A DNA stretch of 64,000 nucleotides from a virus, in IMG/VR virus record IMGVR_UViG_3300035670_008749, positions 1-64,000 of that record; one strand, written 5' to 3'. Positions 1 through 64,000 of the stretch are shown here, one piece after another. Position 1 is the first letter of the stretch. Every line of letters begins with the position of its first letter. The notes under the pieces are model-generated. The model had not been told where the DNA came from and made no database searches. It saw only the letters and a program-made list of their open reading frames with translations. The translations under genes and the position numbers were made by a program.

Positions 1-3000
1 TCTCAGGATCTTCAGGAACAAGTGGATCATCAGGATCTTCAGGAACTAGTGGAAGCTCAGGATCTTCAGGAACAAGTGGATCATCAGGATCTTCAGGAAC
101 TAGTGGAAGCTCAGGATCTTCAGGAACTAGTGGAAGCTCAGGATCTTCAGGAACATCAGGTTCTTCAGGAACAAGCGGATCTTCAGGAACTAGTGGAAGC
201 TCAGGATCTTCAGGAACAAGTGGATCATCAGGATCTTCAGGAACTAGTGGATCATCAGGATCTTCGGGAACATCAGGTTCTTCGGGAACTAGTGGATCTT
301 CGGGATCTTCAGGATCTTCAGGAACAAGTGGAACATCAGGTTCTTCAGGAACTAGTGGAAGCTCAGGATCTTCAGGAACTAGTGGATCTTCAGGAACTAG
401 TGGAAGCTCAGGATCTTCAGGAACAAGTGGTTCTTCAGGAACAAGTGGATCCTCAGGAACTAGTGGAAGCTCAGGATCTTCTGGAACAAGTGGAACTAGA
501 GGAACAAGTGGAACATCAGGTTCTTCTGGAACTAGTGGAAGCTCAGGATCTTCAGGAACAAGTGGATCATCAGGAACTAGTGGAAGCTCAGGATCTTCAG
601 GAACAAGTGGATCATCGGGAACATCAGGATCTTCAGGAACAAGTGGAAGCTCAGGATCTTCAGGAACTAGTGGATCTTCAGGAACTAGCGGAAGCTCAGG
701 ATCTTCAGGAACAAGTGGATCATCGGGAACATCGGGATCTTCAGGAACAAGTGGTACAGGATTTACTGCTATTTCGCCGACGACAAACAATAATGTACTA
801 ACAGCTAACGGAACAACTAACACTGCTAATTCAGAACCAAATTTAACATTTAATGATTTAACTAATCTATTAACAGTTACAGGTACAGAAATAATAAATG
901 ATTCAACAAATAGCGGTATATCTCTAGAAATTAATTCTACTCCTTCTACTGCTGTTGCTTACACTTCTATTGACATTCTAACTCAGGGAGATGGCACAAA
1001 CGCTACGGATTTATTTGGAGTTAATGCTGATGTGTCTAAAGGAACACTCAAACAAGTAGCATTTAAAGGAAATGTTGATGGAGCAATTGATTACAATAGG
1101 GTATTCCAAGGTACTATAGCAAACGCAGCCAAAGGATCAGAAAATACTATATTTTATGGAGTCAACAGCGTTTCTACTAGCGCTAATGACGAAGAGTATG
1201 GATTTAATTTAACAGTTAATGGTAAAGGGTCTACAACTTCAGATAAATTTGGAGGATACATCTTAGTAGAAAACCCTAATAGAAAAAGTTTCGGAATAGA
1301 CATAGTGGTTAGAGATGCTGATGAGAACTACGGTATACGATCACAAGTTAAAGGAGGCAGTGGACCTGCTAATTACGCGGTTTATGCGTCAAATACATCT
1401 ACTATAGGAACAGCAGGGCCTGAACAGCAATGGGGAGGTTATTTTGAAGCAGCTGCTAGCGGGGATCCGGGAACAATGACAAAGTTCGGAATTCAGACGA
1501 TAGCTATAGGAGACGGATCTACTAACTATGGCGCAAACTTTTATGCTTCGGGTGCCGACCTTACCAACTATGGTTTATATTCTATGGTTGATGGACCTTC
1601 AGGAAGCATAGAAAACGTAGCAGTATTTGGAATAAATAGTTCGTCTATTTCTGCAGGAGGGGACTCAGAATATGGTGGATTCTTTATAGTTGACGCAAAG
1701 GGATCTCCCATAAGCACACTAAAGTACGGTGTGAGATCCATTGTAGATAGGTCAGGAGCAACAGGATACGGGGTACTTTCGCAAGTTAATGGTTCTGACA
1801 TTAATAACTATGGAGGTTATTTTGGAGTTAGTGGCACTTCAGGACCGGAAAACTACGGGGTTTACGCTTCTAACGAATCAGCTGTAGGCGCATTGAAGGA
1901 GGATCAGTGGGGAGGTTATTTTGAAGCAGTTGGTGCAGGACTCACCTCCGCAATGATCAAATATGGAGTTGACACTAGTGTTGCTAATGATGGAAGAATT
2001 AGCTATGGGGTTAGAACATCTGTTACCTCAGCAGATGAGTCTAACTGGGGAGTATATGCCGAGCTTAGCGGAACTTCTGGTGATAGAGGAAACGCGGCAG
2101 TATATGGAAGAAATAGCATTTCTAATCCTAACCCGCCAGGAAAAGGTGGACGTCCTGAATGGGGTGGATCCTTTGAAGTGGACGGAATAGGATTAACTGG
2201 AGGCACAGATAAGTTTGGCGTAGCTGGAAGAGTCACCCTAGCATCAAGATATTCATATGGAGTTTGGGGTCTTGCTCAAGATGCAGAAAGCGGTAGTTAC
2301 GGGGGATATTTTCTAGCCAAGGGAACTTCAGGATCAAATGCTGCTGTATCTGCAATAAACAGTTCTGTTAATGGCGCTGGATCTGATGCACAACACGGCG
2401 GATACTTTGAATCCTCTGGTGTAGGTTTACCATCATCAACAACCAAATATGGTATAGAAGCTAACGTAAACGGAAATGGTAAAACTCACTACGGGGTATT
2501 ATCGGTAGTTGAGGATGGAAACCAAACCAACTATGGCGTATATACAAAAGTACAGGGCACTTCTGGATCGAATTATGGAGTATACTCAATAAACGTATCT
2601 ACTGAGTCTGGTACTGACAGTCAATGGGCAGGATATTTTGAAGCATCTGCCACCGGAGGTTTAGGTACGAATAAGCACGGTATAGAGATATCAGTTAAAC
2701 ACTCAGCAGGAAATCACTACGGGGTTAAATCGGAAGTTCAGGGAGCCACTAACATTAATTACGGGGTAAAATCATCTGTCACAGGGTCAGCTGGTACAGC
2801 TAATTATGCAGTTCATGCAGTAAACTCTTCCTTTGATAACGGAGGCGGAGATACTCAATGGGGAGGATATTTCGAAGTTAGTGGGTCTTCGGGTTCAGGA
2901 GCTAAGTATGGCGTACAAGTTATTGCTACAGGAGCAGCTGGTACAAATTACGGAGTTCACGTAGAAACAACCTCAGGGAGCATTAATTATTCACTCTATG

Positions 3001-3437
3001 CTAATAAAGGAAGGCACACTTTCTATCACGATCCTAATACAGAATTAGGGGTAAATGATCCGGAAGGATATGGCGATATAGTGTATTTCGGCGGTGGGGG
3101 AAGCACATTTAATGCTGGTGATGTTGTTTATTTAGATAATGCGGGAGATTGGTTACAAACGGATGCAGCTGCAACTGGTACTGCCATTAATATGCTAGCT
3201 GTTGCACTAGGGACTGCCCCTAGTGATGGACTACTAGTTAGGGGATATGTTCGATATTCTGTATGGGGTTTTAACTCAGGAGAACCTCTATATTTAGAAA
3301 CTGGCGTACCTGGGGGAATTACAGGAACAGCTCCTAGTGCTGCTGGTGAAGTCGTAAGAATTATTGGGTATTGTACAGATGCAGCAAATAGGGATAAGAT
3401 CTACTTTAATCCCGATGGAAGTTGGATAGAAATATAA
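1..3437 (+). CDS. Giant tail fibre / adhesin with collagen-like tract (5' partial)
   Basis: The gene enters from the left edge: reading from base 3, the frame is open to the stop at 3435-3437. The first ~250 residues are an uninterrupted Gly-X-Y tract (X/Y almost only Ser or Thr), a collagen-like stalk. After a short linker come about eight ~80-residue repeats, each with Asn-Tyr-Gly-Val-Tyr-like and Trp-Gly-Gly-Tyr-Phe-Glu-like strands. The C-terminal ~140 residues (from about 3010) lose the repeat and contain a Gly-rich turn; they may form the tip. Collagen-like stalks and repeated beta modules are common in phage fibres, and the next genes are also adhesin-like, so a virion fibre role is likely. 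The true start lies outside the window. A GTG at 1032 could be taken as a start, but the frame stays open upstream of it, so it is internal. Confidence 0.8.
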   Translation, partial: SGSSGTSGSSGSSGTSGSSGSSGTSGSSGSSGTSGSSGSSGTSGSSGSSGTSGSSGTSGSSGTSGSSGSSGTSGSSGSSGTSGSSGSSGTSGSSGTSGSSGSSGSSGTSGTSGSSGTSGSSGSSGTSGSSGTSGSSGSSGTSGSSGTSGSSGTSGSSGSSGTSGTRGTSGTSGSSGTSGSSGSSGTSGSSGTSGSSGSSGTSGSSGTSGSSGTSGSSGSSGTSGSSGTSGSSGSSGTSGSSGTSGSSGTSGTGFTAISPTTNNNVLTANGTTNTANSEPNLTFNDLTNLLTVTGTEIINDSTNSGISLEINSTPSTAVAYTSIDILTQGDGTNATDLFGVNADVSKGTLKQVAFKGNVDGAIDYNRVFQGTIANAAKGSENTIFYGVNSVSTSANDEEYGFNLTVNGKGSTTSDKFGGYILVENPNRKSFGIDIVVRDADENYGIRSQVKGGSGPANYAVYASNTSTIGTAGPEQQWGGYFEAAASGDPGTMTKFGIQTIAIGDGSTNYGANFYASGADLTNYGLYSMVDGPSGSIENVAVFGINSSSISAGGDSEYGGFFIVDAKGSPISTLKYGVRSIVDRSGATGYGVLSQVNGSDINNYGGYFGVSGTSGPENYGVYASNESAVGALKEDQWGGYFEAVGAGLTSAMIKYGVDTSVANDGRISYGVRTSVTSADESNWGVYAELSGTSGDRGNAAVYGRNSISNPNPPGKGGRPEWGGSFEVDGIGLTGGTDKFGVAGRVTLASRYSYGVWGLAQDAESGSYGGYFLAKGTSGSNAAVSAINSSVNGAGSDAQHGGYFESSGVGLPSSTTKYGIEANVNGNGKTHYGVLSVVEDGNQTNYGVYTKVQGTSGSNYGVYSINVSTESGTDSQWAGYFEASATGGLGTNKHGIEISVKHSAGNHYGVKSEVQGATNINYGVKSSVTGSAGTANYAVHAVNSSFDNGGGDTQWGGYFEVSGSSGSGAKYGVQVIATGAAGTNYGVHVETTSGSINYSLYANKGRHTFYHDPNTELGVNDPEGYGDIVYFGGGGSTFNAGDVVYLDNAGDWLQTDAAATGTAINMLAVALGTAPSDGLLVRGYVRYSVWGFNSGEPLYLETGVPGGITGTAPSAAGEVVRIIGYCTDAANRDKIYFNPDGSWIEI
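3..758 (+). repeat. Collagen-like Gly-(Ser/Thr)-Ser coding repeat
   Basis: About 250 codons in frame 3 have Gly at every third position with GSS and GTS triplets in irregular order. One Arg interrupts the X/Y positions near 497. At DNA level this is a degenerate 9-base array of gga-tct-tca and gga-act-agt units. Such arrays recombine easily, so the copy number probably varies. Other frames are also open here but encode low-complexity shadows. Confidence 0.9.
1137..2990 (+). repeat. Eight ~80-residue fibre repeats
   Basis: The Asn-(Tyr/Ala)-(Gly/Ala)-Val-Tyr-like element recurs near 1137, 1371, 1611, 1851, 2091, 2334, 2571 and 2803, a period of about 240 bases. In most units it is followed about 20 residues later by Trp-Gly-Gly-Tyr-Phe-Glu. 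The units have diverged, which fits repeated beta domains along a fibre shaft. Confidence 0.8.
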
Positions 3438-3441
3438 TATT

Positions 3442-4611
3442 ATGCCTAAGGTAAACGGAGCAACTATAACATCAGAATCTAAAATAATGGGTAGAAGTGT
3501 TACCTCCATGTCGGGAATTATGGGGGTTAAAACCAAGAACATCCCCGGTTGGCCATCTGCTGCTTCTGGTCCTACTAATATTAGTCCCCCAGATATATTT
3601 GCCAACATCAGTCCGCCTCTGCTTTGGAACAATTACGGTGCACAAGCTAGCAGAGGAATATGGACCGGCACAGGAGACATATCATATCTTTATAAATGGT
3701 TTTCCAACGGCGAACTTATATCAACACAAGGTCCCTATCCATACGTAGATAGTAAAGGTAATATAAACGATTCCCCTCCTACGATAATGGTCGGACCTAG
3801 CGTGATGTTTACCACATTGGAGCTTCAAGTAACTGCGACTGATGATCTTGGTTCAACCACAGTTTCGACAAGTGCCCCGGTAGAGGATGCTAATTTAAAT
3901 ACCTTCCTAGCAAATTCGGGAATATCAGCTGAAAATAGAGTTGCAGCCTTGCAGTATTTACAAAAAGAGCTGATCGTTGGTGGTATTTTATCTAACAACT
4001 CGGCTAATTTAGATTATTATCCTTTTGCGGGAGAGGATGAATATCAAAATAAATGGTCTCTTGGAAATCCCTCTGAATATTTACAGTTTAGTGGATCCTG
4101 GAGTCATAGTGCTAATGGATCACAAACTAATGGAGGAATAGCAACAAGTACGAAGACATTTAATAATGAAATTAATAATCTGACCTGGGCTTATGGAATG
4201 TACACTAATACTAACGTGACAGAAAGCTCAATAGACCTATCTTTTAATACTATATACGGAAACTGGGAATTTGGAGCACAGCGTGATGTAGAAGGAGCAA
4301 GAAAAGTCTATTGGACTAGGCCAGGGGGAACAATTGATACTTCTATATCATCAGTAAGCTCAACTGGGCTTTCTGGACTATATAGGTACGGGCAAAATCC
4401 GCCTAATGAAATGATAGTAATATCCGGCGGAACAGTTCTGGGTCCAGTTTCTTTTGTGGGGGTATTCGAAGCAGCAAGAGGATATACTTTCGTTATAGGT
4501 GGGACAGGATCGACTAAAAACTTCCAATTTGCTTTTAATGGAAACAACTTTGTATATTGGGGACCACTTAAAACTATCCTAGAGAATTATAACACGATGT
4601 TAGGTAGATAA
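3442..4611 (+). CDS. Probable tail fibre / virion adhesin
   Basis: This 389-residue protein starts four bases after the giant fibre gene. Residues ~55-150 look like an immunoglobulin/PKD-type beta domain (Pro-rich start, 'YKWFSNGE' and 'LQVTATDDLGS' strands). The rest is rich in Ser, Thr, Asn, Gly and aromatic residues, as in beta-rich receptor-binding proteins. There is no signal peptide or membrane segment. Position between other adhesin genes supports a tail role. I do not recognise a named family for the C-terminal part. Confidence 0.6.
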   Translation: MPKVNGATITSESKIMGRSVTSMSGIMGVKTKNIPGWPSAASGPTNISPPDIFANISPPLLWNNYGAQASRGIWTGTGDISYLYKWFSNGELISTQGPYPYVDSKGNINDSPPTIMVGPSVMFTTLELQVTATDDLGSTTVSTSAPVEDANLNTFLANSGISAENRVAALQYLQKELIVGGILSNNSANLDYYPFAGEDEYQNKWSLGNPSEYLQFSGSWSHSANGSQTNGGIATSTKTFNNEINNLTWAYGMYTNTNVTESSIDLSFNTIYGNWEFGAQRDVEGARKVYWTRPGGTIDTSISSVSSTGLSGLYRYGQNPPNEMIVISGGTVLGPVSFVGVFEAARGYTFVIGGTGSTKNFQFAFNGNNFVYWGPLKTILENYNTMLGR

Positions 4612-4626
4612 TATATAAATATTGAA

Positions 4627-5658
4627 ATGGCTAGAGCTTTCGCATACAGTGCATCAGGAACACCTATCCCAGGAACAAAGAAATTATCAACTTTGTATTT
4701 CCAGGATGAGAACCTCGATTATTCATCAAATCCAGGTGGATTAACTTGGTGGCAGGGACCAGATGAAAATTTGGGATATATTATAACAAGAGCAGTTCCA
4801 TCACAGGATCACCCAACTCCTCTTGGGAATATAGGATCTGTAAAATTTTTTAGAACATCATCTTTTACAGAATCTGAGTTTATTTCTTTAGCACAATCAA
4901 TAGCTGGGCAAACCTTTGTTAGTGGAGATGCAGCTAAAATCTGGCTTAATTCTAATAACTATTGGACTTCTTATGAATCAATATATAATCCCACACTTCA
5001 GGTTTACTTAGACGCGGGTAATTCTTCGTCATACGGAGGAGTTGGTTCAACATGGAACGATTTAAGCGGAATAGGAAATAATGCAACACTAATTAATACT
5101 CCCACTTACAATTCATCGTCTGGCGGATATTTTAGTTTTAGCGATACATCATTTGAATATGCAACTATTCCCAACATTGGAGATCTATCCACTTGGACAG
5201 TTGAGGCTTGGGCTAGACCACAAAAATCATTAACAGGAAAGGTCACAATGATTGTTGGTAATCAATATAATCTAGCAACAAAGCTTAATTTTTCGCTCGG
5301 AACTAATAATGCTCCAACTAATTATAACATGACTGCAGGATTTTTTGACGGATCGTGGAAAAGCGCTAATGGTTATACGGTTCCCACATTAAATACCTGG
5401 TACCATTTTGTTGGAACATACGATGGATCAACGGTTAAATTATACGTTAACGGATCATTGTCATCTTCTTTTTCTGTATCAGGAACTCCTCAATCTGGGG
5501 GCGAAATTAGAATAGCAAGAAGATGGGACAGTGCATCTAATAATGCAGCAAACTTCTTTGATGGTGATATAAGTATAGTTAGAGTTTATGGAAGCGCTCT
5601 TAATTTAGTAGATGTACAAGGTAATTTTAACGCATCAAGACACAGATATTCTATTTAA
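4627..5658 (+). CDS. Tail adhesin with LamG / concanavalin-like lectin domain
   Basis: This 343-residue protein has two parts. Residues 1-~118 are a domain shared with the next gene (LDYSS-x-PGG, WW-x-GP, TP-x-GN-x-G-x-VKF, then -YWTS-). Residues ~120-340 look like a LamG/concanavalin A-like lectin fold: 'VYLDAGN', 'TWNDLSGIGNNA', 'WTVEAWARP', 'WYHFVGTYDGS', 'LYVNGS' and a final strand pair are typical of the Laminin_G_3 group. The likely role is binding surface sugars. The duplicated N-terminal domain would then be the docking part that attaches different heads to the same site. The lectin call is confident; the docking role is inferred. Confidence 0.75.
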   Translation: MARAFAYSASGTPIPGTKKLSTLYFQDENLDYSSNPGGLTWWQGPDENLGYIITRAVPSQDHPTPLGNIGSVKFFRTSSFTESEFISLAQSIAGQTFVSGDAAKIWLNSNNYWTSYESIYNPTLQVYLDAGNSSSYGGVGSTWNDLSGIGNNATLINTPTYNSSSGGYFSFSDTSFEYATIPNIGDLSTWTVEAWARPQKSLTGKVTMIVGNQYNLATKLNFSLGTNNAPTNYNMTAGFFDGSWKSANGYTVPTLNTWYHFVGTYDGSTVKLYVNGSLSSSFSVSGTPQSGGEIRIARRWDSASNNAANFFDGDISIVRVYGSALNLVDVQGNFNASRHRYSI

Positions 5659-5659
5659 T

Positions 5660-6442
5660 ATGGCATCAAGACAGTTTGCATACAATCCCACACAGGCTTC
5701 TATATCTGGAGCAACTTTAGTTGGAACTTTAGCTGTTGGAAGTAGCTCATTAGATTATTCATCAGATCCAGGAGGAATAGATTGGTGGATGGGACCGGAA
5801 GAAAGTACAGGATATGTTATAGCTACCGTTCATACACCATCTGATTTTCCTACCCCAGTAGGAAATGTAGGTACAGTTAAATTCTGGAGAACAAATGCTC
5901 TTAGCGACAGCGAATTTAGAAGTCTAGCAGAATACATAACCGGACAAACTTTTGTCGATGCAGCGGCAGCTAAAACATATTTAAATAATAATAGTTACTG
6001 GACTTCTTGGGCTCCTTCCGCAGTTACATTTTCACAGACATTCACGGGCGGGCAAGCACCGTCCACAGCCACAGAAAACGCATGGACAACATTTAGATCA
6101 CAGCTTACAGGATCTTATACAAGCATGGCTCTTTCAAATAATCTAGGACACAGTATTACAGTTACTGATGCAACTAAAGTACAAGACATAGCTAATGCTT
6201 TAAGAACAGCTACTACGGGTACAAACACCACAGTAGTTATAGGAGCTAATACATGGAGAATAGCTCACGGATGCGTAGCTGGTACTCCTAATGCTAATTC
6301 AATATATTTAACGACTGGAGGATTATGTACATGCGGAGGAACATACACAGTAAGACCCATGATAAAAAATGCCAATTGGGGAGGATTAAATGGAAGTTCT
6401 TGTAACCAGCCTACCCAAACAATAACGCTAACTTTCACATAA
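5660..6442 (+). CDS. Tail adhesin, paralogous N-terminus with different C-terminal head
   Basis: The ATG at 5660 directly follows the upstream stop and begins 'MASRQFAYNP', matching 'MARAFAYSAS' of the previous gene; an upstream in-frame start at 5612 would overlap that gene and is less likely. Residues 1-~117 are clearly paralogous to the previous protein (LDYSS-x-PGG, WW-x-GP, GN-x-GTVKFWRT, GQTFV, YWTSW). The C-terminal ~140 residues are unrelated to LamG: Thr/Ala/Asn-rich, with a cluster of Cys near the end ('LCTCGG' and 'SSC'). The pair shows modular exchange of receptor-binding heads on one anchor. Confidence 0.7.
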   Translation: MASRQFAYNPTQASISGATLVGTLAVGSSSLDYSSDPGGIDWWMGPEESTGYVIATVHTPSDFPTPVGNVGTVKFWRTNALSDSEFRSLAEYITGQTFVDAAAAKTYLNNNSYWTSWAPSAVTFSQTFTGGQAPSTATENAWTTFRSQLTGSYTSMALSNNLGHSITVTDATKVQDIANALRTATTGTNTTVVIGANTWRIAHGCVAGTPNANSIYLTTGGLCTCGGTYTVRPMIKNANWGGLNGSSCNQPTQTITLTFT

Positions 6443-6443
6443 T

Positions 6444-6578
6444 ATGTACTATATAATAGATTTAAGAAAAGACCCACCAGAAAAAGTTCCGGATGTGCAG
6501 TTCGAAACACAGGAAGAATGCTGTAACTGGATAGATGAAAATGGAGACGCATCCATTTACATTATAATCGAAGAATAA
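6444..6578 (+). CDS. Small hypothetical protein, 44 aa
   Basis: A short frame begins with ATG one base after the adhesin stop and ends at 6578. The product starts 'MYYIIDLRKDPPE' and ends in an acidic 'IIIEE', with two adjacent Cys in the middle. The tight spacing and lack of any alternative gene support translation. Function unknown; by position it could be a fibre accessory protein or chaperone. Confidence 0.5.
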   Translation: MYYIIDLRKDPPEKVPDVQFETQEECCNWIDENGDASIYIIIEE

Positions 6579-6637
6579 TTCAATAACTCAAGAAAACTTT
6601 AATCATAAAAGGTCTATAATTTTTAATATAGATAATT

Positions 6638-9600
6638 ATGATTAAAGTTAGAGCTCACACTTGCTATTTAGGCCACAGTGGATATTCAGCACATTCAAGA
6701 TCTTTTTTTAGAGAACTTTCTAAACATGTTGATTTAAGAATAAGGAATTACACATGGGATTCAAATCCTGATTATATAAATGAAACAGACCTAGAAATAA
6801 TCGACAGAATAACTCTTAGAGATCCCGACGGAAAAGATAGCGACTATCCTATTTCACATTCATTTCCAAACTTAAATTGGAAAAATGTAAATTCGGAATT
6901 TACTCCAGATGTTGACATAGTCCTAATGGACATGGATCATTTCTATTTTTACGAAGAATATAATTCTAAAATAAAAATAGCATACACCGTATGGGAAAGC
7001 ACTGAGATACCAAATCACTTCTTTAAACAACTACTAAAATTTGATTACCTCTGGGTAGCCACAGAGTGGCACAAAGAAGTAATAGTAAATCAAGGATATC
7101 CAGAATTTAGAGTCTTTGTAGTAAACGAAGGAGTTAGCAATGAATTTTTTAATGAGGATGGATTTGCAGTTCCAGAGGACTATAATGATAATAGATTTAA
7201 ATTTATTTTCTTTGGTAGATGGGACTATAGAAAATCAGTTCCAGAAATAATAGATTCTTTTCTAAAGGCTTTTCCTAATAACGAGCCAGTAGATCTTATA
7301 ATAAGTGCGGATAATCCATACGCAGTTGATGGAATGAATAGCACAGAAGAAAGAATGAATCACTATGGATTTAATGACGAGAGAATAAAAATAAAACACT
7401 TCTTAACTAGAGAACAGTATGTAAACTACATAAAGAGTGGACATGTGCTAATAACTTGTGCTAGGAGCGAAGGGTGGAATATTCCCCTTATTGAAGCTAT
7501 GGCAGCAGGAACACCAGTGATCTACTCAGATTGGGGAGCTCAATTAGAATTTGCGGGAGGAAAAGGATCTCCCGTAAAAATAAGGACAGAACTACCAGCT
7601 TCGCTTGGTGCAGATCTAGGATTTGCTGGTAACACACCAGGACTTTATGCAGAACCAGACTACGAGGACTTAATAGAGGTATTAAAAGATTGCTTTAATA
7701 ATTATCAGGAGAAAAAAGAGTCTGCTGTTAAGCAGTCTGTTGAAATAAAACAAAAATACAATTGGGAAAAAATAGGGGAGAATGGATATTTCACACTACT
7801 AAAAGTTCTTCCTAGAAAAATAGAGTCAACTCCAAAGGGTGAAGCGGCTGTTGTTCTTTCACATTGCGAGACTAGAGATAAACTTTTGTGCCTAACTAGA
7901 TGTTTGATCAATTTGAAGTCTCAGGGATACTTTGTTATATTATCTTCCCATATATCAGTTCCCGATTACATATTAGATATGTGTGATTATTTTGTATGTG
8001 AAACAGATAATCCTATAGTGGAGAAAAAAGAGTATCACGCTCTTTCAAGAACCACACCAGTTCATTGGTTCAACTATCCAGGAGAATATCAGCTATCGTA
8101 TCCTTTCGATTTTAATCATGGATTTGCAGCTTTAAGACTTATTCAGAATGGTGTTAATGTAGCTATTCAAAACGGATTCAACAAAACACACTTTATAAAT
8201 TATGATTATATAATAGAAGATGAATCAACTATTCCTTCACACTCAGAAGCTTTAGATAGTTTTTCAGTGGTAAGTTATTTATGGAATGCTTATAAATCCA
8301 TCAATTCTGGATTTTTCTCTGCTATAAGCCAAGATTTGTATAAAGCTATAGAATCTACAAGAAAAAAAGCTGACTATTTTAGATTCGATGAGGTTGTAAT
8401 ATTAGAAGACTTTCTTTTCAGATGTATAGAAGAAAGCAGTTTATCGATCAATATAAGAGATCCTAAGGACGAAAAAAAGAAAAATATATTTAACTCCTTC
8501 ATGGTTAAAACTTATCCTTATATAAAGACAAATAAAGGCGGGTACGCTCATATTTATTTAGGTAAAGAAACATCAACAGGAGAGCACTTTGTATGCGTTT
8601 CAGGAACACAAGAAGAGGAGATAAAAGCAGAAATTATATACAACGGAGAAAGTGTAGAAGTCAAAGCACCATTCCATCCTATGAAATTTTTCACAATCCC
8701 AGATGAAATGATGAATAATGGATTTGAAGTTTATGTGCCCGAGTATGATATAAAATATGAATATTCTAAGGATTCTAAATATGCTGATATCAACATACAT
8801 AATAAGGACCTAATTTTTAATCTTTACGAGAGAGAACCTAAATTTAATATCCATTTTATAGATGGTCCTTTCGTAGAAATTAAGAACACTCCCGGTGGAG
8901 TTTTCTTAGTCCAATTCATAGACTCTGACACTAATACTATAAAATACGAGACAGTACTACAGAATAATCATTGGGCAAGATCCTCTTTTAAATACTATAT
9001 AAACTGGTTAATCAAGCTAACTAATTTAAAAACAAATAAAGTTTATGAGTATAGACAAGATTTAACAGGGAAAAGAATTCTTATTTCTTTTGAATCCTCT
9101 TCGTTAGGCGACACCTTAGCTTGGGTTCCTTATGCTGATGAGCTAAGAAAAAAATACAATGCTGATGTTTATGTGTCAACATTTAAAAATTCATTATTTT
9201 CTGGTCAATACCCAGAAGTAAAATTTATTCAACCTGGAACACCTGTTGATAATTTATATGCTTTATATAGGATAGGATGGTTTTATGATGGTGATAGATT
9301 CAATAGCTCTTTGAATCCATCGGACTTTAAAAATGAACCTTTACAAAAAACTGCTTCGGATATCTTAGGAATTGAGTATAGCCCAATACCAGCAAAGCTT
9401 AACTTACCAGATTTACCTAAACCTTTACAAGAACCCTATGTTTGTATTGCTATCCATTCAACAGCACAAGCTAAATACTGGAATAATCCTACAGGATGGC
9501 AAGAAGTTACAGATTGGCTAATATCAAATGGATATAAAGTTGTAATGCTGAGCCTAGAAGAAGATGGATACATGGGTAATTATTATCCAAAGGGTATAAC

Positions 9601-10543
9601 GCTAGTAGAAGGGGAAAGGAGCTTAACAAATGCAATAAACTATTTACAGCATTCTGAAATGTTTATAGGTATTGGATCTGGACTAAGCTGGCTTTCATGG
9701 TCTGCTGGTATACCAACAGTGATTATTTCAGGATTCAGTAATCCTATTACAGAACCTCTAGATGACAAGATAATAAGAATATTTAATGATCAAACATGTA
9801 ACAGCTGTTTTAACAGATATAGATTAGATGCAGGTGATTGGAATTGGTGTCCAGACCACAAAGGAACAGAAAGACAATTCGAATGTACTAAATCTATTAC
9901 AGGTTCTTCTGTAATAAAAGAAATATCTAAATTTCTAAATTTTAAAACACATCAAAAATCAGTAGGGACTATAATCGATGAATCATACTCTCTAGGAATG
10001 ATACAAAATCTAAGTGAGATAACGCAAGCAGCAGAGTTTTTTAAACAGATGAATGTTAAAAATTTCATGGAAATAGGAACAGATCAAGGGGGAACTTTTG
10101 CAATATGGAGCAAGCTATCAGAAGATGGTATAAGAATATCAGTTGATATGCCACACGGTACTTATGGAGTGAGCAGCTATGATGTGAATAAAAGAGATGA
10201 ATATCTTAGATCATTAGGTAGTAACGTAACCATGATACATGGAGATTCACACTCGGAAGAAATAAAAAATAGAATTTCATCTATGTTAAAAGAGGGGGAA
10301 TTAGATTTCCTTTTTATAGACGGAGATCACACATATGAAGGAGTTAAAAAAGATTACGAAGACTATAAGAAGTATGTTAAAGAAGGAGGATGGATAGGAT
10401 TTCATGACATAAAAGACACGGAGTTTCATAGGAACGCAAACTGTAGAGTTGATCTTTTATGGAATGAATTAGGAGGAGAAAAAATAGAATTTGTAGACAA
10501 TTCATCGCAGTATGGAGGAATAGGATTTATTAAAAAACAATAA
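6638..10543 (+). CDS. Giant GT4 - TibC-like heptosyltransferase - methyltransferase fusion
   Basis: This 1301-residue protein shows at least three enzymatic modules. Residues 1-~390 form a GT-B glycosyltransferase of GT4 type: 'FFGRWDYRKS', then 'ARSEGWNIPLIEAMAAGTP' near 275. Residues ~390-810 are a less clear connecting region, including beta-rich sequence. Residues ~811-1100 resemble GT9-like bacterial autotransporter heptosyltransferases (TibC/Aah): 'ISFESSSLGDTLAWVPY', a helical region with 'GIGSGLSWLSWSAGIPTVIISGF', then a four-Cys motif (C1054, C1057, C1071, C1083; 'GDWNWCPDHKGT' and 'FECTKSIT') like the TibC metal finger. Residues ~1110-1301 are a Methyltransf_24-type class I SAM methyltransferase ('FMEIGTDQGGT', 'FLFIDGDHTYEGVKKD'). 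TibC-type enzymes O-glycosylate Ser in repetitive beta adhesins, so the upstream Ser/Thr-rich fibres are candidate substrates. Domain calls are from motifs; donor and acceptor are inferred. Confidence 0.8.
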   Translation: MIKVRAHTCYLGHSGYSAHSRSFFRELSKHVDLRIRNYTWDSNPDYINETDLEIIDRITLRDPDGKDSDYPISHSFPNLNWKNVNSEFTPDVDIVLMDMDHFYFYEEYNSKIKIAYTVWESTEIPNHFFKQLLKFDYLWVATEWHKEVIVNQGYPEFRVFVVNEGVSNEFFNEDGFAVPEDYNDNRFKFIFFGRWDYRKSVPEIIDSFLKAFPNNEPVDLIISADNPYAVDGMNSTEERMNHYGFNDERIKIKHFLTREQYVNYIKSGHVLITCARSEGWNIPLIEAMAAGTPVIYSDWGAQLEFAGGKGSPVKIRTELPASLGADLGFAGNTPGLYAEPDYEDLIEVLKDCFNNYQEKKESAVKQSVEIKQKYNWEKIGENGYFTLLKVLPRKIESTPKGEAAVVLSHCETRDKLLCLTRCLINLKSQGYFVILSSHISVPDYILDMCDYFVCETDNPIVEKKEYHALSRTTPVHWFNYPGEYQLSYPFDFNHGFAALRLIQNGVNVAIQNGFNKTHFINYDYIIEDESTIPSHSEALDSFSVVSYLWNAYKSINSGFFSAISQDLYKAIESTRKKADYFRFDEVVILEDFLFRCIEESSLSINIRDPKDEKKKNIFNSFMVKTYPYIKTNKGGYAHIYLGKETSTGEHFVCVSGTQEEEIKAEIIYNGESVEVKAPFHPMKFFTIPDEMMNNGFEVYVPEYDIKYEYSKDSKYADINIHNKDLIFNLYEREPKFNIHFIDGPFVEIKNTPGGVFLVQFIDSDTNTIKYETVLQNNHWARSSFKYYINWLIKLTNLKTNKVYEYRQDLTGKRILISFESSSLGDTLAWVPYADELRKKYNADVYVSTFKNSLFSGQYPEVKFIQPGTPVDNLYALYRIGWFYDGDRFNSSLNPSDFKNEPLQKTASDILGIEYSPIPAKLNLPDLPKPLQEPYVCIAIHSTAQAKYWNNPTGWQEVTDWLISNGYKVVMLSLEEDGYMGNYYPKGITLVEGERSLTNAINYLQHSEMFIGIGSGLSWLSWSAGIPTVIISGFSNPITEPLDDKIIRIFNDQTCNSCFNRYRLDAGDWNWCPDHKGTERQFECTKSITGSSVIKEISKFLNFKTHQKSVGTIIDESYSLGMIQNLSEITQAAEFFKQMNVKNFMEIGTDQGGTFAIWSKLSEDGIRISVDMPHGTYGVSSYDVNKRDEYLRSLGSNVTMIHGDSHSEEIKNRISSMLKEGELDFLFIDGDHTYEGVKKDYEDYKKYVKEGGWIGFHDIKDTEFHRNANCRVDLLWNELGGEKIEFVDNSSQYGGIGFIKKQ

Positions 10544-10544
10544 T

Positions 10545-11174
10545 ATGGCAAACGGGATATACAAGATAACGGAAGATTTTGAGAAAGCATTAGGAGATTA
10601 TACAGGAGCTCCTTATGTGGTAACAGTTGATAATCAGAGCAATGCTCTTTTTCTCGCTCTAATGTATGAAAAAGTATCAGGTATGGAAATCACTATTCCT
10701 GCTAGAACTTACCCGTCAGTACCTTGTGAAATTATCCATGCTGGTGCTAGGGTTAAATTTAAAGATGTTAAAGGTAAAACTTTAAAAGGTGCTTACCAAT
10801 TAGAGCCAACAAATGTTTGGGATTCTGCTTTAAAATTTACAGCTGATATGTATATCCCAGGAACTCATATGTGTGTATCTTTTACTGGACCGTATAAGCA
10901 CTTTAAGTTGAGCAAGGGTGGAGCTATTCTAACAGATAGCTTGGATGCTTATCATTGGTTTAAGAGAGCGAGATATTCTGGAAGAAGAGAATGTTCTTAC
11001 CATGACGATCACTTTGATATGTTAGGATGGAACTTCTATATGATGCCAGAATTAGCTGCTCGTGGTCTTTTACTTATGAATCAATTTTACAATACTGACG
11101 GTACTAAGAAAGTAAACCAAGATCTGGAACTTCCTTATCCTGATCTATCTAAATTTAAAATATACAAACAATGA
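10545..11174 (+). CDS. DegT/DnrJ/EryC1-type sugar aminotransferase, C-terminally short
   Basis: This 209-residue protein matches the large PLP domain of DegT/DnrJ/EryC1/StrS sugar aminotransferases: 'VTVDNQSNALFLAL' (phosphate-binding turn), 'ITIPARTYPSVPCEIIHAGA', 'SFTGPYKHFKLSKGGAILTD' (Schiff-base Lys region) and 'LGWNFYMMPELAARGLLLM'. Usual members have 360-400 residues; this one stops where the C-terminal small domain should begin. The frame has a normal stop and tight coupling to the next gene, so it is a short form rather than an obvious frameshift. It may transaminate a keto-sugar nucleotide; the Gmd product made by 48096-49118 is one candidate. Whether it is active without the small domain is uncertain. 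Confidence 0.65.
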   Translation: MANGIYKITEDFEKALGDYTGAPYVVTVDNQSNALFLALMYEKVSGMEITIPARTYPSVPCEIIHAGARVKFKDVKGKTLKGAYQLEPTNVWDSALKFTADMYIPGTHMCVSFTGPYKHFKLSKGGAILTDSLDAYHWFKRARYSGRRECSYHDDHFDMLGWNFYMMPELAARGLLLMNQFYNTDGTKKVNQDLELPYPDLSKFKIYKQ

Positions 11175-11803
11175 TAATACCGACAAGAGAATCTTTAAGA
11201 ATTGTAAGAGATATAGCTGAAAATATGGAAGGTAATACCTTTCACCATCATTTTCATATTCTATATGATTTAAGAAGCCAAATAGAAAAAGATCACGTTA
11301 AATATTTAGAGATAGGTACACATTCGGGTGCTTCTGCTTGTCTAATGTTATTACATCCCAAAAAAACTGACGTCTTTGCAGTTGATTTATTAGAAAGTCC
11401 AATGCACTATGCAGTTTTAATAAACACTGCCAGATTTAAAATGCCAGAAAATTCTTTTGAATATTTTACAGGTAATTCAAGAGAAAGTAAATTTGTAGAT
11501 AAGATTACAAAAGAAGTAGGAAACATTGACATTCTTTTTATAGATGGTGATCATAGGAGAGAGGCAGTCATAGATGATTTTTTAAATTATAAGGATCTAC
11601 TAAACCCCGGAGGTTTTATTATATTTGACGACTACAACGACTATGAATACAATCCCATAGTTAAACATGGCGTTGATTATATAGTAAACGAATTACTTTT
11701 TGATGAATACGAAGTTTGGGGATTCTGTTACAATAAAGTAGGAGCTCATCCAGTAGAGATGATCTATAACAACGAATTTGTTATCAGAAAAAAAATTAAA
11801 TGA
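11171..11803 (+). CDS. Class I SAM methyltransferase (Methyltransf_24 type)
   Basis: A 210-residue protein whose ATG overlaps the upstream stop by four bases. SAM-binding motif I is 'YLEIGTHSGASA' (residues ~45-56), followed by 'VFAVDLLESP' and 'IDILFIDGDHRREAVIDDF' (motif IV-like), then 'LNPGGFIIFDDYNDYE'. This pattern is shared with the C-terminal domain of the giant fusion upstream and with 51163-51783. Members of the group often methylate sugars or modify surface polysaccharide precursors. The acceptor cannot be told from sequence. Translational coupling on both sides places it in the glycan block. Confidence 0.75.
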   Translation: MIIPTRESLRIVRDIAENMEGNTFHHHFHILYDLRSQIEKDHVKYLEIGTHSGASACLMLLHPKKTDVFAVDLLESPMHYAVLINTARFKMPENSFEYFTGNSRESKFVDKITKEVGNIDILFIDGDHRREAVIDDFLNYKDLLNPGGFIIFDDYNDYEYNPIVKHGVDYIVNELLFDEYEVWGFCYNKVGAHPVEMIYNNEFVIRKKIK

Positions 11804-12378
11804 GGAAAGCTTTATTTGGATTTGGTGGACATGCTAAGGAAGTATATACACAGATAGGAGGAGATATAACATTTTTCGTTGATGATAATTACGCCAACGA
11901 AAAGACTCTACCTATATCTTCTTTTGATCCCGAAGAATTCCAAATAATGATATGTGTGGCTAATTCTTTTGAAAGAGAAAGAATAGCTAAAAGATTACCT
12001 AGCAAAACTAAATACTTTTCATTTATCCATCCTACATGCTTAGTCATGGACAATAATATAGAAATAGGGGAAGGATCTTTTATTGGAGCTTATTCAATAT
12101 TAACTACAAATATTAGATTAGGTAAGCACACATTAATTAATAGAGGAAATCATATAGGGCACGACACAATAGCAGGGGATTTTTTAAGTATGATGCCTGG
12201 ATCTATAATATCTGGAAATGTTACTATTGGGGATAGAGTGTATCTAGGGACTAATTCTTCTATTATAGAAAAAATTAAAGTGTGTGACGATGTTATACTA
12301 GGAGCTAATAGTGCCACAGTAAAAAATATAGATGTCCCTGGAACATATGTTGGTGTTCCCTCTAAAAAGATTAAATAA
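11800..12378 (+). CDS. NeuD/PglD-like sugar acetyltransferase
   Basis: The 192-residue protein starts with a short Rossmann-like half ('KALFGFGGHAKEVYTQIGG', residues 3-21), typical of NeuD/PglD/PerB proteins. It continues with left-handed beta-helix hexapeptide repeats (from about residue 75 to the end: 'IGEGSFIGAYS', 'GNHIGHDTIAGD', 'GNVTIGDRVYLGTNSSI', 'VPGTYVGVPSKKIK'). The catalytic His is probably the one in 'GHD'. This family N- or O-acetylates sugars, often after a DegT aminotransferase, and one lies two genes upstream. With GDP-mannose dehydratase elsewhere in the window, an N-acetylated perosamine-type product is possible but unproven. Confidence 0.8.
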   Translation: MRKALFGFGGHAKEVYTQIGGDITFFVDDNYANEKTLPISSFDPEEFQIMICVANSFERERIAKRLPSKTKYFSFIHPTCLVMDNNIEIGEGSFIGAYSILTTNIRLGKHTLINRGNHIGHDTIAGDFLSMMPGSIISGNVTIGDRVYLGTNSSIIEKIKVCDDVILGANSATVKNIDVPGTYVGVPSKKIK

Positions 12379-12382
12379 ATTT

Positions 12383-13342
12383 ATGGTACTTCACGACGAC
12401 GGACAAAGATTAAATTTTTTAGTTGGTGTTCATGTTTCTTACCGAGAGGCATTAACTGGAGGTATAGTTGCTATGCACATGTTAGCATATAAACTTGCTG
12501 AGAGAGGTCACAATGTTTATGTTTTTACAGATCCAGAATTTCCACACGAGAACATTAAAAAAATACAATCATATCCTTCAGAATATGTTGATGGAGTGCC
12601 CACTGTTTTTCATTGGGAAAATATACAATTCCCGATTAGGAACACTATCTCAATATATCCCCAGATAACCAGAGGAAATCCTTACAGAACTAAACATGTT
12701 TGTAGATGGATTTTGTATCACACAGAACTTCCTATTGAGGATGACTATGAATGTGATGATGCCTATTTTAATTTTGGAAATTTTAAAACTTTTAGAAATA
12801 TAGGAGATGATAAAAAGCTTACGGTTTTTGATTATAGATTTAAAGACCTATATGTAACTAATAAGGGTAAAAGAAAAGGGTTTTGTCATATATTTCATAA
12901 AAACACCCCAGAAGGGGCAAATGATTTTGTTTCTAAATTTAATTCAACAGATCTTGGAGCATGGAAAACTTCAGGATGCTATGATTATTTAAGGGAAAAG
13001 TTTAACGAGCATGAGTATTTTCTTACATACGACCAAAAAAGCTTTTTGACTCTAGCAGCTATTTTATGTGGATGTAAAGCAATTGTACTTAGAGATAATA
13101 TCATAAAAGAGGAATGGAGCAATGCCTTTACTGAATCCCTCTCATATAATTTAAAAATGACCCCCACCGAATACAGATTAAATAATCCTATTCAAATGTT
13201 CGGTGTTGCTTATGGAATAGATGACATATCCTGGGCAAATAAAACTATAGATTTAGCAAGAAACCATCTCGAAGAGCTACAAAAGATGGACGACAAAACC
13301 GTTGATTCGTTCATAGAATTTTGGTTAAGAAGAACAGAATAA
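12383..13342 (+). CDS. Putative GT-B glycosyltransferase
   Basis: The chosen ATG at 12383 follows the upstream stop by four bases; an in-frame ATG at 12332 would overlap the acetyltransferase. The N-terminus ('FLVGVHVSYREALTGGIVAMHMLAYKLAERGHNVYVFTD') is typical of a GT-B Rossmann start with a Gly-Gly loop. Later 'FLTYDQKSFLTLAAILCGCKAIVLRD' resembles the C-terminal donor-binding helix found in divergent GT-B enzymes. No recognised donor motif is present. It closes the first glycan block and is followed by ~100 bases of non-coding sequence. Confidence 0.6.
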   Translation: MVLHDDGQRLNFLVGVHVSYREALTGGIVAMHMLAYKLAERGHNVYVFTDPEFPHENIKKIQSYPSEYVDGVPTVFHWENIQFPIRNTISIYPQITRGNPYRTKHVCRWILYHTELPIEDDYECDDAYFNFGNFKTFRNIGDDKKLTVFDYRFKDLYVTNKGKRKGFCHIFHKNTPEGANDFVSKFNSTDLGAWKTSGCYDYLREKFNEHEYFLTYDQKSFLTLAAILCGCKAIVLRDNIIKEEWSNAFTESLSYNLKMTPTEYRLNNPIQMFGVAYGIDDISWANKTIDLARNHLEELQKMDDKTVDSFIEFWLRRTE

Positions 13343-13384
13343 CATTTTAATTTAGGGATTTTAATTTATATCTCGTCCAGCGGG

Positions 13385-13392
13385 GATATATA
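13385..13392 (+). promoter_or_regulatory. GATATATA box (candidate late promoter)
   Basis: The octamer sits in the short gap after the first glycan block, about 48 bases before the next likely start. It matches boxes found in front of many other genes in this window. Confidence 0.4.
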
Positions 13393-13439
13393 ATAGTGAG
13401 GAAAAGATTAACCTAAAGGTGGAAACACTTTCTTGATGT

Positions 13440-14006
13440 TTGAGTAAAATTAATAAAGGGCAAATGGTGATATCAGAAAAAAATAAGTTGTTGATAAATA
13501 GGGTGATAAACACCATCGATTGGCCTCTAATCCATAAATTTTATAAATTAGTGGGAAGGACAATAGGAAACGAAACCACACAAATCCCCGGAATAAAAAA
13601 GCTAGACAAAAAAGTAAAGCTAACAGATGAACATATAAAAGACGAGGTTTTACACGTTATAAATCACGTCGTTGAAAATGACATATCCCAATATATGTAT
13701 GGTCCATGGAATGTGATCTGGGTAAACGGAGAATGGGAAATGGAAATACCAGAGACTGACGAAAACGGGAAAGAAATAGAAAACGGAGAGAGTACTTTTA
13801 TTCCTATAATGGAGTCAATGTTGGAAGTATATTTTTCTCCTATGGTTGTAGTTTCAAAAGAAACTGTTTTTACTGAGGAAGAAATGGAGGAAAAGCCAGA
13901 AACGGTTGATCTACAAAAACAATTAGAAAAAGCTCTAAGCGATGAAAATTATGAACTAGCTTCAAAACTTAGAGATCTAATTGAGGTATATAAGAAACAG
14001 AAATGA
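13440..14006 (+). CDS. Hypothetical protein with C-terminal UVR-like motif
   Basis: The frame can start at TTG 13440 (188 aa) or ATG 13464 (180 aa). An 'aaaggtgg' lies about 20 bases before the TTG; no start is clearly better. Most of the protein is unrecognised, with a Trp-rich 'YGPWNVIWVNGEWEMEIPE' stretch in the middle. The last ~35 residues ('LQKQLEKALSDENYELASK' then 'LRDLIE') match the UVR motif of UvrB, UvrC and McsA, a helical hairpin for protein-protein contact. It overlaps the next gene by four bases. DNA-repair genes follow within 2 kb, so a link to repair is possible but weak. Confidence 0.65.
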   Translation: MSKINKGQMVISEKNKLLINRVINTIDWPLIHKFYKLVGRTIGNETTQIPGIKKLDKKVKLTDEHIKDEVLHVINHVVENDISQYMYGPWNVIWVNGEWEMEIPETDENGKEIENGESTFIPIMESMLEVYFSPMVVVSKETVFTEEEMEEKPETVDLQKQLEKALSDENYELASKLRDLIEVYKKQK

Positions 14007-14875
14007 AAAGAAGAATCAAGCTAATAAACGAACAATTTGCACAATCTATAAATGGTGATGGGTTTAATAGTTCCAACGGAGTATTTAAAGTCAACTACAA
14101 GGCTTACTCCGATCTTTCCATTGCGGTTGGAAGAGATGCAGATCCTAGTTTATTAGTCAAGGATTCTGTTTTTCAAGTTGGTGACATAGTAGAAGGTAAA
14201 GCAAAAGGAACAAATAAAAAGATAAAAGGCGAAGTCATAGAAACGTTTAAAGCTACTGATGGTAAGTCCTATATCATAAAAATACAGTCATTAAAAAATA
14301 AAAAAAATTACACACTAATCCCAGGATCTATTGAATTTTGTGAGGATAGAGGTAATTCAAAAAATGTTATGGGAATGGGAATAGATTCCAGGGAAAAAAA
14401 CGCACAAAATCTTAAATATAACGGGGGAAACATTATTTGGGGATCTTTAGAAAATAAAGCCCTAGATCATCCATATTTGGATGTTGAAGGTGATCCAGTA
14501 GAAGGACCGATGGGAACTGGCTGGAAAATTCAATTCTCCGACAATTTACCGGAGGAGGATCTTGTGTTTAATTGTTTTATACCAGCTCCAGAAAAAAATA
14601 CTATACATTTTTCTAGGTCATCCACCAATAGTGCATTTAAGGACATTTTAAAAGCAGCAGAGGCATTCTGTTATTTCTGTTATCATCCTGAACTTTCAGA
14701 AGAAACCCTAGATTTAAAAACTCTACTTTCCATTTTATTTTTAGAATTAAAAAACGAAATGGAACCAAAAAAACATGTTATACAGCATTTCCCTTCGATT
14801 TGTAATAAGTCATACGGAGAATCCAAAGACGAAAATATAGAAAAAGCAAGAGAAATCATAAACCGATTTTTGTAA
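14003..14875 (+). CDS. Hypothetical protein
   Basis: A 290-residue protein whose ATG overlaps the previous stop. It starts 'MKRRIKLINEQFAQS', which loosely resembles the hydrophobic-x-Glu propeptide motif of the head proteins in this window. Residues ~50-105 look like an SH3/KOW-like small beta barrel ('FQVGDIVEGKAKGTNKK' then 'GEVIETFKATDGKSYIIKIQSL'). The rest contains a Gly-rich 'EGPMGTGWKIQFSDN' and a helical C-terminus. I do not recognise the family. Confidence 0.6.
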   Translation: MKRRIKLINEQFAQSINGDGFNSSNGVFKVNYKAYSDLSIAVGRDADPSLLVKDSVFQVGDIVEGKAKGTNKKIKGEVIETFKATDGKSYIIKIQSLKNKKNYTLIPGSIEFCEDRGNSKNVMGMGIDSREKNAQNLKYNGGNIIWGSLENKALDHPYLDVEGDPVEGPMGTGWKIQFSDNLPEEDLVFNCFIPAPEKNTIHFSRSSTNSAFKDILKAAEAFCYFCYHPELSEETLDLKTLLSILFLELKNEMEPKKHVIQHFPSICNKSYGESKDENIEKAREIINRFL

Positions 14876-15660
14876 TGTCCATAGAGAGAAAGAGAAATCT
14901 TTTAAGAGTAACAAGGGAAAGATTTGTTAATGGTATAAAGCCGCCGGCTCCTCCGCCAAATCATATGACTACCCCAAGTGTAGAAAAAAAAGAAATTATC
15001 CATAATAAATCGGAAAGGATAAAGACATCTATAAAATCATCCTATCTAGGAAATTCACTCTATCCTAATTACATAAATAAATTTAACGGGGAGACATTTA
15101 TTGTAGCAGGATGTGGTTCATCTATTAATATCTATAAGGACTTTAGTAAATATTATGTAATAGGGGTTAATGATATAGAGAGAATATTAACTCCAGATTT
15201 TTTAGTGGTAGTAAACGACCATAGAACTTTTATGAGAGGAAGATGGGAATATGTAAGGGATTCTTTAAGTCCTGTCATATTTACACACCTTGATAATCCC
15301 GGACCTATAAATAGAGCTAGCCATCTATCTAGAATAAAAATAGGATCTAGGAACACCCCGAATTTAGATAATCTAACAGCTGTAGATTACACAATGAATT
15401 CACCTTACATGGCAATCATAATAGCATACCAATTAGGAGCTAAAAAGATAGGAATGGTAGGAGTAGATTTTACACAAGATCATTTCTTTGCAAATACAGG
15501 ATCACACAAACTATCTAAGCACGTTAAAAATATTGATCAGGAATATCTTGTTCTAAGGAATCTTTTAGAAGCTAAGGGAGTAAAAGTTGCAAATCTTTCC
15601 CCTATAAGTTTATTGTCTTCCTGGCCAAAAATGGATCTAGATCAGTTTGATTCTCTTTAA
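14875..15660 (+). CDS. DUF115 / GT42-like putative sugar transferase
   Basis: A 261-residue protein whose ATG overlaps the last base of the preceding stop. After a basic, Pro-rich N-terminus (~60 residues), 'TFIVAGCGSSINIYKDF' and 'VIGVNDIERILTPDFLVVVND' resemble the nucleotide-binding start of DUF115 proteins and of GT42 (Cst-type) transferases. 'SPYMAIIIAYQLGAKKIGMVG' followed by 'VDF' matches the second conserved block. Such proteins transfer or handle activated sugars in bacteria and are common in large phages. Substrate unknown. Its C-terminus has 'LEAKGVKVANLSPIS', also typical of the family. Confidence 0.55.
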   Translation: MSIERKRNLLRVTRERFVNGIKPPAPPPNHMTTPSVEKKEIIHNKSERIKTSIKSSYLGNSLYPNYINKFNGETFIVAGCGSSINIYKDFSKYYVIGVNDIERILTPDFLVVVNDHRTFMRGRWEYVRDSLSPVIFTHLDNPGPINRASHLSRIKIGSRNTPNLDNLTAVDYTMNSPYMAIIIAYQLGAKKIGMVGVDFTQDHFFANTGSHKLSKHVKNIDQEYLVLRNLLEAKGVKVANLSPISLLSSWPKMDLDQFDSL

Positions 15661-15692
15661 GAAACTTATTTCTTTTTTTCAATAAAAAATAT

Positions 15693-16445
15693 ATGGACAC
15701 AATAAGAAATGGATTCATTATAAGGATTCCTGAGGGGAATTACAAGGGATCATCACTTGCTAGAATTATATGTGACAGAATAAAAAGTTACTTAAGCTTA
15801 GGATATAAGTTATTTATAGTAGAGCTTTCTGAGAAGGATATAGAATTTTCCACTGAAGTTACTGAACCGGAGAAGGAGAGATTTTTTTATTATCTAGACG
15901 ATCTTAATATAAGAATCGCTTTTTATATAAAGAGTAAGTATCATGTAGTATCGACCGATCCTGATTCAAGAAAAAAAGCTAAGAACGAAATTATTAAGAT
16001 CGGCAGGTTTATAGAAGAGATAGACGCGGGAAGATTTGATATACCACTAATATGTCACATTGGAGGAGCTAATGGAAACAGAAGAAAAAGTATGGGGGAT
16101 TTTTGTAAATTCTTTGATACTCTTCCTTGGAGAATACAGAAACAAATAGCACTAATCAATGATGATAAGCCTAGTCTTTTTTCTGTTAAGGACTTATTGT
16201 CTGTTACTTATGTAGAGAAAAAAATACCTATCATATTTAGAACAGGATCTCATAGAACTAATCAAGGGGGTTTAACATATAAGGAAAGTCTTTTTTTAGC
16301 TGCTTCAACTTGGGCTGAAAGATCGAATCCTATAATGTTTTATTGTCCTTCTAGCAAAGAAGAAACTATAACGGTAAACGATCTTAATCCGTACAATTTA
16401 ATTATAGATGTGGCTTTTGATAACAATTTACCAGAACCTAACTAG
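15693..16445 (+). CDS. UvdE-like (UV-damage endonuclease fold) protein, metal ligands altered
   Basis: The 250-residue protein resembles the second half of UvdE/UvsE TIM-barrel endonucleases. 'LICHIGGANGNRRKSM' corresponds to the conserved His-x-Gly-Gly element, followed by an 'LPWRIQKQIALINDDK' segment like the family's Leu-Pro ... Glu-Asn-Asp-Asp block, then 'DLLSVTYVEKKIPIIFR'. In active enzymes the Glu before Asn-Asp-Asp and the Asp after the Pro-Ile/Val-Phe strand bind metal; here they read Ile and Arg. The protein may therefore be inactive as a nuclease or act differently. The next gene is an Fpg/Nei glycosylase, which supports a DNA-repair context. Total length is shorter than typical UvdE (about 300). 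Confidence 0.55.
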   Translation: MDTIRNGFIIRIPEGNYKGSSLARIICDRIKSYLSLGYKLFIVELSEKDIEFSTEVTEPEKERFFYYLDDLNIRIAFYIKSKYHVVSTDPDSRKKAKNEIIKIGRFIEEIDAGRFDIPLICHIGGANGNRRKSMGDFCKFFDTLPWRIQKQIALINDDKPSLFSVKDLLSVTYVEKKIPIIFRTGSHRTNQGGLTYKESLFLAASTWAERSNPIMFYCPSSKEETITVNDLNPYNLIIDVAFDNNLPEPN

Positions 16446-16465
16446 AAAATTCTTACATTTGCTAT

Positions 16466-17266
16466 ATGCCAGAACTAGCAGAAATAAAAATAATGAGTGA
16501 CCACATTAATAATAAATGTGGGGATAAAGAATTTTTTCTCTTAGAAAAAAATCCAGCTCACAAGTCAAAAACGGATCTTTCCCCTATTCACGAAATAATT
16601 TCATCAGGGTGTAATATTTTCAGCGAAGCCAGAGGAAAAGAATTAAGAATGGATTTTAAAAATAAGGAAAACAAGATTTCTTTATTTTTTATGATGGGTA
16701 TGTCCGGTAATTTTAAATTTGGAAATTCTCAACAAGAACCAAAGCACACTCATTTAAAATTTCGTACAAGAGAAGGAGAATACCTTTATATGTATGATCT
16801 AAGGAGATTTGCTAGATGGAAAGTGGGAACTCAATGGAACACAGAAAGAGGTCCTTGCCCGGTAAATGAATTTGTGGAATTTAGAAAAAATTTACACGAA
16901 TCCCTAGATAGAAAATGCTTTCAAAAGCCTATCTATGAAGTATTAATGAATCAGGAATACTTTAACGGAATAGGAAATTATTTAAGAGCAGAAATACTTG
17001 GTAGGATAGATTCAGATCCCACAGTAAGCGGAAAAGAATTTATTACTAAGAATCCGGAAGTAGTTGATTTATGTAAACGTATACCACAAGAAGCTTACAT
17101 ATTGGGAGGAGGAAGATTAAAGGATTGGTATAATAATGAAAAAATAAATCAAGAAGATTTAGATTTTAAATCTTGGATGCGTTTTTATGGAAACATAGAA
17201 ACGTGTATGCCTTTTAAAGACTCAAACGGAAGAACTTTTTGGATTGATAAAAAATGGGTTCAGTAA
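16466..17266 (+). CDS. Fpg/Nei-family DNA glycosylase
   Basis: A 266-residue base-excision repair enzyme. It begins 'MPELAEIK', giving the catalytic Pro2 and Glu3 of the family (after Met removal). K58 in 'ARGKEL' matches the conserved Lys of the N-terminal domain. The helix-two-turn-helix is clear ('YFNGIGNYLRAEILG', residues ~169-183). The C-terminal finger is zincless: it keeps the 'GRTFWIDKKWVQ' hairpin with its Arg but has only one Cys instead of four, as in NEIL1-type proteins. It would remove oxidised bases from DNA. The adjacent UvdE-like gene and exonuclease suggest a small repair set. Confidence 0.85.
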   Translation: MPELAEIKIMSDHINNKCGDKEFFLLEKNPAHKSKTDLSPIHEIISSGCNIFSEARGKELRMDFKNKENKISLFFMMGMSGNFKFGNSQQEPKHTHLKFRTREGEYLYMYDLRRFARWKVGTQWNTERGPCPVNEFVEFRKNLHESLDRKCFQKPIYEVLMNQEYFNGIGNYLRAEILGRIDSDPTVSGKEFITKNPEVVDLCKRIPQEAYILGGGRLKDWYNNEKINQEDLDFKSWMRFYGNIETCMPFKDSNGRTFWIDKKWVQ

Positions 17267-17271
17267 ATATA

Positions 17272-17538
17272 TTACCAGGCAACGTATCCTTTAGGCTTTC
17301 TTTGATTAGTAATAGCCTTACTCATCTTATCATTAGCTTTTATAAGATCGTCGATAGTCTTAACGTAATATCTTGTTTGTCCTGGCATTCCCCAGTCTCC
17401 TTTTTTCTTAAGATCAACAAAGTCATAAGTTGTAAGCTCGTCTCCTTCTACAGGACCGTGATCAACTCTACCATCTCTTTTGGTAGCCTTTTCAAACTCA
17501 TTTCTAGAGCTTATATTTTTATAACCGTATTTTTCCAT
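17272..17538 (-). CDS. Small hypothetical protein on the minus strand
   Basis: An 88-residue hydrophilic protein (starts 'MEKYGYKNISSRNEFEK', ends 'RKPKGYVAW') fills the gap between two plus-strand genes exactly, with its stop just past the Fpg/Nei stop. A GATATATA box lies six bases before its ATG on the minus strand. The plus-strand frame over the same bases is hydrophobic, Ser-rich and overlaps both neighbours, so the minus strand is the better reading. Family not recognised. It is an isolated reverse-strand gene in a plus-strand region. Confidence 0.65.
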   Translation of the reverse strand: MEKYGYKNISSRNEFEKATKRDGRVDHGPVEGDELTTYDFVDLKKKGDWGMPGQTRYYVKTIDDLIKANDKMSKAITNQRKPKGYVAW

Positions 17539-17544
17539 ATAAAC

Positions 17545-17552
17545 TATATATC
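17545..17552 (-). promoter_or_regulatory. GATATATA box (candidate late promoter)
   Basis: On the minus strand the octamer is six bases before the ATG at 17538. The plus-strand reading (TATATATC) directly abuts the ATG of the divergent exonuclease gene. Confidence 0.4.
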
Positions 17553-18248
17553 ATGTTACACAAAGGAACATTAGAAGGTTCGATTTTTTTCGACATTGAG
17601 ACATCCGGATTATATCCAACATTAGAGGAGCTAAAATCAAATGATCCACACTTAGCTGAATTATGGGTTAAGCGATGTAAATGGCTACAGAAACAAGTAG
17701 ATCCAGGAGAATCAACAGATCCGAGCGATCTTTGGATAAATCGTTCATCCTTACATCCTGAATTTGGTAGGATTGTTTGTGTTACCTTCGGAGTGTTTAC
17801 ACCGGAAGGATTGGAAAGATTAACTAGCTTTTACGGAGATGACGAAAAAGACATCTTAGAGAAAACAAATAAAGTACTAGCAAACTCAAGATCCAAATCA
17901 TATAAACTAGCAGGACAGAACATAAAAAACTTCGATGTTCCATATTTGGGTAAAAGAATGCTAATAAACAACTTAACTCCAGATCCAATAATTCAAACAT
18001 GGAACAAAAAGCCATGGGAAACATCTTTTATGGATCTTGCAGAGATATTTTCATTCGGTGCGTGGGGGCAAACATTTTCATCTCTTGATTTAATTTCACA
18101 TGTTTTAGGGGTGCCAACTTCTAAAGACAATATGGAAGGGTCTCAAGTACATGAATACTATTGGGACGGTAGAGTTGAAGAGATTAAAGAATACTGTGAG
18201 CAGGATGTTGTTTGTACAATGAATTGTTTTAAGAAAATAACATCTTAA
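17553..18248 (+). CDS. DEDDy-type 3'-5' exonuclease (DnaQ / PolB-exonuclease-like)
   Basis: A 231-residue protein with all three exonuclease motifs of the RNase H-like DEDD superfamily. Exo I is 'IFFDIETSG' (D14, E16), Exo II is 'GQNIKNFDVPYL' (D128) and Exo III is 'YCEQDVVC' (Y214, D218), giving the Tyr-type subclass found in DNA polymerase B proofreading domains. No polymerase domain is present. It likely degrades single-stranded DNA 3'-5' in repair or replication. The divergent small gene shares its ~14-base upstream region. Confidence 0.85.
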   Translation: MLHKGTLEGSIFFDIETSGLYPTLEELKSNDPHLAELWVKRCKWLQKQVDPGESTDPSDLWINRSSLHPEFGRIVCVTFGVFTPEGLERLTSFYGDDEKDILEKTNKVLANSRSKSYKLAGQNIKNFDVPYLGKRMLINNLTPDPIIQTWNKKPWETSFMDLAEIFSFGAWGQTFSSLDLISHVLGVPTSKDNMEGSQVHEYYWDGRVEEIKEYCEQDVVCTMNCFKKITS

Positions 18249-18261
18249 TATAGAAGATTGG

Positions 18262-18269
18262 GATATATA
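18262..18269 (+). promoter_or_regulatory. GATATATA box (candidate late promoter)
   Basis: Located 20 bases before the TTG start of the NTase-fold gene that opens the head module. Confidence 0.45.
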
Positions 18270-18289
18270 CGTTAAAGTGATATCCTGAT

Positions 18290-19084
18290 TTGAAAAATAT
18301 TTTAAATTTTTATTCTTGGGTTTTAGAAAAGGAGGAAAGGGACGATTTTTATAAAAAAGAACTAAATCCTCTATTCTGGGAAAAAATCAGCGAAGATCTC
18401 CCAGAAAATGCCGGCGCTGAAAACTATCAGTTTGATCCTAAATTAAGAAAGAAACTCCTAGAGTTAGCCGAAGATTTTTACACATCATTAGGATTCGAAC
18501 CAGAAATAAAAGACATCCAATTAACAGGATCTTTAGCTAATTACAACTGGACCGATAAATCGGATTTAGATGTACACGTCTTAATAGATTTTACTGAAAT
18601 AGACGAAAATTTCCCTCTTGTTAAAAAAGCAATAGATGGTGTAAGATTTATATGGAATCTTAGACACAAAATAAAAATAAGAGGATTTGATGTGGAATTA
18701 TATGTCCAAGATATTAACGAGCCCCACACTGCTTCAGGATTATATTCATTATTGAAAAACGAGTGGATTAGAGTACCCAAGTACAGTCCACCAGAAATAG
18801 ATTACAAAGACGTAGATCTAAAATTCCAAGGTATAGTTTCTGATATATTAAAAATGGAAAATTTAATGGCGGCATCAGATTTTTCAACCGTTACTGAAAT
18901 TGAACTCTATAATCACGCTTTAGAAATAAAGAAAAAAATAATGAAAATGCGAAAAGAAGGACTGGAGAGAGAAGGGGAATTTTCGGTTGAAAATTTAGCA
19001 TTTAAAAAATTAAGAAACGAAGGATATATAGAAAAGATAATAGAGTTAATCTCTAAAGCATATTCAAATATATACAATGAATAA
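18290..19084 (+). CDS. Nucleotidyltransferase-fold protein, possible internal head protein
   Basis: A 264-residue protein, start TTG at 18290 (no upstream ATG in frame; the box at 18262 supports it). The NTase signature is Gly80-Ser81 followed by 'DKSDLDVHVLIDF' with D92 and D94, the metal-binding Asp pair of Pol-beta-type nucleotidyltransferases. A third acidic residue probably lies in 'GFDVELYVQD'. The N-terminus 'MKNILNFYSWVLEKEER' resembles the motif at the start of the head proteins here (aromatic-x-x-hydrophobic-x-Glu), so the protein may be packaged in the capsid and injected. It overlaps the next gene by eight bases. Substrate unknown; toxin-like or tRNA/protein-modifying roles are possible. 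Confidence 0.65.
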   Translation: MKNILNFYSWVLEKEERDDFYKKELNPLFWEKISEDLPENAGAENYQFDPKLRKKLLELAEDFYTSLGFEPEIKDIQLTGSLANYNWTDKSDLDVHVLIDFTEIDENFPLVKKAIDGVRFIWNLRHKIKIRGFDVELYVQDINEPHTASGLYSLLKNEWIRVPKYSPPEIDYKDVDLKFQGIVSDILKMENLMAASDFSTVTEIELYNHALEIKKKIMKMRKEGLEREGEFSVENLAFKKLRNEGYIEKIIELISKAYSNIYNE

Positions 19085-21671
19085 TAACATGAAAAAAGAC
19101 ATCTACGGAGGATTTAATCCCATTTTCGAAAGTATGAGAAATTCCCTTAATGAGGAAGACAGAAGCACTAGAAAAGAAAAAGCAATAGATACTATTACTG
19201 CTGTTGTTACAACATTAAACACAATGTTTAGTTTGTTACTTTCATCTAAAATGGAAGACGCTAAAACTGTAAGAGGGTTCGAGTCTATAAAGAATAAGAT
19301 ATTAGGCTCTGATAACTTTGGGTCTTTCAGACAATATGTTCTTTCTTTTTTAGAATCGCTTTCGGTTTTAGACCCCTCACAAAAAGTTGCTTATGAATCT
19401 AATATAAAACTAGTTAATGGTTTGCTTGGTGGAGAAATCGAAGCTGTTTTAGGAGACCCTAAAATTTTTAAGAGCTTAAAAAATGACACTATCGCTAAGA
19501 TCTTAGAAAACTTTACTAATGATCTTAAAGACAGAGAAAACCAAATGAGAAAAACTAACCCTAAGCTTTTCGGAGAAGTTGTTAAGAAGGGAATGGTTGT
19601 TAAAGAAGGTTTAACTGAAAAAAGAAAAACCGGAGACGAAACGGATACAACAGATGCAGAATTTAGAGGGCAAGCTTTTAATAAATCTAAGGAGTCTTTA
19701 GATGCTGCTAATTCATTTGTTGGTATGGTTGATAGAGATAAGTATGTACCAACTTTAAAAGATAACGCTGATGTAAGAAGATACAAGGAAATAGCAGATT
19801 CATTATACAAAAAAGCGCAGGATCTACAAATGATTGATAGAGGTGGTGCTTTAGGAGGTAAAATTGTTACTCCTACTGGTGAATTTAAAGCAAAAGAATA
19901 TAAAAGAAAACAGGACGATCTTATAAACGAAATTATTAGACAGAAGAAGGAGTACGAAAGACTTAAGTCTTCTCTATTAAAAATACCTCAGCAAGAAGTT
20001 GCTGCTGACCCCGTGTGTGGACCAGGTCAGATTTATGACAAAGCATTAGGTAAGTGCGTAGATGTTGTTAAAGATCCTTCTCCTAAGCCTAAGCCTAAGC
20101 CTACACCAGTTCCAGTTAAGGAGTGTACTTTCCCTATACCATTAAATAAGAAATGTACACAGGTAGGAGAACTACAGAAAAAACTAATGGATCTTATTCC
20201 TTCGGCTAAAACATATTTAGAAAAATTCGGAGGACAGGATAAAGTATATGGAAAAGGAACAGCAGCAGTAACTAATATTGTTTGGGGTTATTTATCTGGG
20301 CAAAGCGGACAGGCACTAACTTCTGAACTTAGTGAACCTATGTACGATGGAATAATGGCTCTAACTGATGCTGATGTAGACGTTACTTCAATAATCATAG
20401 AAGGAAATTATAATACTTACTATATTGATGATTTTGAAGAAATGGATATCGATCAGAAGATCCAAGAAAGAGAAGAAATAAAAGGCTCATCAATTTTATC
20501 ATTCGAAGATTTTTATTCAGTAATAGAAGAATCTTATTCATTTAAAAAAATAGATGAGCAAAGCGTATTCGACAGGCTTAAAGCTAAAGCAGATCCTGCA
20601 CCGGGAGCAACAGGAGCAACAGGAGCAACAGCTGCTCCTGCCCCAGCAAAAAAGAAAATCGTAGACAACTGCGTTAAAAAATCTCTAGAACAAGGTAAAG
20701 TTTTAGATTGCGTTTCTGGTACAGGACCATCACCTACAGGACCTACTGGAGAAACTGGACCTACTGGAGAAACTGGACCTAAATGGAAAGGATTAAAACC
20801 AGTACAGGACGGAGCTTATACTGTTCTTTATGACGAAAGTTGGGGAGAATGGTGGTCAGACGCTGCAAAAGGAGCTGTAGTAGCAGGACTTATAACTGTT
20901 GCTGTAGTTGCTACTGCGGGAGCAGCTGGTATTGCAGTTCCTATAGGAGGTACTTTAATAGGAGCTTCTTCTCTAGGAGCATCTGGTCTTGCCGGGGCAG
21001 GAGCAGCAGTAGGAGGATTAGCAACAACAACAGCTGGAGCAGCTGTATTAACAACTGGAGCAATAGGTGGAGCTTCGATAGCAAACTGGGCAGGAAGCGA
21101 CAGGAAGATGGTTACGATCCTAGTTTACAATGGATACATCGAAGAAATAGCAGTAAGAGCTATGGCTAGGGGTTTATATAACAGCTTAGGTGGAACAGTA
21201 TCTTCTCAAGACTTACTAGCTATATTCTCATCACTTATTCTTTGTAGAGGTACGTTTACAGATACTGGGGATGGTAAAGCAGTTTCAGTTTGGAGTTTGG
21301 TTAAGAGACAATACTCTTCTTTTGGAGGAGGAAGTCTAGAAGGAGATATAGCTTCTATTACTTCAGGAGGACTTGGCGGATTCGTAAAAGATTTTGTTAC
21401 CGATATGGACACTATCCCAGGATTCCCTAAATCTTTCAAAACTAAAAATCCTACGAACGGTATGCCAATTGAATTTGAAGATGCTAAAGACGCTTGTGTA
21501 GCTGCAACTGGTAAATTAAATTCTAACGAACCTAAATTAATGGAGAATCTTAAGAATATAAAAGAAGAAGATCTAGAATTACTTGGGGATCTAATGGAAG
21601 AAATCACCGACGGTGTAGTAGCAGAAATTGGAGCTTCTGCAGAAAAAGGGGAAGAAAAATCCGAAGAATAG
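19077..21671 (+). CDS. Large head-module protein with hydrophobic pore-like segment
   Basis: An 864-residue protein just before the protease gene. ATG 19077 or 19089 could be the start. The beginning has 'FNPIFESMRNSLNEE', matching the head propeptide motif, which suggests packaging and cleavage after Glu. Residues ~20-320 are helical and charged. Short collagen-like pieces follow: 'GATGATGAT' near 510 and 'GPTGETGPTGETGP' near 560. Residues ~597-672 form a long Gly/Ala/Val-rich hydrophobic stretch of membrane type ('VVAGLITVAVVATAGAAG'). The C-terminus is Glu-rich. An internal protein that inserts into the host membrane during DNA ejection would fit, but this is inference; no homologue is recognised. 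Confidence 0.65.
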   Translation: MNNNMKKDIYGGFNPIFESMRNSLNEEDRSTRKEKAIDTITAVVTTLNTMFSLLLSSKMEDAKTVRGFESIKNKILGSDNFGSFRQYVLSFLESLSVLDPSQKVAYESNIKLVNGLLGGEIEAVLGDPKIFKSLKNDTIAKILENFTNDLKDRENQMRKTNPKLFGEVVKKGMVVKEGLTEKRKTGDETDTTDAEFRGQAFNKSKESLDAANSFVGMVDRDKYVPTLKDNADVRRYKEIADSLYKKAQDLQMIDRGGALGGKIVTPTGEFKAKEYKRKQDDLINEIIRQKKEYERLKSSLLKIPQQEVAADPVCGPGQIYDKALGKCVDVVKDPSPKPKPKPTPVPVKECTFPIPLNKKCTQVGELQKKLMDLIPSAKTYLEKFGGQDKVYGKGTAAVTNIVWGYLSGQSGQALTSELSEPMYDGIMALTDADVDVTSIIIEGNYNTYYIDDFEEMDIDQKIQEREEIKGSSILSFEDFYSVIEESYSFKKIDEQSVFDRLKAKADPAPGATGATGATAAPAPAKKKIVDNCVKKSLEQGKVLDCVSGTGPSPTGPTGETGPTGETGPKWKGLKPVQDGAYTVLYDESWGEWWSDAAKGAVVAGLITVAVVATAGAAGIAVPIGGTLIGASSLGASGLAGAGAAVGGLATTTAGAAVLTTGAIGGASIANWAGSDRKMVTILVYNGYIEEIAVRAMARGLYNSLGGTVSSQDLLAIFSSLILCRGTFTDTGDGKAVSVWSLVKRQYSSFGGGSLEGDIASITSGGLGGFVKDFVTDMDTIPGFPKSFKTKNPTNGMPIEFEDAKDACVAATGKLNSNEPKLMENLKNIKEEDLELLGDLMEEITDGVVAEIGASAEKGEEKSEE

Positions 21672-21675
21672 TTAG

Positions 21676-21683
21676 ATATATAA
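21676..21683 (+). promoter_or_regulatory. GATATATA box (candidate late promoter)
   Basis: Located 10 bases before the ATG of the prohead protease-scaffold gene. Confidence 0.5.
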
Positions 21684-21693
21684 AAAAACAAAA

Positions 21694-23784
21694 ATGGAAA
21701 ATAACCTAGATTACGTACTGATATTAGAGAAATCCTCTCACAACCTTAGCACTAAAAAGCAAGGGGGTGAATATTTTCTTGAAGGTATAGCTGCTGTTTT
21801 TGGAGTTGAAAACTCTAATCACAGAATTTATGAGGAAAATGAATATTTGCCTCATATGGATTATCTTAAAAAGAAAATAGATCAGAATCGTTTAGTTGGT
21901 GAGTTAGATCACCCTAAGGAGTTTGATGTTTCTCTTAAGAACATATCACACGTTATTACAGATCTTTCCTATGATAAAGGAAACAGAAATGTAAAAATCA
22001 AAGTTAAACTTCTAGATACACCAGCAGGTAAAATTGCTAAAAGTTTAATCGATGCGGGTATTCCTATTTCTATATCTTCTAGAGCAGCTGGTAACGTTAA
22101 GGAGAATAAAAAAGTAGAGATTAAGAAAATATTTACATATGACTTAGTTGCTGATCCAGGATTTGAAAATGCTCAATTAGAAAGGGTTTATGAAAGTTTA
22201 GGATCACATTTACCTTCAGAATCTATTAAAGATTCAATTATTTCTTCATTAACCAACATAAATGAAAGTTTTGGACTTAGAAAAAATTCTAACACACAGA
22301 TATATAGAATAAAAGATACAGAGAAAATCTCTAGACTTTTAAAAGAAAACACAAATAATTCAAGAAACATGGACAATAACTTTGTCACTGCAGAAGAACT
22401 AAACGAATACTCGTTAATCCTTAAAAAAGAAATGGATTCATTGAAAAATGAATTAAGATCTGTTTCTAAAGGATCATCTTCTAGATTATCATCTAATAAC
22501 ACAGATTCAGGGTTGGAAGAAAGAATTCAAAGATTAGAAAAATATTCTGAGTATCTTGCTGAGAATTTAGAATCTGCTATTAAATATGGAGATTACTTAG
22601 CTGAAAATTTAGAAGGATCTATTTCTTATAATAAATATTTAGCCGAAAATTTAGATAAGGCTATTTCTTATGCTAAATACTTAGCTGAGCACGTTGATGG
22701 AAATATTTCATATTCTGAATACATCGCAGAAAATCTTGATAACAATATTGCTTATAGCAAGTATCTTGCTGAGAATTTGGATAAAAATATTTCTTACTCT
22801 GAGTACTTAGCAGAAAACCTTGATAAGAACATTTCTTACTCCGAATACTTAGCAGAAAACCTTGATAAGAACATTTCTTACTCTGAGTATCTTGCAGAGA
22901 ATTTGGATAAAAATATTTCTTACTCTGAGTACTTAGCAGAAAACCTTGATAAGAACATTTCTTATTCGGATTATTTAGCTGAGAACCTAGATAAGAGTAT
23001 CACTTACTCTGACTACTTAGGAGAAAAATTAGATCAAAACATTACTTACTCTGATTACTTAGGAGAGAAATTAAACGGAAACATTAACTATTCAGATTAT
23101 ATCGCTGAAAAAGTTAAATCTGGAATTGATTACACTGAATATTTAGCAGAGTCTATTAATAGAGGAGGAAAAACAACAAGAAAAAATCTTTCTCAAAACG
23201 TAAACGAATCTATTAATGAAGGAAGAAGAACTTCTGGATTCTCTGGAGATTATACAGATCTTTCTTCCAAAGTTGATAAACTTATCGAATCTGTTAGCAC
23301 AGCAAAAACAGATCAGATTATAAACGAAAATAAATACTCCTTCTTAAAGCTTGTCGATGACAGAACTAAGAAAGGATTTTTATCTCTGAACGAGGCCGAA
23401 AAACAAAAGGTCGTTAAAGCTCTTAACGAGCAGAACTATAATTCGGGTACGGATGTAGTTCAAATTATGGGATCCGCTTTAACTGAACAAGTTGAGTCTG
23501 GAGAAAAATTCCTCGATATGATACCGGGTGAATTGGTTCCTGCATGGGAAGGTCTAAATGAATCACAGAGAGCATCTATTATTGCTCAAAGTAAATTCTA
23601 TAAATTAGACACTGCTTATCAGATCAATCACTTCTGGAAAACTAGAGGACTTAATTCTGCAAAACCAGCATCTACTGAATTCTTAAACGAATCTCAAAAC
23701 ACTAACCCTAATGCTAACATGGGTGTAAGCAACTCTTACATGCAGAATATAGCAGCAGAGTTAGAAAAAAGATTTAAAAAATAA
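21694..23784 (+). CDS. 21: Prohead protease fused to scaffold-like coiled coil
   Basis: A 696-residue protein. Residues 1-~175 match the T4 gp21-type prohead protease: 'RLVGELDHPKEF' with the catalytic His73, 'DAGIPISISSRAAG' with the nucleophile Ser128 (or 129), and 'FTYDLVADPGFENAQLERVY'. Residues ~215-285 are a linker. Residues ~287-490 hold 14 tandem 14-residue units of the form YLAENLDKNISYSE, a two-heptad coiled coil. The C-terminal ~200 residues are helical and may bind the capsid protein. In T4, protease (gp21) and scaffold (gp22) are separate genes; no other scaffold gene is seen here, so this looks like a natural fusion. It starts 'YVLILEKSS', itself similar to the head propeptide motif. 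An internal ATG at 22369 could give a scaffold-only product. Confidence 0.85.
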   Translation: MENNLDYVLILEKSSHNLSTKKQGGEYFLEGIAAVFGVENSNHRIYEENEYLPHMDYLKKKIDQNRLVGELDHPKEFDVSLKNISHVITDLSYDKGNRNVKIKVKLLDTPAGKIAKSLIDAGIPISISSRAAGNVKENKKVEIKKIFTYDLVADPGFENAQLERVYESLGSHLPSESIKDSIISSLTNINESFGLRKNSNTQIYRIKDTEKISRLLKENTNNSRNMDNNFVTAEELNEYSLILKKEMDSLKNELRSVSKGSSSRLSSNNTDSGLEERIQRLEKYSEYLAENLESAIKYGDYLAENLEGSISYNKYLAENLDKAISYAKYLAEHVDGNISYSEYIAENLDNNIAYSKYLAENLDKNISYSEYLAENLDKNISYSEYLAENLDKNISYSEYLAENLDKNISYSEYLAENLDKNISYSDYLAENLDKSITYSDYLGEKLDQNITYSDYLGEKLNGNINYSDYIAEKVKSGIDYTEYLAESINRGGKTTRKNLSQNVNESINEGRRTSGFSGDYTDLSSKVDKLIESVSTAKTDQIINENKYSFLKLVDDRTKKGFLSLNEAEKQKVVKALNEQNYNSGTDVVQIMGSALTEQVESGEKFLDMIPGELVPAWEGLNESQRASIIAQSKFYKLDTAYQINHFWKTRGLNSAKPASTEFLNESQNTNPNANMGVSNSYMQNIAAELEKRFKK
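22552..23139 (+). repeat. 14 tandem 42-base repeats in the scaffold domain
   Basis: Fourteen full units and a partial fifteenth encode 14-residue blocks (Tyr-Leu-Ala-Glu-Asn-Leu-...-Tyr-Ser). Units 6-10 are nearly identical in protein but differ at silent positions, so they are not very recent copies. Fourteen residues equals two coiled-coil heptads. Confidence 0.9.
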
Positions 23785-23793
23785 TCTAACAAA

Positions 23794-25572
23794 ATGCAAC
23801 TCTTAAACGAAAACGAGATCTATGAAACATGGTCTCCAATTATCGAGAGTAAGACCGGTATGACGGATCGTTCAAAGGTAGAGTGGTTATCTAAATATTG
23901 CCACTTCCACTCATTAAACGAGTCTGCTGGAGCTTATAACTCTCTAGGCGTATTAAACGGTATGGGTAACGTACTTCCTGCTGGTAACTACCAAGGTGGT
24001 GCAGCTGGTGCGGGTCCTGCTGGTTTCTACTACAACAACACTTATGACGCTGGTCGTCCATATGTTGGTTCTGGTGATAAATTCCCATCATTACTTCCAT
24101 TGGCTATTCAGGTAGCTGCTAAAACCGTTGGTTTTGACATCGTTCCTGTTATTCCTATGGCTGGTCCTACTGGGGTATTATCTTACCTAGACTATGTATA
24201 CGCAGGTGGTACATTATCTGGTACATCTACAGATTCTTCTACTAACTTCGTAGCTAACACACCGGATATGATTAAAATCCCTACGGCTATTGCTTCTCCA
24301 GCAACTGGTCTTACAGTAGGTAATAATTATGCTATTGGTGTTGGTCTTTCAGGTACTGATGACCCATCAAACGGTGATGCTTTAGCAGTTGGTAAATTTA
24401 TCGGTAACTCACGTATTGATGGTTTCCCTATCTTTGAAATCACTATTATTGGTAGCGGAAAATCTATCTCTGATGTTTGTCCTGCTGCTGGTACTGCTGA
24501 TATCTATGCGGTAACTGGTACTCCTACTAGTTCTCAAGTAATTATTGGATCTTTAGCAGCTACTACTGCTGGTTCAGCTGTATTAGTTAAAACGTTAGAA
24601 GATCACATCCAAGGTTTCTCTGGAGCTGGTCCTGACAACACTAACGATTGGCAAGGTCCATACGTAGACGGTACTAAAAACTACGATCCTATGTTAAGAG
24701 GAGTAGGTGAGACCACTTATTACAAGTCATTAGGTCTTTCTACTTTCACTAAGTTCGTAGAAGCTGGTACTTTCCAAGTTGCTGCTTCTGTTACTACTGA
24801 GCAAATCCAAGACCTTAACAAGCAGTTCGGTATCGACGTAGTTTCTATGATCGAGAACGCACTTGTTAACGAGGTTTCTCAAGCTATTAACAAGCACATC
24901 TTATCTAGAGCATATGCTCTTGGATGGTCTAACCACTCTCAGTTCTTAATCACTGAAAACACAAACCTTAACCTTAACTTAGTAATTGGTGGTGCTGCTA
25001 CTTATACAGTTCCTAACTACATCGGTAAACAAGGTACTGCTATCACAGGCGGTTCTAAACCAGGTGCAGTTGCTGGTCCTGCTTCAGGTACTTTCGAGAA
25101 CTTATCAACAGTTCAAAGAAGACTTTACAGCCGCATCTTAGCTGCTGCTAACGTAGTTGCTAACAGAGGTCGTAGAGGTCCTGCTAACTTCATCGTTACT
25201 AACTCTCAAATCGCGTCTGCTTTACAAGACATCAGTCAGTTCACATTCGCTCCGTTTACTAACACACTTACTCAAAACAACGGTACTTTATACCCCGTAG
25301 GTTCGCTTGCTGGTATGACAGTATATGTTGATCAAAACATGTCATTCGGTGACACTAGAGTATTAGTTGGTAGAAAAGGTGCTGATGATGAGCCAGGTAT
25401 GAAATTCATGCCTTACATGATGGCTGAGTCAATTCAGACTATCTCTGAGGGTACTATGTCTCCTAAAATCGCGGTTAAATCCCGTTACTCTTTAGTTGAG
25501 GCTGGTCACCACCCAGAAACAATGTATTTCTGCTTCCACGTTAACACTGGAACTGCTACTGCTATTATCTAA
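23794..25572 (+). CDS. 23: Major capsid protein, T4 gp23-like
   Basis: A 592-residue HK97-fold capsid protein. The N-terminus 'EIYETWSPIIES' aligns with the T4 gp23 start (Leu-Leu-Asn-Lys-Trp-Lys-Pro-Leu-Leu-Glu). 'FHSLNESAGAY' gives a Leu-x-Glu prohead protease site at E43/S44, similar to the T4 site before the mature capsid start. 'GFDIVPVIPMAGPTGVLSY' matches the T4 'FDICGVQPMNSPTGQVF' region. 'KFVEAGTFQVAASVTTEQIQ' and 'FGIDVVSMIENALVNEVSQ' match the helix of the peripheral domain. Codon use shifts to C-ended Asn/Thr/Tyr codons compared with neighbours, as expected for a highly expressed gene. A strong terminator follows. Confidence 0.95.
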   Translation: MQLLNENEIYETWSPIIESKTGMTDRSKVEWLSKYCHFHSLNESAGAYNSLGVLNGMGNVLPAGNYQGGAAGAGPAGFYYNNTYDAGRPYVGSGDKFPSLLPLAIQVAAKTVGFDIVPVIPMAGPTGVLSYLDYVYAGGTLSGTSTDSSTNFVANTPDMIKIPTAIASPATGLTVGNNYAIGVGLSGTDDPSNGDALAVGKFIGNSRIDGFPIFEITIIGSGKSISDVCPAAGTADIYAVTGTPTSSQVIIGSLAATTAGSAVLVKTLEDHIQGFSGAGPDNTNDWQGPYVDGTKNYDPMLRGVGETTYYKSLGLSTFTKFVEAGTFQVAASVTTEQIQDLNKQFGIDVVSMIENALVNEVSQAINKHILSRAYALGWSNHSQFLITENTNLNLNLVIGGAATYTVPNYIGKQGTAITGGSKPGAVAGPASGTFENLSTVQRRLYSRILAAANVVANRGRRGPANFIVTNSQIASALQDISQFTFAPFTNTLTQNNGTLYPVGSLAGMTVYVDQNMSFGDTRVLVGRKGADDEPGMKFMPYMMAESIQTISEGTMSPKIAVKSRYSLVEAGHHPETMYFCFHVNTGTATAII

Positions 25573-25597
25573 TCAGTAATAGTATAAGTACATACTC

Positions 25598-25628
25598 AAA
25601 AGGGTCTTCTTCGGAAGACCCTTTTTTT
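25598..25628 (+). terminator. Rho-independent terminator after capsid gene
   Basis: A perfect 9-bp stem, agggtcttc paired with gaagaccct, encloses a ttcg tetraloop and is followed by a run of six T, with A residues on the 5' side. It lies 26 bases after the capsid stop codon. Confidence 0.9.
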
Positions 25629-25646
25629 GTTTTTAATGGTTTTTTG

Positions 25647-25654
25647 GATATATA
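25647..25654 (+). promoter_or_regulatory. GATATATA box (candidate late promoter)
   Basis: Located between the capsid terminator and the next gene, 16 bases before its ATG. Its place right after a terminator strengthens the promoter reading. Confidence 0.5.
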
Positions 25655-25670
25655 GAATAAAAGGTAAACT

Positions 25671-26723
25671 ATGTTGTTTGAAAATGCAAGCCAATTCCAA
25701 AAAGCAAAACAAACCCTGTTAGATAATAATAGAGACGTAAATAAAACTGCTTATATTCTTAAAAAATCACCTCTCTTTGATGATTTATCAGAAGGAGAGA
25801 TAATATCACATCTAACCGAGTTAAACGAAGGATTAGGAGATAATATAATGAACTTCTTAAGCAGTGCTTTCGGAGGGGACATTAGTAAATTAAAAACAGT
25901 GCTCACTCAGATGAAGGAACAGGAGCTTAAGTTCAATAGAGAAGAGTATCAGATATGGGATGAGTTTTATAGATTATTAGAAGATCAAAAGGCCTTAGAC
26001 AAGGATAAAAATAATCCCAACTACCAAACACTTAGTAGAGAACTGCAGCAATCAAGAAATGCTTTAAATTTAAGATTAAAAGAGTTAACGAAAACCCACA
26101 ATGAAATATTCAATGCTCTAGAGGAAAAGGTTAGAGATTTAACAAAAGATAGTGCAAGAAAGAAAACATATTTCAATGCACAAAGAGCTAACGATGTTTT
26201 AGAAACAAGAAACGATCGATACGAAAAAATAAAGTCAATCACAGCAAGAAGTGCTTCTAGGTCGCAAGAATTAGAAAATTTCTTTAATGTTAGTGTTTCT
26301 GACTTAGACAAAGAAAGAGCTGAAGCAGAAAGAAAAGCAAAAGCACAGGAAGAAAAATTAAGAAGACAACAAACGTCTACTGAAAATAATCCTCATGATA
26401 GTGATGATCCGTCTTCCTTACCATCTAAATTTAAGAAAAGAATAGAGGAGATTTCTTCTTTTCCTGGAGATATCCATTACACCAAGATAAGAAAGCTAGG
26501 GGATTTACAACACGAGATAGTTGATGTTATAACAGACGATAATAAGACCATCACTAGAGAAAATCCTCATGGTAATTTAGGAAAAGATGTAAGAGATGAA
26601 CTAGTAAGAATGTCTAATGAGCTGACAGCTAAGATAAAAGATCTTGTAAAAACCAAAGAGGAAAAGATTACTGCAGAAGAGGCAGAGGATGCAGCCAAAA
26701 AAATAACGTCGAGAAAAAAATGA
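25671..26723 (+). CDS. Coiled-coil head-module protein
   Basis: A 350-residue, charged and mostly helical protein with long coiled-coil stretches (residues ~80-160 and ~190-245). It contains 'LTELNEGLGDNIMNFLSSAFGG' near residue 45, a Leu-x-Glu-Gly site followed by an amphipathic segment, much like 'RIDEGILSSLLGG' in the next gene. This suggests that both are processed by the prohead protease. It is the first gene after the capsid terminator and overlaps the next gene by four bases. Likely an internal or decorating head protein; function unknown. Confidence 0.6.
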   Translation: MLFENASQFQKAKQTLLDNNRDVNKTAYILKKSPLFDDLSEGEIISHLTELNEGLGDNIMNFLSSAFGGDISKLKTVLTQMKEQELKFNREEYQIWDEFYRLLEDQKALDKDKNNPNYQTLSRELQQSRNALNLRLKELTKTHNEIFNALEEKVRDLTKDSARKKTYFNAQRANDVLETRNDRYEKIKSITARSASRSQELENFFNVSVSDLDKERAEAERKAKAQEEKLRRQQTSTENNPHDSDDPSSLPSKFKKRIEEISSFPGDIHYTKIRKLGDLQHEIVDVITDDNKTITRENPHGNLGKDVRDELVRMSNELTAKIKDLVKTKEEKITAEEAEDAAKKITSRKK

Positions 26724-27607
26724 TCTCTAGAAACATAAAAAGCATAAATGAATTCGATAGAATAGATGAAGGAATTCTTTCTTCTTTATTAGGCGGTGTT
26801 AAAAACTTTTTTACCTCTAAAAAAGGAAAGGTTGAAAATATTCTTAAAAAAATAAGAGATGCAAGACACGAAGAGGTTAGCAACACAATCTCTATAGAAA
26901 AAGAAATACAAGGATTAACTAAAGATAATACTCCTGAGTATAGATTTGCATTAACTAACTTAAGAAGACAATCTAGAACATATGCTGCTTTAAAGGGACA
27001 AGAAATAAACTCTTTAGCTAAAGAGGCTAGAAGCATAATGGAAGATGATCCTAGACTAGAGGCATTTTTTGCCTCAGAGATGGCTAAGATAGAGGTTGAA
27101 ACCAAGGAAAAACTTCTTAAAAACTTGGGGGGAATATCGGATTCTGGGTTTTTAAATCAAATAAATGCTGAATTTGATTCTCTGGTTAAAGACGCTAATA
27201 GGAAAGCTTCTTTTTATGATGATTATAAGGAAAGAGAAAATTATATGCCTTCCATTGAAATACCAGCAAAGATGTCTGATGATGTATTAACATTTCTTAA
27301 TATGCCCTCAAAAGAAGCATCATCTTTTACTAGATCTTTGGATGAAACCAATTTGAACAAGTATTATTCACAAATTAGGGATTTCTTTTTCGATCTTGAG
27401 GACAAATATTCAACCTCGATAGAAAGAATAAGAAGAGACAAGAAAAATGCTGAAAAACAAGGTCATGATTGGATTATTCCTTCACTAGAAAAAGAGGAGA
27501 TGAATGTTAAATATCATTTAAGAAAAAATATAGACAAGCTTCGATCGAGAGTAAACACTCTTGAAAGAGAAATGAAAAATAGAAGATATGCAACACAGAC
27601 TGCTTAA
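26720..27607 (+). CDS. Probable internal head protein
   Basis: A 295-residue basic, helical protein. The N-terminus 'INEFDRIDEGILSSLLGG' has a hydrophobic-x-Glu site after Glu, like the capsid-targeting and cleavage signals of other genes in this module, and the following amphipathic piece resembles the one in 25671-26723, so the two genes may be distant paralogues. The rest is coiled coil with many Lys, Arg and Glu. It overlaps the next gene by 20 bases. Confidence 0.6.
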   Translation: MISRNIKSINEFDRIDEGILSSLLGGVKNFFTSKKGKVENILKKIRDARHEEVSNTISIEKEIQGLTKDNTPEYRFALTNLRRQSRTYAALKGQEINSLAKEARSIMEDDPRLEAFFASEMAKIEVETKEKLLKNLGGISDSGFLNQINAEFDSLVKDANRKASFYDDYKERENYMPSIEIPAKMSDDVLTFLNMPSKEASSFTRSLDETNLNKYYSQIRDFFFDLEDKYSTSIERIRRDKKNAEKQGHDWIIPSLEKEEMNVKYHLRKNIDKLRSRVNTLEREMKNRRYATQTA

Positions 27608-27878
27608 ACTTAAAGAATTTGTTTTTGAACAAGAAAGCACACAGCAAAAAACAAAAGAGCTACAGGCTAAAACAGATGCTGAAAAACAAATAATGGATAT
27701 AGACAAAAGAATATCTGAAGTTGATCTTGCCATTGCTAATCTACAAAAAAGAGAAAAGGATGGGACACTATCAAAGAGCGAATCACTGAACCAGCAAGCA
27801 ATAGAGATGCAAAAGAAAGTAGCTGAATTTCAAAAAAAAGCAGTTGCATATAAAAAGATAGAATCTATCCAAAAATAA
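27588..27878 (+). CDS. Small coiled-coil head-module protein
   Basis: A 96-residue protein starting inside the previous gene ('MQHRLLKLKEFVFEQEST'). The 'LKEFVFEQES' start fits the aromatic-x-hydrophobic-x-Glu head motif. The remainder ('QTELQAK'-like heptads, Lys/Glu/Gln-rich) is predicted as one long coiled coil. Possibly an internal head protein in the style of T4 IP proteins. No family recognised. Confidence 0.6.
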   Translation: MQHRLLKLKEFVFEQESTQQKTKELQAKTDAEKQIMDIDKRISEVDLAIANLQKREKDGTLSKSESLNQQAIEMQKKVAEFQKKAVAYKKIESIQK

Positions 27879-27886
27879 GATATATA
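27879..27886 (+). promoter_or_regulatory. GATATATA box (candidate late promoter)
   Basis: Located 15 bases before the ATG at 27902 and directly overlapping the upstream gene's stop region. Confidence 0.45.
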
Positions 27887-27901
27887 ATAAAAAATCTAAA
27901 A

Positions 27902-28444
27902 ATGAATAATAGAAGATTAGAATATAACCCTCTTTTTGAATCACTTACAGATTCAGCTAGAAGATACGAGACAATATCAGAGCAATCTACTGCAGACAAA
28001 ATGAAATATGCTATAGAATATGCTAGAAGAATAATAGAAACATGCTATACACAATATGTGTATTTTGTTAACACTATTCCGGACTCAGCTACTAAAAAAA
28101 CTGTACTAACAGAGCTAGAAACATTTCTAAAAAAAGAAAATGAGCAACCGAGCATTGATTTTAAAAATTTCTTTGATTCGATGATAGCTAAGATGGAGGA
28201 GCTTGCAGGAAAAGTATCTGGTAACCAAGCTATTAGAAATCTGGAAAATTTTGAAAAATTGCAACAGATTTACAATAAAATAGAACAAGGTAAAGACGAA
28301 CTAAAGAACGTTACCGTTCCTGAATACACTAAACAGTATGCAACAGAATACACTTCGGATGCTGTTAAGAATGCGGTTAAATCCTTTGTTAAATTTAGTT
28401 CGGAATCTTTATCACAGATATTGACTTCGTCTACGATGAAATAA
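27902..28444 (+). CDS. Probable internal head protein
   Basis: A 180-residue helical protein. It begins 'MNNRRLEYNPLFESLTD', and 'YNPLFES' is nearly the same as 'FNPIFES' (19077 gene) and 'WSPIIES' (capsid protein), which points to a shared targeting or cleavage signal with cut after Glu13. A second candidate site is 'YETISEQS'. No enzymatic motif is visible. Confidence 0.65.
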   Translation: MNNRRLEYNPLFESLTDSARRYETISEQSTADKMKYAIEYARRIIETCYTQYVYFVNTIPDSATKKTVLTELETFLKKENEQPSIDFKNFFDSMIAKMEELAGKVSGNQAIRNLENFEKLQQIYNKIEQGKDELKNVTVPEYTKQYATEYTSDAVKNAVKSFVKFSSESLSQILTSSTMK

Positions 28445-28458
28445 TAAAAAATAAAAAA

Positions 28459-30480
28459 ATGAGAAACTTCAGTAATAAATTCCTAAGCCTTTTAGAAAGC
28501 ATGAAATCTTCCAATATGATGATGGAAGATGCTGCAGGATCAACGGGAGAAAAAACAGGACTTAGAGGTGATAGAACCTCTACTGGTAGATCACAGAAAA
28601 GATCAGATCGAAGAGAAGCAAGACTCGAAGATAAATTCCTAGATGGCGACAAATTTGTAGTAAGATCATTCATAAAAGCAATAGAGCTATTACAGGGTCA
28701 GATATTAGCAACAAGAATAGATGTTTCTAACACCATAAAAAATAAATTTGCGGGAGCTAAGTATGGCGACGCATCTCTTAGAGCAGCAGACACTCTTCTT
28801 TCTTTAGTTCTAAACATAAAAAGAAGTGCAGAAAAAATGGCTCAGTCAGAGGGTTCTAGATTGGAGTTAGATGCAAATGCTGCAGATATAAAATTTTACC
28901 AGGACGAATACACAAAATATGAGAAGGAATACGAGGAGCTAAAAACCCAATGGGCAGATGCACAAAGAAAAGAACAACAGGAACAACCTATTCTCGCAGC
29001 AAATCAAAAGATAGAAAAATCATTAAACGTAGCTAAGGGATTCTTTAAACAAGCTCAGGATGAATTTACTGCTAGTTTTTCACAATTTGTACCTAAAAAG
29101 ACCGAGGTTAAACAGGATCAACAAGGAGGAGGAGGAGAACAATTAGAAGCTGGAGGAGATTTAGGAGCAACCTTAGTAGAAAAACCTAAGCCTTTTGTCT
29201 ACAAAGGAAAAGATGGTGAGATCGTAATGGAGGTTAAAAAATTAATCTACAATAAATTTAAAAAATATAAGTCAGTTTCCAGTAGCTATGATTGGGGGGT
29301 GGTTTATAAGAACTGGCCAGAAGTTAGTGCCACATTAAGAGAAAACACCGCTAAGGTTATTAAAGCAATAAAAGCAGGATTAGCAAAGGATCATAAGGAT
29401 TTAGCTTCAGATAAAACAGGGAGTATTACTCCTAAATTTTTAGAGATATTAAGAGGAATAAAAGAGGGATTATCGCACAATACAAATAAAATAGTTTCTT
29501 TCGAATCTTTTATGAAAAACAGAATCAATGAGGATTTTGACGAAGAAGCAGCGGGATCAGTACTTTCTTCTGGATCTTCTGGATCTTCCGGGTCTGGTAA
29601 AAAATCTTCATCATCGTCTTCATCATCGTCTTCTCCCTCTTCTCAAAGTGGAAAAAAACAAGCCGAGGCGAATATACCTGCATACCCTGCTACACCTTTT
29701 AAAACAGACGAGGAGGGTAACAAGTTTAGAGAATGGGTTAATAAAACCTACCCAGACTGGGCAAAAAAGAATAACCTGGATGCTTCTGGTGCCAAGGATA
29801 ATTCATATATTAGAAAAGCATATGCTGAATATGGTAAGGATTATAAACCTAAGTCGGATGCTCCTAAAATCAATATAATGGATAATAAACAATTATCCGC
29901 ACTTAATGATAAAATTAAAGCAGCCGGAGGTAAAACAAAATTAGAATTTACTACAGACACTAAAAACCCTGTCATTCTGTTCTACGCTGGAAAAGAGTAT
30001 GGACATGTATATATTAATTATAGGGTTGATTATGTCACTAGCTCCGGATCAAAATTCCTGGGAACATATGATCCTAAAACAAATAATGTAAAATTTGACA
30101 ACGGAAAAACATTCGATCTTACTAAATGGGTCACGACATGTAAAGTAGGAAATAAATTAGCTCCTAGTGAGGTTTCAACCTCACAAGGTAAAAAGGTTTA
30201 TATGAAACCTTCTAATAATGAAGTTAATGTGAGAAGCAGCGCTGAAGCTAATACAGGATCAGTAAACAATTTAATATACACGCACAAAGATAAGAGTAAA
30301 CCTATTGGAATACTTTTGTCTAGCACACTAACTAAAAGTTCTAAAATAGGTGATTGGACCTGGTATAAAGTACAATTCCCTTCTTCTATTACATCCGTAG
30401 GTGGAGGAGTTTCAGGTCACCCGTATGGTAAAAAATTCGAATCTGGTTGGGTGAGATCTGACACGGTAGATGTAAAATAA
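28459..30480 (+). CDS. Large head-module protein with Ser-rich linker and SH3b-like C-terminus
   Basis: A 673-residue protein. The N-terminus 'FSNKFLSLLESMKSS' fits the head propeptide motif. Residues ~30-365 are charged and helical. Residues ~370-400 are a Ser-rich linker with GSS units and a run of ten Ser. Residues ~405-470 contain a small Trp-rich helical piece ('FREWVNKTYPDWAKKN'), which may be a peptidoglycan-binding-like domain. The last ~90 residues look like a bacterial SH3 domain ('NEVNVRSSAEANTG', 'GDWTWYKVQF', 'GWVRSDTVDV'), which usually binds cell-wall peptides. Packaging in the virion with a role at entry is a reasonable guess, not shown. Confidence 0.6.
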   Translation: MRNFSNKFLSLLESMKSSNMMMEDAAGSTGEKTGLRGDRTSTGRSQKRSDRREARLEDKFLDGDKFVVRSFIKAIELLQGQILATRIDVSNTIKNKFAGAKYGDASLRAADTLLSLVLNIKRSAEKMAQSEGSRLELDANAADIKFYQDEYTKYEKEYEELKTQWADAQRKEQQEQPILAANQKIEKSLNVAKGFFKQAQDEFTASFSQFVPKKTEVKQDQQGGGGEQLEAGGDLGATLVEKPKPFVYKGKDGEIVMEVKKLIYNKFKKYKSVSSSYDWGVVYKNWPEVSATLRENTAKVIKAIKAGLAKDHKDLASDKTGSITPKFLEILRGIKEGLSHNTNKIVSFESFMKNRINEDFDEEAAGSVLSSGSSGSSGSGKKSSSSSSSSSSPSSQSGKKQAEANIPAYPATPFKTDEEGNKFREWVNKTYPDWAKKNNLDASGAKDNSYIRKAYAEYGKDYKPKSDAPKINIMDNKQLSALNDKIKAAGGKTKLEFTTDTKNPVILFYAGKEYGHVYINYRVDYVTSSGSKFLGTYDPKTNNVKFDNGKTFDLTKWVTTCKVGNKLAPSEVSTSQGKKVYMKPSNNEVNVRSSAEANTGSVNNLIYTHKDKSKPIGILLSSTLTKSSKIGDWTWYKVQFPSSITSVGGGVSGHPYGKKFESGWVRSDTVDVK

Positions 30481-30525
30481 TCGAAATTTTTAATTAATTT
30501 AGGGGTATAATCATAAACAAAGGTT

Positions 30526-31062
30526 ATGCCCCTTATTATTGTAGAAGGCCCCAGAAAATCTGGAAAATCATATCTAATAGAAAATCAAAAAGAACTTCCC
30601 GTTTTTAAATTTGATTTTAATTCAAACTTTACTGCATGGGATTTTGGTAAACAATCAGAACAAATACATTGGTTTGGATTAGGTAAAGAAGTCATGTTGC
30701 ACGAATTAAATAATAGCGGATTTTTACCTAAAATGCTAGTAGATCGAGGAATACTTACTAATTCAGTATGGGGTGTTTTCCAAGGAAGAGTCACTATAAA
30801 ACAAGCAGAAGCAGATTTAGTAAATTTTAGTAGAAGGGGTCTTTTTAAGAATGTGTCTATAGTATTAGTTAGAGGAGAATGGCAAGAAAAAAGAACTAAG
30901 GATATTTGGGATCAAGATGATAAAAGAGGCGAGGAGGAAAGATCCCTTTTTGATAGGTTTTCTTTAGTTTTAAGAGGACTTGGTGTTAATGTGAAGGTCT
31001 TTGATAATAAATTCGATTTAGAGTCCGTAGTACGCTTTAAACAAGAAATTAGAAATATTTAA
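30526..31062 (+). CDS. P-loop nucleoside/nucleotide kinase-like protein
   Basis: A 178-residue protein with a Walker A at 'EGPRKSGKSYL' (K14, S15) and a 'LVDRGILTNSVWG' segment like the Asp-Arg motif of thymidylate and deoxynucleoside kinases. The C-terminal region contains 'KRTKDIWDQDDKRGEEE', possibly the lid. The most likely role is phosphorylation of a (deoxy)nucleotide; the substrate cannot be told. Preceded by a short gap with a TATAAT-like sequence ('ggtataatcat'). Confidence 0.65.
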   Translation: MPLIIVEGPRKSGKSYLIENQKELPVFKFDFNSNFTAWDFGKQSEQIHWFGLGKEVMLHELNNSGFLPKMLVDRGILTNSVWGVFQGRVTIKQAEADLVNFSRRGLFKNVSIVLVRGEWQEKRTKDIWDQDDKRGEEERSLFDRFSLVLRGLGVNVKVFDNKFDLESVVRFKQEIRNI

Positions 31063-31065
31063 AAT

Positions 31066-32481
31066 ATGTGTGGAATATTAGTAGCAAAAAGACCCAGCGA
31101 GGAAAGAATTCTATCTATAGCGCATAGGGGAATCGAACATAATACAATTTACAAAGATGAGTTATGTCTTGTACATCACAGATTACCTATTCAAACAATA
31201 GATGGTGATTCTTGGTCACAGCCTATACAAATAGGCGAAGATAGATGGCTTCTTTTTAACGGAGAGATTTTTAATTATGGAGATTATGAATCAGATACAG
31301 CATATCTCCAATCCCTTTTCTCTACATTTCAGTTTGGAGGTCTGGGGATTTTAAAATCCCTATATGACCCACATGTGATTTCTTGGGATGGATTTTGGGC
31401 TATAGTTTTAGTTGATACTAAAAAGAGAGAGCTTTACGCATTTACTGATCCCCTAGGTAAAAAATGTTTATATAGAAATGACAAAGGAGAAATCTGTTCA
31501 GAAATAAAAGGACTTTATGAGCCTGACGAAAAAATGGAGCTAGACTATTCATTTTTTTCAGGGATAACTAAATATGGATATCTTCCCACTGAACAAACAC
31601 CTTTTTCTAATATTAAAAAATTAGAACCTAACAGATTCTATAAATGGAGCTTGGATTACCCCTCAATTGTAGAGATTTCTGATCCTTATTATAATTTTCA
31701 CTTTTTTGAAGCTGGCTTACAAACATATGACGACCGATGTGAATGGCTCTTTGAAAAAATGGAAAAATCAGTAGAAAACAGATTGTTGTCTAAAAATTAT
31801 CCAACATCACTTCTTTTATCCGGTGGATTAGATTCATCAATAATAGCAGGACTTTTGCTTAAACTAGGATCTGATGTAAGCTTTTACTCTATATCTAACG
31901 GAGAAGATGAAGACTACGTTAAAGCATGTGAGTACTATTGGGGAGTAGAGTCAAAAAGATTAGACTACAACATAGATCTTGAAAGTGAAGAAGGTAAAAT
32001 GGGACTTATAGAGATCTATAAAAAATGGAACGAATCCCCAGTAGACATGGGAAGTGTAGTTCCACAGTATCATTTATTTGACGCCATTAAGAAAAACTCA
32101 AACACTAGGATAGTCATTTCTGGAGATGGTGCGGATGAATTATTCGGGGGATATCGAAGAATCAATGAGTATGACTCACAGCAGTCCGATATTTTTCATG
32201 AGTTGACATACTATCATTTACCAAGATTGGATAAATTATCTATGGCACACACATTAGAATTAAGAAGTCCTTTCTTAAATCACGATATAGTTAGATTCGC
32301 AATAAATCTTCCTTTCGAGGAAAGAAAGCATAAAAAAATTCTAAAAGACACATTCAAAGGATTAGTTCCAGATTCAGTTATAGAAAGAAGCAAACTGCCA
32401 TTGAAAAATAATAAGATTGTAGAGGATCAGATAGCTTATAGAAAAGAAATCATTAATCTTTTCTTAGGAGTTTCCGTTTGA
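31066..32481 (+). CDS. asnB: Glutamine-hydrolysing asparagine synthetase-like enzyme
   Basis: A 471-residue protein. It starts 'MCGILVAKRP', exposing the catalytic Cys2 of Ntn-type glutamine amidotransferases, and has 'LFNGEIFNYGDY' and 'DPLGKKCLYR' of that domain. The synthetase half has the PP-loop 'LSGGLDSSIIAGLLLK' (Ser252 onward) and 'SGDGADELFGGYRRI'. Length is shorter than E. coli AsnB (554) but complete. Product could be asparagine, or an amide on another carboxylate if it is a specialised member. It lies next to a RimK-like ligase on the opposite strand, and their 3' ends overlap by 18 bases. Confidence 0.85.
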   Translation: MCGILVAKRPSEERILSIAHRGIEHNTIYKDELCLVHHRLPIQTIDGDSWSQPIQIGEDRWLLFNGEIFNYGDYESDTAYLQSLFSTFQFGGLGILKSLYDPHVISWDGFWAIVLVDTKKRELYAFTDPLGKKCLYRNDKGEICSEIKGLYEPDEKMELDYSFFSGITKYGYLPTEQTPFSNIKKLEPNRFYKWSLDYPSIVEISDPYYNFHFFEAGLQTYDDRCEWLFEKMEKSVENRLLSKNYPTSLLLSGGLDSSIIAGLLLKLGSDVSFYSISNGEDEDYVKACEYYWGVESKRLDYNIDLESEEGKMGLIEIYKKWNESPVDMGSVVPQYHLFDAIKKNSNTRIVISGDGADELFGGYRRINEYDSQQSDIFHELTYYHLPRLDKLSMAHTLELRSPFLNHDIVRFAINLPFEERKHKKILKDTFKGLVPDSVIERSKLPLKNNKIVEDQIAYRKEIINLFLGVSV

Positions 32482-33957
32482 TTTAACTATATTAACACCT
32501 GCGATAGGATCGCCTTTAGCATCCTTAGGTGAATATCCCTCGGGTCTATCAGTAAGTACGAAGTCTTCTGAAGGATCTACCACTAAACCAGCAGCACTAA
32601 GGAAGTCCCTATTTAACAAAAGAGGGGTACTTTTTTCTGTTCTATCAACTAAAGAAAATTTAACTTTCTTGTAAACAATTCCATTGAAGTCTACGTCAAG
32701 ATTAACAACTGCTCTTTTGTGTATTTTTTCACCAACCTCTGCTTTAGATTGACCTACTATTTTATTAGTAAATTCTTGATTTCCTAGTTTCCAATGAACA
32801 CTTCCGTCGACTTCTTCTATGCTATCAGCGTGTAAGCTACAAGAAGTAGCTCCGTTTCCTGTATCAAGTTTACCTACAAAAGTGCCTATACCTGAAATAG
32901 TAATCATTTCTCTAAATCCAGTGATTTTTTTAGGCTTAACCCAGTTTTTCTTGTCTAATAAGAAATCTACAACCATGTCGGTTACTGGTATATCTGTTGT
33001 TTTTTCTATTCCAGTTGTTCCAGGGGAAGCATTAACTTCTAAAACATAAGGTTTTTCTTCTCCGTCTCCGTCTCTTGTTTTTTCGACTATTATATCAACC
33101 CCGCACCATAAACATCCAGTAGCTTTTGCAGATTCAATAGCTATTTTTTCTATGTTCTCGCTCAGCTTTACTTTTTCTGTATCTCCTCCAAGTGAGAAAT
33201 TAGTTCTAAAATCCCCCTTTATTTTTATTCTTTTCATAGCTGCTATGACCTTGTATTCTCTACCAGCCATACCATCACTTTCTGCAACAACGTGTATTCT
33301 TAAATCGTAATCTGCATCTATTTTTTCTTGTAGTACTATTTCAGTTCCAGGGGACAAATACCAAAGTGCCTGTAGAGTAGAAACTAATGAAGGTCTAGAA
33401 TCTATCATAAAAACACCAATCCCTTTAGTTCCGGATAAGAATTTACAAACAACTGGATATTCTCCGCCAACTTCCTCTACTGCCTTGTCTATATCTGCCT
33501 CAGATGATATTAGTGATGTTCTAGGAACAGGTATTTTAGCTAACTGAAGTTTTCTTGTGGTTTGTAATTTGTCTTCGCACATGATAACAGAATCATACGA
33601 ATTAACACAAGGAAACCCTAAATCTTCCATTTTCTTAAAAAATCCCTTAGCTGCGTTATTTTTAATAGAAGATCTCCTAGTTAAAACTATTGTTCTGTCT
33701 AAATATATTTCTTGTTGTTTTCCTCCCCTACTAGAGATTAGGAAAGTACCTTTATTTGTTTTTTGTATAGCACCTTTTTCTGTGTCTATTATTATACATC
33801 TAACACCCCTTTCCTCACAGATTTTCATTATTTTATCAGTGCTTGGAGCATTCTTTAAACTTTTACCAAGTTTAGTAGTTAAGATAACTACGGTTAAGGG
33901 TCTTTCCTTTCCTTTTATACCTTTAAAAACAAACTTTTCTAATAATGAAGAATCCAT
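32464..33957 (-). CDS. RimK-type ATP-grasp ligase fused to RimB-like protease domain
   Basis: A 497-residue protein from ATG 33957 (an in-frame TTG at 33978 is less likely because a GATATATA box overlaps that region). Residues ~1-330 are a RimK-like ATP-grasp glutamate ligase: 'CEDKLQTTRKLQLAKIPVP', 'PVVCKFLSGTKGIGVFMID', 'LQEKIDADYDLRIHVV' and 'PYVLEVNASPGTTGIE' (the Mg2+-binding Glu-x-Asn). Residues ~345-497 resemble the RimB/Zn_protease retropepsin-like domain with 'VGKLDTGNGATSCSLHA' (Asp-Thr-Gly near 365) and 'FSLVDRTEKSTPLLLNRDFL'. RimK adds glutamates to protein C-termini (S6) and RimB counteracts; a fusion could write and trim tails on one target. The acidic protein gene lies immediately upstream in the same direction. 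Confidence 0.8.
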   Translation of the reverse strand: MDSSLLEKFVFKGIKGKERPLTVVILTTKLGKSLKNAPSTDKIMKICEERGVRCIIIDTEKGAIQKTNKGTFLISSRGGKQQEIYLDRTIVLTRRSSIKNNAAKGFFKKMEDLGFPCVNSYDSVIMCEDKLQTTRKLQLAKIPVPRTSLISSEADIDKAVEEVGGEYPVVCKFLSGTKGIGVFMIDSRPSLVSTLQALWYLSPGTEIVLQEKIDADYDLRIHVVAESDGMAGREYKVIAAMKRIKIKGDFRTNFSLGGDTEKVKLSENIEKIAIESAKATGCLWCGVDIIVEKTRDGDGEEKPYVLEVNASPGTTGIEKTTDIPVTDMVVDFLLDKKNWVKPKKITGFREMITISGIGTFVGKLDTGNGATSCSLHADSIEEVDGSVHWKLGNQEFTNKIVGQSKAEVGEKIHKRAVVNLDVDFNGIVYKKVKFSLVDRTEKSTPLLLNRDFLSAAGLVVDPSEDFVLTDRPEGYSPKDAKGDPIAGVNIVKSNGNS

Positions 33958-33961
33958 AATG

Positions 33962-33969
33962 TATATATC
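33962..33969 (-). promoter_or_regulatory. GATATATA box (candidate late promoter)
   Basis: On the minus strand, four bases before the ATG at 33957 of the RimK-like gene. Confidence 0.4.
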
Positions 33970-33982
33970 TTTAAACAAAGAA

Positions 33983-34008
33983 AAAGCCCAGATTTTAATC
34001 TAGGCTTT
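33983..34008 (-). terminator. Terminator after the acidic protein gene
   Basis: Read on the minus strand: stem aaagcc-t-agat ... atct-g-ggcttt with a TTAA-type loop and one mismatch, followed by TTTTTC. It ends the acidic gene (stop at 34035) and precedes the RimK-like gene's own box. Confidence 0.65.
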
Positions 34009-34034
34009 AATTTATTATAGTCTTTTGTTTAATC

Positions 34035-34679
34035 TTATTTTCCAAAGAAATTATCGAACCTTATAACCTCAGTACCTGTGGATTCTTCTCCTAAATCAGA
34101 TTCGTCCTCCTCCTCGATCTCTTCCTCCTCGTCATCATCTTCATCCTCATCAAAATCCATATCATCTTCCTCCTCGTCTTCATCTTCGTCGTCATCTTCT
34201 TCGGAGTCCTCGTCCTCGTCCTCGTCTTCGTCCTCTTCTTCGAAGTCCATTTCTTCGTCCTCATCCTCGTCCTCGTCCTCTTCTTCGTCCTCATCCTCGT
34301 CTTCTTCAGAGTCTTCGTCCTCTTCTTCGTCCTCATCCTCGTCCTCGTCCTCTTCTTCGTCCTCTTCTTCGTCCTCATCCTCGTCTTCTTCAGAGTCTTC
34401 GTCCTCTTCTTCGTCCTCTTCTTCGTCCTCATCCTCGTCTTCGTCCTCTTCTTCGTCCTCATCCTCGTCTTCGTCCTCTTCTTCGAAGTCCATTTCTTCG
34501 TCTTCTTCAGAGTCTTCGTCCTCGTCTTCGTCCTCGTCTTCGTCCTCTTCTTCGAAGTCCATTTCTTCGTCTTCTTCCTCCTCTTCTATCTCCATATCGT
34601 TCCAGAAGTCGTTATCTTCAGGTAGTTCTTGAGGCTTTTTATAGCTAAATTCCTCAAATGTTAATATTTTTTTATCCAT
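34035..34679 (-). CDS. Extremely acidic Asp/Glu-repeat protein
   Basis: A 214-residue protein. The start 'MDKKILTFEEFSYKKPQE' is ordinary and resembles the N-termini of head proteins in this window. From residue ~28 to ~195 the sequence is almost only Asp and Glu with occasional Ser and 'MDF' inserts. It ends 'GTEVIRFDNFFGK'. The plus strand here reads as a Ser-rich frame, which is a shadow. The protein may act as a charge mimic of DNA, bind cations or be a substrate for the RimK-like ligase just downstream. Function unknown. Low-complexity coding DNA makes the length prone to change. Confidence 0.75.
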   Translation of the reverse strand: MDKKILTFEEFSYKKPQELPEDNDFWNDMEIEEEEEDEEMDFEEEDEDEDEDEDEDSEEDEEMDFEEEDEDEDEDEEEDEDEDEDEEEDEEEDEDSEEDEDEDEEEDEEEDEDEDEDEEEDEDSEEDEDEDEEEDEDEDEDEEMDFEEEDEDEDEDEDSEEDDDEDEDEEEDDMDFDEDEDDDEEEEIEEEDESDLGEESTGTEVIRFDNFFGK

Positions 34680-34691
34680 CTTTTTGATTTT

Positions 34692-34943
34692 TTATTCTGT
34701 TACTCCTATAGAAGCTCCGCTTCCTGTTTCAGTTGCGCCGTATCCAGGGTAGTCTATTTTAGATGTTTTATTAAAAACTGCATCTTTGTATCCTACATAG
34801 TCATATGCAGACTCTGGTGTAATTTTATGAAATCCTGTTCTATCCTCTTTGCTAAGATTGTCAGGATTCCATGGATCACTTGCTACTTTCATAAAATCTT
34901 TGTAGCTTAGTATTTCTCTTTTTTTTACGTTTCTTTGGTTCAT
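34692..34943 (-). CDS. Small hypothetical protein
   Basis: An 83-residue protein between the acidic gene and the next minus-strand gene, separated from each by a few bases. It contains 'REILSYKDFMKVASDPWNP', similar to the N-terminal pattern seen in head-type proteins, then a Gly-rich end 'GYGATETGSGASIGV'. Possibly a small virion protein. Family not recognised. Confidence 0.6.
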   Translation of the reverse strand: MNQRNVKKREILSYKDFMKVASDPWNPDNLSKEDRTGFHKITPESAYDYVGYKDAVFNKTSKIDYPGYGATETGSGASIGVTE

Positions 34944-34945
34944 AA

Positions 34946-35683
34946 TTACTTATTGAATTGTAGAACACTGGATAAACCAGATTTCATTGCTTTTGTATAT
35001 ATATCAGGATTTCTTTCGCCAGCTGCTTGTATTTCATTTTGAATTTTTTGCTTGTCTGCAGTTGTCACGCTAGAGGTTGATAATACATCACCTAGTTTAA
35101 ATCCACATATTTTATCAGAAATCATTTTTTCAATATTGTTCATGAAGTTAGTGTTATTGATAGCATTAGTTAAAGCCTCCCTTAATCCTGCTGCTATAGT
35201 TCCACCAAATCCAGTATTAGTATCTAATTGCATACCTAATCGTGGTAATAAATATTCTATTCCTCTTTCTTGTAATGTTTCAGATAAACCTTCTACTATA
35301 GCTACCGACCAGTTCTTACATGAGCCAGATCCGAAATATTTACCTAGATCTGTCCAATGCACCTGCTCGATTACGTTTCTTATTACTTGATAAAAGAATG
35401 TGGGCTGTCCGTTCTCGTCCATTGGATTAATACCAAATTTTTGAGCCGCCCAGTCTATAATATAATCTTTGAAAGTATCTGTAAAACCTCCTCCTAAGGA
35501 GCTAAAAAATGAGGTAAATATATTTTCATTTATTTCACTCTCAGTAAGTCCCTCTGATTGCATTCTAAGATATTCGTTTTCTAGCATTGCCATTTCTTCT
35601 CTGTAATGACCTATGCCTAAATTACGTCCCTTAGATCCGTTTCTGGACTCTGATATAAATTTTGAATAACTACGAATAACCAT
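34946..35683 (-). CDS. Probable internal head protein
   Basis: A 245-residue protein, first in the minus-strand run. Starts 'MVIRSYSKFISESRNG', a close match to the 'FINE/S' site of 36145-36702 and to the T4 capsid-targeting peptide ('YQEFIAE'). The next part ('AMLENEYLRMQSEGLTESEI') is helical; the rest has amphipathic segments ('FFSSLGGGFTDTFKDYII'). The likely cleavage is after E12. A GATATATA box is 18 bases upstream. Confidence 0.65.
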   Translation of the reverse strand: MVIRSYSKFISESRNGSKGRNLGIGHYREEMAMLENEYLRMQSEGLTESEINENIFTSFFSSLGGGFTDTFKDYIIDWAAQKFGINPMDENGQPTFFYQVIRNVIEQVHWTDLGKYFGSGSCKNWSVAIVEGLSETLQERGIEYLLPRLGMQLDTNTGFGGTIAAGLREALTNAINNTNFMNNIEKMISDKICGFKLGDVLSTSSVTTADKQKIQNEIQAAGERNPDIYTKAMKSGLSSVLQFNK

Positions 35684-35701
35684 TGGGTTTTACTTTTATA
35701 G

Positions 35702-35709
35702 TATATATC
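35702..35709 (-). promoter_or_regulatory. GATATATA box, divergent pair (left)
   Basis: Minus-strand box 18 bases before the ATG at 35683. It faces a second box at 35729-35736 on the plus strand, giving a divergent arrangement. Confidence 0.5.
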
Positions 35710-35728
35710 GTTTTATCTTAAAGAATCC

Positions 35729-35736
35729 GATATATA
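35729..35736 (+). promoter_or_regulatory. GATATATA box, divergent pair (right)
   Basis: Plus-strand box seven bases before the ATG at 35744. Confidence 0.45.
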
Positions 35737-35743
35737 TGATGAA

Positions 35744-36148
35744 ATGCCTAGAATTTTAAAGATCGATAATTTTGAAAAAGACTTCAAGCCAGAGTATGGA
35801 TTAGACTCAGATGGCTCTTGTTATATAGTAAAATCGCCTTTCTATATAGAGATAATATCATCCTACGAAATAGAGGAATTGGGTACACCACCTAAGATTA
35901 AGCCCGTATGGAGCAGAATAAAGCTTATGCAAAATGATATAATAAGCGTAACTAAATCCGGTTGTTTCACGCAATTAAAAGATTATGACGGATTTGTTGA
36001 ATGTAAACCGGAAAATCTATCCAAAGAAGGGGAACCTAAATTTGATAGATTTCCTAAAGAAATGCTAAGAAAAATAGGAAAGGATATTATAAATTCTAAA
36101 CCAATGACTTTCGAGGAGAGGGGTAAAATAATTATTGCTAGAACATGA
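35744..36148 (+). CDS. Hypothetical protein
   Basis: A 134-residue protein starting 'MPRILKIDNFEKDFKPEYG'. The 'KIDNFEKDF' beginning is loosely like other head N-termini here but lacks the clear cleavage site. The middle has beta-like alternation ('PVWSRIKLMQNDIISVTKSG') and the C-terminus is basic. It overlaps the next gene by four bases. Not recognised. Confidence 0.6.
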   Translation: MPRILKIDNFEKDFKPEYGLDSDGSCYIVKSPFYIEIISSYEIEELGTPPKIKPVWSRIKLMQNDIISVTKSGCFTQLKDYDGFVECKPENLSKEGEPKFDRFPKEMLRKIGKDIINSKPMTFEERGKIIIART

Positions 36149-36702
36149 GAAGAATATTTAGCTTCGATCAATTTATAAATGAAAGCAGTGCTGCTGGCAA
36201 TATGGACAGAACATACAGTGTTCCTTTTGCTTACTCTTCTAATGATCCTAAAGACGGATACAACAGTAAAACATTTGTTGATGATCTCGAATCTATTTTT
36301 GTAGAAAAACCGGAACTTAAGGAAGAGATCACTAAATTTATATCAACCACAATGAAAGTATCCTCAGTAGACCAGCTCTCATCTAGGCCTTTTTCTGAAA
36401 TAATTAAAATAATTCCTGAGATAGAAAGGATCATAGAAGCGGGAGAGTATGAGCCAGAGGAAGCAATGCCAGGAGGTGCTATTTTGTTTATTAGAAATAA
36501 GATGTTAAAAAACGGCTTTGGTGCAGATTTTTATCTCAACAGTCACGGAACTAAAATTGAGGTGGTTACAGAAGACGAAACAGGGATGGAAAAGGTTTAT
36601 ATGTTTAAATCTGATAAATTTCCTTTCGAAAGATTCAATTTTACAGAGGAGGAAAAACAGGAAACAGAGGATCTTATTAATCAAAGGAGATCTAACTCTT
36701 AA
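36145..36702 (+). CDS. Probable internal head protein
   Basis: A 185-residue protein with the clearest targeting-like start in the window: 'MRRIFSFDQFINESSAAG', where 'FDQFINE' resembles T4 'YQEFIAE' and cleavage is expected after E13. The body is acidic and mixed alpha/beta ('GADFYLNSHGTKIEVVTEDE'). Its 3' end overlaps the convergent minus-strand gene by 11 bases. Confidence 0.65.
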   Translation: MRRIFSFDQFINESSAAGNMDRTYSVPFAYSSNDPKDGYNSKTFVDDLESIFVEKPELKEEITKFISTTMKVSSVDQLSSRPFSEIIKIIPEIERIIEAGEYEPEEAMPGGAILFIRNKMLKNGFGADFYLNSHGTKIEVVTEDETGMEKVYMFKSDKFPFERFNFTEEEKQETEDLINQRRSNS

Positions 36703-37423
36703 ACCTATTCATTATCATATCTATGGATTTTTCTTTACTTAGCTCTGTGCCTATTTCCATATCAATCTCCTTAGATACTTCAGCAACAAGAACACAATCA
36801 TATTGATCTGAAAAATCCTTTATGTTGCTTTTTAAAAATTTTTTTATTTTAGCAATATCCTTTGTTGTCTCACAAAGAGGATCTAATAACTCAGTCATAA
36901 GGAGTGCAACATTCTCTTTTTGAGATATTTTTACTATGGAAAAGAACCATGTAAATATTCTCATAGTTTTTTCACCCTTCTTTCTAATTATTAAAAATCC
37001 TTGGTCCCATAGATTATATTTAGAACAATAACTTTCTAAGTCTACCAGTGAATTGTATTTTTCATAGAAATTATTATTCTCCTCAATAAAATTATCAATC
37101 GTGCTAATTGAGTTCTTAGCAATTTCTTCTATCTCACCAATACGATCTAAATTTTTGTCCAGCATATTATAGAAGTGGTCTTTATCATCCTCCGTCATTC
37201 TAGCTAATGTCTTTTGGCTAAACTCCGTGTTTTTAATAAAGCTTTCTAAATCCTTCTTAATGGAAAGGAGGGTTTTGAAATATTTTTCAAATCCTGGCTT
37301 ATTAAAGTTTTCTTTAACCTTCATAAGATAAGCCATTAGAACATAGTACTTGTATTCCAAATCTATTGGATCTTCCAAAAACCAGTATGGTCTCATTTCT
37401 GATATGTATGGACTCTTTTCCAT
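36692..37423 (-). CDS. Hypothetical helical protein
   Basis: A 243-residue protein rich in charged and aromatic residues, mainly helical, with coiled-coil stretches around residues 45-115. 'MRIFTWFFSIVKISQKENVALLMTELL' is a short hydrophobic piece but not a convincing membrane segment. A TCTATATA box lies nine bases before its ATG. Convergent with 36145-36702. Family not recognised. Confidence 0.6.
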   Translation of the reverse strand: MEKSPYISEMRPYWFLEDPIDLEYKYYVLMAYLMKVKENFNKPGFEKYFKTLLSIKKDLESFIKNTEFSQKTLARMTEDDKDHFYNMLDKNLDRIGEIEEIAKNSISTIDNFIEENNNFYEKYNSLVDLESYCSKYNLWDQGFLIIRKKGEKTMRIFTWFFSIVKISQKENVALLMTELLDPLCETTKDIAKIKKFLKSNIKDFSDQYDCVLVAEVSKEIDMEIGTELSKEKSIDMIMNRFKS

Positions 37424-37432
37424 TTATTATTA

Positions 37433-37440
37433 TATATAGA
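37433..37440 (-). promoter_or_regulatory. TCTATATA box (variant candidate promoter)
   Basis: One-base variant of the GATATATA box, nine bases before the ATG at 37423 on the minus strand. Confidence 0.35.
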
Positions 37441-37500
37441 AAAACACTAAATTATTCACATAAAAAAAATATTTTTAAAAACCTGAAACTATCCTGCGAA

Positions 37501-37533
37501 CGGGGACTAAAATTTTTACGAAGTAAATCCCCG
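37501..37533 (+). promoter_or_regulatory. Bulged hairpin in the leader of the glycan island
   Basis: Outer stem cgggga paired with tccccg and inner stem tttac paired with gtaaa around a GAA loop, with an asymmetric bulge (ctaaaatt) on the 5' side. It lies in the largest gap of the window, 28 bases before the first glycan-island gene. It is GC-rich against an AT-rich background. No T-run follows, so a leader RNA element is more likely than a terminator. Confidence 0.45.
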
Positions 37534-37561
37534 GCTATGAACACTATATTAATTTAATCCT

Positions 37562-38185
37562 ATGAGCCCCCAGTTTTTAGTTATAGCATATTACACAGAA
37601 AACACTTCGTACGAAGCACTCGCAGGCAATCTTAAAAGATCCCTGCAGAACTTTAGTTTGGCTCATTACATAGAGCCTATCAAAGATTTAGGATCTTGGG
37701 AAAAAAATACACATCACAAGGCTTATTTTATTAAAGAAATATTAGAGTCAAGAAACCAAGATGTTTTATATGTAGATGTAGATGCACAATTTAAATCTTA
37801 TCCCGATCTTATTCCAAATCTTGACTGCGACATAGCATACAGAACTCAAGATTTTAAATGGAGAGCAGATGAAGCTTTATCAGGTACATTATTCTTGAAA
37901 AACAATGATCGTGTGAGATCATTCGTTGATAGATGGATAGAATTAAATGAAGCAACTCCAGCTGAAAGAATGAAGCCAGAAACATGGGAACAAAAAAATA
38001 TGCAGAGGGCACATAGAGAAATGGAAGATCTTGTTTATTATAATCTTCCACCCGAATATACATTTATTTACGATCACATGCGTACGATGTATCCTCGTAC
38101 GTCACCCGTCATAGAGCATTACCAGGAATCGAGAAATGTACACAGAAAAATGAATCAAAATTCTAATTTTAGAGTAAGAAGATAG
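37562..38185 (+). CDS. Putative GT-A glycosyltransferase
   Basis: A 207-residue protein, first of the glycan island. 'VLYVDVDAQFKSYPDL' provides a DxD-type metal site (Asp-Val-Asp) after a strand, and 'EALSGTLFLKNNDRVRSF' follows in the manner of GT8- or GT32-like enzymes. Donor sugar unknown. It is smaller than typical GT8 proteins (~280), so it may be a minimal catalytic domain. Confidence 0.7.
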   Translation: MSPQFLVIAYYTENTSYEALAGNLKRSLQNFSLAHYIEPIKDLGSWEKNTHHKAYFIKEILESRNQDVLYVDVDAQFKSYPDLIPNLDCDIAYRTQDFKWRADEALSGTLFLKNNDRVRSFVDRWIELNEATPAERMKPETWEQKNMQRAHREMEDLVYYNLPPEYTFIYDHMRTMYPRTSPVIEHYQESRNVHRKMNQNSNFRVRR

Positions 38186-38186
38186 T

Positions 38187-38924
38187 ATGAAATTAGAATA
38201 TGCTGTAGTTAGCTCTAACTCTAATCCTGAGTATCTTGATTTTTGGCCATATGTAGCTAAGGCATGGAAGAATTTGATAGGATTAGAACCGGTTCTTCTT
38301 TATATAGACAATGCAGCACCCCCTGCTTGGGTTTATGAACACGGTAAGGTTTTTTATTTGGAATCAAGAAATGATTGGGACATTGCACAACAGGCACAAT
38401 GTATTAGATTCTGGGCGGCAAACATACTGGATAAGCCATTTATCATATCCGATATGGATATGCTCCCTATCTCCAAGGATTACTATATAAATCACGCTGA
38501 GTATATAGGAGACACTGGACTAATATCGTATAGTTCAGATATTATTAAATATAGATGGTATAGGACTAATCCACAATATCCAATGTGCTATCTTGCGGGA
38601 GATCCAAAAAGTTTTTCAGATCTTCTAGATTTGAATGAAGAAAGTCATTTGGATTTTCTTCTAAGATTGAAAAGAATGAATCTGCGAAGTGGGACTGATC
38701 AGAAGTTTTTTTATAATCAAACCCTAAGAAAATCTGGATACTATATTAGACATCTTGAGAGAGGCTGGATAGAAGAAAAATATGCTACTGGTAGGTTGGA
38801 TAAGGTAATATGGCCTAAAAACGACTATAATGCACACGAATATATAGATTGTCACTTACCAAGACCCTTATCGGCTAATCTTGGTATGTGTAAAGAATTA
38901 TTTAATAAGCTTAAAATAGATTGA
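38187..38924 (+). CDS. Putative GT-A glycosyltransferase
   Basis: A 245-residue protein starting two bases after its neighbour. 'PFIISDMDMLPISKDYY' is the DxD-containing strand, preceded by 'QQAQCIRFWAANILDKP' where the nucleotide-sugar would bind. Many Tyr and Trp residues. It ends in 'HLPRPLSANLGMCKE'. The overall pattern is close to 37562-38185, suggesting two related transferases. Acceptor unknown. Confidence 0.7.
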   Translation: MKLEYAVVSSNSNPEYLDFWPYVAKAWKNLIGLEPVLLYIDNAAPPAWVYEHGKVFYLESRNDWDIAQQAQCIRFWAANILDKPFIISDMDMLPISKDYYINHAEYIGDTGLISYSSDIIKYRWYRTNPQYPMCYLAGDPKSFSDLLDLNEESHLDFLLRLKRMNLRSGTDQKFFYNQTLRKSGYYIRHLERGWIEEKYATGRLDKVIWPKNDYNAHEYIDCHLPRPLSANLGMCKELFNKLKID

Positions 38925-39727
38925 TGAGATTATCTATAATACTTCCAACAGGTGGAAATGATCATTTAAGAAATAGGAATTTTAATGAATGCTTATCTGC
39001 TATAAAGAATCAAACCTTTACTGATTACGAGGTAATAGTGGTGGAACAGGCATTAGATGGTAATTTTTATAAAAGAAGTAACCCTATAATACCATATAAG
39101 CACATAGCAATAAAAGACCCGCAAAACAGAGGATTCAATCTTAGCTGGTGTAGAAACGTAGGAGCGAGAGAGGCTAATGGAGAGCTAATAGTTTTGATGG
39201 ATTCAGACTTCGTGTTTGAAAATAATTATTTTACAGTTATAAGCCAATTTGCAGGTGAATTTGCAGCAGGTGCAGAAACATACTATTGGTGTAATACCGA
39301 AGAGGCAACTATGGATTGGATTAGAACTAAAAATTTTGATGTCTTTAGAAAAAGAGGAGGAGAGCCCAGGGATCCGGTATTTAAATTTAGATCAATGACT
39401 AGGGGATGTGGATTCGGAGCTATCTTGGTTTATAACAAAGATTGGTTTTGGAACGTATTCGGTGGATATAACGAGAATTTCTTTAGGTATGGATGGGAAG
39501 ATAAAGCAGCAACAGAAACAATAAAATTCTTGCTTAAAAGAAGTGACGAAACGATGGATAGGATTCCTTATGAAGCTGCACATTTAAGCCACAGGTCTAA
39601 GGATGTAAGAAATATTAATCTAAACGAAAAGCTTTTTAATGATTTTACTAATATGGATCAGAATGATTTAGTTAGTAAAATAAAGGAAGTAGGAGTAGGA
39701 AAAAAATCTAATCCGAGCACGATATGA
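38924..39727 (+). CDS. GT2-family glycosyltransferase
   Basis: ATG at 38924 shares its A with the upstream stop; a TTG three bases earlier is possible. The 267-residue product shows a classical GT2 layout: 'LSIILPTGGNDHLRNRNF', 'FTDYEVIVVEQ', 'NRGFNLSWCRNVGAREANG' and 'ELIVLMDSDFVFENNYF' with a DSD metal motif, then 'RYGWEDKAATETI' (the Glu-Asp general base region). It resembles the extended GalNAc/chondroitin-type GT2 enzymes. It overlaps the next gene by four bases. Confidence 0.85.
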   Translation: MRLSIILPTGGNDHLRNRNFNECLSAIKNQTFTDYEVIVVEQALDGNFYKRSNPIIPYKHIAIKDPQNRGFNLSWCRNVGAREANGELIVLMDSDFVFENNYFTVISQFAGEFAAGAETYYWCNTEEATMDWIRTKNFDVFRKRGGEPRDPVFKFRSMTRGCGFGAILVYNKDWFWNVFGGYNENFFRYGWEDKAATETIKFLLKRSDETMDRIPYEAAHLSHRSKDVRNINLNEKLFNDFTNMDQNDLVSKIKEVGVGKKSNPSTI

Positions 39728-40644
39728 CAGAAAGAAGAAAAAGAAATATAACCCCGCAAGGATTTAAAAGAATATTAAATAGATTTCCTCCTGCTCCTTC
39801 CGTGGTAATAAAAAATAATGAAAATATATCTAATAAAGAATTAGGTAATAAGAGTGAAGTAAATGTTGTACCTAAAGAAGAAAGAGATAACATGAATAAT
39901 TATTATGAATTATATAATGACTATGAGGATGATCCTAAAAAATATAATGTAAGTGTGGGATTTCTTATAGTAGCAACAGGAAAATATGATGTATTTATAG
40001 AGCCACTAATAAGATCAATAGAGAAATATTTTCTTCCTAATAACAAGAAGTTTTATAATATTTTTAGCGATAAGGATCTTTCATTTAAAAACATTGATTA
40101 TTCTGTGTTTCCGGTGGAACATAAACCATTTCCTTACCCTACATTGTATAGATTTCACTTTTTTGAAAAATATAAAGAATCAATAAAAGGAGATCAACTT
40201 ATTTATATAGATGCTGATACATTAATTACGTCATCTATTGGAACAGAAGTTATAACACCTATTACTGTTACACAGCATTGCGGGTATGTTAATCGATGGG
40301 GGACTTTTGAAAATAGAACGGAGTCTAAATGCTTCGTTAGTAGAATGGATGGAAGAAATTATTATGGCGGGGGATTTTATTCGTTATCGAGAGACGAGTT
40401 TTTTAAGATGAGTTCGGAATGTAAAGAGATGATAGATTGGGAATCTAATAAAGGGAGAGTACCTATTTGGCACGATGAATCTGCTTTAAATAAATATTTA
40501 ACAATAGTAAAACCAACTAGGGTTCTTAGCCCTTCGTATCATTATCCGGAAGACAACCAAAAAATTTATTCATCGTGGGGGAACAATAAATTTGAATGTA
40601 AAATACTTTTATTAAACAAAGACCATAAAGAAATAAGATCATGA
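39724..40644 (+). CDS. GT6-family (ABO blood group-type) glycosyltransferase
   Basis: A 306-residue protein. Residues 1-~75 are a basic, low-complexity extension; the catalytic domain follows. Diagnostic GT6 features: 'LIYIDADTLI' with DAD at 163-165, 'GGGFYSLSRDEFFKM', and 'PIWHDESALNKYL' (W249-H250-D251-E252) followed by 'KPTRVLSPSYHYPED'. These match the mammalian alpha-1,3-galactosyl/GalNAc transferases and histo-blood group A/B enzymes. Bacterial GT6 enzymes characterised so far generally replace the DxD with NxN; this one keeps DxD. GT6 enzymes usually add Gal or GalNAc next to a fucosylated Gal, and this island also has a GT11 fucosyltransferase. Confidence 0.85.
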   Translation: MTERRKRNITPQGFKRILNRFPPAPSVVIKNNENISNKELGNKSEVNVVPKEERDNMNNYYELYNDYEDDPKKYNVSVGFLIVATGKYDVFIEPLIRSIEKYFLPNNKKFYNIFSDKDLSFKNIDYSVFPVEHKPFPYPTLYRFHFFEKYKESIKGDQLIYIDADTLITSSIGTEVITPITVTQHCGYVNRWGTFENRTESKCFVSRMDGRNYYGGGFYSLSRDEFFKMSSECKEMIDWESNKGRVPIWHDESALNKYLTIVKPTRVLSPSYHYPEDNQKIYSSWGNNKFECKILLLNKDHKEIRS

Positions 40645-41258
40645 GAATAGCATTAATATCTTTTCACAAAAACATAAGTAGATATCCCACAGAATGGATA
40701 GAAAAATACAGGGAATCAATAATAAATCAAACGCATAAGGATTTTGATATATTTGAATTAAACTACGGTAATAGTGAGGAAAGAATATTTGAAAATAGTG
40801 AATTTATATCACTGAATCTTAATGATCATGCCCAAGCTCATAATTATCTGATTGAAAAATGCTTTAGTTTAAATTATGATATGGTATTAAATACCAATGT
40901 TGATGATCGATATCCATTAGACAGAGTAAAAATACAGATAGATAATTTTAATCCCGAGATTTCTGTTATGTCTGGAAACTATGTTTCTTTTAGTGAAACA
41001 AGAGAAAATATACACTGTACAAAATTCCATGAGCTTGATATTTCTAAAGAATTTTTTAACAATCATAATATAGTTGCTCATCCTGCATGTGCTTATACTA
41101 AGAAAATGCTAGAATACAATGAAAAACTAATATCTGAAGAAATTGCATCTGATGATTTTTGTATGTGGAAAAGGCTTTTATCCAAAGGGGCTAAATTTAA
41201 AATACTACCTAATGTACTTCTATACTATCGGATAAGTGAACTTAAAACAAAATCGTAA
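40641..41258 (+). CDS. GT2-like glycosyltransferase, short
   Basis: A 205-residue protein whose ATG overlaps the upstream stop by four bases. It starts 'MRIALISFHKNISRYPTEW', then 'SIINQTHKDFDIFELNYG' and 'YDMVLNTNVDDRYPLDR', a GT2-like core with an Asn-Val-Asp-Asp in place of a strict DxD. 'ASDDFCMWKRLLSKGAKF' resembles the Glu/Asp-Asp base region. Shorter than most GT2 proteins. Acceptor unknown. Confidence 0.65.
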   Translation: MRIALISFHKNISRYPTEWIEKYRESIINQTHKDFDIFELNYGNSEERIFENSEFISLNLNDHAQAHNYLIEKCFSLNYDMVLNTNVDDRYPLDRVKIQIDNFNPEISVMSGNYVSFSETRENIHCTKFHELDISKEFFNNHNIVAHPACAYTKKMLEYNEKLISEEIASDDFCMWKRLLSKGAKFKILPNVLLYYRISELKTKS

Positions 41259-41261
41259 AAT

Positions 41262-41882
41262 ATGATAAACGATATATTCAAAGAAAATGTAAAAAAGTGG
41301 TTTAAAGATAAAGGTGATGTGTACAAAAGATTAGATTATCCAGAGTTAAATGAAAATTCCGTGGTATTTGATGTTGGTGGGTATTTGGGAACATTTGCCG
41401 AGTCTATTTATACTCGATACGGATCTAATATTTATTTATTTGAGCCTGTCGATGAGTTTTATCATGCTTGTAATTTTAAATTTAATCACCTTTCCAAGAT
41501 AAGAAACTATAAGTTCGGTTTATCTAGTAATAATACTATCTCTAATATTTATATTTCAGATGACGCTAGCTCTATCACGTATATAGATGATGCTAATATT
41601 GAATCTATAGAATTAAGGGATATAATAGAAGTAATAAGGGAATTAAATATAGATTCTGTTGATTTAATTAAGATTAACATAGAAGGTGAAGAATATAATC
41701 TATTAGAAAAACTCGTATCTGATGTGGATTTATTAAAAAAAGTAAAAAATATACAAGTACAATATCACACTTTTATTCATGACGCAGAGGAAAGAAGAAA
41801 AAGCATAAATGAATCATTAAAAAATACCCACGAATGTACATGGTGCTATGATTGGGTTTGGGAGAACTGGAAATTAAAATAG
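41262..41882 (+). CDS. FkbM-family methyltransferase
   Basis: A 206-residue protein. Class I SAM-binding motif: 'VVFDVGGYLGTFAESIY' (residues ~31-47), then 'YLFEPVDEFYHAC', and the FkbM-specific 'IDSVDLIKINIEGEEYNLLEKL'. FkbM enzymes O-methylate sugars or related small molecules. It is the first of three FkbM-type proteins in this island (others at 41884 and 43364). All are divergent from one another. Confidence 0.85.
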   Translation: MINDIFKENVKKWFKDKGDVYKRLDYPELNENSVVFDVGGYLGTFAESIYTRYGSNIYLFEPVDEFYHACNFKFNHLSKIRNYKFGLSSNNTISNIYISDDASSITYIDDANIESIELRDIIEVIRELNIDSVDLIKINIEGEEYNLLEKLVSDVDLLKKVKNIQVQYHTFIHDAEERRKSINESLKNTHECTWCYDWVWENWKLK

Positions 41883-41883
41883 G

Positions 41884-42471
41884 ATGTTTTATTCACAAGC
41901 AGGACAGGATAAATGGGTTTTAGAAAAAACAAATTCTAAAAAAAATGGATATTTTTTAGATATAGGTGCTTATGATGGAATTAATTATAGTAATACCTTA
42001 TATTTTGAAAAGTATTTAAGTTGGAATGGTGTATGTATAGAGCCAGATCTAAAAAATTATCAATTACTTGTTAAAAATAGGGACTGTATATGTGAAAACG
42101 TTGCAGTTAGCAATTTCAAAGGAAAAGTACCTTTTAGCAGTTCTGAAATGGGTAGCAAAATAAATGATTCCTATGATTATTTTATAGAATGTGATACACT
42201 AGAAAATATATTGATTAAAAATAATGCACCTCTATTTATAGATTATTTATCGATAGATGTTGAGGGTAGTGAGATAGCTATAATAGAAAATTTTCCTTTT
42301 AATAATTGGAAATTTGGAGCTATTACTATAGAGCATAATCTATATTCTGATGGTGACTATAGAAAAAAAGAAATACAAAAAATACTTACAAGTAACGGAT
42401 ATGTTATAGACAAAGAAAACGTAACTCATAACGGTTTACCTTTTGAAGATTGGTACATCATTAAAAAATAA
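41884..42471 (+). CDS. FkbM-family methyltransferase
   Basis: A 195-residue protein starting 'MFYSQAGQDKWVLEKTNSK', the common entry of many phage and bacterial FkbM proteins. 'YFLDIGAYDGINYSNTLYFEK' is the SAM motif, followed by 'GVCIEPDLKNYQLL' and 'FIDYLSIDVEGSEIAIIENF'. It probably methylates a hydroxyl of a glycan. Two bases separate it from the previous gene. Confidence 0.85.
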   Translation: MFYSQAGQDKWVLEKTNSKKNGYFLDIGAYDGINYSNTLYFEKYLSWNGVCIEPDLKNYQLLVKNRDCICENVAVSNFKGKVPFSSSEMGSKINDSYDYFIECDTLENILIKNNAPLFIDYLSIDVEGSEIAIIENFPFNNWKFGAITIEHNLYSDGDYRKKEIQKILTSNGYVIDKENVTHNGLPFEDWYIIKK

Positions 42472-42473
42472 AT

Positions 42474-43379
42474 ATGAAATTTAAAAAAGTAGTAATATGG
42501 GGATACCCATTAGACACACATACTCATTCATATATACATGCTTCATTTTATAAAGCTTTTAAAAGTTTAGGGTATGATACTTATTGGTTTACTGACGACA
42601 GATACGAGGACATAGGATTTGACGACTGTTTATTTATTGCTGCAGGTGAACAAGAAAAAAATATACCTATTAATAAAAAATCTTATTATGTTTTACATAA
42701 TGTTGATGGTAAAAAATATATCGACGCTGGATGTAAAATATTAGTTCTACAGGTTCATACTAAAAAGGATGAATCATTTAAGAGTGAGGTAATAAACGAT
42801 TATACTTTTATAAATAAAGATACAATTAATACACTATATACATGTTGGGCAACTGATCTATTGCCATCAGAGATAGATCTAGGACTTGCTAAAAATGTAC
42901 AGAATCCCAAGAAATGTCTTTGGATAGGAACATTCGGAGATTCTGTAGGTGTTTATCAGAATGGTACTGAATTAGATCCATTTTTTAATTCTTGTAAAGC
43001 AAACGGAATAGATGTTATTAAGATAAACCCATGGTCATCCCCGGTTTCTTTTGAACAAAATATGGTTATGGTAAATTCATCGTACATCTCTCCTACTATA
43101 CAAGGACCTTGGCAAATTGAGAACGAATATATTCCTTGTAGGATATTTAAGAATCTATCTTACGGACATATGGGATATGTTAATTCACCTAGGGTTAATT
43201 CTTTATTTAGTAATGAACTTATATTCAGCAGAGATACCTCTGAGCTGTTTAATAAATCTATAGATTTTAAAAATTCCAATGATCATATTGAAAGATTAAA
43301 ATATCTGATGAATGAGGTTAAAGAAAAGCACACATATGTAAATAGAATAAAACAAATAATAGAATGCTTACCAGAGTAG
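42474..43379 (+). CDS. Putative GT-B glycosyltransferase
   Basis: A 301-residue protein. It begins 'KKVVIWGYPLDTHTHSYIHAS', a GT-B start, and the C-terminal half has 'CLWIGTFGDSVGVYQNG' and 'YIPCRIFKNLSYGHMGYVNSP', then 'DTSELFNKSIDF'. This resembles divergent GT-B enzymes with a glycosyltransferase-like second domain. Donor and acceptor unknown. It overlaps the next gene by 16 bases. Confidence 0.6.
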   Translation: MKFKKVVIWGYPLDTHTHSYIHASFYKAFKSLGYDTYWFTDDRYEDIGFDDCLFIAAGEQEKNIPINKKSYYVLHNVDGKKYIDAGCKILVLQVHTKKDESFKSEVINDYTFINKDTINTLYTCWATDLLPSEIDLGLAKNVQNPKKCLWIGTFGDSVGVYQNGTELDPFFNSCKANGIDVIKINPWSSPVSFEQNMVMVNSSYISPTIQGPWQIENEYIPCRIFKNLSYGHMGYVNSPRVNSLFSNELIFSRDTSELFNKSIDFKNSNDHIERLKYLMNEVKEKHTYVNRIKQIIECLPE

Positions 43380-44125
43380 ATAAAGCCTTATTATGTAAAG
43401 ATTGTGATTCTCTAGATAGAGACTTAAATAGTGGAAATATAGTGGATAATTTCCAGATAATGCACAATGGAATAAAAATAATAAAGGACTGTTATTGTGG
43501 AGAATGGATGACTGAATTAATATTAAAATGTAAAGGACACCACGAACCACAGGAGGAGTTTGCTTTTTATAAAGTTTTAGAAAAAATAAAGGAAGGAGCA
43601 TTAATGATAGAAGTTGGATCATCATGGTCTTACTATTCTATGTGGTTTAATAAAAAAATAGAAGGAGCTAAAAATTTCATGATAGACGTGGATTCAATTA
43701 ACCTTAATTTAGGTATAGAGAATTTTAAAATTAATAACATGAAAGGGAGATTTCATATAGGAAGAATACCAGAATTAAATATTTTAGATTTTATAAATCA
43801 AAATTCCATTGATTTTGTAGATATCCTTCATGTAGATATACAAGGATGGGAATATCATCTTCTGGAACAGCTTGGTGACTCTATAAAAAATATCGGATAC
43901 ATTTTTATATCTACTCACACTGATAAGAATAATAATGGTAAAGATTGGGGAGCACCTAAAGAATTACTACACGAGGAATGCTTATCCTTTTTGATCGATA
44001 AAAAATTTAAAATACTGTGTGAACATGATATGAATGAATCATATTCACACGACGGATTAATAGTAGCTAGAAATCCAACCATAGATAATGATTTCTCTAA
44101 AATAAATATTTCAAAATATTGTTGA
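43364..44125 (+). CDS. FkbM-family methyltransferase
   Basis: A 253-residue protein. N-terminal ~70 residues are an extension with paired Cys ('LLCKDCDSLDRD', 'DCYCGEW') not seen in the other two. The core has 'ALMIEVGSSWSYYSMWF', 'KNFMIDVDSINLNLGIENF' and 'SIDFVDILHVDIQGWEYHLLEQL', the FkbM pattern. The Cys-rich start could bind metal or a partner. It ends immediately before the next methyltransferase. Confidence 0.8.
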   Translation: MLTRVDKALLCKDCDSLDRDLNSGNIVDNFQIMHNGIKIIKDCYCGEWMTELILKCKGHHEPQEEFAFYKVLEKIKEGALMIEVGSSWSYYSMWFNKKIEGAKNFMIDVDSINLNLGIENFKINNMKGRFHIGRIPELNILDFINQNSIDFVDILHVDIQGWEYHLLEQLGDSIKNIGYIFISTHTDKNNNGKDWGAPKELLHEECLSFLIDKKFKILCEHDMNESYSHDGLIVARNPTIDNDFSKINISKYC

Positions 44126-44127
44126 TT

Positions 44128-44826
44128 ATGAATAAAATAGAATTGCTTGATAAGTACAAAGATTTATTAGATGGAGGATCTAATGAGGGATTAAGATATA
44201 ATGATCCTGATAGATCGAGATATATGTCATTTAAACACTGCTTGGAATTTTTAAGTAAAAGGGATAATGCTGATGTATTAGAACTAGGTACTTCCAGAAG
44301 TTTTGTTGATGGTAAATTTGAAGGATGTAACATGAATGACCCTAAATACTGGGATCCTAATGATTTCTCTAAGTGGGATTGGGGAGCTGGATGTTTTACA
44401 TTAATATTCGGTACTATTGGTAATTATAATTCATTTACCACTGTTGATTTAATTGAATCACATTTGAAAAGATGTAAGATAATGACAGATTCTTTAAATA
44501 TTAAGTGTAATCATGTTACATCCGATTCCACAATATATTTAGAAAACACTGATAAAAAATATGATCTTATATATTTAGATACTGGCGACATGTGGCCTAT
44601 AGAATATACATGTAATCTACAACTAAAAGAAGCAGAAATCATAGTTCGTAGAGATCTTTTAAAAGAGGGTGGAATAATATTAATCGATGATGTATTAAAT
44701 GGTACACCTAGAGAAATGGGAGATATAGACAATAAATTAGGTAAATCTGAAGAATCAATACCCTACCTTGTTCAAAAAGGATATGATATAATATTCGAAG
44801 GATATCAATATATACTAAAAAAATAA
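44128..44826 (+). CDS. Class I SAM methyltransferase-like protein
   Basis: The ATG at 44128 is two bases after the upstream stop; a TTG at 44119 in frame would overlap. Product 232 residues. 'NADVLELGTSRSFVDGKF' is a SAM motif I, 'FTTVDLIESHLKRC' is motif II-like and 'KYDLIYLDTGDMW' is motif IV-like; 'LLKEGGIILIDDVLNG' closes the sheet. Acceptor unknown. A Rossmann fold without a clear catalytic pair also fits. Confidence 0.65.
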   Translation: MNKIELLDKYKDLLDGGSNEGLRYNDPDRSRYMSFKHCLEFLSKRDNADVLELGTSRSFVDGKFEGCNMNDPKYWDPNDFSKWDWGAGCFTLIFGTIGNYNSFTTVDLIESHLKRCKIMTDSLNIKCNHVTSDSTIYLENTDKKYDLIYLDTGDMWPIEYTCNLQLKEAEIIVRRDLLKEGGIILIDDVLNGTPREMGDIDNKLGKSEESIPYLVQKGYDIIFEGYQYILKK

Positions 44827-44830
44827 AAAA

Positions 44831-45463
44831 ATGACAAATTACAATTTTACAGCTACACAGGACTGGCATTTTTACTTTTCTAAAATATTTGAAACTACTA
44901 AGATAGCAAATATGTTAGAATTTGGATTAGGAGTGGGCACACCATACCTAGCAGATAACTGCGAATATTTAAAATCAGTCGAACTATCTCTAGGATCTTA
45001 TAATTTAGAGTGGTATCAACAAACACTAGAAAAAATGAAGGATCGAAAAAATTGGGATTGTGTTTATGTGGAAGTCAATCAAAATATAGTACAGGCTAAT
45101 GAGAATGCACAAAGATTAAGATTTCCTTTAGCAGATACTAATTATCTTAATGACCTTAGTGAATTGGTTTTGCCTTTTATGTCAGATAGAAAATATGACT
45201 TTATATTTGTAGACGCGGGAATACACACAAGAGGAGATCTAGTAAATTTATCTTTTCATAAAGCTGATATAATTGCAGCACATGACACGAGTAGGGATAC
45301 TAATAGAGTTTTAAAAAATGTCTATGGATATAACATAGTAAAAGTTCCAGCTGATTACGAAGAAATACATTTTGAAGATACGTATATGGGCACTACAATC
45401 TGGGTTAAAAATGACAGAGTAGATCTAATAAATATTTTAAGAAACTATAAAGTAAATCAATGA
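44831..45463 (+). CDS. SAM methyltransferase-like protein
   Basis: A 210-residue protein. 'IANMLEFGLGVGTPYLADN' is motif I, 'LKSVELSLGSYNLEWYQ' follows, and 'RKYDFIFVDAGIHTRGDL' with 'ADIIAAHDTSRD' completes the core. The Asp-Thr-Ser near the end of the fold is in the place of the usual motif IV loop. It may act on a glycan intermediate. It overlaps the next gene by four bases. Confidence 0.6.
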   Translation: MTNYNFTATQDWHFYFSKIFETTKIANMLEFGLGVGTPYLADNCEYLKSVELSLGSYNLEWYQQTLEKMKDRKNWDCVYVEVNQNIVQANENAQRLRFPLADTNYLNDLSELVLPFMSDRKYDFIFVDAGIHTRGDLVNLSFHKADIIAAHDTSRDTNRVLKNVYGYNIVKVPADYEEIHFEDTYMGTTIWVKNDRVDLINILRNYKVNQ

Positions 45464-46431
45464 GAATCTTACACGTAACATATCATTCAGGGTGTGTTAT
45501 ATCTGTGGATTATATTTGTAATAAGCTCGGATATCATTTAGAAACCCAAAGAGCTAATTGGAATTATAATATTTCTCAAGACCTTGCTGATAATATATGG
45601 AATCAAAACAGGGATTACTACAATTCTTTCGATTGTGTTATTACCTCAGATACCGCGCCTCTTTCTAGAATATTTCTTAGAGAACAGTTCAGAGGAAAAT
45701 TAATAATCTGGGTGTGTAATAGATTTGATTACAACGACGGAGCAACTAATTCGGTAAATTTTCCAGATCCCGGTTATTATGACATATTCAAGTCTGCTCT
45801 CAATAGGCCTAATACCATTATTAGATCCTATACAAAATTTGAACACGAATATGCTAAAAAGTACAGAGGCATAGAATGGGATCCCGAAGTTTTTAGACCT
45901 GTTAGTATTGTTGAGAAAATTGCTAAGTCTGAATTTTTCCCTAGCGGACAAAAAAAGAGTGACACCTTTTTAATAACCAGATATCACAACGATAATATTT
46001 ATATGGATCTTAAAGGAGTTTGCGATAAATTAGGTATACCTACATACAGAGGGGAATATAATGGACCTTCGGATCTTATAGGGATAAGAGGTATAATACA
46101 CATTCCGTATGCCTGGTCTAATCTAGCGATCTTTGAAAATTGGTCTATCGGTAATGTTTACTTTATACCATCTAAAAAATTCTTATTAGATCTTTCGTGT
46201 CAATCTAATTTTTTCTGGAGCCCCCCGTTTGATAGGGGATATATTGAATCTTCCGAATGGTATTTACCCGAGCACAATGATTTATTTATTTACTTTAATT
46301 CTTTTGATCATCTGGTAGAATTAACTAAAAATAATGAATTGATAGAAAAGAAAAGAAACAATATTATAAATTTCAGTAAGATCCATGAGGGGAAATGTAT
46401 TTCTCAGTGGAAAGATATAATTGAAAGATGA
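45460..46431 (+). CDS. Putative GT-B-like glycan enzyme
   Basis: A 323-residue protein. It begins 'MRILHVTYHSGCVISVDYICNK', an approximate GT-B start, with 'GKLIIWVCNRFDYNDGA' and 'NLAIFENWSIGNVYFIPSKKF' in the second half, the latter like the GT-B C-terminal helix-strand where a donor binds. No named family. It lies directly before the GT11 gene with a four-base overlap. Confidence 0.55.
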   Translation: MRILHVTYHSGCVISVDYICNKLGYHLETQRANWNYNISQDLADNIWNQNRDYYNSFDCVITSDTAPLSRIFLREQFRGKLIIWVCNRFDYNDGATNSVNFPDPGYYDIFKSALNRPNTIIRSYTKFEHEYAKKYRGIEWDPEVFRPVSIVEKIAKSEFFPSGQKKSDTFLITRYHNDNIYMDLKGVCDKLGIPTYRGEYNGPSDLIGIRGIIHIPYAWSNLAIFENWSIGNVYFIPSKKFLLDLSCQSNFFWSPPFDRGYIESSEWYLPEHNDLFIYFNSFDHLVELTKNNELIEKKRNNIINFSKIHEGKCISQWKDIIER

Positions 46432-47174
46432 TAACGTTTTCTAGAATTGGATCCTTCGGTAGATTGGGTAACCAGATGTTCCAAATAGCAGCAGCAATAG
46501 GACTTGCAGAAAGAAATAATGATATTGCTTTTTTTAATAAATGGGAATACTCTAAATATTTCAAAATCCCCATAAATCAAAATCTAGATCGGAATAATAT
46601 AAAGAAAGTTTTCAACGAGAGAGGATTTCATTACTCTCCTATACCTTATTATAACGGGACAGATTTGGTTGGATATTTCCAGTCCGAAAAGTATTTTATA
46701 GATGCTATTGAAACTGTTAAAAAACACTTTGATTTTATAGATGAACTGCACGATGGTACTATAGAAAGTAATAAGGAAACTTGTTCCATACACGTAAGGA
46801 GAGGTGATTATTTAAATATTACTGAATATCATCCTGTACAAGATATGCAGTATTATAATAAAGCTATTGATCACATGAGAGGGAGAGGTGTAAATCTTTT
46901 CTACGTTTTTTCTGATGATGTTGATTGGTGTAAAAAAAACTTTCCTATCGATGATAGTATTAAATATGTACAGGGAAATATAGACGTAAAGGATTTGTGT
47001 CTTATGTCCTCTTGTAAAAATAATATAATAGCTAATTCTAGTTTTTCTTGGTGGGGTGCTTGGCTAAACAAGAATCCAAATAAAATTGTGATAGCACCCG
47101 AAAGATGGTTTGGTCCAGCTAAAAGAGGTACTATACTTGATGATTTATATTGCGAAAGCTGGCTAAAATTCTAA
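46428..47174 (+). CDS. GT11 alpha-1,2-fucosyltransferase
   Basis: A 248-residue protein. Start 'RIGSFGRLGNQMFQIAAAIGLA' is the typical GT11 N-terminus (Gly-x-Leu-Gly-Asn-Gln-x-Phe). The diagnostic 'IHVRRGDY' motif is at residues 121-128 (H122, R124/R125, G126, D127, Y128), and 'NSSFSWWGAWL' is the third conserved block. GT11 enzymes transfer fucose from GDP-L-fucose to Gal in an alpha-1,2 linkage, creating H-type antigens, which are the usual acceptors of GT6 enzymes. Both GDP-fucose synthesis genes follow. Transfer to another acceptor is possible. Confidence 0.9.
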   Translation: MITFSRIGSFGRLGNQMFQIAAAIGLAERNNDIAFFNKWEYSKYFKIPINQNLDRNNIKKVFNERGFHYSPIPYYNGTDLVGYFQSEKYFIDAIETVKKHFDFIDELHDGTIESNKETCSIHVRRGDYLNITEYHPVQDMQYYNKAIDHMRGRGVNLFYVFSDDVDWCKKNFPIDDSIKYVQGNIDVKDLCLMSSCKNNIIANSSFSWWGAWLNKNPNKIVIAPERWFGPAKRGTILDDLYCESWLKF

Positions 47175-47178
47175 AAAA

Positions 47179-48117
47179 ATGAAAAAAATACTTATTCTTG
47201 GTTCTAATGGATTGGTTGGATCTAATCTATATAAAAAATATATAGAAAAATATCCTGATGCTAGTGTTTTAGCACCGAAGAGATATAATCTAAATTTAAC
47301 TTCTTGGAAGGATACAATAGATTACTTTTTGACTCACAAACCGGATGTTGTTTTTCTTTGTGCAGCTAAGGTGGGAGGAATAAAAGCCAATAACGATAAT
47401 AAAGCTACTTTTATAACTACTAACCTAAAAATACAAACCAATGTTATCGAATCCTGTCATTTATCTGGGGTTAAAAAATTGGTCTTTCTAGGATCTTCCT
47501 GCATATATCCAAAAAATTGTCCGCAGCCTATAAAGGAAGAATATCTTTTGACTGGTCCTTTAGAAGAAACAAACGATGCTTATGCTATAGCTAAGATTGC
47601 TGGTATTAAGATGTGTCAATCATACAGACAACAATACGGAACTGATTATATCTCTGTTATGCCTTGTAATCTTTATGGTCCAGGTGATAATTTTGATCTT
47701 AATACGTGTCACGTTCTTCCGGCTTTAATTAGGAAATTTCATGAGGCTAAAAAAAATAATCTCCCCGAAGTTGAAGTGTGGGGGACAGGAAAACCGATGA
47801 GGGAATTTTTATATGTCGAAGATTTAGTAGAAGCTCTTATTTATTTGTCAGAAAATTATTCTTCGGGTGAAATAATAAATGTTGGTTCTGGTGAGGATAT
47901 CTCAATATCAGATCTTTCTAATACTATAGCTAAAGTTGTTGGATATAATGGAGCTATAAGATTTAATACTGAATATCCGGATGGGACTTATCGTAAAGTT
48001 ATGGATGTTTCTCGAATCACTGAAACCGGATGGAAGCCTTCTACTACAATAGATGAGGGGATTAAAAAAACTTATGAATACTATAAAAATACAATATGCC
48101 GATTAGAAAAGCAATAA
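47179..48117 (+). CDS. fcl: GDP-L-fucose synthase
   Basis: A 312-residue extended short-chain dehydrogenase. Rossmann start 'ILILGSNGLVGSNLYKKY', 'AAKVGGIKANN', 'FLGSSCIYPKNCPQPIKEE' (Ser of the catalytic triad and the diagnostic Tyr-Pro) and 'AYAIAKIAG' (Y135, K139). 'NLYGPGDNFD' and 'GTGKPMREFLYVEDLVEA' are typical of GMER/WcaG. It converts GDP-4-keto-6-deoxymannose to GDP-L-fucose. The following gene makes the substrate and overlaps it by 22 bases. Confidence 0.92.
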   Translation: MKKILILGSNGLVGSNLYKKYIEKYPDASVLAPKRYNLNLTSWKDTIDYFLTHKPDVVFLCAAKVGGIKANNDNKATFITTNLKIQTNVIESCHLSGVKKLVFLGSSCIYPKNCPQPIKEEYLLTGPLEETNDAYAIAKIAGIKMCQSYRQQYGTDYISVMPCNLYGPGDNFDLNTCHVLPALIRKFHEAKKNNLPEVEVWGTGKPMREFLYVEDLVEALIYLSENYSSGEIINVGSGEDISISDLSNTIAKVVGYNGAIRFNTEYPDGTYRKVMDVSRITETGWKPSTTIDEGIKKTYEYYKNTICRLEKQ

Positions 48118-49118
48118 TAACTGGCGTCAATGGACAAGATGGTAGTTATCTTGCGGAGCTGCTTTTAGAAAAAGGATACAAAGTACATGGAACAATACGA
48201 AGATCCTCGTCTTTTAATACATGGAGAATAGATCATCTCAGAAAAAATCCAATGTTTAAGTGGCACTACGCTGATGTTACGGATCCAGTATCGATTAGTA
48301 ATCTAATATCAACAATTAAACCTGACGAATTTTACAACTTGGCTGCTCAAAGTCATGTGAAGATCTCTTTTGAAATCCCTTATTATACTGGACAAGTAGA
48401 TGCTATAGGAACTTTAAACGTTTTAGAGTCAATAAGAACTCATTCACCAAAGACTAAACTATATCAAGCATCGACATCTGAGCTTTATGGCAAAGTACAG
48501 GAAATACCTCAAACAGAAAAAACTCCTTTTTATCCAAGAAGTCCTTACGGGGTTGCTAAACTTTACGGATTTTGGATTATAAAAAACTACAGAGAAGCTT
48601 ACAACATCTTTGCATGTAATGGTATTCTCTTTAATCATACATCTCCCAGAAGGGGCGAGAATTTTGTAGAGAAGAAGATTGTTGATGGATTAGTTGACAT
48701 TAAACTAGGTAAATCTGATATTTTAAAATTAGGTAACTTAAATTCATCAAGAGATATTGGACACGCTAAAGAATATGTTGAAGGTATGTGGAGGATGCTA
48801 CAGCAGGAACATCCGAGGGACTTTGTTCTTGCAACAGGTGTTACATATACAATAAAAGAAATTGTAGAAATGACCTCTTTAAAGTTGGGAATGGAAATAG
48901 AATTTACGGGAAAAGAAGAGGAAGAGATTGGTAGAATAAAAGAAACCGGAAGAAGAATAATTGAGGTGGATCCTAAATATTTCAGACCATCAGAGGTTGA
49001 TCTATTAATTGGTGATGCTACTGAGGCAAAAAAAAATCTAGGATGGGAACCTAAGCTTTCCCTTTCTAATATAATAGATGAAATGATAGAAGATAAAATA
49101 AAATCTTATGGACTATAA
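48096..49118 (+). CDS. gmd: GDP-mannose 4,6-dehydratase
   Basis: A 340-residue protein. 'KAIITGVNGQDGSYLAELLL' is the NADP-binding start, 'SSSFNTWRIDHL' and 'SHVKISFEIPYYTG' follow, 'STSELYGKVQEIPQTE' includes the catalytic Ser/Thr and Glu, and 'PYGVAKLYG' gives Y151 and K155. It makes GDP-4-keto-6-deoxy-D-mannose, which the preceding gene turns into GDP-fucose. The same intermediate could feed an aminotransferase (10545) to perosamine-type sugars. GDP-mannose would come from the host. Confidence 0.93.
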   Translation: MPIRKAIITGVNGQDGSYLAELLLEKGYKVHGTIRRSSSFNTWRIDHLRKNPMFKWHYADVTDPVSISNLISTIKPDEFYNLAAQSHVKISFEIPYYTGQVDAIGTLNVLESIRTHSPKTKLYQASTSELYGKVQEIPQTEKTPFYPRSPYGVAKLYGFWIIKNYREAYNIFACNGILFNHTSPRRGENFVEKKIVDGLVDIKLGKSDILKLGNLNSSRDIGHAKEYVEGMWRMLQQEHPRDFVLATGVTYTIKEIVEMTSLKLGMEIEFTGKEEEEIGRIKETGRRIIEVDPKYFRPSEVDLLIGDATEAKKNLGWEPKLSLSNIIDEMIEDKIKSYGL

Positions 49119-49686
49119 TCTATTAATAGAAAAAGAGATAGAAGCTCTAAGAAAAATACCAGTCGAAAGGGTTGAGGATATTATTAGACACATACATTGG
49201 AATTTAACGTCTGGTAGGATAATTACTTCTGGGATGGGCAAAGCTGGTCAGATAGCTCATACTTTTGCAACAACTCTTTCTTCTACGGGAACCCCAGCTT
49301 TCTTTTTACACCCCTCAGAAGCTCAACATGGAGATTTGGGAATAATACAACCTGGTGATATAATTATAGTTTTTAGTAATTCGGGTAAGACTAGAGAGGT
49401 TATAGAACTAATAGATCTAATCCATAATCTGGGATACAACAATTACATATACGCTATCGTTGGAACCAAAACCCAAGATATCTCTATAAAATGTGCAGAC
49501 TACATTGAATTTGGTCCTGTTGAGGAAATATGTCCGATGGGATTAACCCCAACAACTTCAACAACATGTATGTCTGTTATATCTGATCTAATCGTAGTTG
49601 GTCTGATGAAAAAAAATAGTTTTAATAAAGAAAAATACTCAAAGCTTCACCATGGTGGATATCTCGGTCAGAAATCAAAAAACTAG
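49108..49686 (+). CDS. kdsD: Arabinose-5-phosphate isomerase, SIS domain only
   Basis: A 192-residue SIS-fold isomerase: 'SGMGKAGQIAHTFATTLSSTG', 'FFLHPSEAQHGDLGII', 'FSNSGKTREVIELIDL' and 'EEICPMGLTPTTSTTCM', ending 'YSKLHHGGYLGQK'. These match KdsD/KpsF/GutQ closely. GmhA (similar length) has different motifs, so it is rejected. The regulatory CBS pair of full KdsD (328 residues) is missing. It isomerises ribulose-5-phosphate to arabinose-5-phosphate, the substrate of the next gene, which starts inside it. Confidence 0.88.
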   Translation: MDYNLLIEKEIEALRKIPVERVEDIIRHIHWNLTSGRIITSGMGKAGQIAHTFATTLSSTGTPAFFLHPSEAQHGDLGIIQPGDIIIVFSNSGKTREVIELIDLIHNLGYNNYIYAIVGTKTQDISIKCADYIEFGPVEEICPMGLTPTTSTTCMSVISDLIVVGLMKKNSFNKEKYSKLHHGGYLGQKSKN

Positions 49687-50455
49687 GATTCTTATAGGAG
49701 GTCCTTGCGTTATACAAAGCTGGGACACGTGTTTTGAGGTAGCAACAGAGGTTAGGAGATGTGGACTTCTTCATAATTTCCAAACAATATTTAAAGCAAG
49801 TTTTGATAAGGCTAATAGAACATCTACTGATGGCTTTAGAGGGATAGGCATAGATAAGGGTTTAGAAGTGCTAAGAAATATAAAATCTCGTTTAAACATA
49901 GACATAATAACAGACGTTCATGAAACTAATCAGGTTGAAAGGGTGGCTTCTGTTGTAGATTATTTACAGATCCCAGCATTTCTATGTAGACAAACAGATC
50001 TTATAGAAGCTTGCGCTAAAACTGGTTTACCGGTTTTAATTAAAAAGGGACAATTTCTTTCTCCTGAATCTTGCAAATTCATAGAGGATAAATTTTATAA
50101 TTTCGGCGGTAAAGAGTTAATGATAGGGGAAAGAGGAAATACCTTTGGATACAATGATCTAGTAGTAGACGCCACTTCAATATCAAGGTTAAAAAAATCA
50201 TGCGAAAGATCTAAAATAATTATGGACTGTACACACAGTTTGCAAAGACCTAACGGGATAAACGGAAAAACAGAAGGAAGAGGAGAAATGATAGAAGATA
50301 TGGTTAAGTTTGCTTCTGTTATGGATGCAGATGGATTATTTATAGAAACCCATCCTTATCCAAGCCTTTCACCTTCCGATTCAGAAAATATGCTGGAACT
50401 TAATAAATTGGAGGGAATAATTAAAAAATCTAGATTAATATATGACACCCACTAA
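49652..50455 (+). CDS. kdsA: 3-deoxy-8-phosphooctulonate (Kdo-8-P) synthase
   Basis: A 267-residue TIM-barrel enzyme. Clear KdsA motifs: 'ILIGGPCVIQSWDTC', 'TIFKASFDKANRTS', 'GFRGIGIDKGLEVL', 'DIITDVHE', 'LQIPAFLCRQTDLI', 'LIKKGQFLSPESC', 'GERGNTFGYNDLVVD' and 'DCTHSLQRPNG'. It condenses arabinose-5-phosphate with phosphoenolpyruvate. Cys near the start and 'DCTHS' would fit either metal-dependent or independent types. KdsC (phosphatase) and KdsB (CMP-Kdo synthetase) are not in this window, so these steps would need host or other phage genes. Its start overlaps the isomerase gene by 35 bases, suggesting coupled synthesis. Confidence 0.92.
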   Translation: MVDISVRNQKTRILIGGPCVIQSWDTCFEVATEVRRCGLLHNFQTIFKASFDKANRTSTDGFRGIGIDKGLEVLRNIKSRLNIDIITDVHETNQVERVASVVDYLQIPAFLCRQTDLIEACAKTGLPVLIKKGQFLSPESCKFIEDKFYNFGGKELMIGERGNTFGYNDLVVDATSISRLKKSCERSKIIMDCTHSLQRPNGINGKTEGRGEMIEDMVKFASVMDADGLFIETHPYPSLSPSDSENMLELNKLEGIIKKSRLIYDTH

Positions 50456-51152
50456 ATTACTAGATATTGTTATAATTAGCTATGCTAATGACGATTATTG
50501 TAAGAATCTTACTAAGAGCTGTATAACATCTATATTAAACTCCGAGAGTAATGCTATTAAAGATTTTAATATTATAGTGGTAGAATCTGAACCTGGGGTT
50601 AAATGGGAAGATTTAGCTGAAAATGTAAAAACCTACCAAGCTCCTCTTCCTTATGGATATCACAAATTTTTAAATTTTGGTAGGAAACAAGGAAATTCCC
50701 CGTGGGTTGCTCTTTGTAATAACGACCTTGAATTTACACAGGGATGGTTTACTAGAATACTAGAAGCTTCTTCTACAGTTCCTGAAGCACTTTCTTTTTC
50801 TCCTTTATGTCCTAAGACCCAAACTCTTTACGGGATAAATGAAAACATGGGACTTATTGAAGGATATGAAATAAGAAAACAAATTTCAGGCTGGTGTATA
50901 ATACACAAAAGAGAAATTTATGAAAAGATAGGAGACCTAGATGAAAGATTTCATCATTGGTTCTGTGATAATGATTACTCAATGGAACTAATGAAAAATA
51001 AAATTAAACACGTTTTAGTTACTAATTCAGTTGTGGTGCACCACGATAAAAACATAGGGAAGACAACAGAAAGAGTGATCAAAGATTATAATTTAATGCA
51101 CAAAATGACTAGCGGATCTTATCCGTTATTTAAGGAAAAATGGAACTTATAA
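50442..51152 (+). CDS. GT2-family glycosyltransferase
   Basis: A 236-residue protein whose start overlaps the KdsA gene by 14 bases. 'LLDIVIISYANDDYCKNLTKSC' and 'SPWVALCNNDLEFTQGWFT' (Asn-Asn-Asp motif) form the GT2 core; 'GDLDERFHHWFCDNDYSMELM' is the C-terminal Asp/Glu-rich base region. Many rhamnosyl- and galactosyl-type transferases share this layout. Donor unknown. Confidence 0.8.
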   Translation: MTPTKLLDIVIISYANDDYCKNLTKSCITSILNSESNAIKDFNIIVVESEPGVKWEDLAENVKTYQAPLPYGYHKFLNFGRKQGNSPWVALCNNDLEFTQGWFTRILEASSTVPEALSFSPLCPKTQTLYGINENMGLIEGYEIRKQISGWCIIHKREIYEKIGDLDERFHHWFCDNDYSMELMKNKIKHVLVTNSVVVHHDKNIGKTTERVIKDYNLMHKMTSGSYPLFKEKWNL

Positions 51153-51162
51153 AAATATAAAT

Positions 51163-51783
51163 ATGACTAGATACGACATAATAAACAGAATTATTGAAAA
51201 TAGGGGATATAAAAATTATCTCGAGATAGGGGTAAGAGATGGCGAATGTTTTAAAGAAGTTTGTTGTGAAAATAAAACAGGGGTAGATCCTGCTCCAACA
51301 TCTTCTGATACCACTCATATAATGACATCAGATTCTTTCTTTAGTTCTCTTGATCCAGAGCAAAAGTTTGATATCATTTTTATTGATGGATTGCATTTAG
51401 AACATCAAGTAGATAAAGATATTGAAAACTCTTTAAATTATCTATCTGAGGGTGGTACTATTGTTTTACACGACTGTAATCCCCCGACTAAATTTCATAC
51501 GGAGGAGAGACCGGTTTTTACTGCTCCTGCAAACGGGAATTGGAACGGAACGGTATATCTTTCTTTAGTAAAATTAAGACTTTATAGAAACGATCTAAAA
51601 TTAGTAACTGTTGACACTGATTGGGGGGTAGGAATACTAACTAGAGATGCTAGCGAAACTATTGACGTATTTCCTAGCGAGGCTACAACATGGGATTTTT
51701 TCACATTAAATAGACATAGCGTATTAGATTTAATATCTCCCGAGGAATTTGAAGAAAATTATCCCGTTTATAAAACGGAATAA
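51163..51783 (+). CDS. Class I SAM methyltransferase (Methyltransf_24 type)
   Basis: A 206-residue protein, last of the island. 'YLEIGVRDGECFKEV', 'GVDPAPTS', 'FDIIFIDGLHLEHQVDKDIE' and 'LSEGGTIVLHDCNPP' match the Methyltransf_24 group seen at 10545-11803 and in the giant fusion. It ends with an ordinary stop and is followed by a short palindrome (aattcgaaatt). Confidence 0.78.
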   Translation: MTRYDIINRIIENRGYKNYLEIGVRDGECFKEVCCENKTGVDPAPTSSDTTHIMTSDSFFSSLDPEQKFDIIFIDGLHLEHQVDKDIENSLNYLSEGGTIVLHDCNPPTKFHTEERPVFTAPANGNWNGTVYLSLVKLRLYRNDLKLVTVDTDWGVGILTRDASETIDVFPSEATTWDFFTLNRHSVLDLISPEEFEENYPVYKTE

Positions 51784-51822
51784 TTCGAAATTATTTATGA
51801 GTCATAACCTATAAAATATAGT

Positions 51823-52083
51823 ATGAATCTGGAAGAGGGTTTTAAAATGGTTATTTCTAGAGAAAAAGGTAAAGCTTATGTAGAAATAACTAGACACAAA
51901 GAGTCCTATATGAGCAACATACTTATAATAAATAGCTTCGGCAGTAAAAGATATGAAGAAACTTGGATAATAGAAAAAGATTTAGATGCCTGGATTTCTT
52001 CTTTAGCAAGGGAAGGATTCACAAAGATAAAAACTATAGAAGATGTGGAGTCTCCTAAAAAAAGTACTAAAAAGAAAAAATAA
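51823..52083 (+). CDS. Small hypothetical protein
   Basis: An 86-residue charged protein with a basic C-terminal tail ('SPKKSTKKKK'). It starts 40 bases after the methyltransferase in a region containing 'cctataaaatatag', a possible promoter element. The middle ('SFGSKRYEETWIIEKDLDAWI') looks alpha/beta. Function unknown. Confidence 0.6.
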   Translation: MNLEEGFKMVISREKGKAYVEITRHKESYMSNILIINSFGSKRYEETWIIEKDLDAWISSLAREGFTKIKTIEDVESPKKSTKKKK

Positions 52084-52087
52084 TAAT

Positions 52088-52669
52088 ATGGAAAACATAG
52101 AAGAGATAGATGTCGAGTTTCTTGACAGGGAACTTAAACCTTTTCTTTATAAATGGGCTAAGGGGGACAATTCAGGTACTGTTTGTGAATATGAAAGTGT
52201 ATTTAAAGATCCAACTACAGGAATAATCTGGATAAATTTTAAAGGAGGAACTAGAATAAATTATGCTCTACTTAATGAGTATATGATGCAAATAGATTCT
52301 TCTTCTATAGTTCATAATGAACCGGTAGCGCAAAACAATAACCTACCAGTTAAAAATGTAATGCTTTCTGAATCTAAAGCTAAGGTTCCAGATTTAGAAA
52401 ATCCCATAGTTTCTCTTTTACAAAAACAAAAACCAAACTGGGTAGAGGTTGGAATTAATCTTAAACTAAATCTCCCCACTAAAAATCTTTATAATGTTCT
52501 AACATCATCTTTTGATGATGCAGAGGAGGAAATTATAGAGTTTGTTGTTAGAGATTTAGATATTGAAATAATAAAAGAGAGCCTGAGGATAAATATAAAG
52601 GATATATATAAATCAAATGGAACTTTACGAAAAGGCGGAACAATCAGTAATACAAAAAACGAGGAATAG
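52088..52669 (+). CDS. Hypothetical protein
   Basis: ATG at 52088, five bases after the previous stop, is preferred over an in-frame upstream start at 52043 that would overlap. The 193-residue product is acidic. 'LKPFLYKWAKGDNSGTVCEYE' and 'ESVFKDPTTGIIWINFKGG' lie in the N-terminal half, and a helical C-terminal part follows. No family recognised. The next gene starts within it, after a GATATATA box. Confidence 0.65.
   Translation: MENIEEIDVEFLDRELKPFLYKWAKGDNSGTVCEYESVFKDPTTGIIWINFKGGTRINYALLNEYMMQIDSSSIVHNEPVAQNNNLPVKNVMLSESKAKVPDLENPIVSLLQKQKPNWVEVGINLKLNLPTKNLYNVLTSSFDDAEEEIIEFVVRDLDIEIIKESLRINIKDIYKSNGTLRKGGTISNTKNEE
52601..52608 (+). promoter_or_regulatory. GATATATA box inside a gene (candidate late promoter)
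   Basis: Located in the last codons of the preceding gene, eight bases before the ATG of the Nudix gene. Confidence 0.4.
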
Positions 52670-53180
52670 AGAGGTCGTAGAAATAGATGGACATCTATTT
52701 ATTAGACAGATAAATCCTGGGGTTATTATAATGCCCTACACTTTAAATGAAGAGGGATTTCCGTTTAAAATAGGAATCATATCTGAAGTATTGGATCAAC
52801 GTCCAGGAGGAATGGCAAAAACTCTAATAACTGGCTCGCAAGACGATAAAGATTCTAACATATACCAAACAGCTGTTAGAGAAATGGAAGAGGAATCGGG
52901 GTTCCTAGTCGAGGATCTTAAAAGATGGCAGTTCTTAGGGAGTTTATATACATCAAAAATGGTAATTAATTCTAATCCATGTTTTGCTGTGAATATTACC
53001 GGATTAGTTTCGGGAGAAAAAAAGACAGATGGCTCTAAATCTGAGAAAGACACTAAGTTTGAACTTGTATCTATAGATGAGGCTCTAAATTTAGAGGATT
53101 CTTTAGTTAGTACACTATTCATAAAAACATTCAAAGACATTTTTAACAGTAAAGAGGAAGAAGATGAATCTACCAAATAG
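52617..53180 (+). CDS. Nudix hydrolase
   Basis: A 187-residue protein starting inside the upstream gene. The Nudix box is recognisable at 'TAVREMEEESGF' (R88-E89-M90-E91-E92-E93-S94-G95), with the conserved Glu residues; the upstream part of the box (Gly-x5-Glu) is less exact ('GSQDDKDSNIYQ'). The substrate is likely a nucleoside diphosphate derivative, for example a damaged dNTP, an NDP-sugar or a capped RNA end. It overlaps the next short gene by 17 bases. Confidence 0.8.
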   Translation: MELYEKAEQSVIQKTRNREVVEIDGHLFIRQINPGVIIMPYTLNEEGFPFKIGIISEVLDQRPGGMAKTLITGSQDDKDSNIYQTAVREMEEESGFLVEDLKRWQFLGSLYTSKMVINSNPCFAVNITGLVSGEKKTDGSKSEKDTKFELVSIDEALNLEDSLVSTLFIKTFKDIFNSKEEEDESTK

Positions 53181-53331
53181 AAAAGAAAGAAGGAGAGCTG
53201 CAAAAGAAATGGGCCTTCTAGGAAAGAAAAAAGAAATTAGCGAAGAGTCTAAAGAAAGAGCTAAAGCTATGGGTAATCTCATTAGGCTCCGAAATTTGAC
53301 CGAGCAAAGAAATAGAAAAAAAGATAACTGA
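53164..53331 (+). CDS. Small basic protein, 55 aa
   Basis: A short frame overlapping the Nudix gene end: 'MNLPNRKERRRAAKEMG' start, then an alpha-helical, Arg/Lys-rich body ending 'TEQRNRKKDN'. Very basic, so nucleic-acid binding or a helper for assembly is possible. Its stop at 53331 is followed directly by the next gene's GTG. Confidence 0.6.
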   Translation: MNLPNRKERRRAAKEMGLLGKKKEISEESKERAKAMGNLIRLRNLTEQRNRKKDN

Positions 53332-53337
53332 TTTATA

Positions 53338-53664
53338 GTGTCCAATAAATCTTTTATAATTCCTAAAGCAGACAAGCTAAAGTCCTTTAATCAGGATTCT
53401 TGTGATAATTTCCATGTGATAGATGTTAATCTATGGTTCAAGAATAATAATCTTACTCCTTCGTCCATGAATGAAATAAGACAGTACATTTTTGAAGAAT
53501 GGTTGCATAAGAAAATAACTAGTTCTAAATCTAAGATCTCTACTGGATCAAAACTTGTTATAATTTACGATAGTCCTACAGATCCTTTTGTAGATCTTTT
53601 AAAACATAAAATCTTAGAAATTTTAGATTACGATTTTTGTGATATTATTTTAATGGACGAATAA
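53338..53664 (+). CDS. Small hypothetical protein
   Basis: A 108-residue protein with a GTG start six bases after the preceding stop. 'FHVIDVNLWFKNNNLTPSSMN' and 'KLVIIYDSPTDPFVDLLKHK' suggest an alpha/beta fold. It ends shortly before the tail genes. Function not recognised. Confidence 0.55.
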   Translation: MSNKSFIIPKADKLKSFNQDSCDNFHVIDVNLWFKNNNLTPSSMNEIRQYIFEEWLHKKITSSKSKISTGSKLVIIYDSPTDPFVDLLKHKILEILDYDFCDIILMDE

Positions 53665-53671
53665 AAGCTCG

Positions 53672-53679
53672 GGTATATA
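53672..53679 (+). promoter_or_regulatory. GGTATATA box (candidate late promoter)
   Basis: One-base variant of the box, four bases before the ATG of the first tail gene. Confidence 0.4.
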
Positions 53680-53683
53680 CTAT

Positions 53684-55585
53684 ATGGCAGAAGAACCCAA
53701 GCACATATTATCCAAAGGTGGAGCTTTAAATGATATAAAAAATCTCCAGGACGCTGGTCAGGTAGTAAGTGATGTACAGTATTACAACAGTAAGATAATA
53801 TATGCTTTTCCCAGTGATAAAGCGTTTGCTACTTACGAGCTTTCAGAATTAAGGTATCTTCCTAAAAGTTTATTCTATGATGCAGCCACATCAGATGGTG
53901 TATATAGAGGACTTTTCGCTTATTACGTTTTAGGTGGTTCTAAAGATAGAGTTAGATATCATGCTTCTGAACTAGAACAAGGTTTATCTAAGATAACTCC
54001 TGTCGAATCAAGAAATCCATCTGCCCGACAAATAATAGAAACAGTTACTGGAGGGGGAAAGACCCCAAATTACTTAAATCCTAATAGTCCATATAGGGGA
54101 CAAATATACAATGTAAAAGATTTTATCTTCTGTAAGTATTACGGTATTATTCCAAACAACAGAATGTTAACTCTGCGGAGGTTTGCACATCCAACATTAG
54201 ATTCTTTAAGAGTTATAGCTAATGACATGGTAGGGGATTTTAGCGCTGTTAGTGGTGCTTCAGGTTCGCTTATTCCACAGTACGATAAGCCAAAAGAACC
54301 GATAAAAGATTTAGGTATATTACAAGATACCGATGCAGTTTTTAATACATCTCTTCCAGTTGCTCAATTAGTTACTTTTTTTGGAGCAGATACAGGAAAT
54401 AATCTTAGTACTATATTAGGAATAGATACTGGACTAAATTTCTCTTTACAAACACAGGATCCGATGAAAAACGAACAGACTGGGGATCCTGGATTAATGA
54501 ATACCCCATATGGAGATTTGATAAAAGCAGCGGTAACTAGCGGAACTAACAGCGTAGGAGCGGAGGATATAGAATCTATTGATAAATTAATAGGTACTAT
54601 AGTTGCTCCTGAAAAAAATATAAATAGATTACAAAGAGCTCTTTTAGACGAAGCAGTAACTGCTGATGGACCGCTTTCTAAAAAAATATTTGTCAACCTA
54701 AACACAGTAAATCAAGTTGCAATTAGACAACAGGGATTTGCAGGAGGAACTAATGGTTTCACCCTGAATTTTCATTACACTCTTAGTTCTGCGGGAGAGG
54801 TTAATTCTAAATTATTGTTCCTTGATTTAATGACTAATGTATTATCTGTTGGTACTGACTATGGGCAATTTTTAACTCCGGAGATAAGAATACAACAAAC
54901 TGCAGTAGGTATGGGATTCCCTGGAGGGCCTGCTGGATATGCAAAATCCATAACCGATCCTATTAATTATATAAGAGACGTGGTAGGAAAAATGCTATCC
55001 GCCGGCGAGGTTAACAAAGCCAAAGCACAAGAGGAGGAGGTCAACAAAGGTGTTTCTGCTGTTTATGCCGACGTTCAGAAATTTATAAGTAATCCTGACA
55101 CATTTAAGTTTGAAGGAACGCAGCTTTCTAAATCGATTGCCGTTATGCTTTCTGAGGCATTCCTTAAAAAGATATACTATAGTCCAATCATGTTAAGTGG
55201 ATACCCAACTGGCGAATGGCATTTAACAATAGGCAATCCTTTGAATCCTATAGCCATGATGGGAAATTTAGTTTGTAACAATGTTAAAATAAACTTTAAC
55301 GATGATTTAGGACCTGACGATTTTCCAACTGAAATGACTGTTTCACTACAGCTTATGCCAGGGAGACAAAGACACAGAGGGGATTGGGAATCTATGTTTA
55401 ACAGAGGTAACGGAAGATTGTATCTAGGTCAATTAGTTAGCAGCAAAGAAACGACTAATGCCTTTGTTAACACTCAAGGTAACTTCGTTAATAATACTGC
55501 AGGACAAAACATTTACAATATAGTAGAGGAAAATGTAAACCCTCTTACAGGAACAGAAACTAATGCCCAAGGTCCAGGAGAATAG
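53684..55585 (+). CDS. Tail-tube or baseplate structural protein
   Basis: A 633-residue protein leading the baseplate block. The N-terminal part ('YNSKIIYAFPSDKAFATYELSELRYLPKSLFYD') and the middle are of unknown type. Near residues 505-570, 'GEWHLTIGNPLNPIAMMGNL' followed by 'NFNDDLGPDDFPTEMTVSLQL' looks like a tube-type beta domain, as in T4 gp19/gp48/gp54. It could form the initiation ring at the tube base. Low confidence in the exact role, higher for virion structure. Confidence 0.65.
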   Translation: MAEEPKHILSKGGALNDIKNLQDAGQVVSDVQYYNSKIIYAFPSDKAFATYELSELRYLPKSLFYDAATSDGVYRGLFAYYVLGGSKDRVRYHASELEQGLSKITPVESRNPSARQIIETVTGGGKTPNYLNPNSPYRGQIYNVKDFIFCKYYGIIPNNRMLTLRRFAHPTLDSLRVIANDMVGDFSAVSGASGSLIPQYDKPKEPIKDLGILQDTDAVFNTSLPVAQLVTFFGADTGNNLSTILGIDTGLNFSLQTQDPMKNEQTGDPGLMNTPYGDLIKAAVTSGTNSVGAEDIESIDKLIGTIVAPEKNINRLQRALLDEAVTADGPLSKKIFVNLNTVNQVAIRQQGFAGGTNGFTLNFHYTLSSAGEVNSKLLFLDLMTNVLSVGTDYGQFLTPEIRIQQTAVGMGFPGGPAGYAKSITDPINYIRDVVGKMLSAGEVNKAKAQEEEVNKGVSAVYADVQKFISNPDTFKFEGTQLSKSIAVMLSEAFLKKIYYSPIMLSGYPTGEWHLTIGNPLNPIAMMGNLVCNNVKINFNDDLGPDDFPTEMTVSLQLMPGRQRHRGDWESMFNRGNGRLYLGQLVSSKETTNAFVNTQGNFVNNTAGQNIYNIVEENVNPLTGTETNAQGPGE

Positions 55586-55601
55586 ACATAAATTATAAAA
55601 G

Positions 55602-56207
55602 ATGCTAACAATAGATATTATAAATGATAAGCCCTTCTTTACCAATCCTAACACGCAGGATAGGTATGTAGACTTATTGACACCATCATGGGTTGCTAGA
55701 GCAGTAAGATACTCTATAAAAGCAATAGCCTTTGTTACTGACGAAACAAAAATGAGACCTGATTTGGTTTCTATGCAATATATGGGAGATACTTCTAGAT
55801 TAGGAACCTTATTAAAACTCAATAATATATCTAATCCATTGAGTGTTAATTCAGGGGAAATATTATTAGTACCCGGGGATCAGATGGTCACGGATCTATT
55901 TCAAAGTGGCAAGGCGGTTTCTTCACAAAAACAAAAAGCAAGATCTTTTAGGAAAGAACTACAAGATAAAATATCTCAGGTCAGTAAAGATCGTTTAGAA
56001 TATCTTAATGCTAAAAACGTGTCCAATCTAGCAGAAGTTCCCCTTCCTCCTAATTTACTACAAGAGGGACAGCAACAAATACTTGTTACAGAGGGAAGAC
56101 TGATCTTTGGACCTGATATAGGGCAGTGTAGAAGTAGAGCAAAGAAAAACGTTTCCGTTACTGACATAAAAACCAAATTAGCACAAAAGAACATTTTTAG
56201 AAGATAA
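55602..56207 (+). CDS. LysM-containing baseplate protein
   Basis: A 201-residue protein. 'TSRLGTLLKLNNISNPLSVNSG' and 'EILLVPGDQMV' form a LysM-like segment near residues 66-100. T4 gp53 and eCIS proteins of the Afp7 type have the same LysM-like fold and sit next to gp27/VgrG-like hubs, as here. The C-terminal half is a charged helix and linker. It probably joins tube and hub. Confidence 0.7.
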   Translation: MLTIDIINDKPFFTNPNTQDRYVDLLTPSWVARAVRYSIKAIAFVTDETKMRPDLVSMQYMGDTSRLGTLLKLNNISNPLSVNSGEILLVPGDQMVTDLFQSGKAVSSQKQKARSFRKELQDKISQVSKDRLEYLNAKNVSNLAEVPLPPNLLQEGQQQILVTEGRLIFGPDIGQCRSRAKKNVSVTDIKTKLAQKNIFRR

Positions 56208-56210
56208 AAT

Positions 56211-57833
56211 ATGCCTGCAGAAATAAACATAAGGAAGGCGATATTACAGTACAGAAATCCTGATATATTTCTGGATGAGCTTAGTGTAATTGACACATCT
56301 AACCAAGACGGAGATACCCAATTAAATGACCAAAAGAATGGGAACGTACAAAAGAAGTATTTTGGATCAACCACTCCTTTGGTTAGAATAAACACAGAAA
56401 TAATAAGTGGTATAAAGTATTTTAAATTAGATCTTACTGGATTTAAACCCACCCTTCTTTTTAGATTTGAAACAATAGATCAGAAATTTATATTTACATC
56501 CTATCCTAAAGACGGTGACTTAGTTTCTATATACATAAGACCTTATGGTGAAATGTTTAAACCAATAAGGATGGACTTTATAATAAATGAAGTTATAGCA
56601 CCTTTTAATGGCGGTCCCTACACAGACTACACTCCGTCTACGGGTAAATATCAGACCTATACAATAATGGCCGAGGTTAGAATACCTAAGCTCTATAAGC
56701 ACATATGTAAAAGCTTCAATGGTAATAGTTCGGATGCCCTTTTAAAAATATCAGAGGATCTAGGATTAGGCTATGCTTCAAATGAAGCAAAAACCAACGA
56801 TTCTATGAATTGGATATCACCTAATCTTGACTATCAAACTCTAATAAAAGATATAGTAAACAATGCCTGGTTAAGTGAAGAGGATTATTTTGATTGTTGG
56901 ATAGATCAATATTACAATATAAATTTAATAAATCTAAAAAAACAATTCGACGACGTAAATCCAAATCTAGAAAACATGAGAATGGCTTATGGAGCAGACT
57001 CATTTGGAGATGTTTTCTCCGGAGGTGGAGCACCAGAGACACACGAAGTAGAATTCCCACTTTTGCTTACGAACTCTACACAGTTTAGTAAGTCGCCTCT
57101 TTTTATTAGTGATATTTCCATAGAACAGAATGCTGGTAGTATAAACAAGGATCTAGGATACTTTCAAAAGATTCAGTTTTATGATAGCAAACTTGTTTCT
57201 GACAAGCCAAAGAACAAATTTGTTGAATATGATATAGAGTCTGTCACAAATAAAAATCTAGGTTCTAGAGACACGCTGAATAAGGGAAGGCTAGGTGAGG
57301 ACACTTACAAGGAAGAAATAAAGAAGACATATGTTGGAACCATGTATTTTGAAAATGTACACGAAAATTTTCAGCAAGCTTCAACTCAAAATATTCTAAA
57401 CAGAAACGATTCTTATAAGATAATACTTAGAGTTAAAAATAGATCATGGACTCCTTTTTTATATAGAGGGCAAACATTTCCTGTAGCGATTTTTTCTGAG
57501 GGCAATCCAGAAGTAAGTGCATCCTCTAGTTATAGCCCAGTAGGGGATCAAAAAAAATCCCTTGCCAATGATCCAGATAAAAGAACCATAAATGCTTTTC
57601 TTTCTGGTAATTATGTTGTTCTTGGATTTACTATAGAATATGACGAGGAAGGAATATACCAAACGATGTTACTAGGAAAGAAACAATGGGCACTAAATCC
57701 TGGATTGGCTTCAGAACCTATTCCTTTAGATCCCAAGATATTCGATGCTGATTTCAATGATTTGGCTAAGAGTGTTTCCTTTACTGTTCAAGAAAATACA
57801 CAAAAGCTGAAAGGCGACATATATAATAATTAA
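56211..57833 (+). CDS. Baseplate hub, gp27-like
   Basis: A 540-residue protein. Beta-rich entry ('FTSYPKDGDLVSIYIRPYGE'), then 'YTIMAEVRIPKLYKHICKSF' and 'SSDALLKISEDLGLGYASNE', the helix-loop pattern of gp27/gpD hubs. 'NIVNNAWLSEEDYFDCWIDQYYNINLINL'-type strands follow, and 'RGQTFPVAIF' near the end matches the second tube-like domain. Position between LysM and gp5-like genes supports it. Trimeric hub at the tail tip. Confidence 0.75.
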   Translation: MPAEINIRKAILQYRNPDIFLDELSVIDTSNQDGDTQLNDQKNGNVQKKYFGSTTPLVRINTEIISGIKYFKLDLTGFKPTLLFRFETIDQKFIFTSYPKDGDLVSIYIRPYGEMFKPIRMDFIINEVIAPFNGGPYTDYTPSTGKYQTYTIMAEVRIPKLYKHICKSFNGNSSDALLKISEDLGLGYASNEAKTNDSMNWISPNLDYQTLIKDIVNNAWLSEEDYFDCWIDQYYNINLINLKKQFDDVNPNLENMRMAYGADSFGDVFSGGGAPETHEVEFPLLLTNSTQFSKSPLFISDISIEQNAGSINKDLGYFQKIQFYDSKLVSDKPKNKFVEYDIESVTNKNLGSRDTLNKGRLGEDTYKEEIKKTYVGTMYFENVHENFQQASTQNILNRNDSYKIILRVKNRSWTPFLYRGQTFPVAIFSEGNPEVSASSSYSPVGDQKKSLANDPDKRTINAFLSGNYVVLGFTIEYDEEGIYQTMLLGKKQWALNPGLASEPIPLDPKIFDADFNDLAKSVSFTVQENTQKLKGDIYNN

Positions 57834-57839
57834 AAGGAT

Positions 57840-60419
57840 ATGGCAAATTTTTTATCGGATCTTAAAAGCGGCCCTTTGGGAAGTAAGCTAATTCCTGACG
57901 GGGATGCTCTCAAAAGAAAAGTAGACGGACAAAGAGAAACTTTCTTAAAGGGAGTATCAACTACTAAGCACGGTAAAAAAGAAGACCCCACTTATTTACA
58001 TTTTAGATTTATCTTTGATTTCGGAGAAACATCTATAATGGACCCCGAAACTTTTCTTGCGCCATCTCCATTATTTAGACCAACTGAACGCACAGCTAAT
58101 CAGGACGAAATAAACAGTTTTGCAAGAGCTAATGGAGTTGCAGAACAGGACATACCTAATTATATTAGAGCCCTAACAGAAAACGAAGCAAAATCTGGGA
58201 ATGGAAATTTTTATAGTGACACTGATTTTTTCTACGGAAGTAAATTTAAAGTAAACTCTAGAGCACAGCAGGGAGCCTTTAATATAAATGGTGGGGGTGT
58301 AGGATATATGGGTGCTCAGAGATTTCTTGCACAGAGATCGGTCAAAAGACAGCAAATGCTTGAAGCCTTTAAAAAGGGTTTAAGATTCATAAACGAAAAA
58401 TGTCCTTATTACTTCCAATCAATTAGCGGATTGGACCAGTTATTAAAGGTTGATATAAAAAATTTACATAAACCTGCAGGTAAGCCACAAAGAATGGGAA
58501 CGTTAACAATAGATTGTTTAGAATCTATTGATATGAGGATATTTTCTCTATCTGAACTTTACAGAAAAGCAATATATGACTACACATATCATCGTGTAAT
58601 GTTACCAGAGAATCTTAGAAAGTTTAGAATGTGGCTAGTTGTTTCTGAGATTAGAAACATCCAAATGAGCTACGGAATAAACGATATTCTGAATCCTTTT
58701 TCTATTCCTTCGGTTGCACAAGCAGCAAATTTCGTAGACAGCTTTAATAGTCAAACCGGATTTTTAGACAATACCGGAGGACTACTACAAAAATCTACAA
58801 ACGCTTTAGGTATAACCCAAGAACAGCCAGAGGACAAGTTTGGATCATACACTTTAGGACCATATGCTTTCATTTATCAATTTGATCAATGTGAATTTGA
58901 TTTTGATGATTCGTATCCATCTTTCAGTTCAATAGATAATAAAGGAGGATCTGCTGTTACTAATAAATTTAAGATACACGTAGGAAGAGTTAAGGATTAC
59001 AAAATACAATTTAATGCTCTGTCTGACGTTATAAAGAAAGAAGACAACATAAAATCCATGGTTCTTTCCGATGTATGGGGATCTAAAACAAGTGGATATA
59101 CCAACTACGACTATACAGGAACTGAGGGATTAAATCCAGTTACTTTTGATGATAAAGCTAATCCTGCTGAATACTTTGCTAGCTTAGCTGCTAATTTTAT
59201 AACTAACAGTGTGGCTGATCTAAAAGACCAAGGTGTACAATTATTACAGGGAGCTTTATTGGGTAACATTTATGGGTTGGGTGGTATTAACGTTGGTGCT
59301 GCAACGAGGAATGTTCAATCCCTAGTTAATACGTTAAAAGAAGGAATACCAAACCCTTTTGCTGATAACACACCACAGGCACAGGGTCTAGGTGGACCGG
59401 ATCAGAGACAATATCCAACTATTAATGAAGATGCTTATCTTGGAGTTCCTAACCCTAATCAACAAAATCTAGGAACTGCATATAATAACCAAACGGGAAC
59501 ACCTGGAACTGCTAGCGGAGATGTGTATTCTAACAATCCGGGTTCAGATTTAGGATTACCTGATAGACAATATCCCGTTCCTGGTGGTGATGAATATAAG
59601 AACGTACCTGGTTCAGATTCAGGCGTACCTGGAAGAGTATATCCTACGATAGAACAAGATATCTACACTACTAATCCTGGAGCAGATGCGGGATTGCCGG
59701 ATAGACAATATCCAACATCACAAAGTGATGAGTATAATGATGTACCAGGAAATAGCTTAGGTGTACCTGGTAGGATTTATCCAGAGCCAAACGACGATGC
59801 TTACGAGAACAACCCTGGATCCGATTTAGGTCTTCCGGAGCGCCAATATCCTCAAGTAAATGACGACGCTTATTCTGATCCTTCTGTGGTGGATACTAGC
59901 AACATTGGAAGTGTTTACCCAGATCCTAATAACACTTATGGGAATTTAAGCGACAAGGAATATGATGAACCACAAAAAGTTGTTCCTGAAAATATAGGCG
60001 ATGTATATCCGGAAACAGTTAACAGCTATGGTAATTTGAATGATAAAGAATATGCGGAGCCTAGATCTTCTTCTACTGAAAATATAGGGGATGTTTACGA
60101 GAGTACAGAGAATAAATACCCGGGATTGAACGAGAAGGTTTATGTAAATTCAGCTCCGAGAGAGGAAAACTTAGGGGAAGTATATAAGGATACTAAAAAT
60201 GAATATCCTAGTGTTAATGATGCTTCATATGATCTTCCATCTAATGTCAATAACATATTAAATGATGATGTTTATAAAAGTGTACCTGGGAGCGATTTAG
60301 GAACTCCTGGAAGAAATTACGAATCTATAAACGAATCTCTATATAGGAGATCAAATGGACCTATCAATATATCTAATATAGGAAGAGTATATCCTACTAC
60401 AGGAAATGAAAACAATTAG
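57840..60419 (+). CDS. Baseplate protein with ~22-residue C-terminal repeats
   Basis: An 859-residue protein. Residues 1-~480 include beta-rich tube-like parts ('LPENLRKFRMWLVVSEIRNIQ', 'GPYAFIYQFDQCEFDFDDS', 'HVGRVKDYKIQFNAL'). From ~512 to the end there are about 12-14 degenerate units of ~22-24 residues with Tyr-Pro-x4-Asp-x-Tyr and Pro-Gly-x-Asp-x-Gly-x-Pro, probably a fibrous or linker region. The neighbours are gp27- and gp5-like genes, so a tail-tip location is likely. The exact role is not known. Confidence 0.65.
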   Translation: MANFLSDLKSGPLGSKLIPDGDALKRKVDGQRETFLKGVSTTKHGKKEDPTYLHFRFIFDFGETSIMDPETFLAPSPLFRPTERTANQDEINSFARANGVAEQDIPNYIRALTENEAKSGNGNFYSDTDFFYGSKFKVNSRAQQGAFNINGGGVGYMGAQRFLAQRSVKRQQMLEAFKKGLRFINEKCPYYFQSISGLDQLLKVDIKNLHKPAGKPQRMGTLTIDCLESIDMRIFSLSELYRKAIYDYTYHRVMLPENLRKFRMWLVVSEIRNIQMSYGINDILNPFSIPSVAQAANFVDSFNSQTGFLDNTGGLLQKSTNALGITQEQPEDKFGSYTLGPYAFIYQFDQCEFDFDDSYPSFSSIDNKGGSAVTNKFKIHVGRVKDYKIQFNALSDVIKKEDNIKSMVLSDVWGSKTSGYTNYDYTGTEGLNPVTFDDKANPAEYFASLAANFITNSVADLKDQGVQLLQGALLGNIYGLGGINVGAATRNVQSLVNTLKEGIPNPFADNTPQAQGLGGPDQRQYPTINEDAYLGVPNPNQQNLGTAYNNQTGTPGTASGDVYSNNPGSDLGLPDRQYPVPGGDEYKNVPGSDSGVPGRVYPTIEQDIYTTNPGADAGLPDRQYPTSQSDEYNDVPGNSLGVPGRIYPEPNDDAYENNPGSDLGLPERQYPQVNDDAYSDPSVVDTSNIGSVYPDPNNTYGNLSDKEYDEPQKVVPENIGDVYPETVNSYGNLNDKEYAEPRSSSTENIGDVYESTENKYPGLNEKVYVNSAPREENLGEVYKDTKNEYPSVNDASYDLPSNVNNILNDDVYKSVPGSDLGTPGRNYESINESLYRRSNGPINISNIGRVYPTTGNENN
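59373..60416 (+). repeat. Degenerate Tyr-Pro / Pro-Gly repeat region
   Basis: Residues ~512-859 of the baseplate protein. Two unit types alternate: a GLPDRQYP-like unit with PGSD (early part) and an ENIGDVYPET-like unit with YGNL (later part). Units are ~22-24 residues and quite diverged. Confidence 0.75.
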
Positions 60420-60441
60420 TAATATTTAGGTATAATTAAAA

Positions 60442-61347
60442 ATGGGATTAGTAGACAGAAATAAACTAGAGAAACCTAATACGGAGATATCACATTATCT
60501 TGGTGTAGTTGTGGATAATAAAGATCCAGAATTTAAAGGAAGGGCTAAAGTTCGTGTATTTGGTATTTTTGATGAGCTAGCTGATGCTGATCTTCCTTGG
60601 TCACATCAGAGATTTGAACAAAGCTACGGTTTGGGCGGGGGATCTGGAAGAATATCAGTGCCTAAATTAGGATCTGTAGTTCATGTTCAATTTAACAACG
60701 GAAACTATTACAGTCCGGAATATAAAGCAGTACAGGAACTATCTCCTGATTTAATAGATGAAATTAGAGCTAGTTACGACGGAGCGCATTCTTTAATCTA
60801 TGATGGTATAGAAAGATTGAAGATGTATTATACTGTAGAGAAAGGATTAGTAATAGATTTAAAGGAGTCTAAGATAATAATAAGAAACGATAATTCCATA
60901 CTAATCACACATGCTGATGACACTGCATCGATTGAACTTAAAGGTGGTAAGATAACTAAGTATGCTGACCAAGAAATAGAAAACACTGCGGTAACTAGAA
61001 TTAAGCACAGCTCCGAAGAGGTTTGGATGGATGGAAAAACTACCAATCTAGGTCACTCACCTTTATTCTCAGCAGTTTGTGCGGAACCTTTATGGGATTT
61101 CTTAAAAAAATTAGCTATATCAGTCGATAGTAAAATGCCAGCTACACCAGGGGTTAATTCAACTTTAGCATCTAGCTTCGAACAATTAGCAACAAGTCAG
61201 ACCGTGAGGGTTACTAGAGAAAATGCTCCAGACTTTCCGACCGTACCTGCTGATGCTAACTCTCCTGTTGGTATACCTAATACAGGAACATCAGGAACAT
61301 CAGGCACCAGTGGAACATCAGGAACTAGCGGAATAACTGGAGTATGA
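60442..61347 (+). CDS. gp5-like baseplate spike protein (OB-fold) with Gly-Thr-Ser tail
   Basis: A 301-residue protein. Residues ~15-95 are the gp5-type OB domain ('HYLGVVVDNKDPEFKGRAKVRVFG', 'LPWSHQRF', 'VPKLGSVVHVQFNNG'). Residues ~110-200 contain spike-like beta strands ('IERLKMYYTVEKGLVIDLKES', 'ISIELKGGKIT'-type). Unlike T4 gp5 there is no lysozyme domain. The C-terminus carries about six Gly-Thr-Ser units, the same collagen-like pattern as the fibre at the left edge. It probably sits at the central spike. Confidence 0.8.
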   Translation: MGLVDRNKLEKPNTEISHYLGVVVDNKDPEFKGRAKVRVFGIFDELADADLPWSHQRFEQSYGLGGGSGRISVPKLGSVVHVQFNNGNYYSPEYKAVQELSPDLIDEIRASYDGAHSLIYDGIERLKMYYTVEKGLVIDLKESKIIIRNDNSILITHADDTASIELKGGKITKYADQEIENTAVTRIKHSSEEVWMDGKTTNLGHSPLFSAVCAEPLWDFLKKLAISVDSKMPATPGVNSTLASSFEQLATSQTVRVTRENAPDFPTVPADANSPVGIPNTGTSGTSGTSGTSGTSGITGV

Positions 61348-61348
61348 T

Positions 61349-64000
61349 ATGGCAGGAAGTATAGAATCTAGAATAGATGATTTATTAGGCAAGGATTTTT
61401 CCGAGATGTCTACCGAGGAGATATTAAATATAATATCCGGTGGAAGTGATTTTAATATTCCCTATGAAGATCTACAATCTAAAGAAGGATTCGAAAAAGA
61501 GTTAGATAAAAGCCAAAAAGAAGTTAACTCTATTATAGAAAGTTTAAATCCGCAAAAGCCGCCTATTCCTATAAAAGATATAGAAGATCTTTCTTGTAAT
61601 TATGAAGGCGATGATTTATATAGCAGGATAATTTTAGAAACGCTCAAAAGGGAAGATATTAAGCTGTATAATGAACTTTTGGAGTCTGATGAATACAAAG
61701 GTAATCTACCTGTTTCGGAAAGAGATCTAGGGGTAAAAATAGCGGGTAATAGGGATCTTGGATTTTCTAAAAAGATACCTTCAGAAGGAATTACAAAATA
61801 TCTTAGAAGCAAAAATCCTGAATTTTTAGAAAAAACAAACGAAAAAATATTTGATAATCTGGATCCTTTGTTATTGGGTAAACCTTCTAATTCTGGATCT
61901 AGAAAGAAAAGAAAAATGAATGTATTGGGATTTGAAATTCCTTTACAATTTATAATGAACGGAACTCAAATAGTTCACGTTAAAATTGGTGATGGGGAAA
62001 TAAACTTAGACGGTGCCCTAGAAAAAATAAACAGCATTCTAAAAACACAGAATAGCAATACTAATCCCTGTGATTTCAAAGACGTCGACGAAAATACATC
62101 CTCTGAAAGAATAGATGCTTTTGATGCTAACTTTTATCCCGACGGAGACGACCCAATAATAGATGATGACTGTTTACCAGGTATACCGGAAGATCCTATA
62201 ACTGGCGATCCTATTCTAACAAAATCTAGTTTTGATGAAACATTGGAAGATTTTTGTGATCCTCCGGTCTACGAATTTAAAAGAGAGGAAGTTAATGATC
62301 CCGAACCTCCTAGCGTGGATGTTGATGCTATAGATGCCTGTGTTTCTTCAGCTTTGGATGCAGGTAAAAAATTAGAAGAGGACGTAAAACTTTTAGCTAG
62401 ATGGCAAATGATAGAGAGAAATCTAGAGGAGATACTTTATCACTATGAAGCTATATACGAATATCAAAAATCATTGTATGATAATTGGCTTTCAAGAGTA
62501 CCAAAAAACGAGGGAGGAGATCCCACCGATCTTCAAATTGGAATTTCTATATTGACCTATAGGGATCAGATTTCTATATACCAGAAAGAGTTAATAGATC
62601 AGATACAGAAATACAACAACGATAAGACTATATTTCTTGAGAATAATAACATATTCACTGAAGAGCTATTTCTTTTAGATGTTTATGCTACTGAACTAAG
62701 TGATAGTGATACTGAACAGCTTTTTAATGATCAAATAAATGCCGGATTATCTCCTGTTACATATAATGATTCCACGCAATCTTGGCCTGTTACCGAAGCG
62801 GTTCTTAGATTTAAAGAAAACGTAGAGGACATAAGATCTATCATGATAGAAGGCAACTTTATATCTGTTATAGAAAATAAAATACAAGAAACACAGGATC
62901 TACTAGAAGCGGCGACATCAACACTAGCACAAAGAAAAGATGCTCCTGTTTCAGTAGAAGATGTAGAGAAATCTTTTCTTCCTTCGAATACTGCTACCTC
63001 AGATGTTTATGGACAGGGGAATTCTGCTCTAAACATAAACGAGAGAGTTTTTAAAAGTCCTTTACAACTAAGTTTAACAACCGAGTCATATGCTTATGAT
63101 TCTTATGGATATGATTTCTTAGAAGCACTAAAAGAATTTTCAGTAAGATACAAAACAAACTTTGTTAAATCTAGAGGGGAATTGCAATTTGAGTTATCAT
63201 TTGTTAGCGACTATGGATTTCCTTTACCATACAAAAAAACAAAAAAACCTGCTAAGATAAGTTTTAAGGGTGCTTCCTCTGAGCCTCTATCTGAAGTAAC
63301 TGAACCAGACGAAGAAAAAATAAAAATAGGAAATGAACACGCAGAAAACGGTGGTTTACTTAGTAATTATTCCCCCGAGTATCTAAAGTCTTATCAGTTC
63401 TTAAAAATTAACAATATAAGAACCGGATTTCCCGATGTAGCTAAATTCTATGATTTTATAGAAAAGATAATAAAAAAGAATGACTCTAAGGAAAGCATAA
63501 TTGAAAAAATAGTTGAAGAACGTGGAATACTATATGGAAATCTCATAGAGAAGTCGTCTTCTAATTGGTTATTTTTTACTGCGGAAGAAAGAGGAGATAA
63601 TGATGCTAGGGATCCTTCTAAAACAAGGCCAGCTGGTTTTACCTCAGAAGGAGAGCCCACACCGGTATTTACAGATTTCTATAGTAATTTTAAAACTAAA
63701 TGGAATGCTAAATATCTAGAGAATAAAAATCTGTACGTAAATCCTGCTTTACAAAATCTTAGAACGCAAGCTATTAAAGCTGGAGAGGGATTAGCAAAGA
63801 CATTACCCGCTTCCGATGTTATAGGTATTAGAATTTTAGAAAACTATTTAGATGTAAAAAAGAAATATGAGCAGATAAAGGAAATTATGCTTCTTTCTGC
63901 ACAGAAAATAAGTGAGATAAACGAGACGATTAGTCCAGAGAATGTAGGTAAAAGATTTTCTGATATAAAATGTGCAGGAGCTAACACACCCCCTGCGGAT
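61349..64000 (+). CDS. Large tail/baseplate protein (3' partial)
   Basis: The ATG at 61349 follows the gp5-like stop by one base, and the frame stays open to the right edge (884 codons so far). The product is acidic and begins 'MAGSIESRIDDLLGKDFSEM'. Residues ~330-530 are long helical or coiled-coil segments; the region near 575-620 has beta-like strands ('GELQFELSFVSDYGFPLPY'). Size and position fit a baseplate wedge or tip protein, such as a counterpart of T4 gp7 or gp10, but no specific family is recognised. Confidence 0.65.
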   Translation, partial: MAGSIESRIDDLLGKDFSEMSTEEILNIISGGSDFNIPYEDLQSKEGFEKELDKSQKEVNSIIESLNPQKPPIPIKDIEDLSCNYEGDDLYSRIILETLKREDIKLYNELLESDEYKGNLPVSERDLGVKIAGNRDLGFSKKIPSEGITKYLRSKNPEFLEKTNEKIFDNLDPLLLGKPSNSGSRKKRKMNVLGFEIPLQFIMNGTQIVHVKIGDGEINLDGALEKINSILKTQNSNTNPCDFKDVDENTSSERIDAFDANFYPDGDDPIIDDDCLPGIPEDPITGDPILTKSSFDETLEDFCDPPVYEFKREEVNDPEPPSVDVDAIDACVSSALDAGKKLEEDVKLLARWQMIERNLEEILYHYEAIYEYQKSLYDNWLSRVPKNEGGDPTDLQIGISILTYRDQISIYQKELIDQIQKYNNDKTIFLENNNIFTEELFLLDVYATELSDSDTEQLFNDQINAGLSPVTYNDSTQSWPVTEAVLRFKENVEDIRSIMIEGNFISVIENKIQETQDLLEAATSTLAQRKDAPVSVEDVEKSFLPSNTATSDVYGQGNSALNINERVFKSPLQLSLTTESYAYDSYGYDFLEALKEFSVRYKTNFVKSRGELQFELSFVSDYGFPLPYKKTKKPAKISFKGASSEPLSEVTEPDEEKIKIGNEHAENGGLLSNYSPEYLKSYQFLKINNIRTGFPDVAKFYDFIEKIIKKNDSKESIIEKIVEERGILYGNLIEKSSSNWLFFTAEERGDNDARDPSKTRPAGFTSEGEPTPVFTDFYSNFKTKWNAKYLENKNLYVNPALQNLRTQAIKAGEGLAKTLPASDVIGIRILENYLDVKKKYEQIKEIMLLSAQKISEINETISPENVGKRFSDIKCAGANTPPAD

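Follow-up and report, generated by a model that had tools for sequence, protein, structure and literature searches.

What a phage does with a single protein that joins glycosyltransferase-like domains to a methyltransferase is the question raised by an aquatic-phage open reading frame at positions 6638-10543 (plus strand) of the sequence analysed here. The window is a stretch of 64,000 nucleotides, positions 1 to 64,000 of IMG/VR record IMGVR_UViG_3300035670_008749; the phage's record is 77,632 bases long and may be incomplete, and the part beyond the window was read as locus L085. The ORF runs for 1301 codons without interruption, exactly where a first-pass annotation, made from the DNA letters, had placed it.

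Domain architecture of the fusion protein

Profile and phmmer searches identified GT4, TibC-like and Methyltransf_24 domains in the product, and structural modelling points to a GT-A-like domain between the first two. Three Pfam matches lie above the curated cut-offs, namely Glycos_transf_1 (residues 183-304), Glyco_transf_9 (930-1060) and Methyltransf_24 (1145-1258), and the first-pass claim that GT4, GT9-like and Methyltransf_24 domains share one chain is thereby borne out. The N-terminal GT4 glycosyltransferase (residues 1-395; 6638-7822) is matched by PF00534 and PF13692 with 42.5 and 39.3 bits against cut-offs of 26.4 and 27, and its residues 87-381 match the phage glycosyltransferase family phrog_2170 (E = 1e-29). 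At the C-terminus (residues 1106-1301; 9953-10540) Methyltransf_24 (PF13578) scores 62.1 bits against a cut-off of 26.3, with profile positions 2-105 of 105 covered. Among the relatives examined, fusion of this domain to a TibC domain is found only in the window and in loci L005, L007 and L008. On sequence grounds, the domain and motif matches in the protein are not due to chance.

Residues 396-735 (7823-8842) had been passed over in the earlier domain map. In the AlphaFold2 model of this region (pLDDT 85), roughly residues 396-610 resemble a GT-A fold, and small, beta-rich elements make up the remainder. Foldseek matched it to GT-A enzymes with E values down to 6e-6, yet with query-normalised TM-scores of at most 0.40, which are weak, and there was neither a Pfam match nor a PDB sequence match. 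The model therefore suggests, at these weak TM-scores, that the region may hold a second, GT-A-like glycosyltransferase domain. Matches to the human collagen glycosyltransferases LH3 and ColGalT1 were set aside as weak and common to many GT-A folds.

A sister subfamily of TibC and AAH

Residues 736-1105 (8843-9952) constitute a complete TibC-type domain with beta-barrel, GT-B core, thumb and iron finger; since the domain starts near residue 736, the N-terminal beta-barrel is included. The NCBIfam profile TIGR04414 (hepto_Aah_TibC) matches residues 752-1098 with 316.5 bits against a curated cut-off of 200 (E = 2e-94), and the phmmer match to TibC (PDB 4rap/4rb4) has an E value of about 1e-68. 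The first-pass annotation had proposed comparing residues ~811-1100 with the TibC structure, and the best Foldseek match of the AlphaFold2 model is indeed TibC 4rap_D (E = 6e-36, TMt 0.85, 378 columns). Identity to the TibC/AAH enzymes (BAHT) is 38% over the domain (133/349).

The four-Cys finger and the GDW-x-WC and FECT motifs named in that annotation are all present, the former motif as GDWNWC. Cys1054, 1057, 1071 and 1083 (9797-9886) align with Cys339, 342, 358 and 370 of the TibC iron finger and are invariant in the alignment to TibC and the phage relatives. Asp825 (9110-9112) corresponds to the catalytic base Asp110 of TibC and does not vary among 59 phage relatives; the TibC donor residues Thr226, Lys230 and Trp305 are found as T942, K946 and W1018, at positions that are likewise invariant or nearly so. 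The same 59 distinct phage homologues keep a hydrophobic thumb pair, which is Phe-Val in TibC and Tyr-Met in the window protein.

The domain also differs from TibC at Arg286, replaced by Ala999 (9632-9634), and at Pro300, replaced by Gly. Arg286 contacts adenine in TibC, where mutation to Ala abolishes or largely diminishes activity (PMC4358343). It is present in all 13 canonical bacterial sequences as well as TibC, but 57 of the 59 phage relatives have V, L, I, A or T at this position; Pro300 is likewise replaced almost throughout the subfamily. A 100/100 branch sets the subfamily apart from the canonical clade. By tree and alignment the TibC-type domain belongs to a sister subfamily of TibC/AAH, and a reading as TibC/AAH proper is not supported.

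Genes around the fusion

The left end of the contig is occupied by a candidate acceptor fibre gene (3-3437, plus strand; start lost at the contig end), whose product has a (G-S/T-S)n collagen-like tract of about 256 residues (131 Ser, 37 Thr) followed, in the part encoded at 1032-3437, by YGVY/GGYFE beta repeats. An ORF at 22-801 is an out-of-frame reading of the collagen-like repeat and was discarded. Three fibre-like ORFs follow on the same strand: a Ser/Thr-rich ORF of 389 residues without a family match (3442-4611), a fibre or receptor-binding-like ORF with a Laminin_G_3 lectin-like domain (4627-5658; Pfam E = 5e-22), and an ORF (5612-6442) that has the N-terminal motif DYSS.PGG..WW.GP in common with it. 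The fusion gene thus does come after fibre genes, as first annotated, but these three ORFs (3442-6442) separate it from the collagen-like gene. Downstream (10545-12378, plus strand) lie sugar genes: a partial DegT aminotransferase-like ORF, a second Methyltransf_24 gene and a hexapeptide acyltransferase-like gene. The small ORFs that immediately precede the fusion gene, in this phage as in Microcystis phage Mel-JY01, look unrelated on reading.

Candidate heptose donor genes

Phages are known to carry HldC/HldA-like genes, and the role of NDP-heptose enzymes in viruses is stated as unsolved in summaries of Tang et al. (Science 2024; PMC11573728, PMC11461863). In the subfamily, an RfaE2/HldC-like gene was found in 21/59 phage loci and an HldA-like kinase in 18/59, closely downstream of the enzyme, and the enzyme is upstream of the kinase in all 23 informative close kinase loci. 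In one branch the enzyme stands in an operon with heptose-synthesis-like genes, which suggests a role for viral heptose enzymes and proposes protein heptosylation as their use. The window phage differs, with no match to HldC (PF01467) or HldA (TIGR02198) in its 77,632-base record; a SIS gene at 49108 is KdsD-like and sits beside a KDO-8-P synthase. As the record holds no heptose-synthesis genes, the first-pass description of a "self-contained" glycosylation machine fails.

The association with donor genes has its limits. In a wide scan the enzyme was within 10 kb of only 12 of 80 viral HldA-like kinases, so these kinases serve other uses too and were rejected as a general marker of the system. 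HldC occurs in 13 of 42 contigs with the enzyme and 5 of 43 without, at only p = 0.036. The L006 contig also has an HldC-like match, which was not taken as evidence for heptose since it belongs to a KDO/GDP-fucose-type cluster.

It is through the operon context of relatives that a heptose donor is suggested. With the adenine-contacting Arg and Pro/Ser-300 gone, the donor could instead have shifted from ADP-heptose to another nucleotide or to a hexose, in an enzyme that would still O-glycosylate fibre proteins. Both positions are replaced almost throughout the subfamily, and the window record, in which HldC and HldA gave no match, contains genes for GDP-fucose and KDO-8-P as well as numerous further glycosyltransferases. 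Relatives with the same substitution are nevertheless encoded in HldC/HldA-like operons, for which reason the Arg286 loss is no longer taken as excluding a heptose donor. Thr226, Lys230 and Trp305 are kept, and the STTR5 motif Arg, a hallmark of enzymes that use CTP/UTP (PMC11573728), is missing from the HldC-like proteins of the phages, although this Arg is not strictly required for promiscuity (PMC11461863). We consider a changed donor rather unlikely.

Linkage to Ser/Thr-rich collagen-like proteins

Phage members of the subfamily are associated with Ser/Thr-rich, nearly Pro-free collagen-like (GXY) fibres. The median Ser/Thr share of X and Y positions in GXY tracts is 0.79 at enzyme loci (n = 29) and 0.24 in controls (n = 76; p = 3e-10), with Pro at 0.7% and 11.5%, respectively. 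Conversely, 26 of 79 contigs chosen by the Ser/Thr-GXY DNA pattern alone carry TIGR04414, against 1 of 76 other GXY contigs (p = 5e-8), in counts that ignore kinship among phages and include many large contigs. Ser/Thr-GXY was seen in the DNA examined for only 23 of the 59 phage loci, and enzyme-GXY distances cluster modestly in whole contigs (p about 0.02). In numerous phages and in certain methanotrophs, relatives of the enzyme accompany Ser-rich, Pro-poor collagen-like proteins, so such proteins are likely targets. Most heptose-operon loci (the L060 branch) lack Ser/Thr-GXY in the locus DNA examined, and donor and acceptor evidence therefore coincide in few branches only (L033/L041/L042/L045 and L359-L361).

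The linkage recurs in bacterial chromosomes. At all six chromosomal subfamily loci (Methylococcaceae/Polaromonas) a Ser/Thr-GXY or GXY-like gene adjoins the enzyme gene, and in four of these genomes Ser/Thr-GXY tracts are elsewhere absent or limited to a single (GTG)n run. At the nine canonical-type loci, GXY tracts are absent. The first-pass suggestion of fibre glycosylation gains from this independent support, but its model, Ser in autotransporter beta repeats, is not the best guide, as the partners are collagen-like.

A beta-repeat or lectin-like fibre region (1032-3437 or 3442-6442) might still be the acceptor, with the collagen tract a bystander. TibC modifies Ser within the beta-helical passenger repeats of autotransporters (PMC4358343), and beta repeats follow the collagen tract in the same fibre protein. 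In bacteria, however, the partners are small proteins that were identified through their GXY tract, and the Ser/Thr content of GXY tracts in general goes with the enzyme, making this reading improbable. Shared ancestry or large-phage lifestyle could also produce the linkage, if large aquatic phages tend to gather both Ser/Thr-GXY fibres and additional glycosyltransferases, and the phage counts are open to this effect. We judge it distinctly improbable given that the association is present in several branches of the subfamily tree and also in bacterial chromosomes, where the genes adjoin.

Proposed function

The best reading is Ser/Thr O-glycosylation of virion fibres, and we infer the activity, acceptor, donor, step order and oligomeric state as follows. 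The fusion probably O-glycosylates the tail fibres of its own phage in several steps. Its TibC-type domain would begin by attaching a sugar, most likely a heptose, to Ser and perhaps Thr residues of fibre proteins, and the (Gly-Ser/Thr-Ser)n collagen-like tract of the 3-3437 gene product is the predicted chief acceptor. The GT4 and GT-A-like domains of the same chain would extend this sugar and the C-terminal methyltransferase would cap it. A shared multidomain chain, perhaps in a ring like the TibC dodecamer, could process long repetitive acceptors efficiently. Modification of host LPS or capsule, as by phage O-antigen-modifying enzymes in superinfection exclusion or serotype conversion, is very improbable. 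The phage does have a second cluster of glycan genes, a large one at 37.5-53 kb (GT6, GT11, GDP-fucose and KDO-8-P genes), that could serve cell-surface glycans, but the domain scores as protein heptosyltransferase family TIGR04414, and the match of the window protein to LPS heptosyltransferase is weak (18.5 bits). Inspection of the neighbouring genes revealed neither a membrane partner nor a flippase, and the linkage goes to fibre and collagen-like genes.

A wider proposal is tentative, and we hold it with less than even confidence. The widespread TibC-like subfamily may O-heptosylate Ser/Thr of Pro-free (Gly-Ser/Thr-Ser)n collagen-like proteins, both phage virion fibres and methanotroph secreted proteins, the sugar replacing (hydroxy)proline in stabilising the triple helix, and some phages may bring part of the ADP-heptose pathway for it. 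If true, this would explain the heptose-synthesis genes in some viruses.

Relation to known systems

Protein heptosylation by TibC-type enzymes has been described for autotransporter adhesins, and we found no report of such enzymes in phages in the open-access library searched. While the window domain keeps the TibC beta-barrel, thumb, iron finger and catalytic and donor residues, it is fused to a GT4 domain, a putative second glycosyltransferase domain and a methyltransferase, and its gene neighbours are phage fibre and collagen-like genes instead of an autotransporter substrate. The linkage offers viral heptose enzymes a concrete candidate use, heptosylation of collagen-like fibres, and points to the enzyme, to a likely acceptor sequence and, for some phages, to donor genes.

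The linkage also suggests how Pro-poor collagen-like fibres might gain stability. In Riftia cuticle collagen, the triple helix is said to owe its stability to glycosylated Thr instead of 4-hydroxyproline (cited in PMC6953826). The likeness is that of a collagen tract with glycosylated Thr, glycosylation of the phage tract being a prediction; the Riftia protein is an animal collagen, made with other enzymes. Ser/Thr-GXY could serve as a cheap marker for phage fibres that may be glycosylated.

A near full-length relative is encoded by Microcystis phage Mel-JY01 (WWT39291.1; PP395634), with GT4, part of the middle domain and the TibC domain but no match to the C-terminal methyltransferase of the window protein. 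Its gene adjoins structural-protein genes, with a Ser/Thr-GXY tract close by, and is deposited as 'methyltransferase FkbM', the likeness to TibC not being recognised in the record.

Domain architecture and predicted structure of the fusion protein

The window spans positions 1-64,000 of a 77,632-base virus record. Its open reading frame at 6638-10543 (+ strand) comprises 1301 codons with no internal stop. Pfam, NCBIfam and PHROGs profiles identify an N-terminal GT4 glycosyltransferase domain and a C-terminal Methyltransf_24 domain (residues 1145-1258) but match no family to residues 396-735. Residues 752-1098 score 316.5 bits (cut-off 200) with TIGR04414, the profile of the bacterial autotransporter heptosyltransferases (BAHTs), and TibC is the top PDB match in a sequence search (E about 1e-68).

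Residues 396-1105 were modelled with AlphaFold2 from a 34-sequence alignment (mean pLDDT 83). Foldseek ranks 1-21 for this model are TibC chains only (best E = 6e-36, TibC-normalised TM 0.85), followed by GT9 heptosyltransferases, WaaF and WaaC among them. The first-pass annotation had staked its TibC assignment on such a match, and the absence of TibC resemblance is thus excluded. Modelled alone, residues 396-735 (pLDDT 85) match GT-A enzymes with E values down to 6e-6 and query-normalised TM of at most 0.40, suggesting a GT-A-like domain.

Catalytic residues and subfamily placement

Sequences were compared at the TibC positions probed by mutation (PMC4358343). Asp110, Thr226, Lys230 and Trp305 of TibC are all kept in the window protein (D825, T942, K946 and W1018), as are the four iron-binding cysteines. 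The Phe-Val pair of the TibC thumb is Tyr-Met, while Arg286, an adenine contact, and Pro300, a residue governing heptose stereoselectivity (PMC4358343), are replaced by Ala999 and Gly1013. Across 59 distinct phage relatives the Asp, Lys, Trp and four Cys are invariant and the Thr is found in 58; the Arg286 position is V, L, I, A or T in 57. Eight bacterial sequences share the phage pattern, whereas the remaining 13, like TibC, carry Arg, and a maximum-likelihood tree splits the two groups with 100/100 support. The phage-type proteins therefore form a sister subfamily of the BAHTs. The window protein passes the TIGR04414 threshold and has the TibC fold and catalytic residues, but lacks both Arg286 and an autotransporter partner gene, and is accordingly placed in this TibC-like subfamily, outside the BAHTs proper.

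Distribution of relatives

A single pattern scan of IMG/VR yielded 205 stretches that encode relatives; 80 of these were retained. Their architectures are standalone (about 385 aa), N-terminal domain plus TibC, GT4 plus TibC, and GT4 plus middle domain plus TibC; the full four-domain form occurs in the window and in loci L005 and L007. The best match among isolated phages is in Microcystis phage Mel-JY01, its gene lying two genes downstream of an annotated structural protein. This protein (WWT39291.1; 4750-8430 of locus L004, PP395634.1) is labelled 'methyltransferase FkbM' but is actually a GT4/TibC-type fusion. At locus L060 (7785-9968) a 727-aa GT4-containing protein is encoded directly upstream of a standalone TibC-like gene. 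It is conserved in the L060 branch, being matched at 48 of 59 loci, at some of them only in individual domains, and is a likely partner of the standalone form. At L423, L433 and L437, genes on the opposite strand to nearby HldC/HldA-like genes encode proteins of 1139-1141 aa with a C-terminal TibC-like domain; in roughly the first 790 residues of these proteins, none of the other domains of the window protein has a counterpart.

Association with Ser/Thr-rich collagen-like tracts

Four fibre-like ORFs lie upstream of the fusion gene. The first, truncated at the left contig end, opens with a (G-S/T-S)n tract of about 256 residues, including 131 Ser, and continues into beta repeats. A small acidic ORF (6444-6578, about 44 aa) with two adjacent Cys separates the fibre genes from the fusion gene; judged by reading the sequence, it shows no evident kinship to the small ORF that Mel-JY01 carries in this position.

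To test for coincidence, 80 viral contigs were drawn by a composition-neutral Gly-X-Y DNA pattern, and three carried TIGR04414. The Ser/Thr share of X/Y positions had a median of 79% with the enzyme (n=29) and 24% without (n=76; p=3e-10, kinship uncorrected), and proline stood at 0.7% and 11.5%, respectively. In a prospective test, contigs selected solely by a Ser/Thr-GXY DNA pattern carried the enzyme in 26 of 79 cases (including one partial, below-cut-off match at a contig end), compared with 1 of 76 generic GXY contigs not matching that pattern (p=5e-8, kinship uncorrected). On shared contigs the enzyme-to-GXY distance was modestly shorter than uniform expectation (median 9.5 kb vs 17.5 kb, p about 0.02).

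The bacterial loci provide a test independent of the phage association. Six of the subfamily's eight appear chromosomal (five Methylococcaceae and one Polaromonas bin), and in all six a neighbouring gene encodes a small Ser/Thr Gly-X-Y-rich protein, five of these starting with a signal-peptide-like stretch. The L092 protein has an interrupted repeat with an unbroken run of 7, which the genome-wide pattern does not catch. Among the matches listed, the pattern occurs nowhere else in the L089, L090 and L093 genomes and once more in L087, as a (GTG)n run; the L091 genome carries another tract, also on the contig of the locus. No GXY tract occurs in any of nine canonical-type loci.

Most likely, the TibC-type domain would start an O-glycan on Ser/Thr of the collagen-like fibre tracts, the two other predicted glycosyltransferase domains would lengthen it and the methyltransferase would cap it. 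Such a glycan might stabilise a collagen-like helix nearly devoid of proline, a role reported for glycosylated threonine in the collagen of a hydrothermal-vent worm (cited in PMC6953826).

Heptose-synthesis-like genes

In one branch of standalone phage enzymes the gene is directly followed, often with an overlap of a few bases, by an RfaE2/HldC-like gene (TIGR02199, 103 bits, under the 181.5-bit cut-off) and then by one for an HldA-like kinase (TIGR02198, 102 bits, also under its cut-off). Over all loci these occur in 21 and 18 of 59, respectively. The enzyme lies upstream in 23/23 informative loci of close kinase relatives. Among 80 more distant phage kinases it is within 10 kb in only 12, so the pathway has other uses too; Ser/Thr-GXY was near in 7 of these 12 and in 2 of the 68 without enzyme (p=8e-6). 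An Arg in the STTR5 motif marks CTP/UTP-using enzymes (PMC11573728). It is missing from the phage HldC-like proteins, which fits ADP-heptose without proving it. Neither gene occurs in the window's own 77,632-base record, so its donor would be host-supplied, encoded in missing sequence, or another sugar. Loci L033, L041, L042, L045 and L359-L361, with TibC-like enzyme, HldC-like and HldA-like genes and Ser/Thr-GXY within about 10 kb, are the best for experiment.

Other genes in the window

A second large glycan cluster (37562-53180) encodes GT2-like, GT6 (ABO/alpha-Gal family) and GT11 (fucosyltransferase family) glycosyltransferases, FkbM and Methyltransf_24 methyltransferases, GDP-mannose 4,6-dehydratase, GDP-fucose synthase, a KdsD-like isomerase and KDO-8-P synthase. 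Together, GT6, GT11 and the genes for GDP-fucose point to a fucosylated, blood-group-like glycan. A DegT/DnrJ aminotransferase-like ORF (10545-11174) matches about 75 of 360 profile positions and is probably truncated or repurposed. At 14875-15660 there is a weak, below-cut-off match to PF01973 (MptE-like), a family with kinship to the Maf-type flagellin glycosyltransferases. Beside the glycan genes, 15693-17266 encodes a DNA-repair pair, the UV-endonuclease UvdE and a formamidopyrimidine-DNA glycosylase-like protein.
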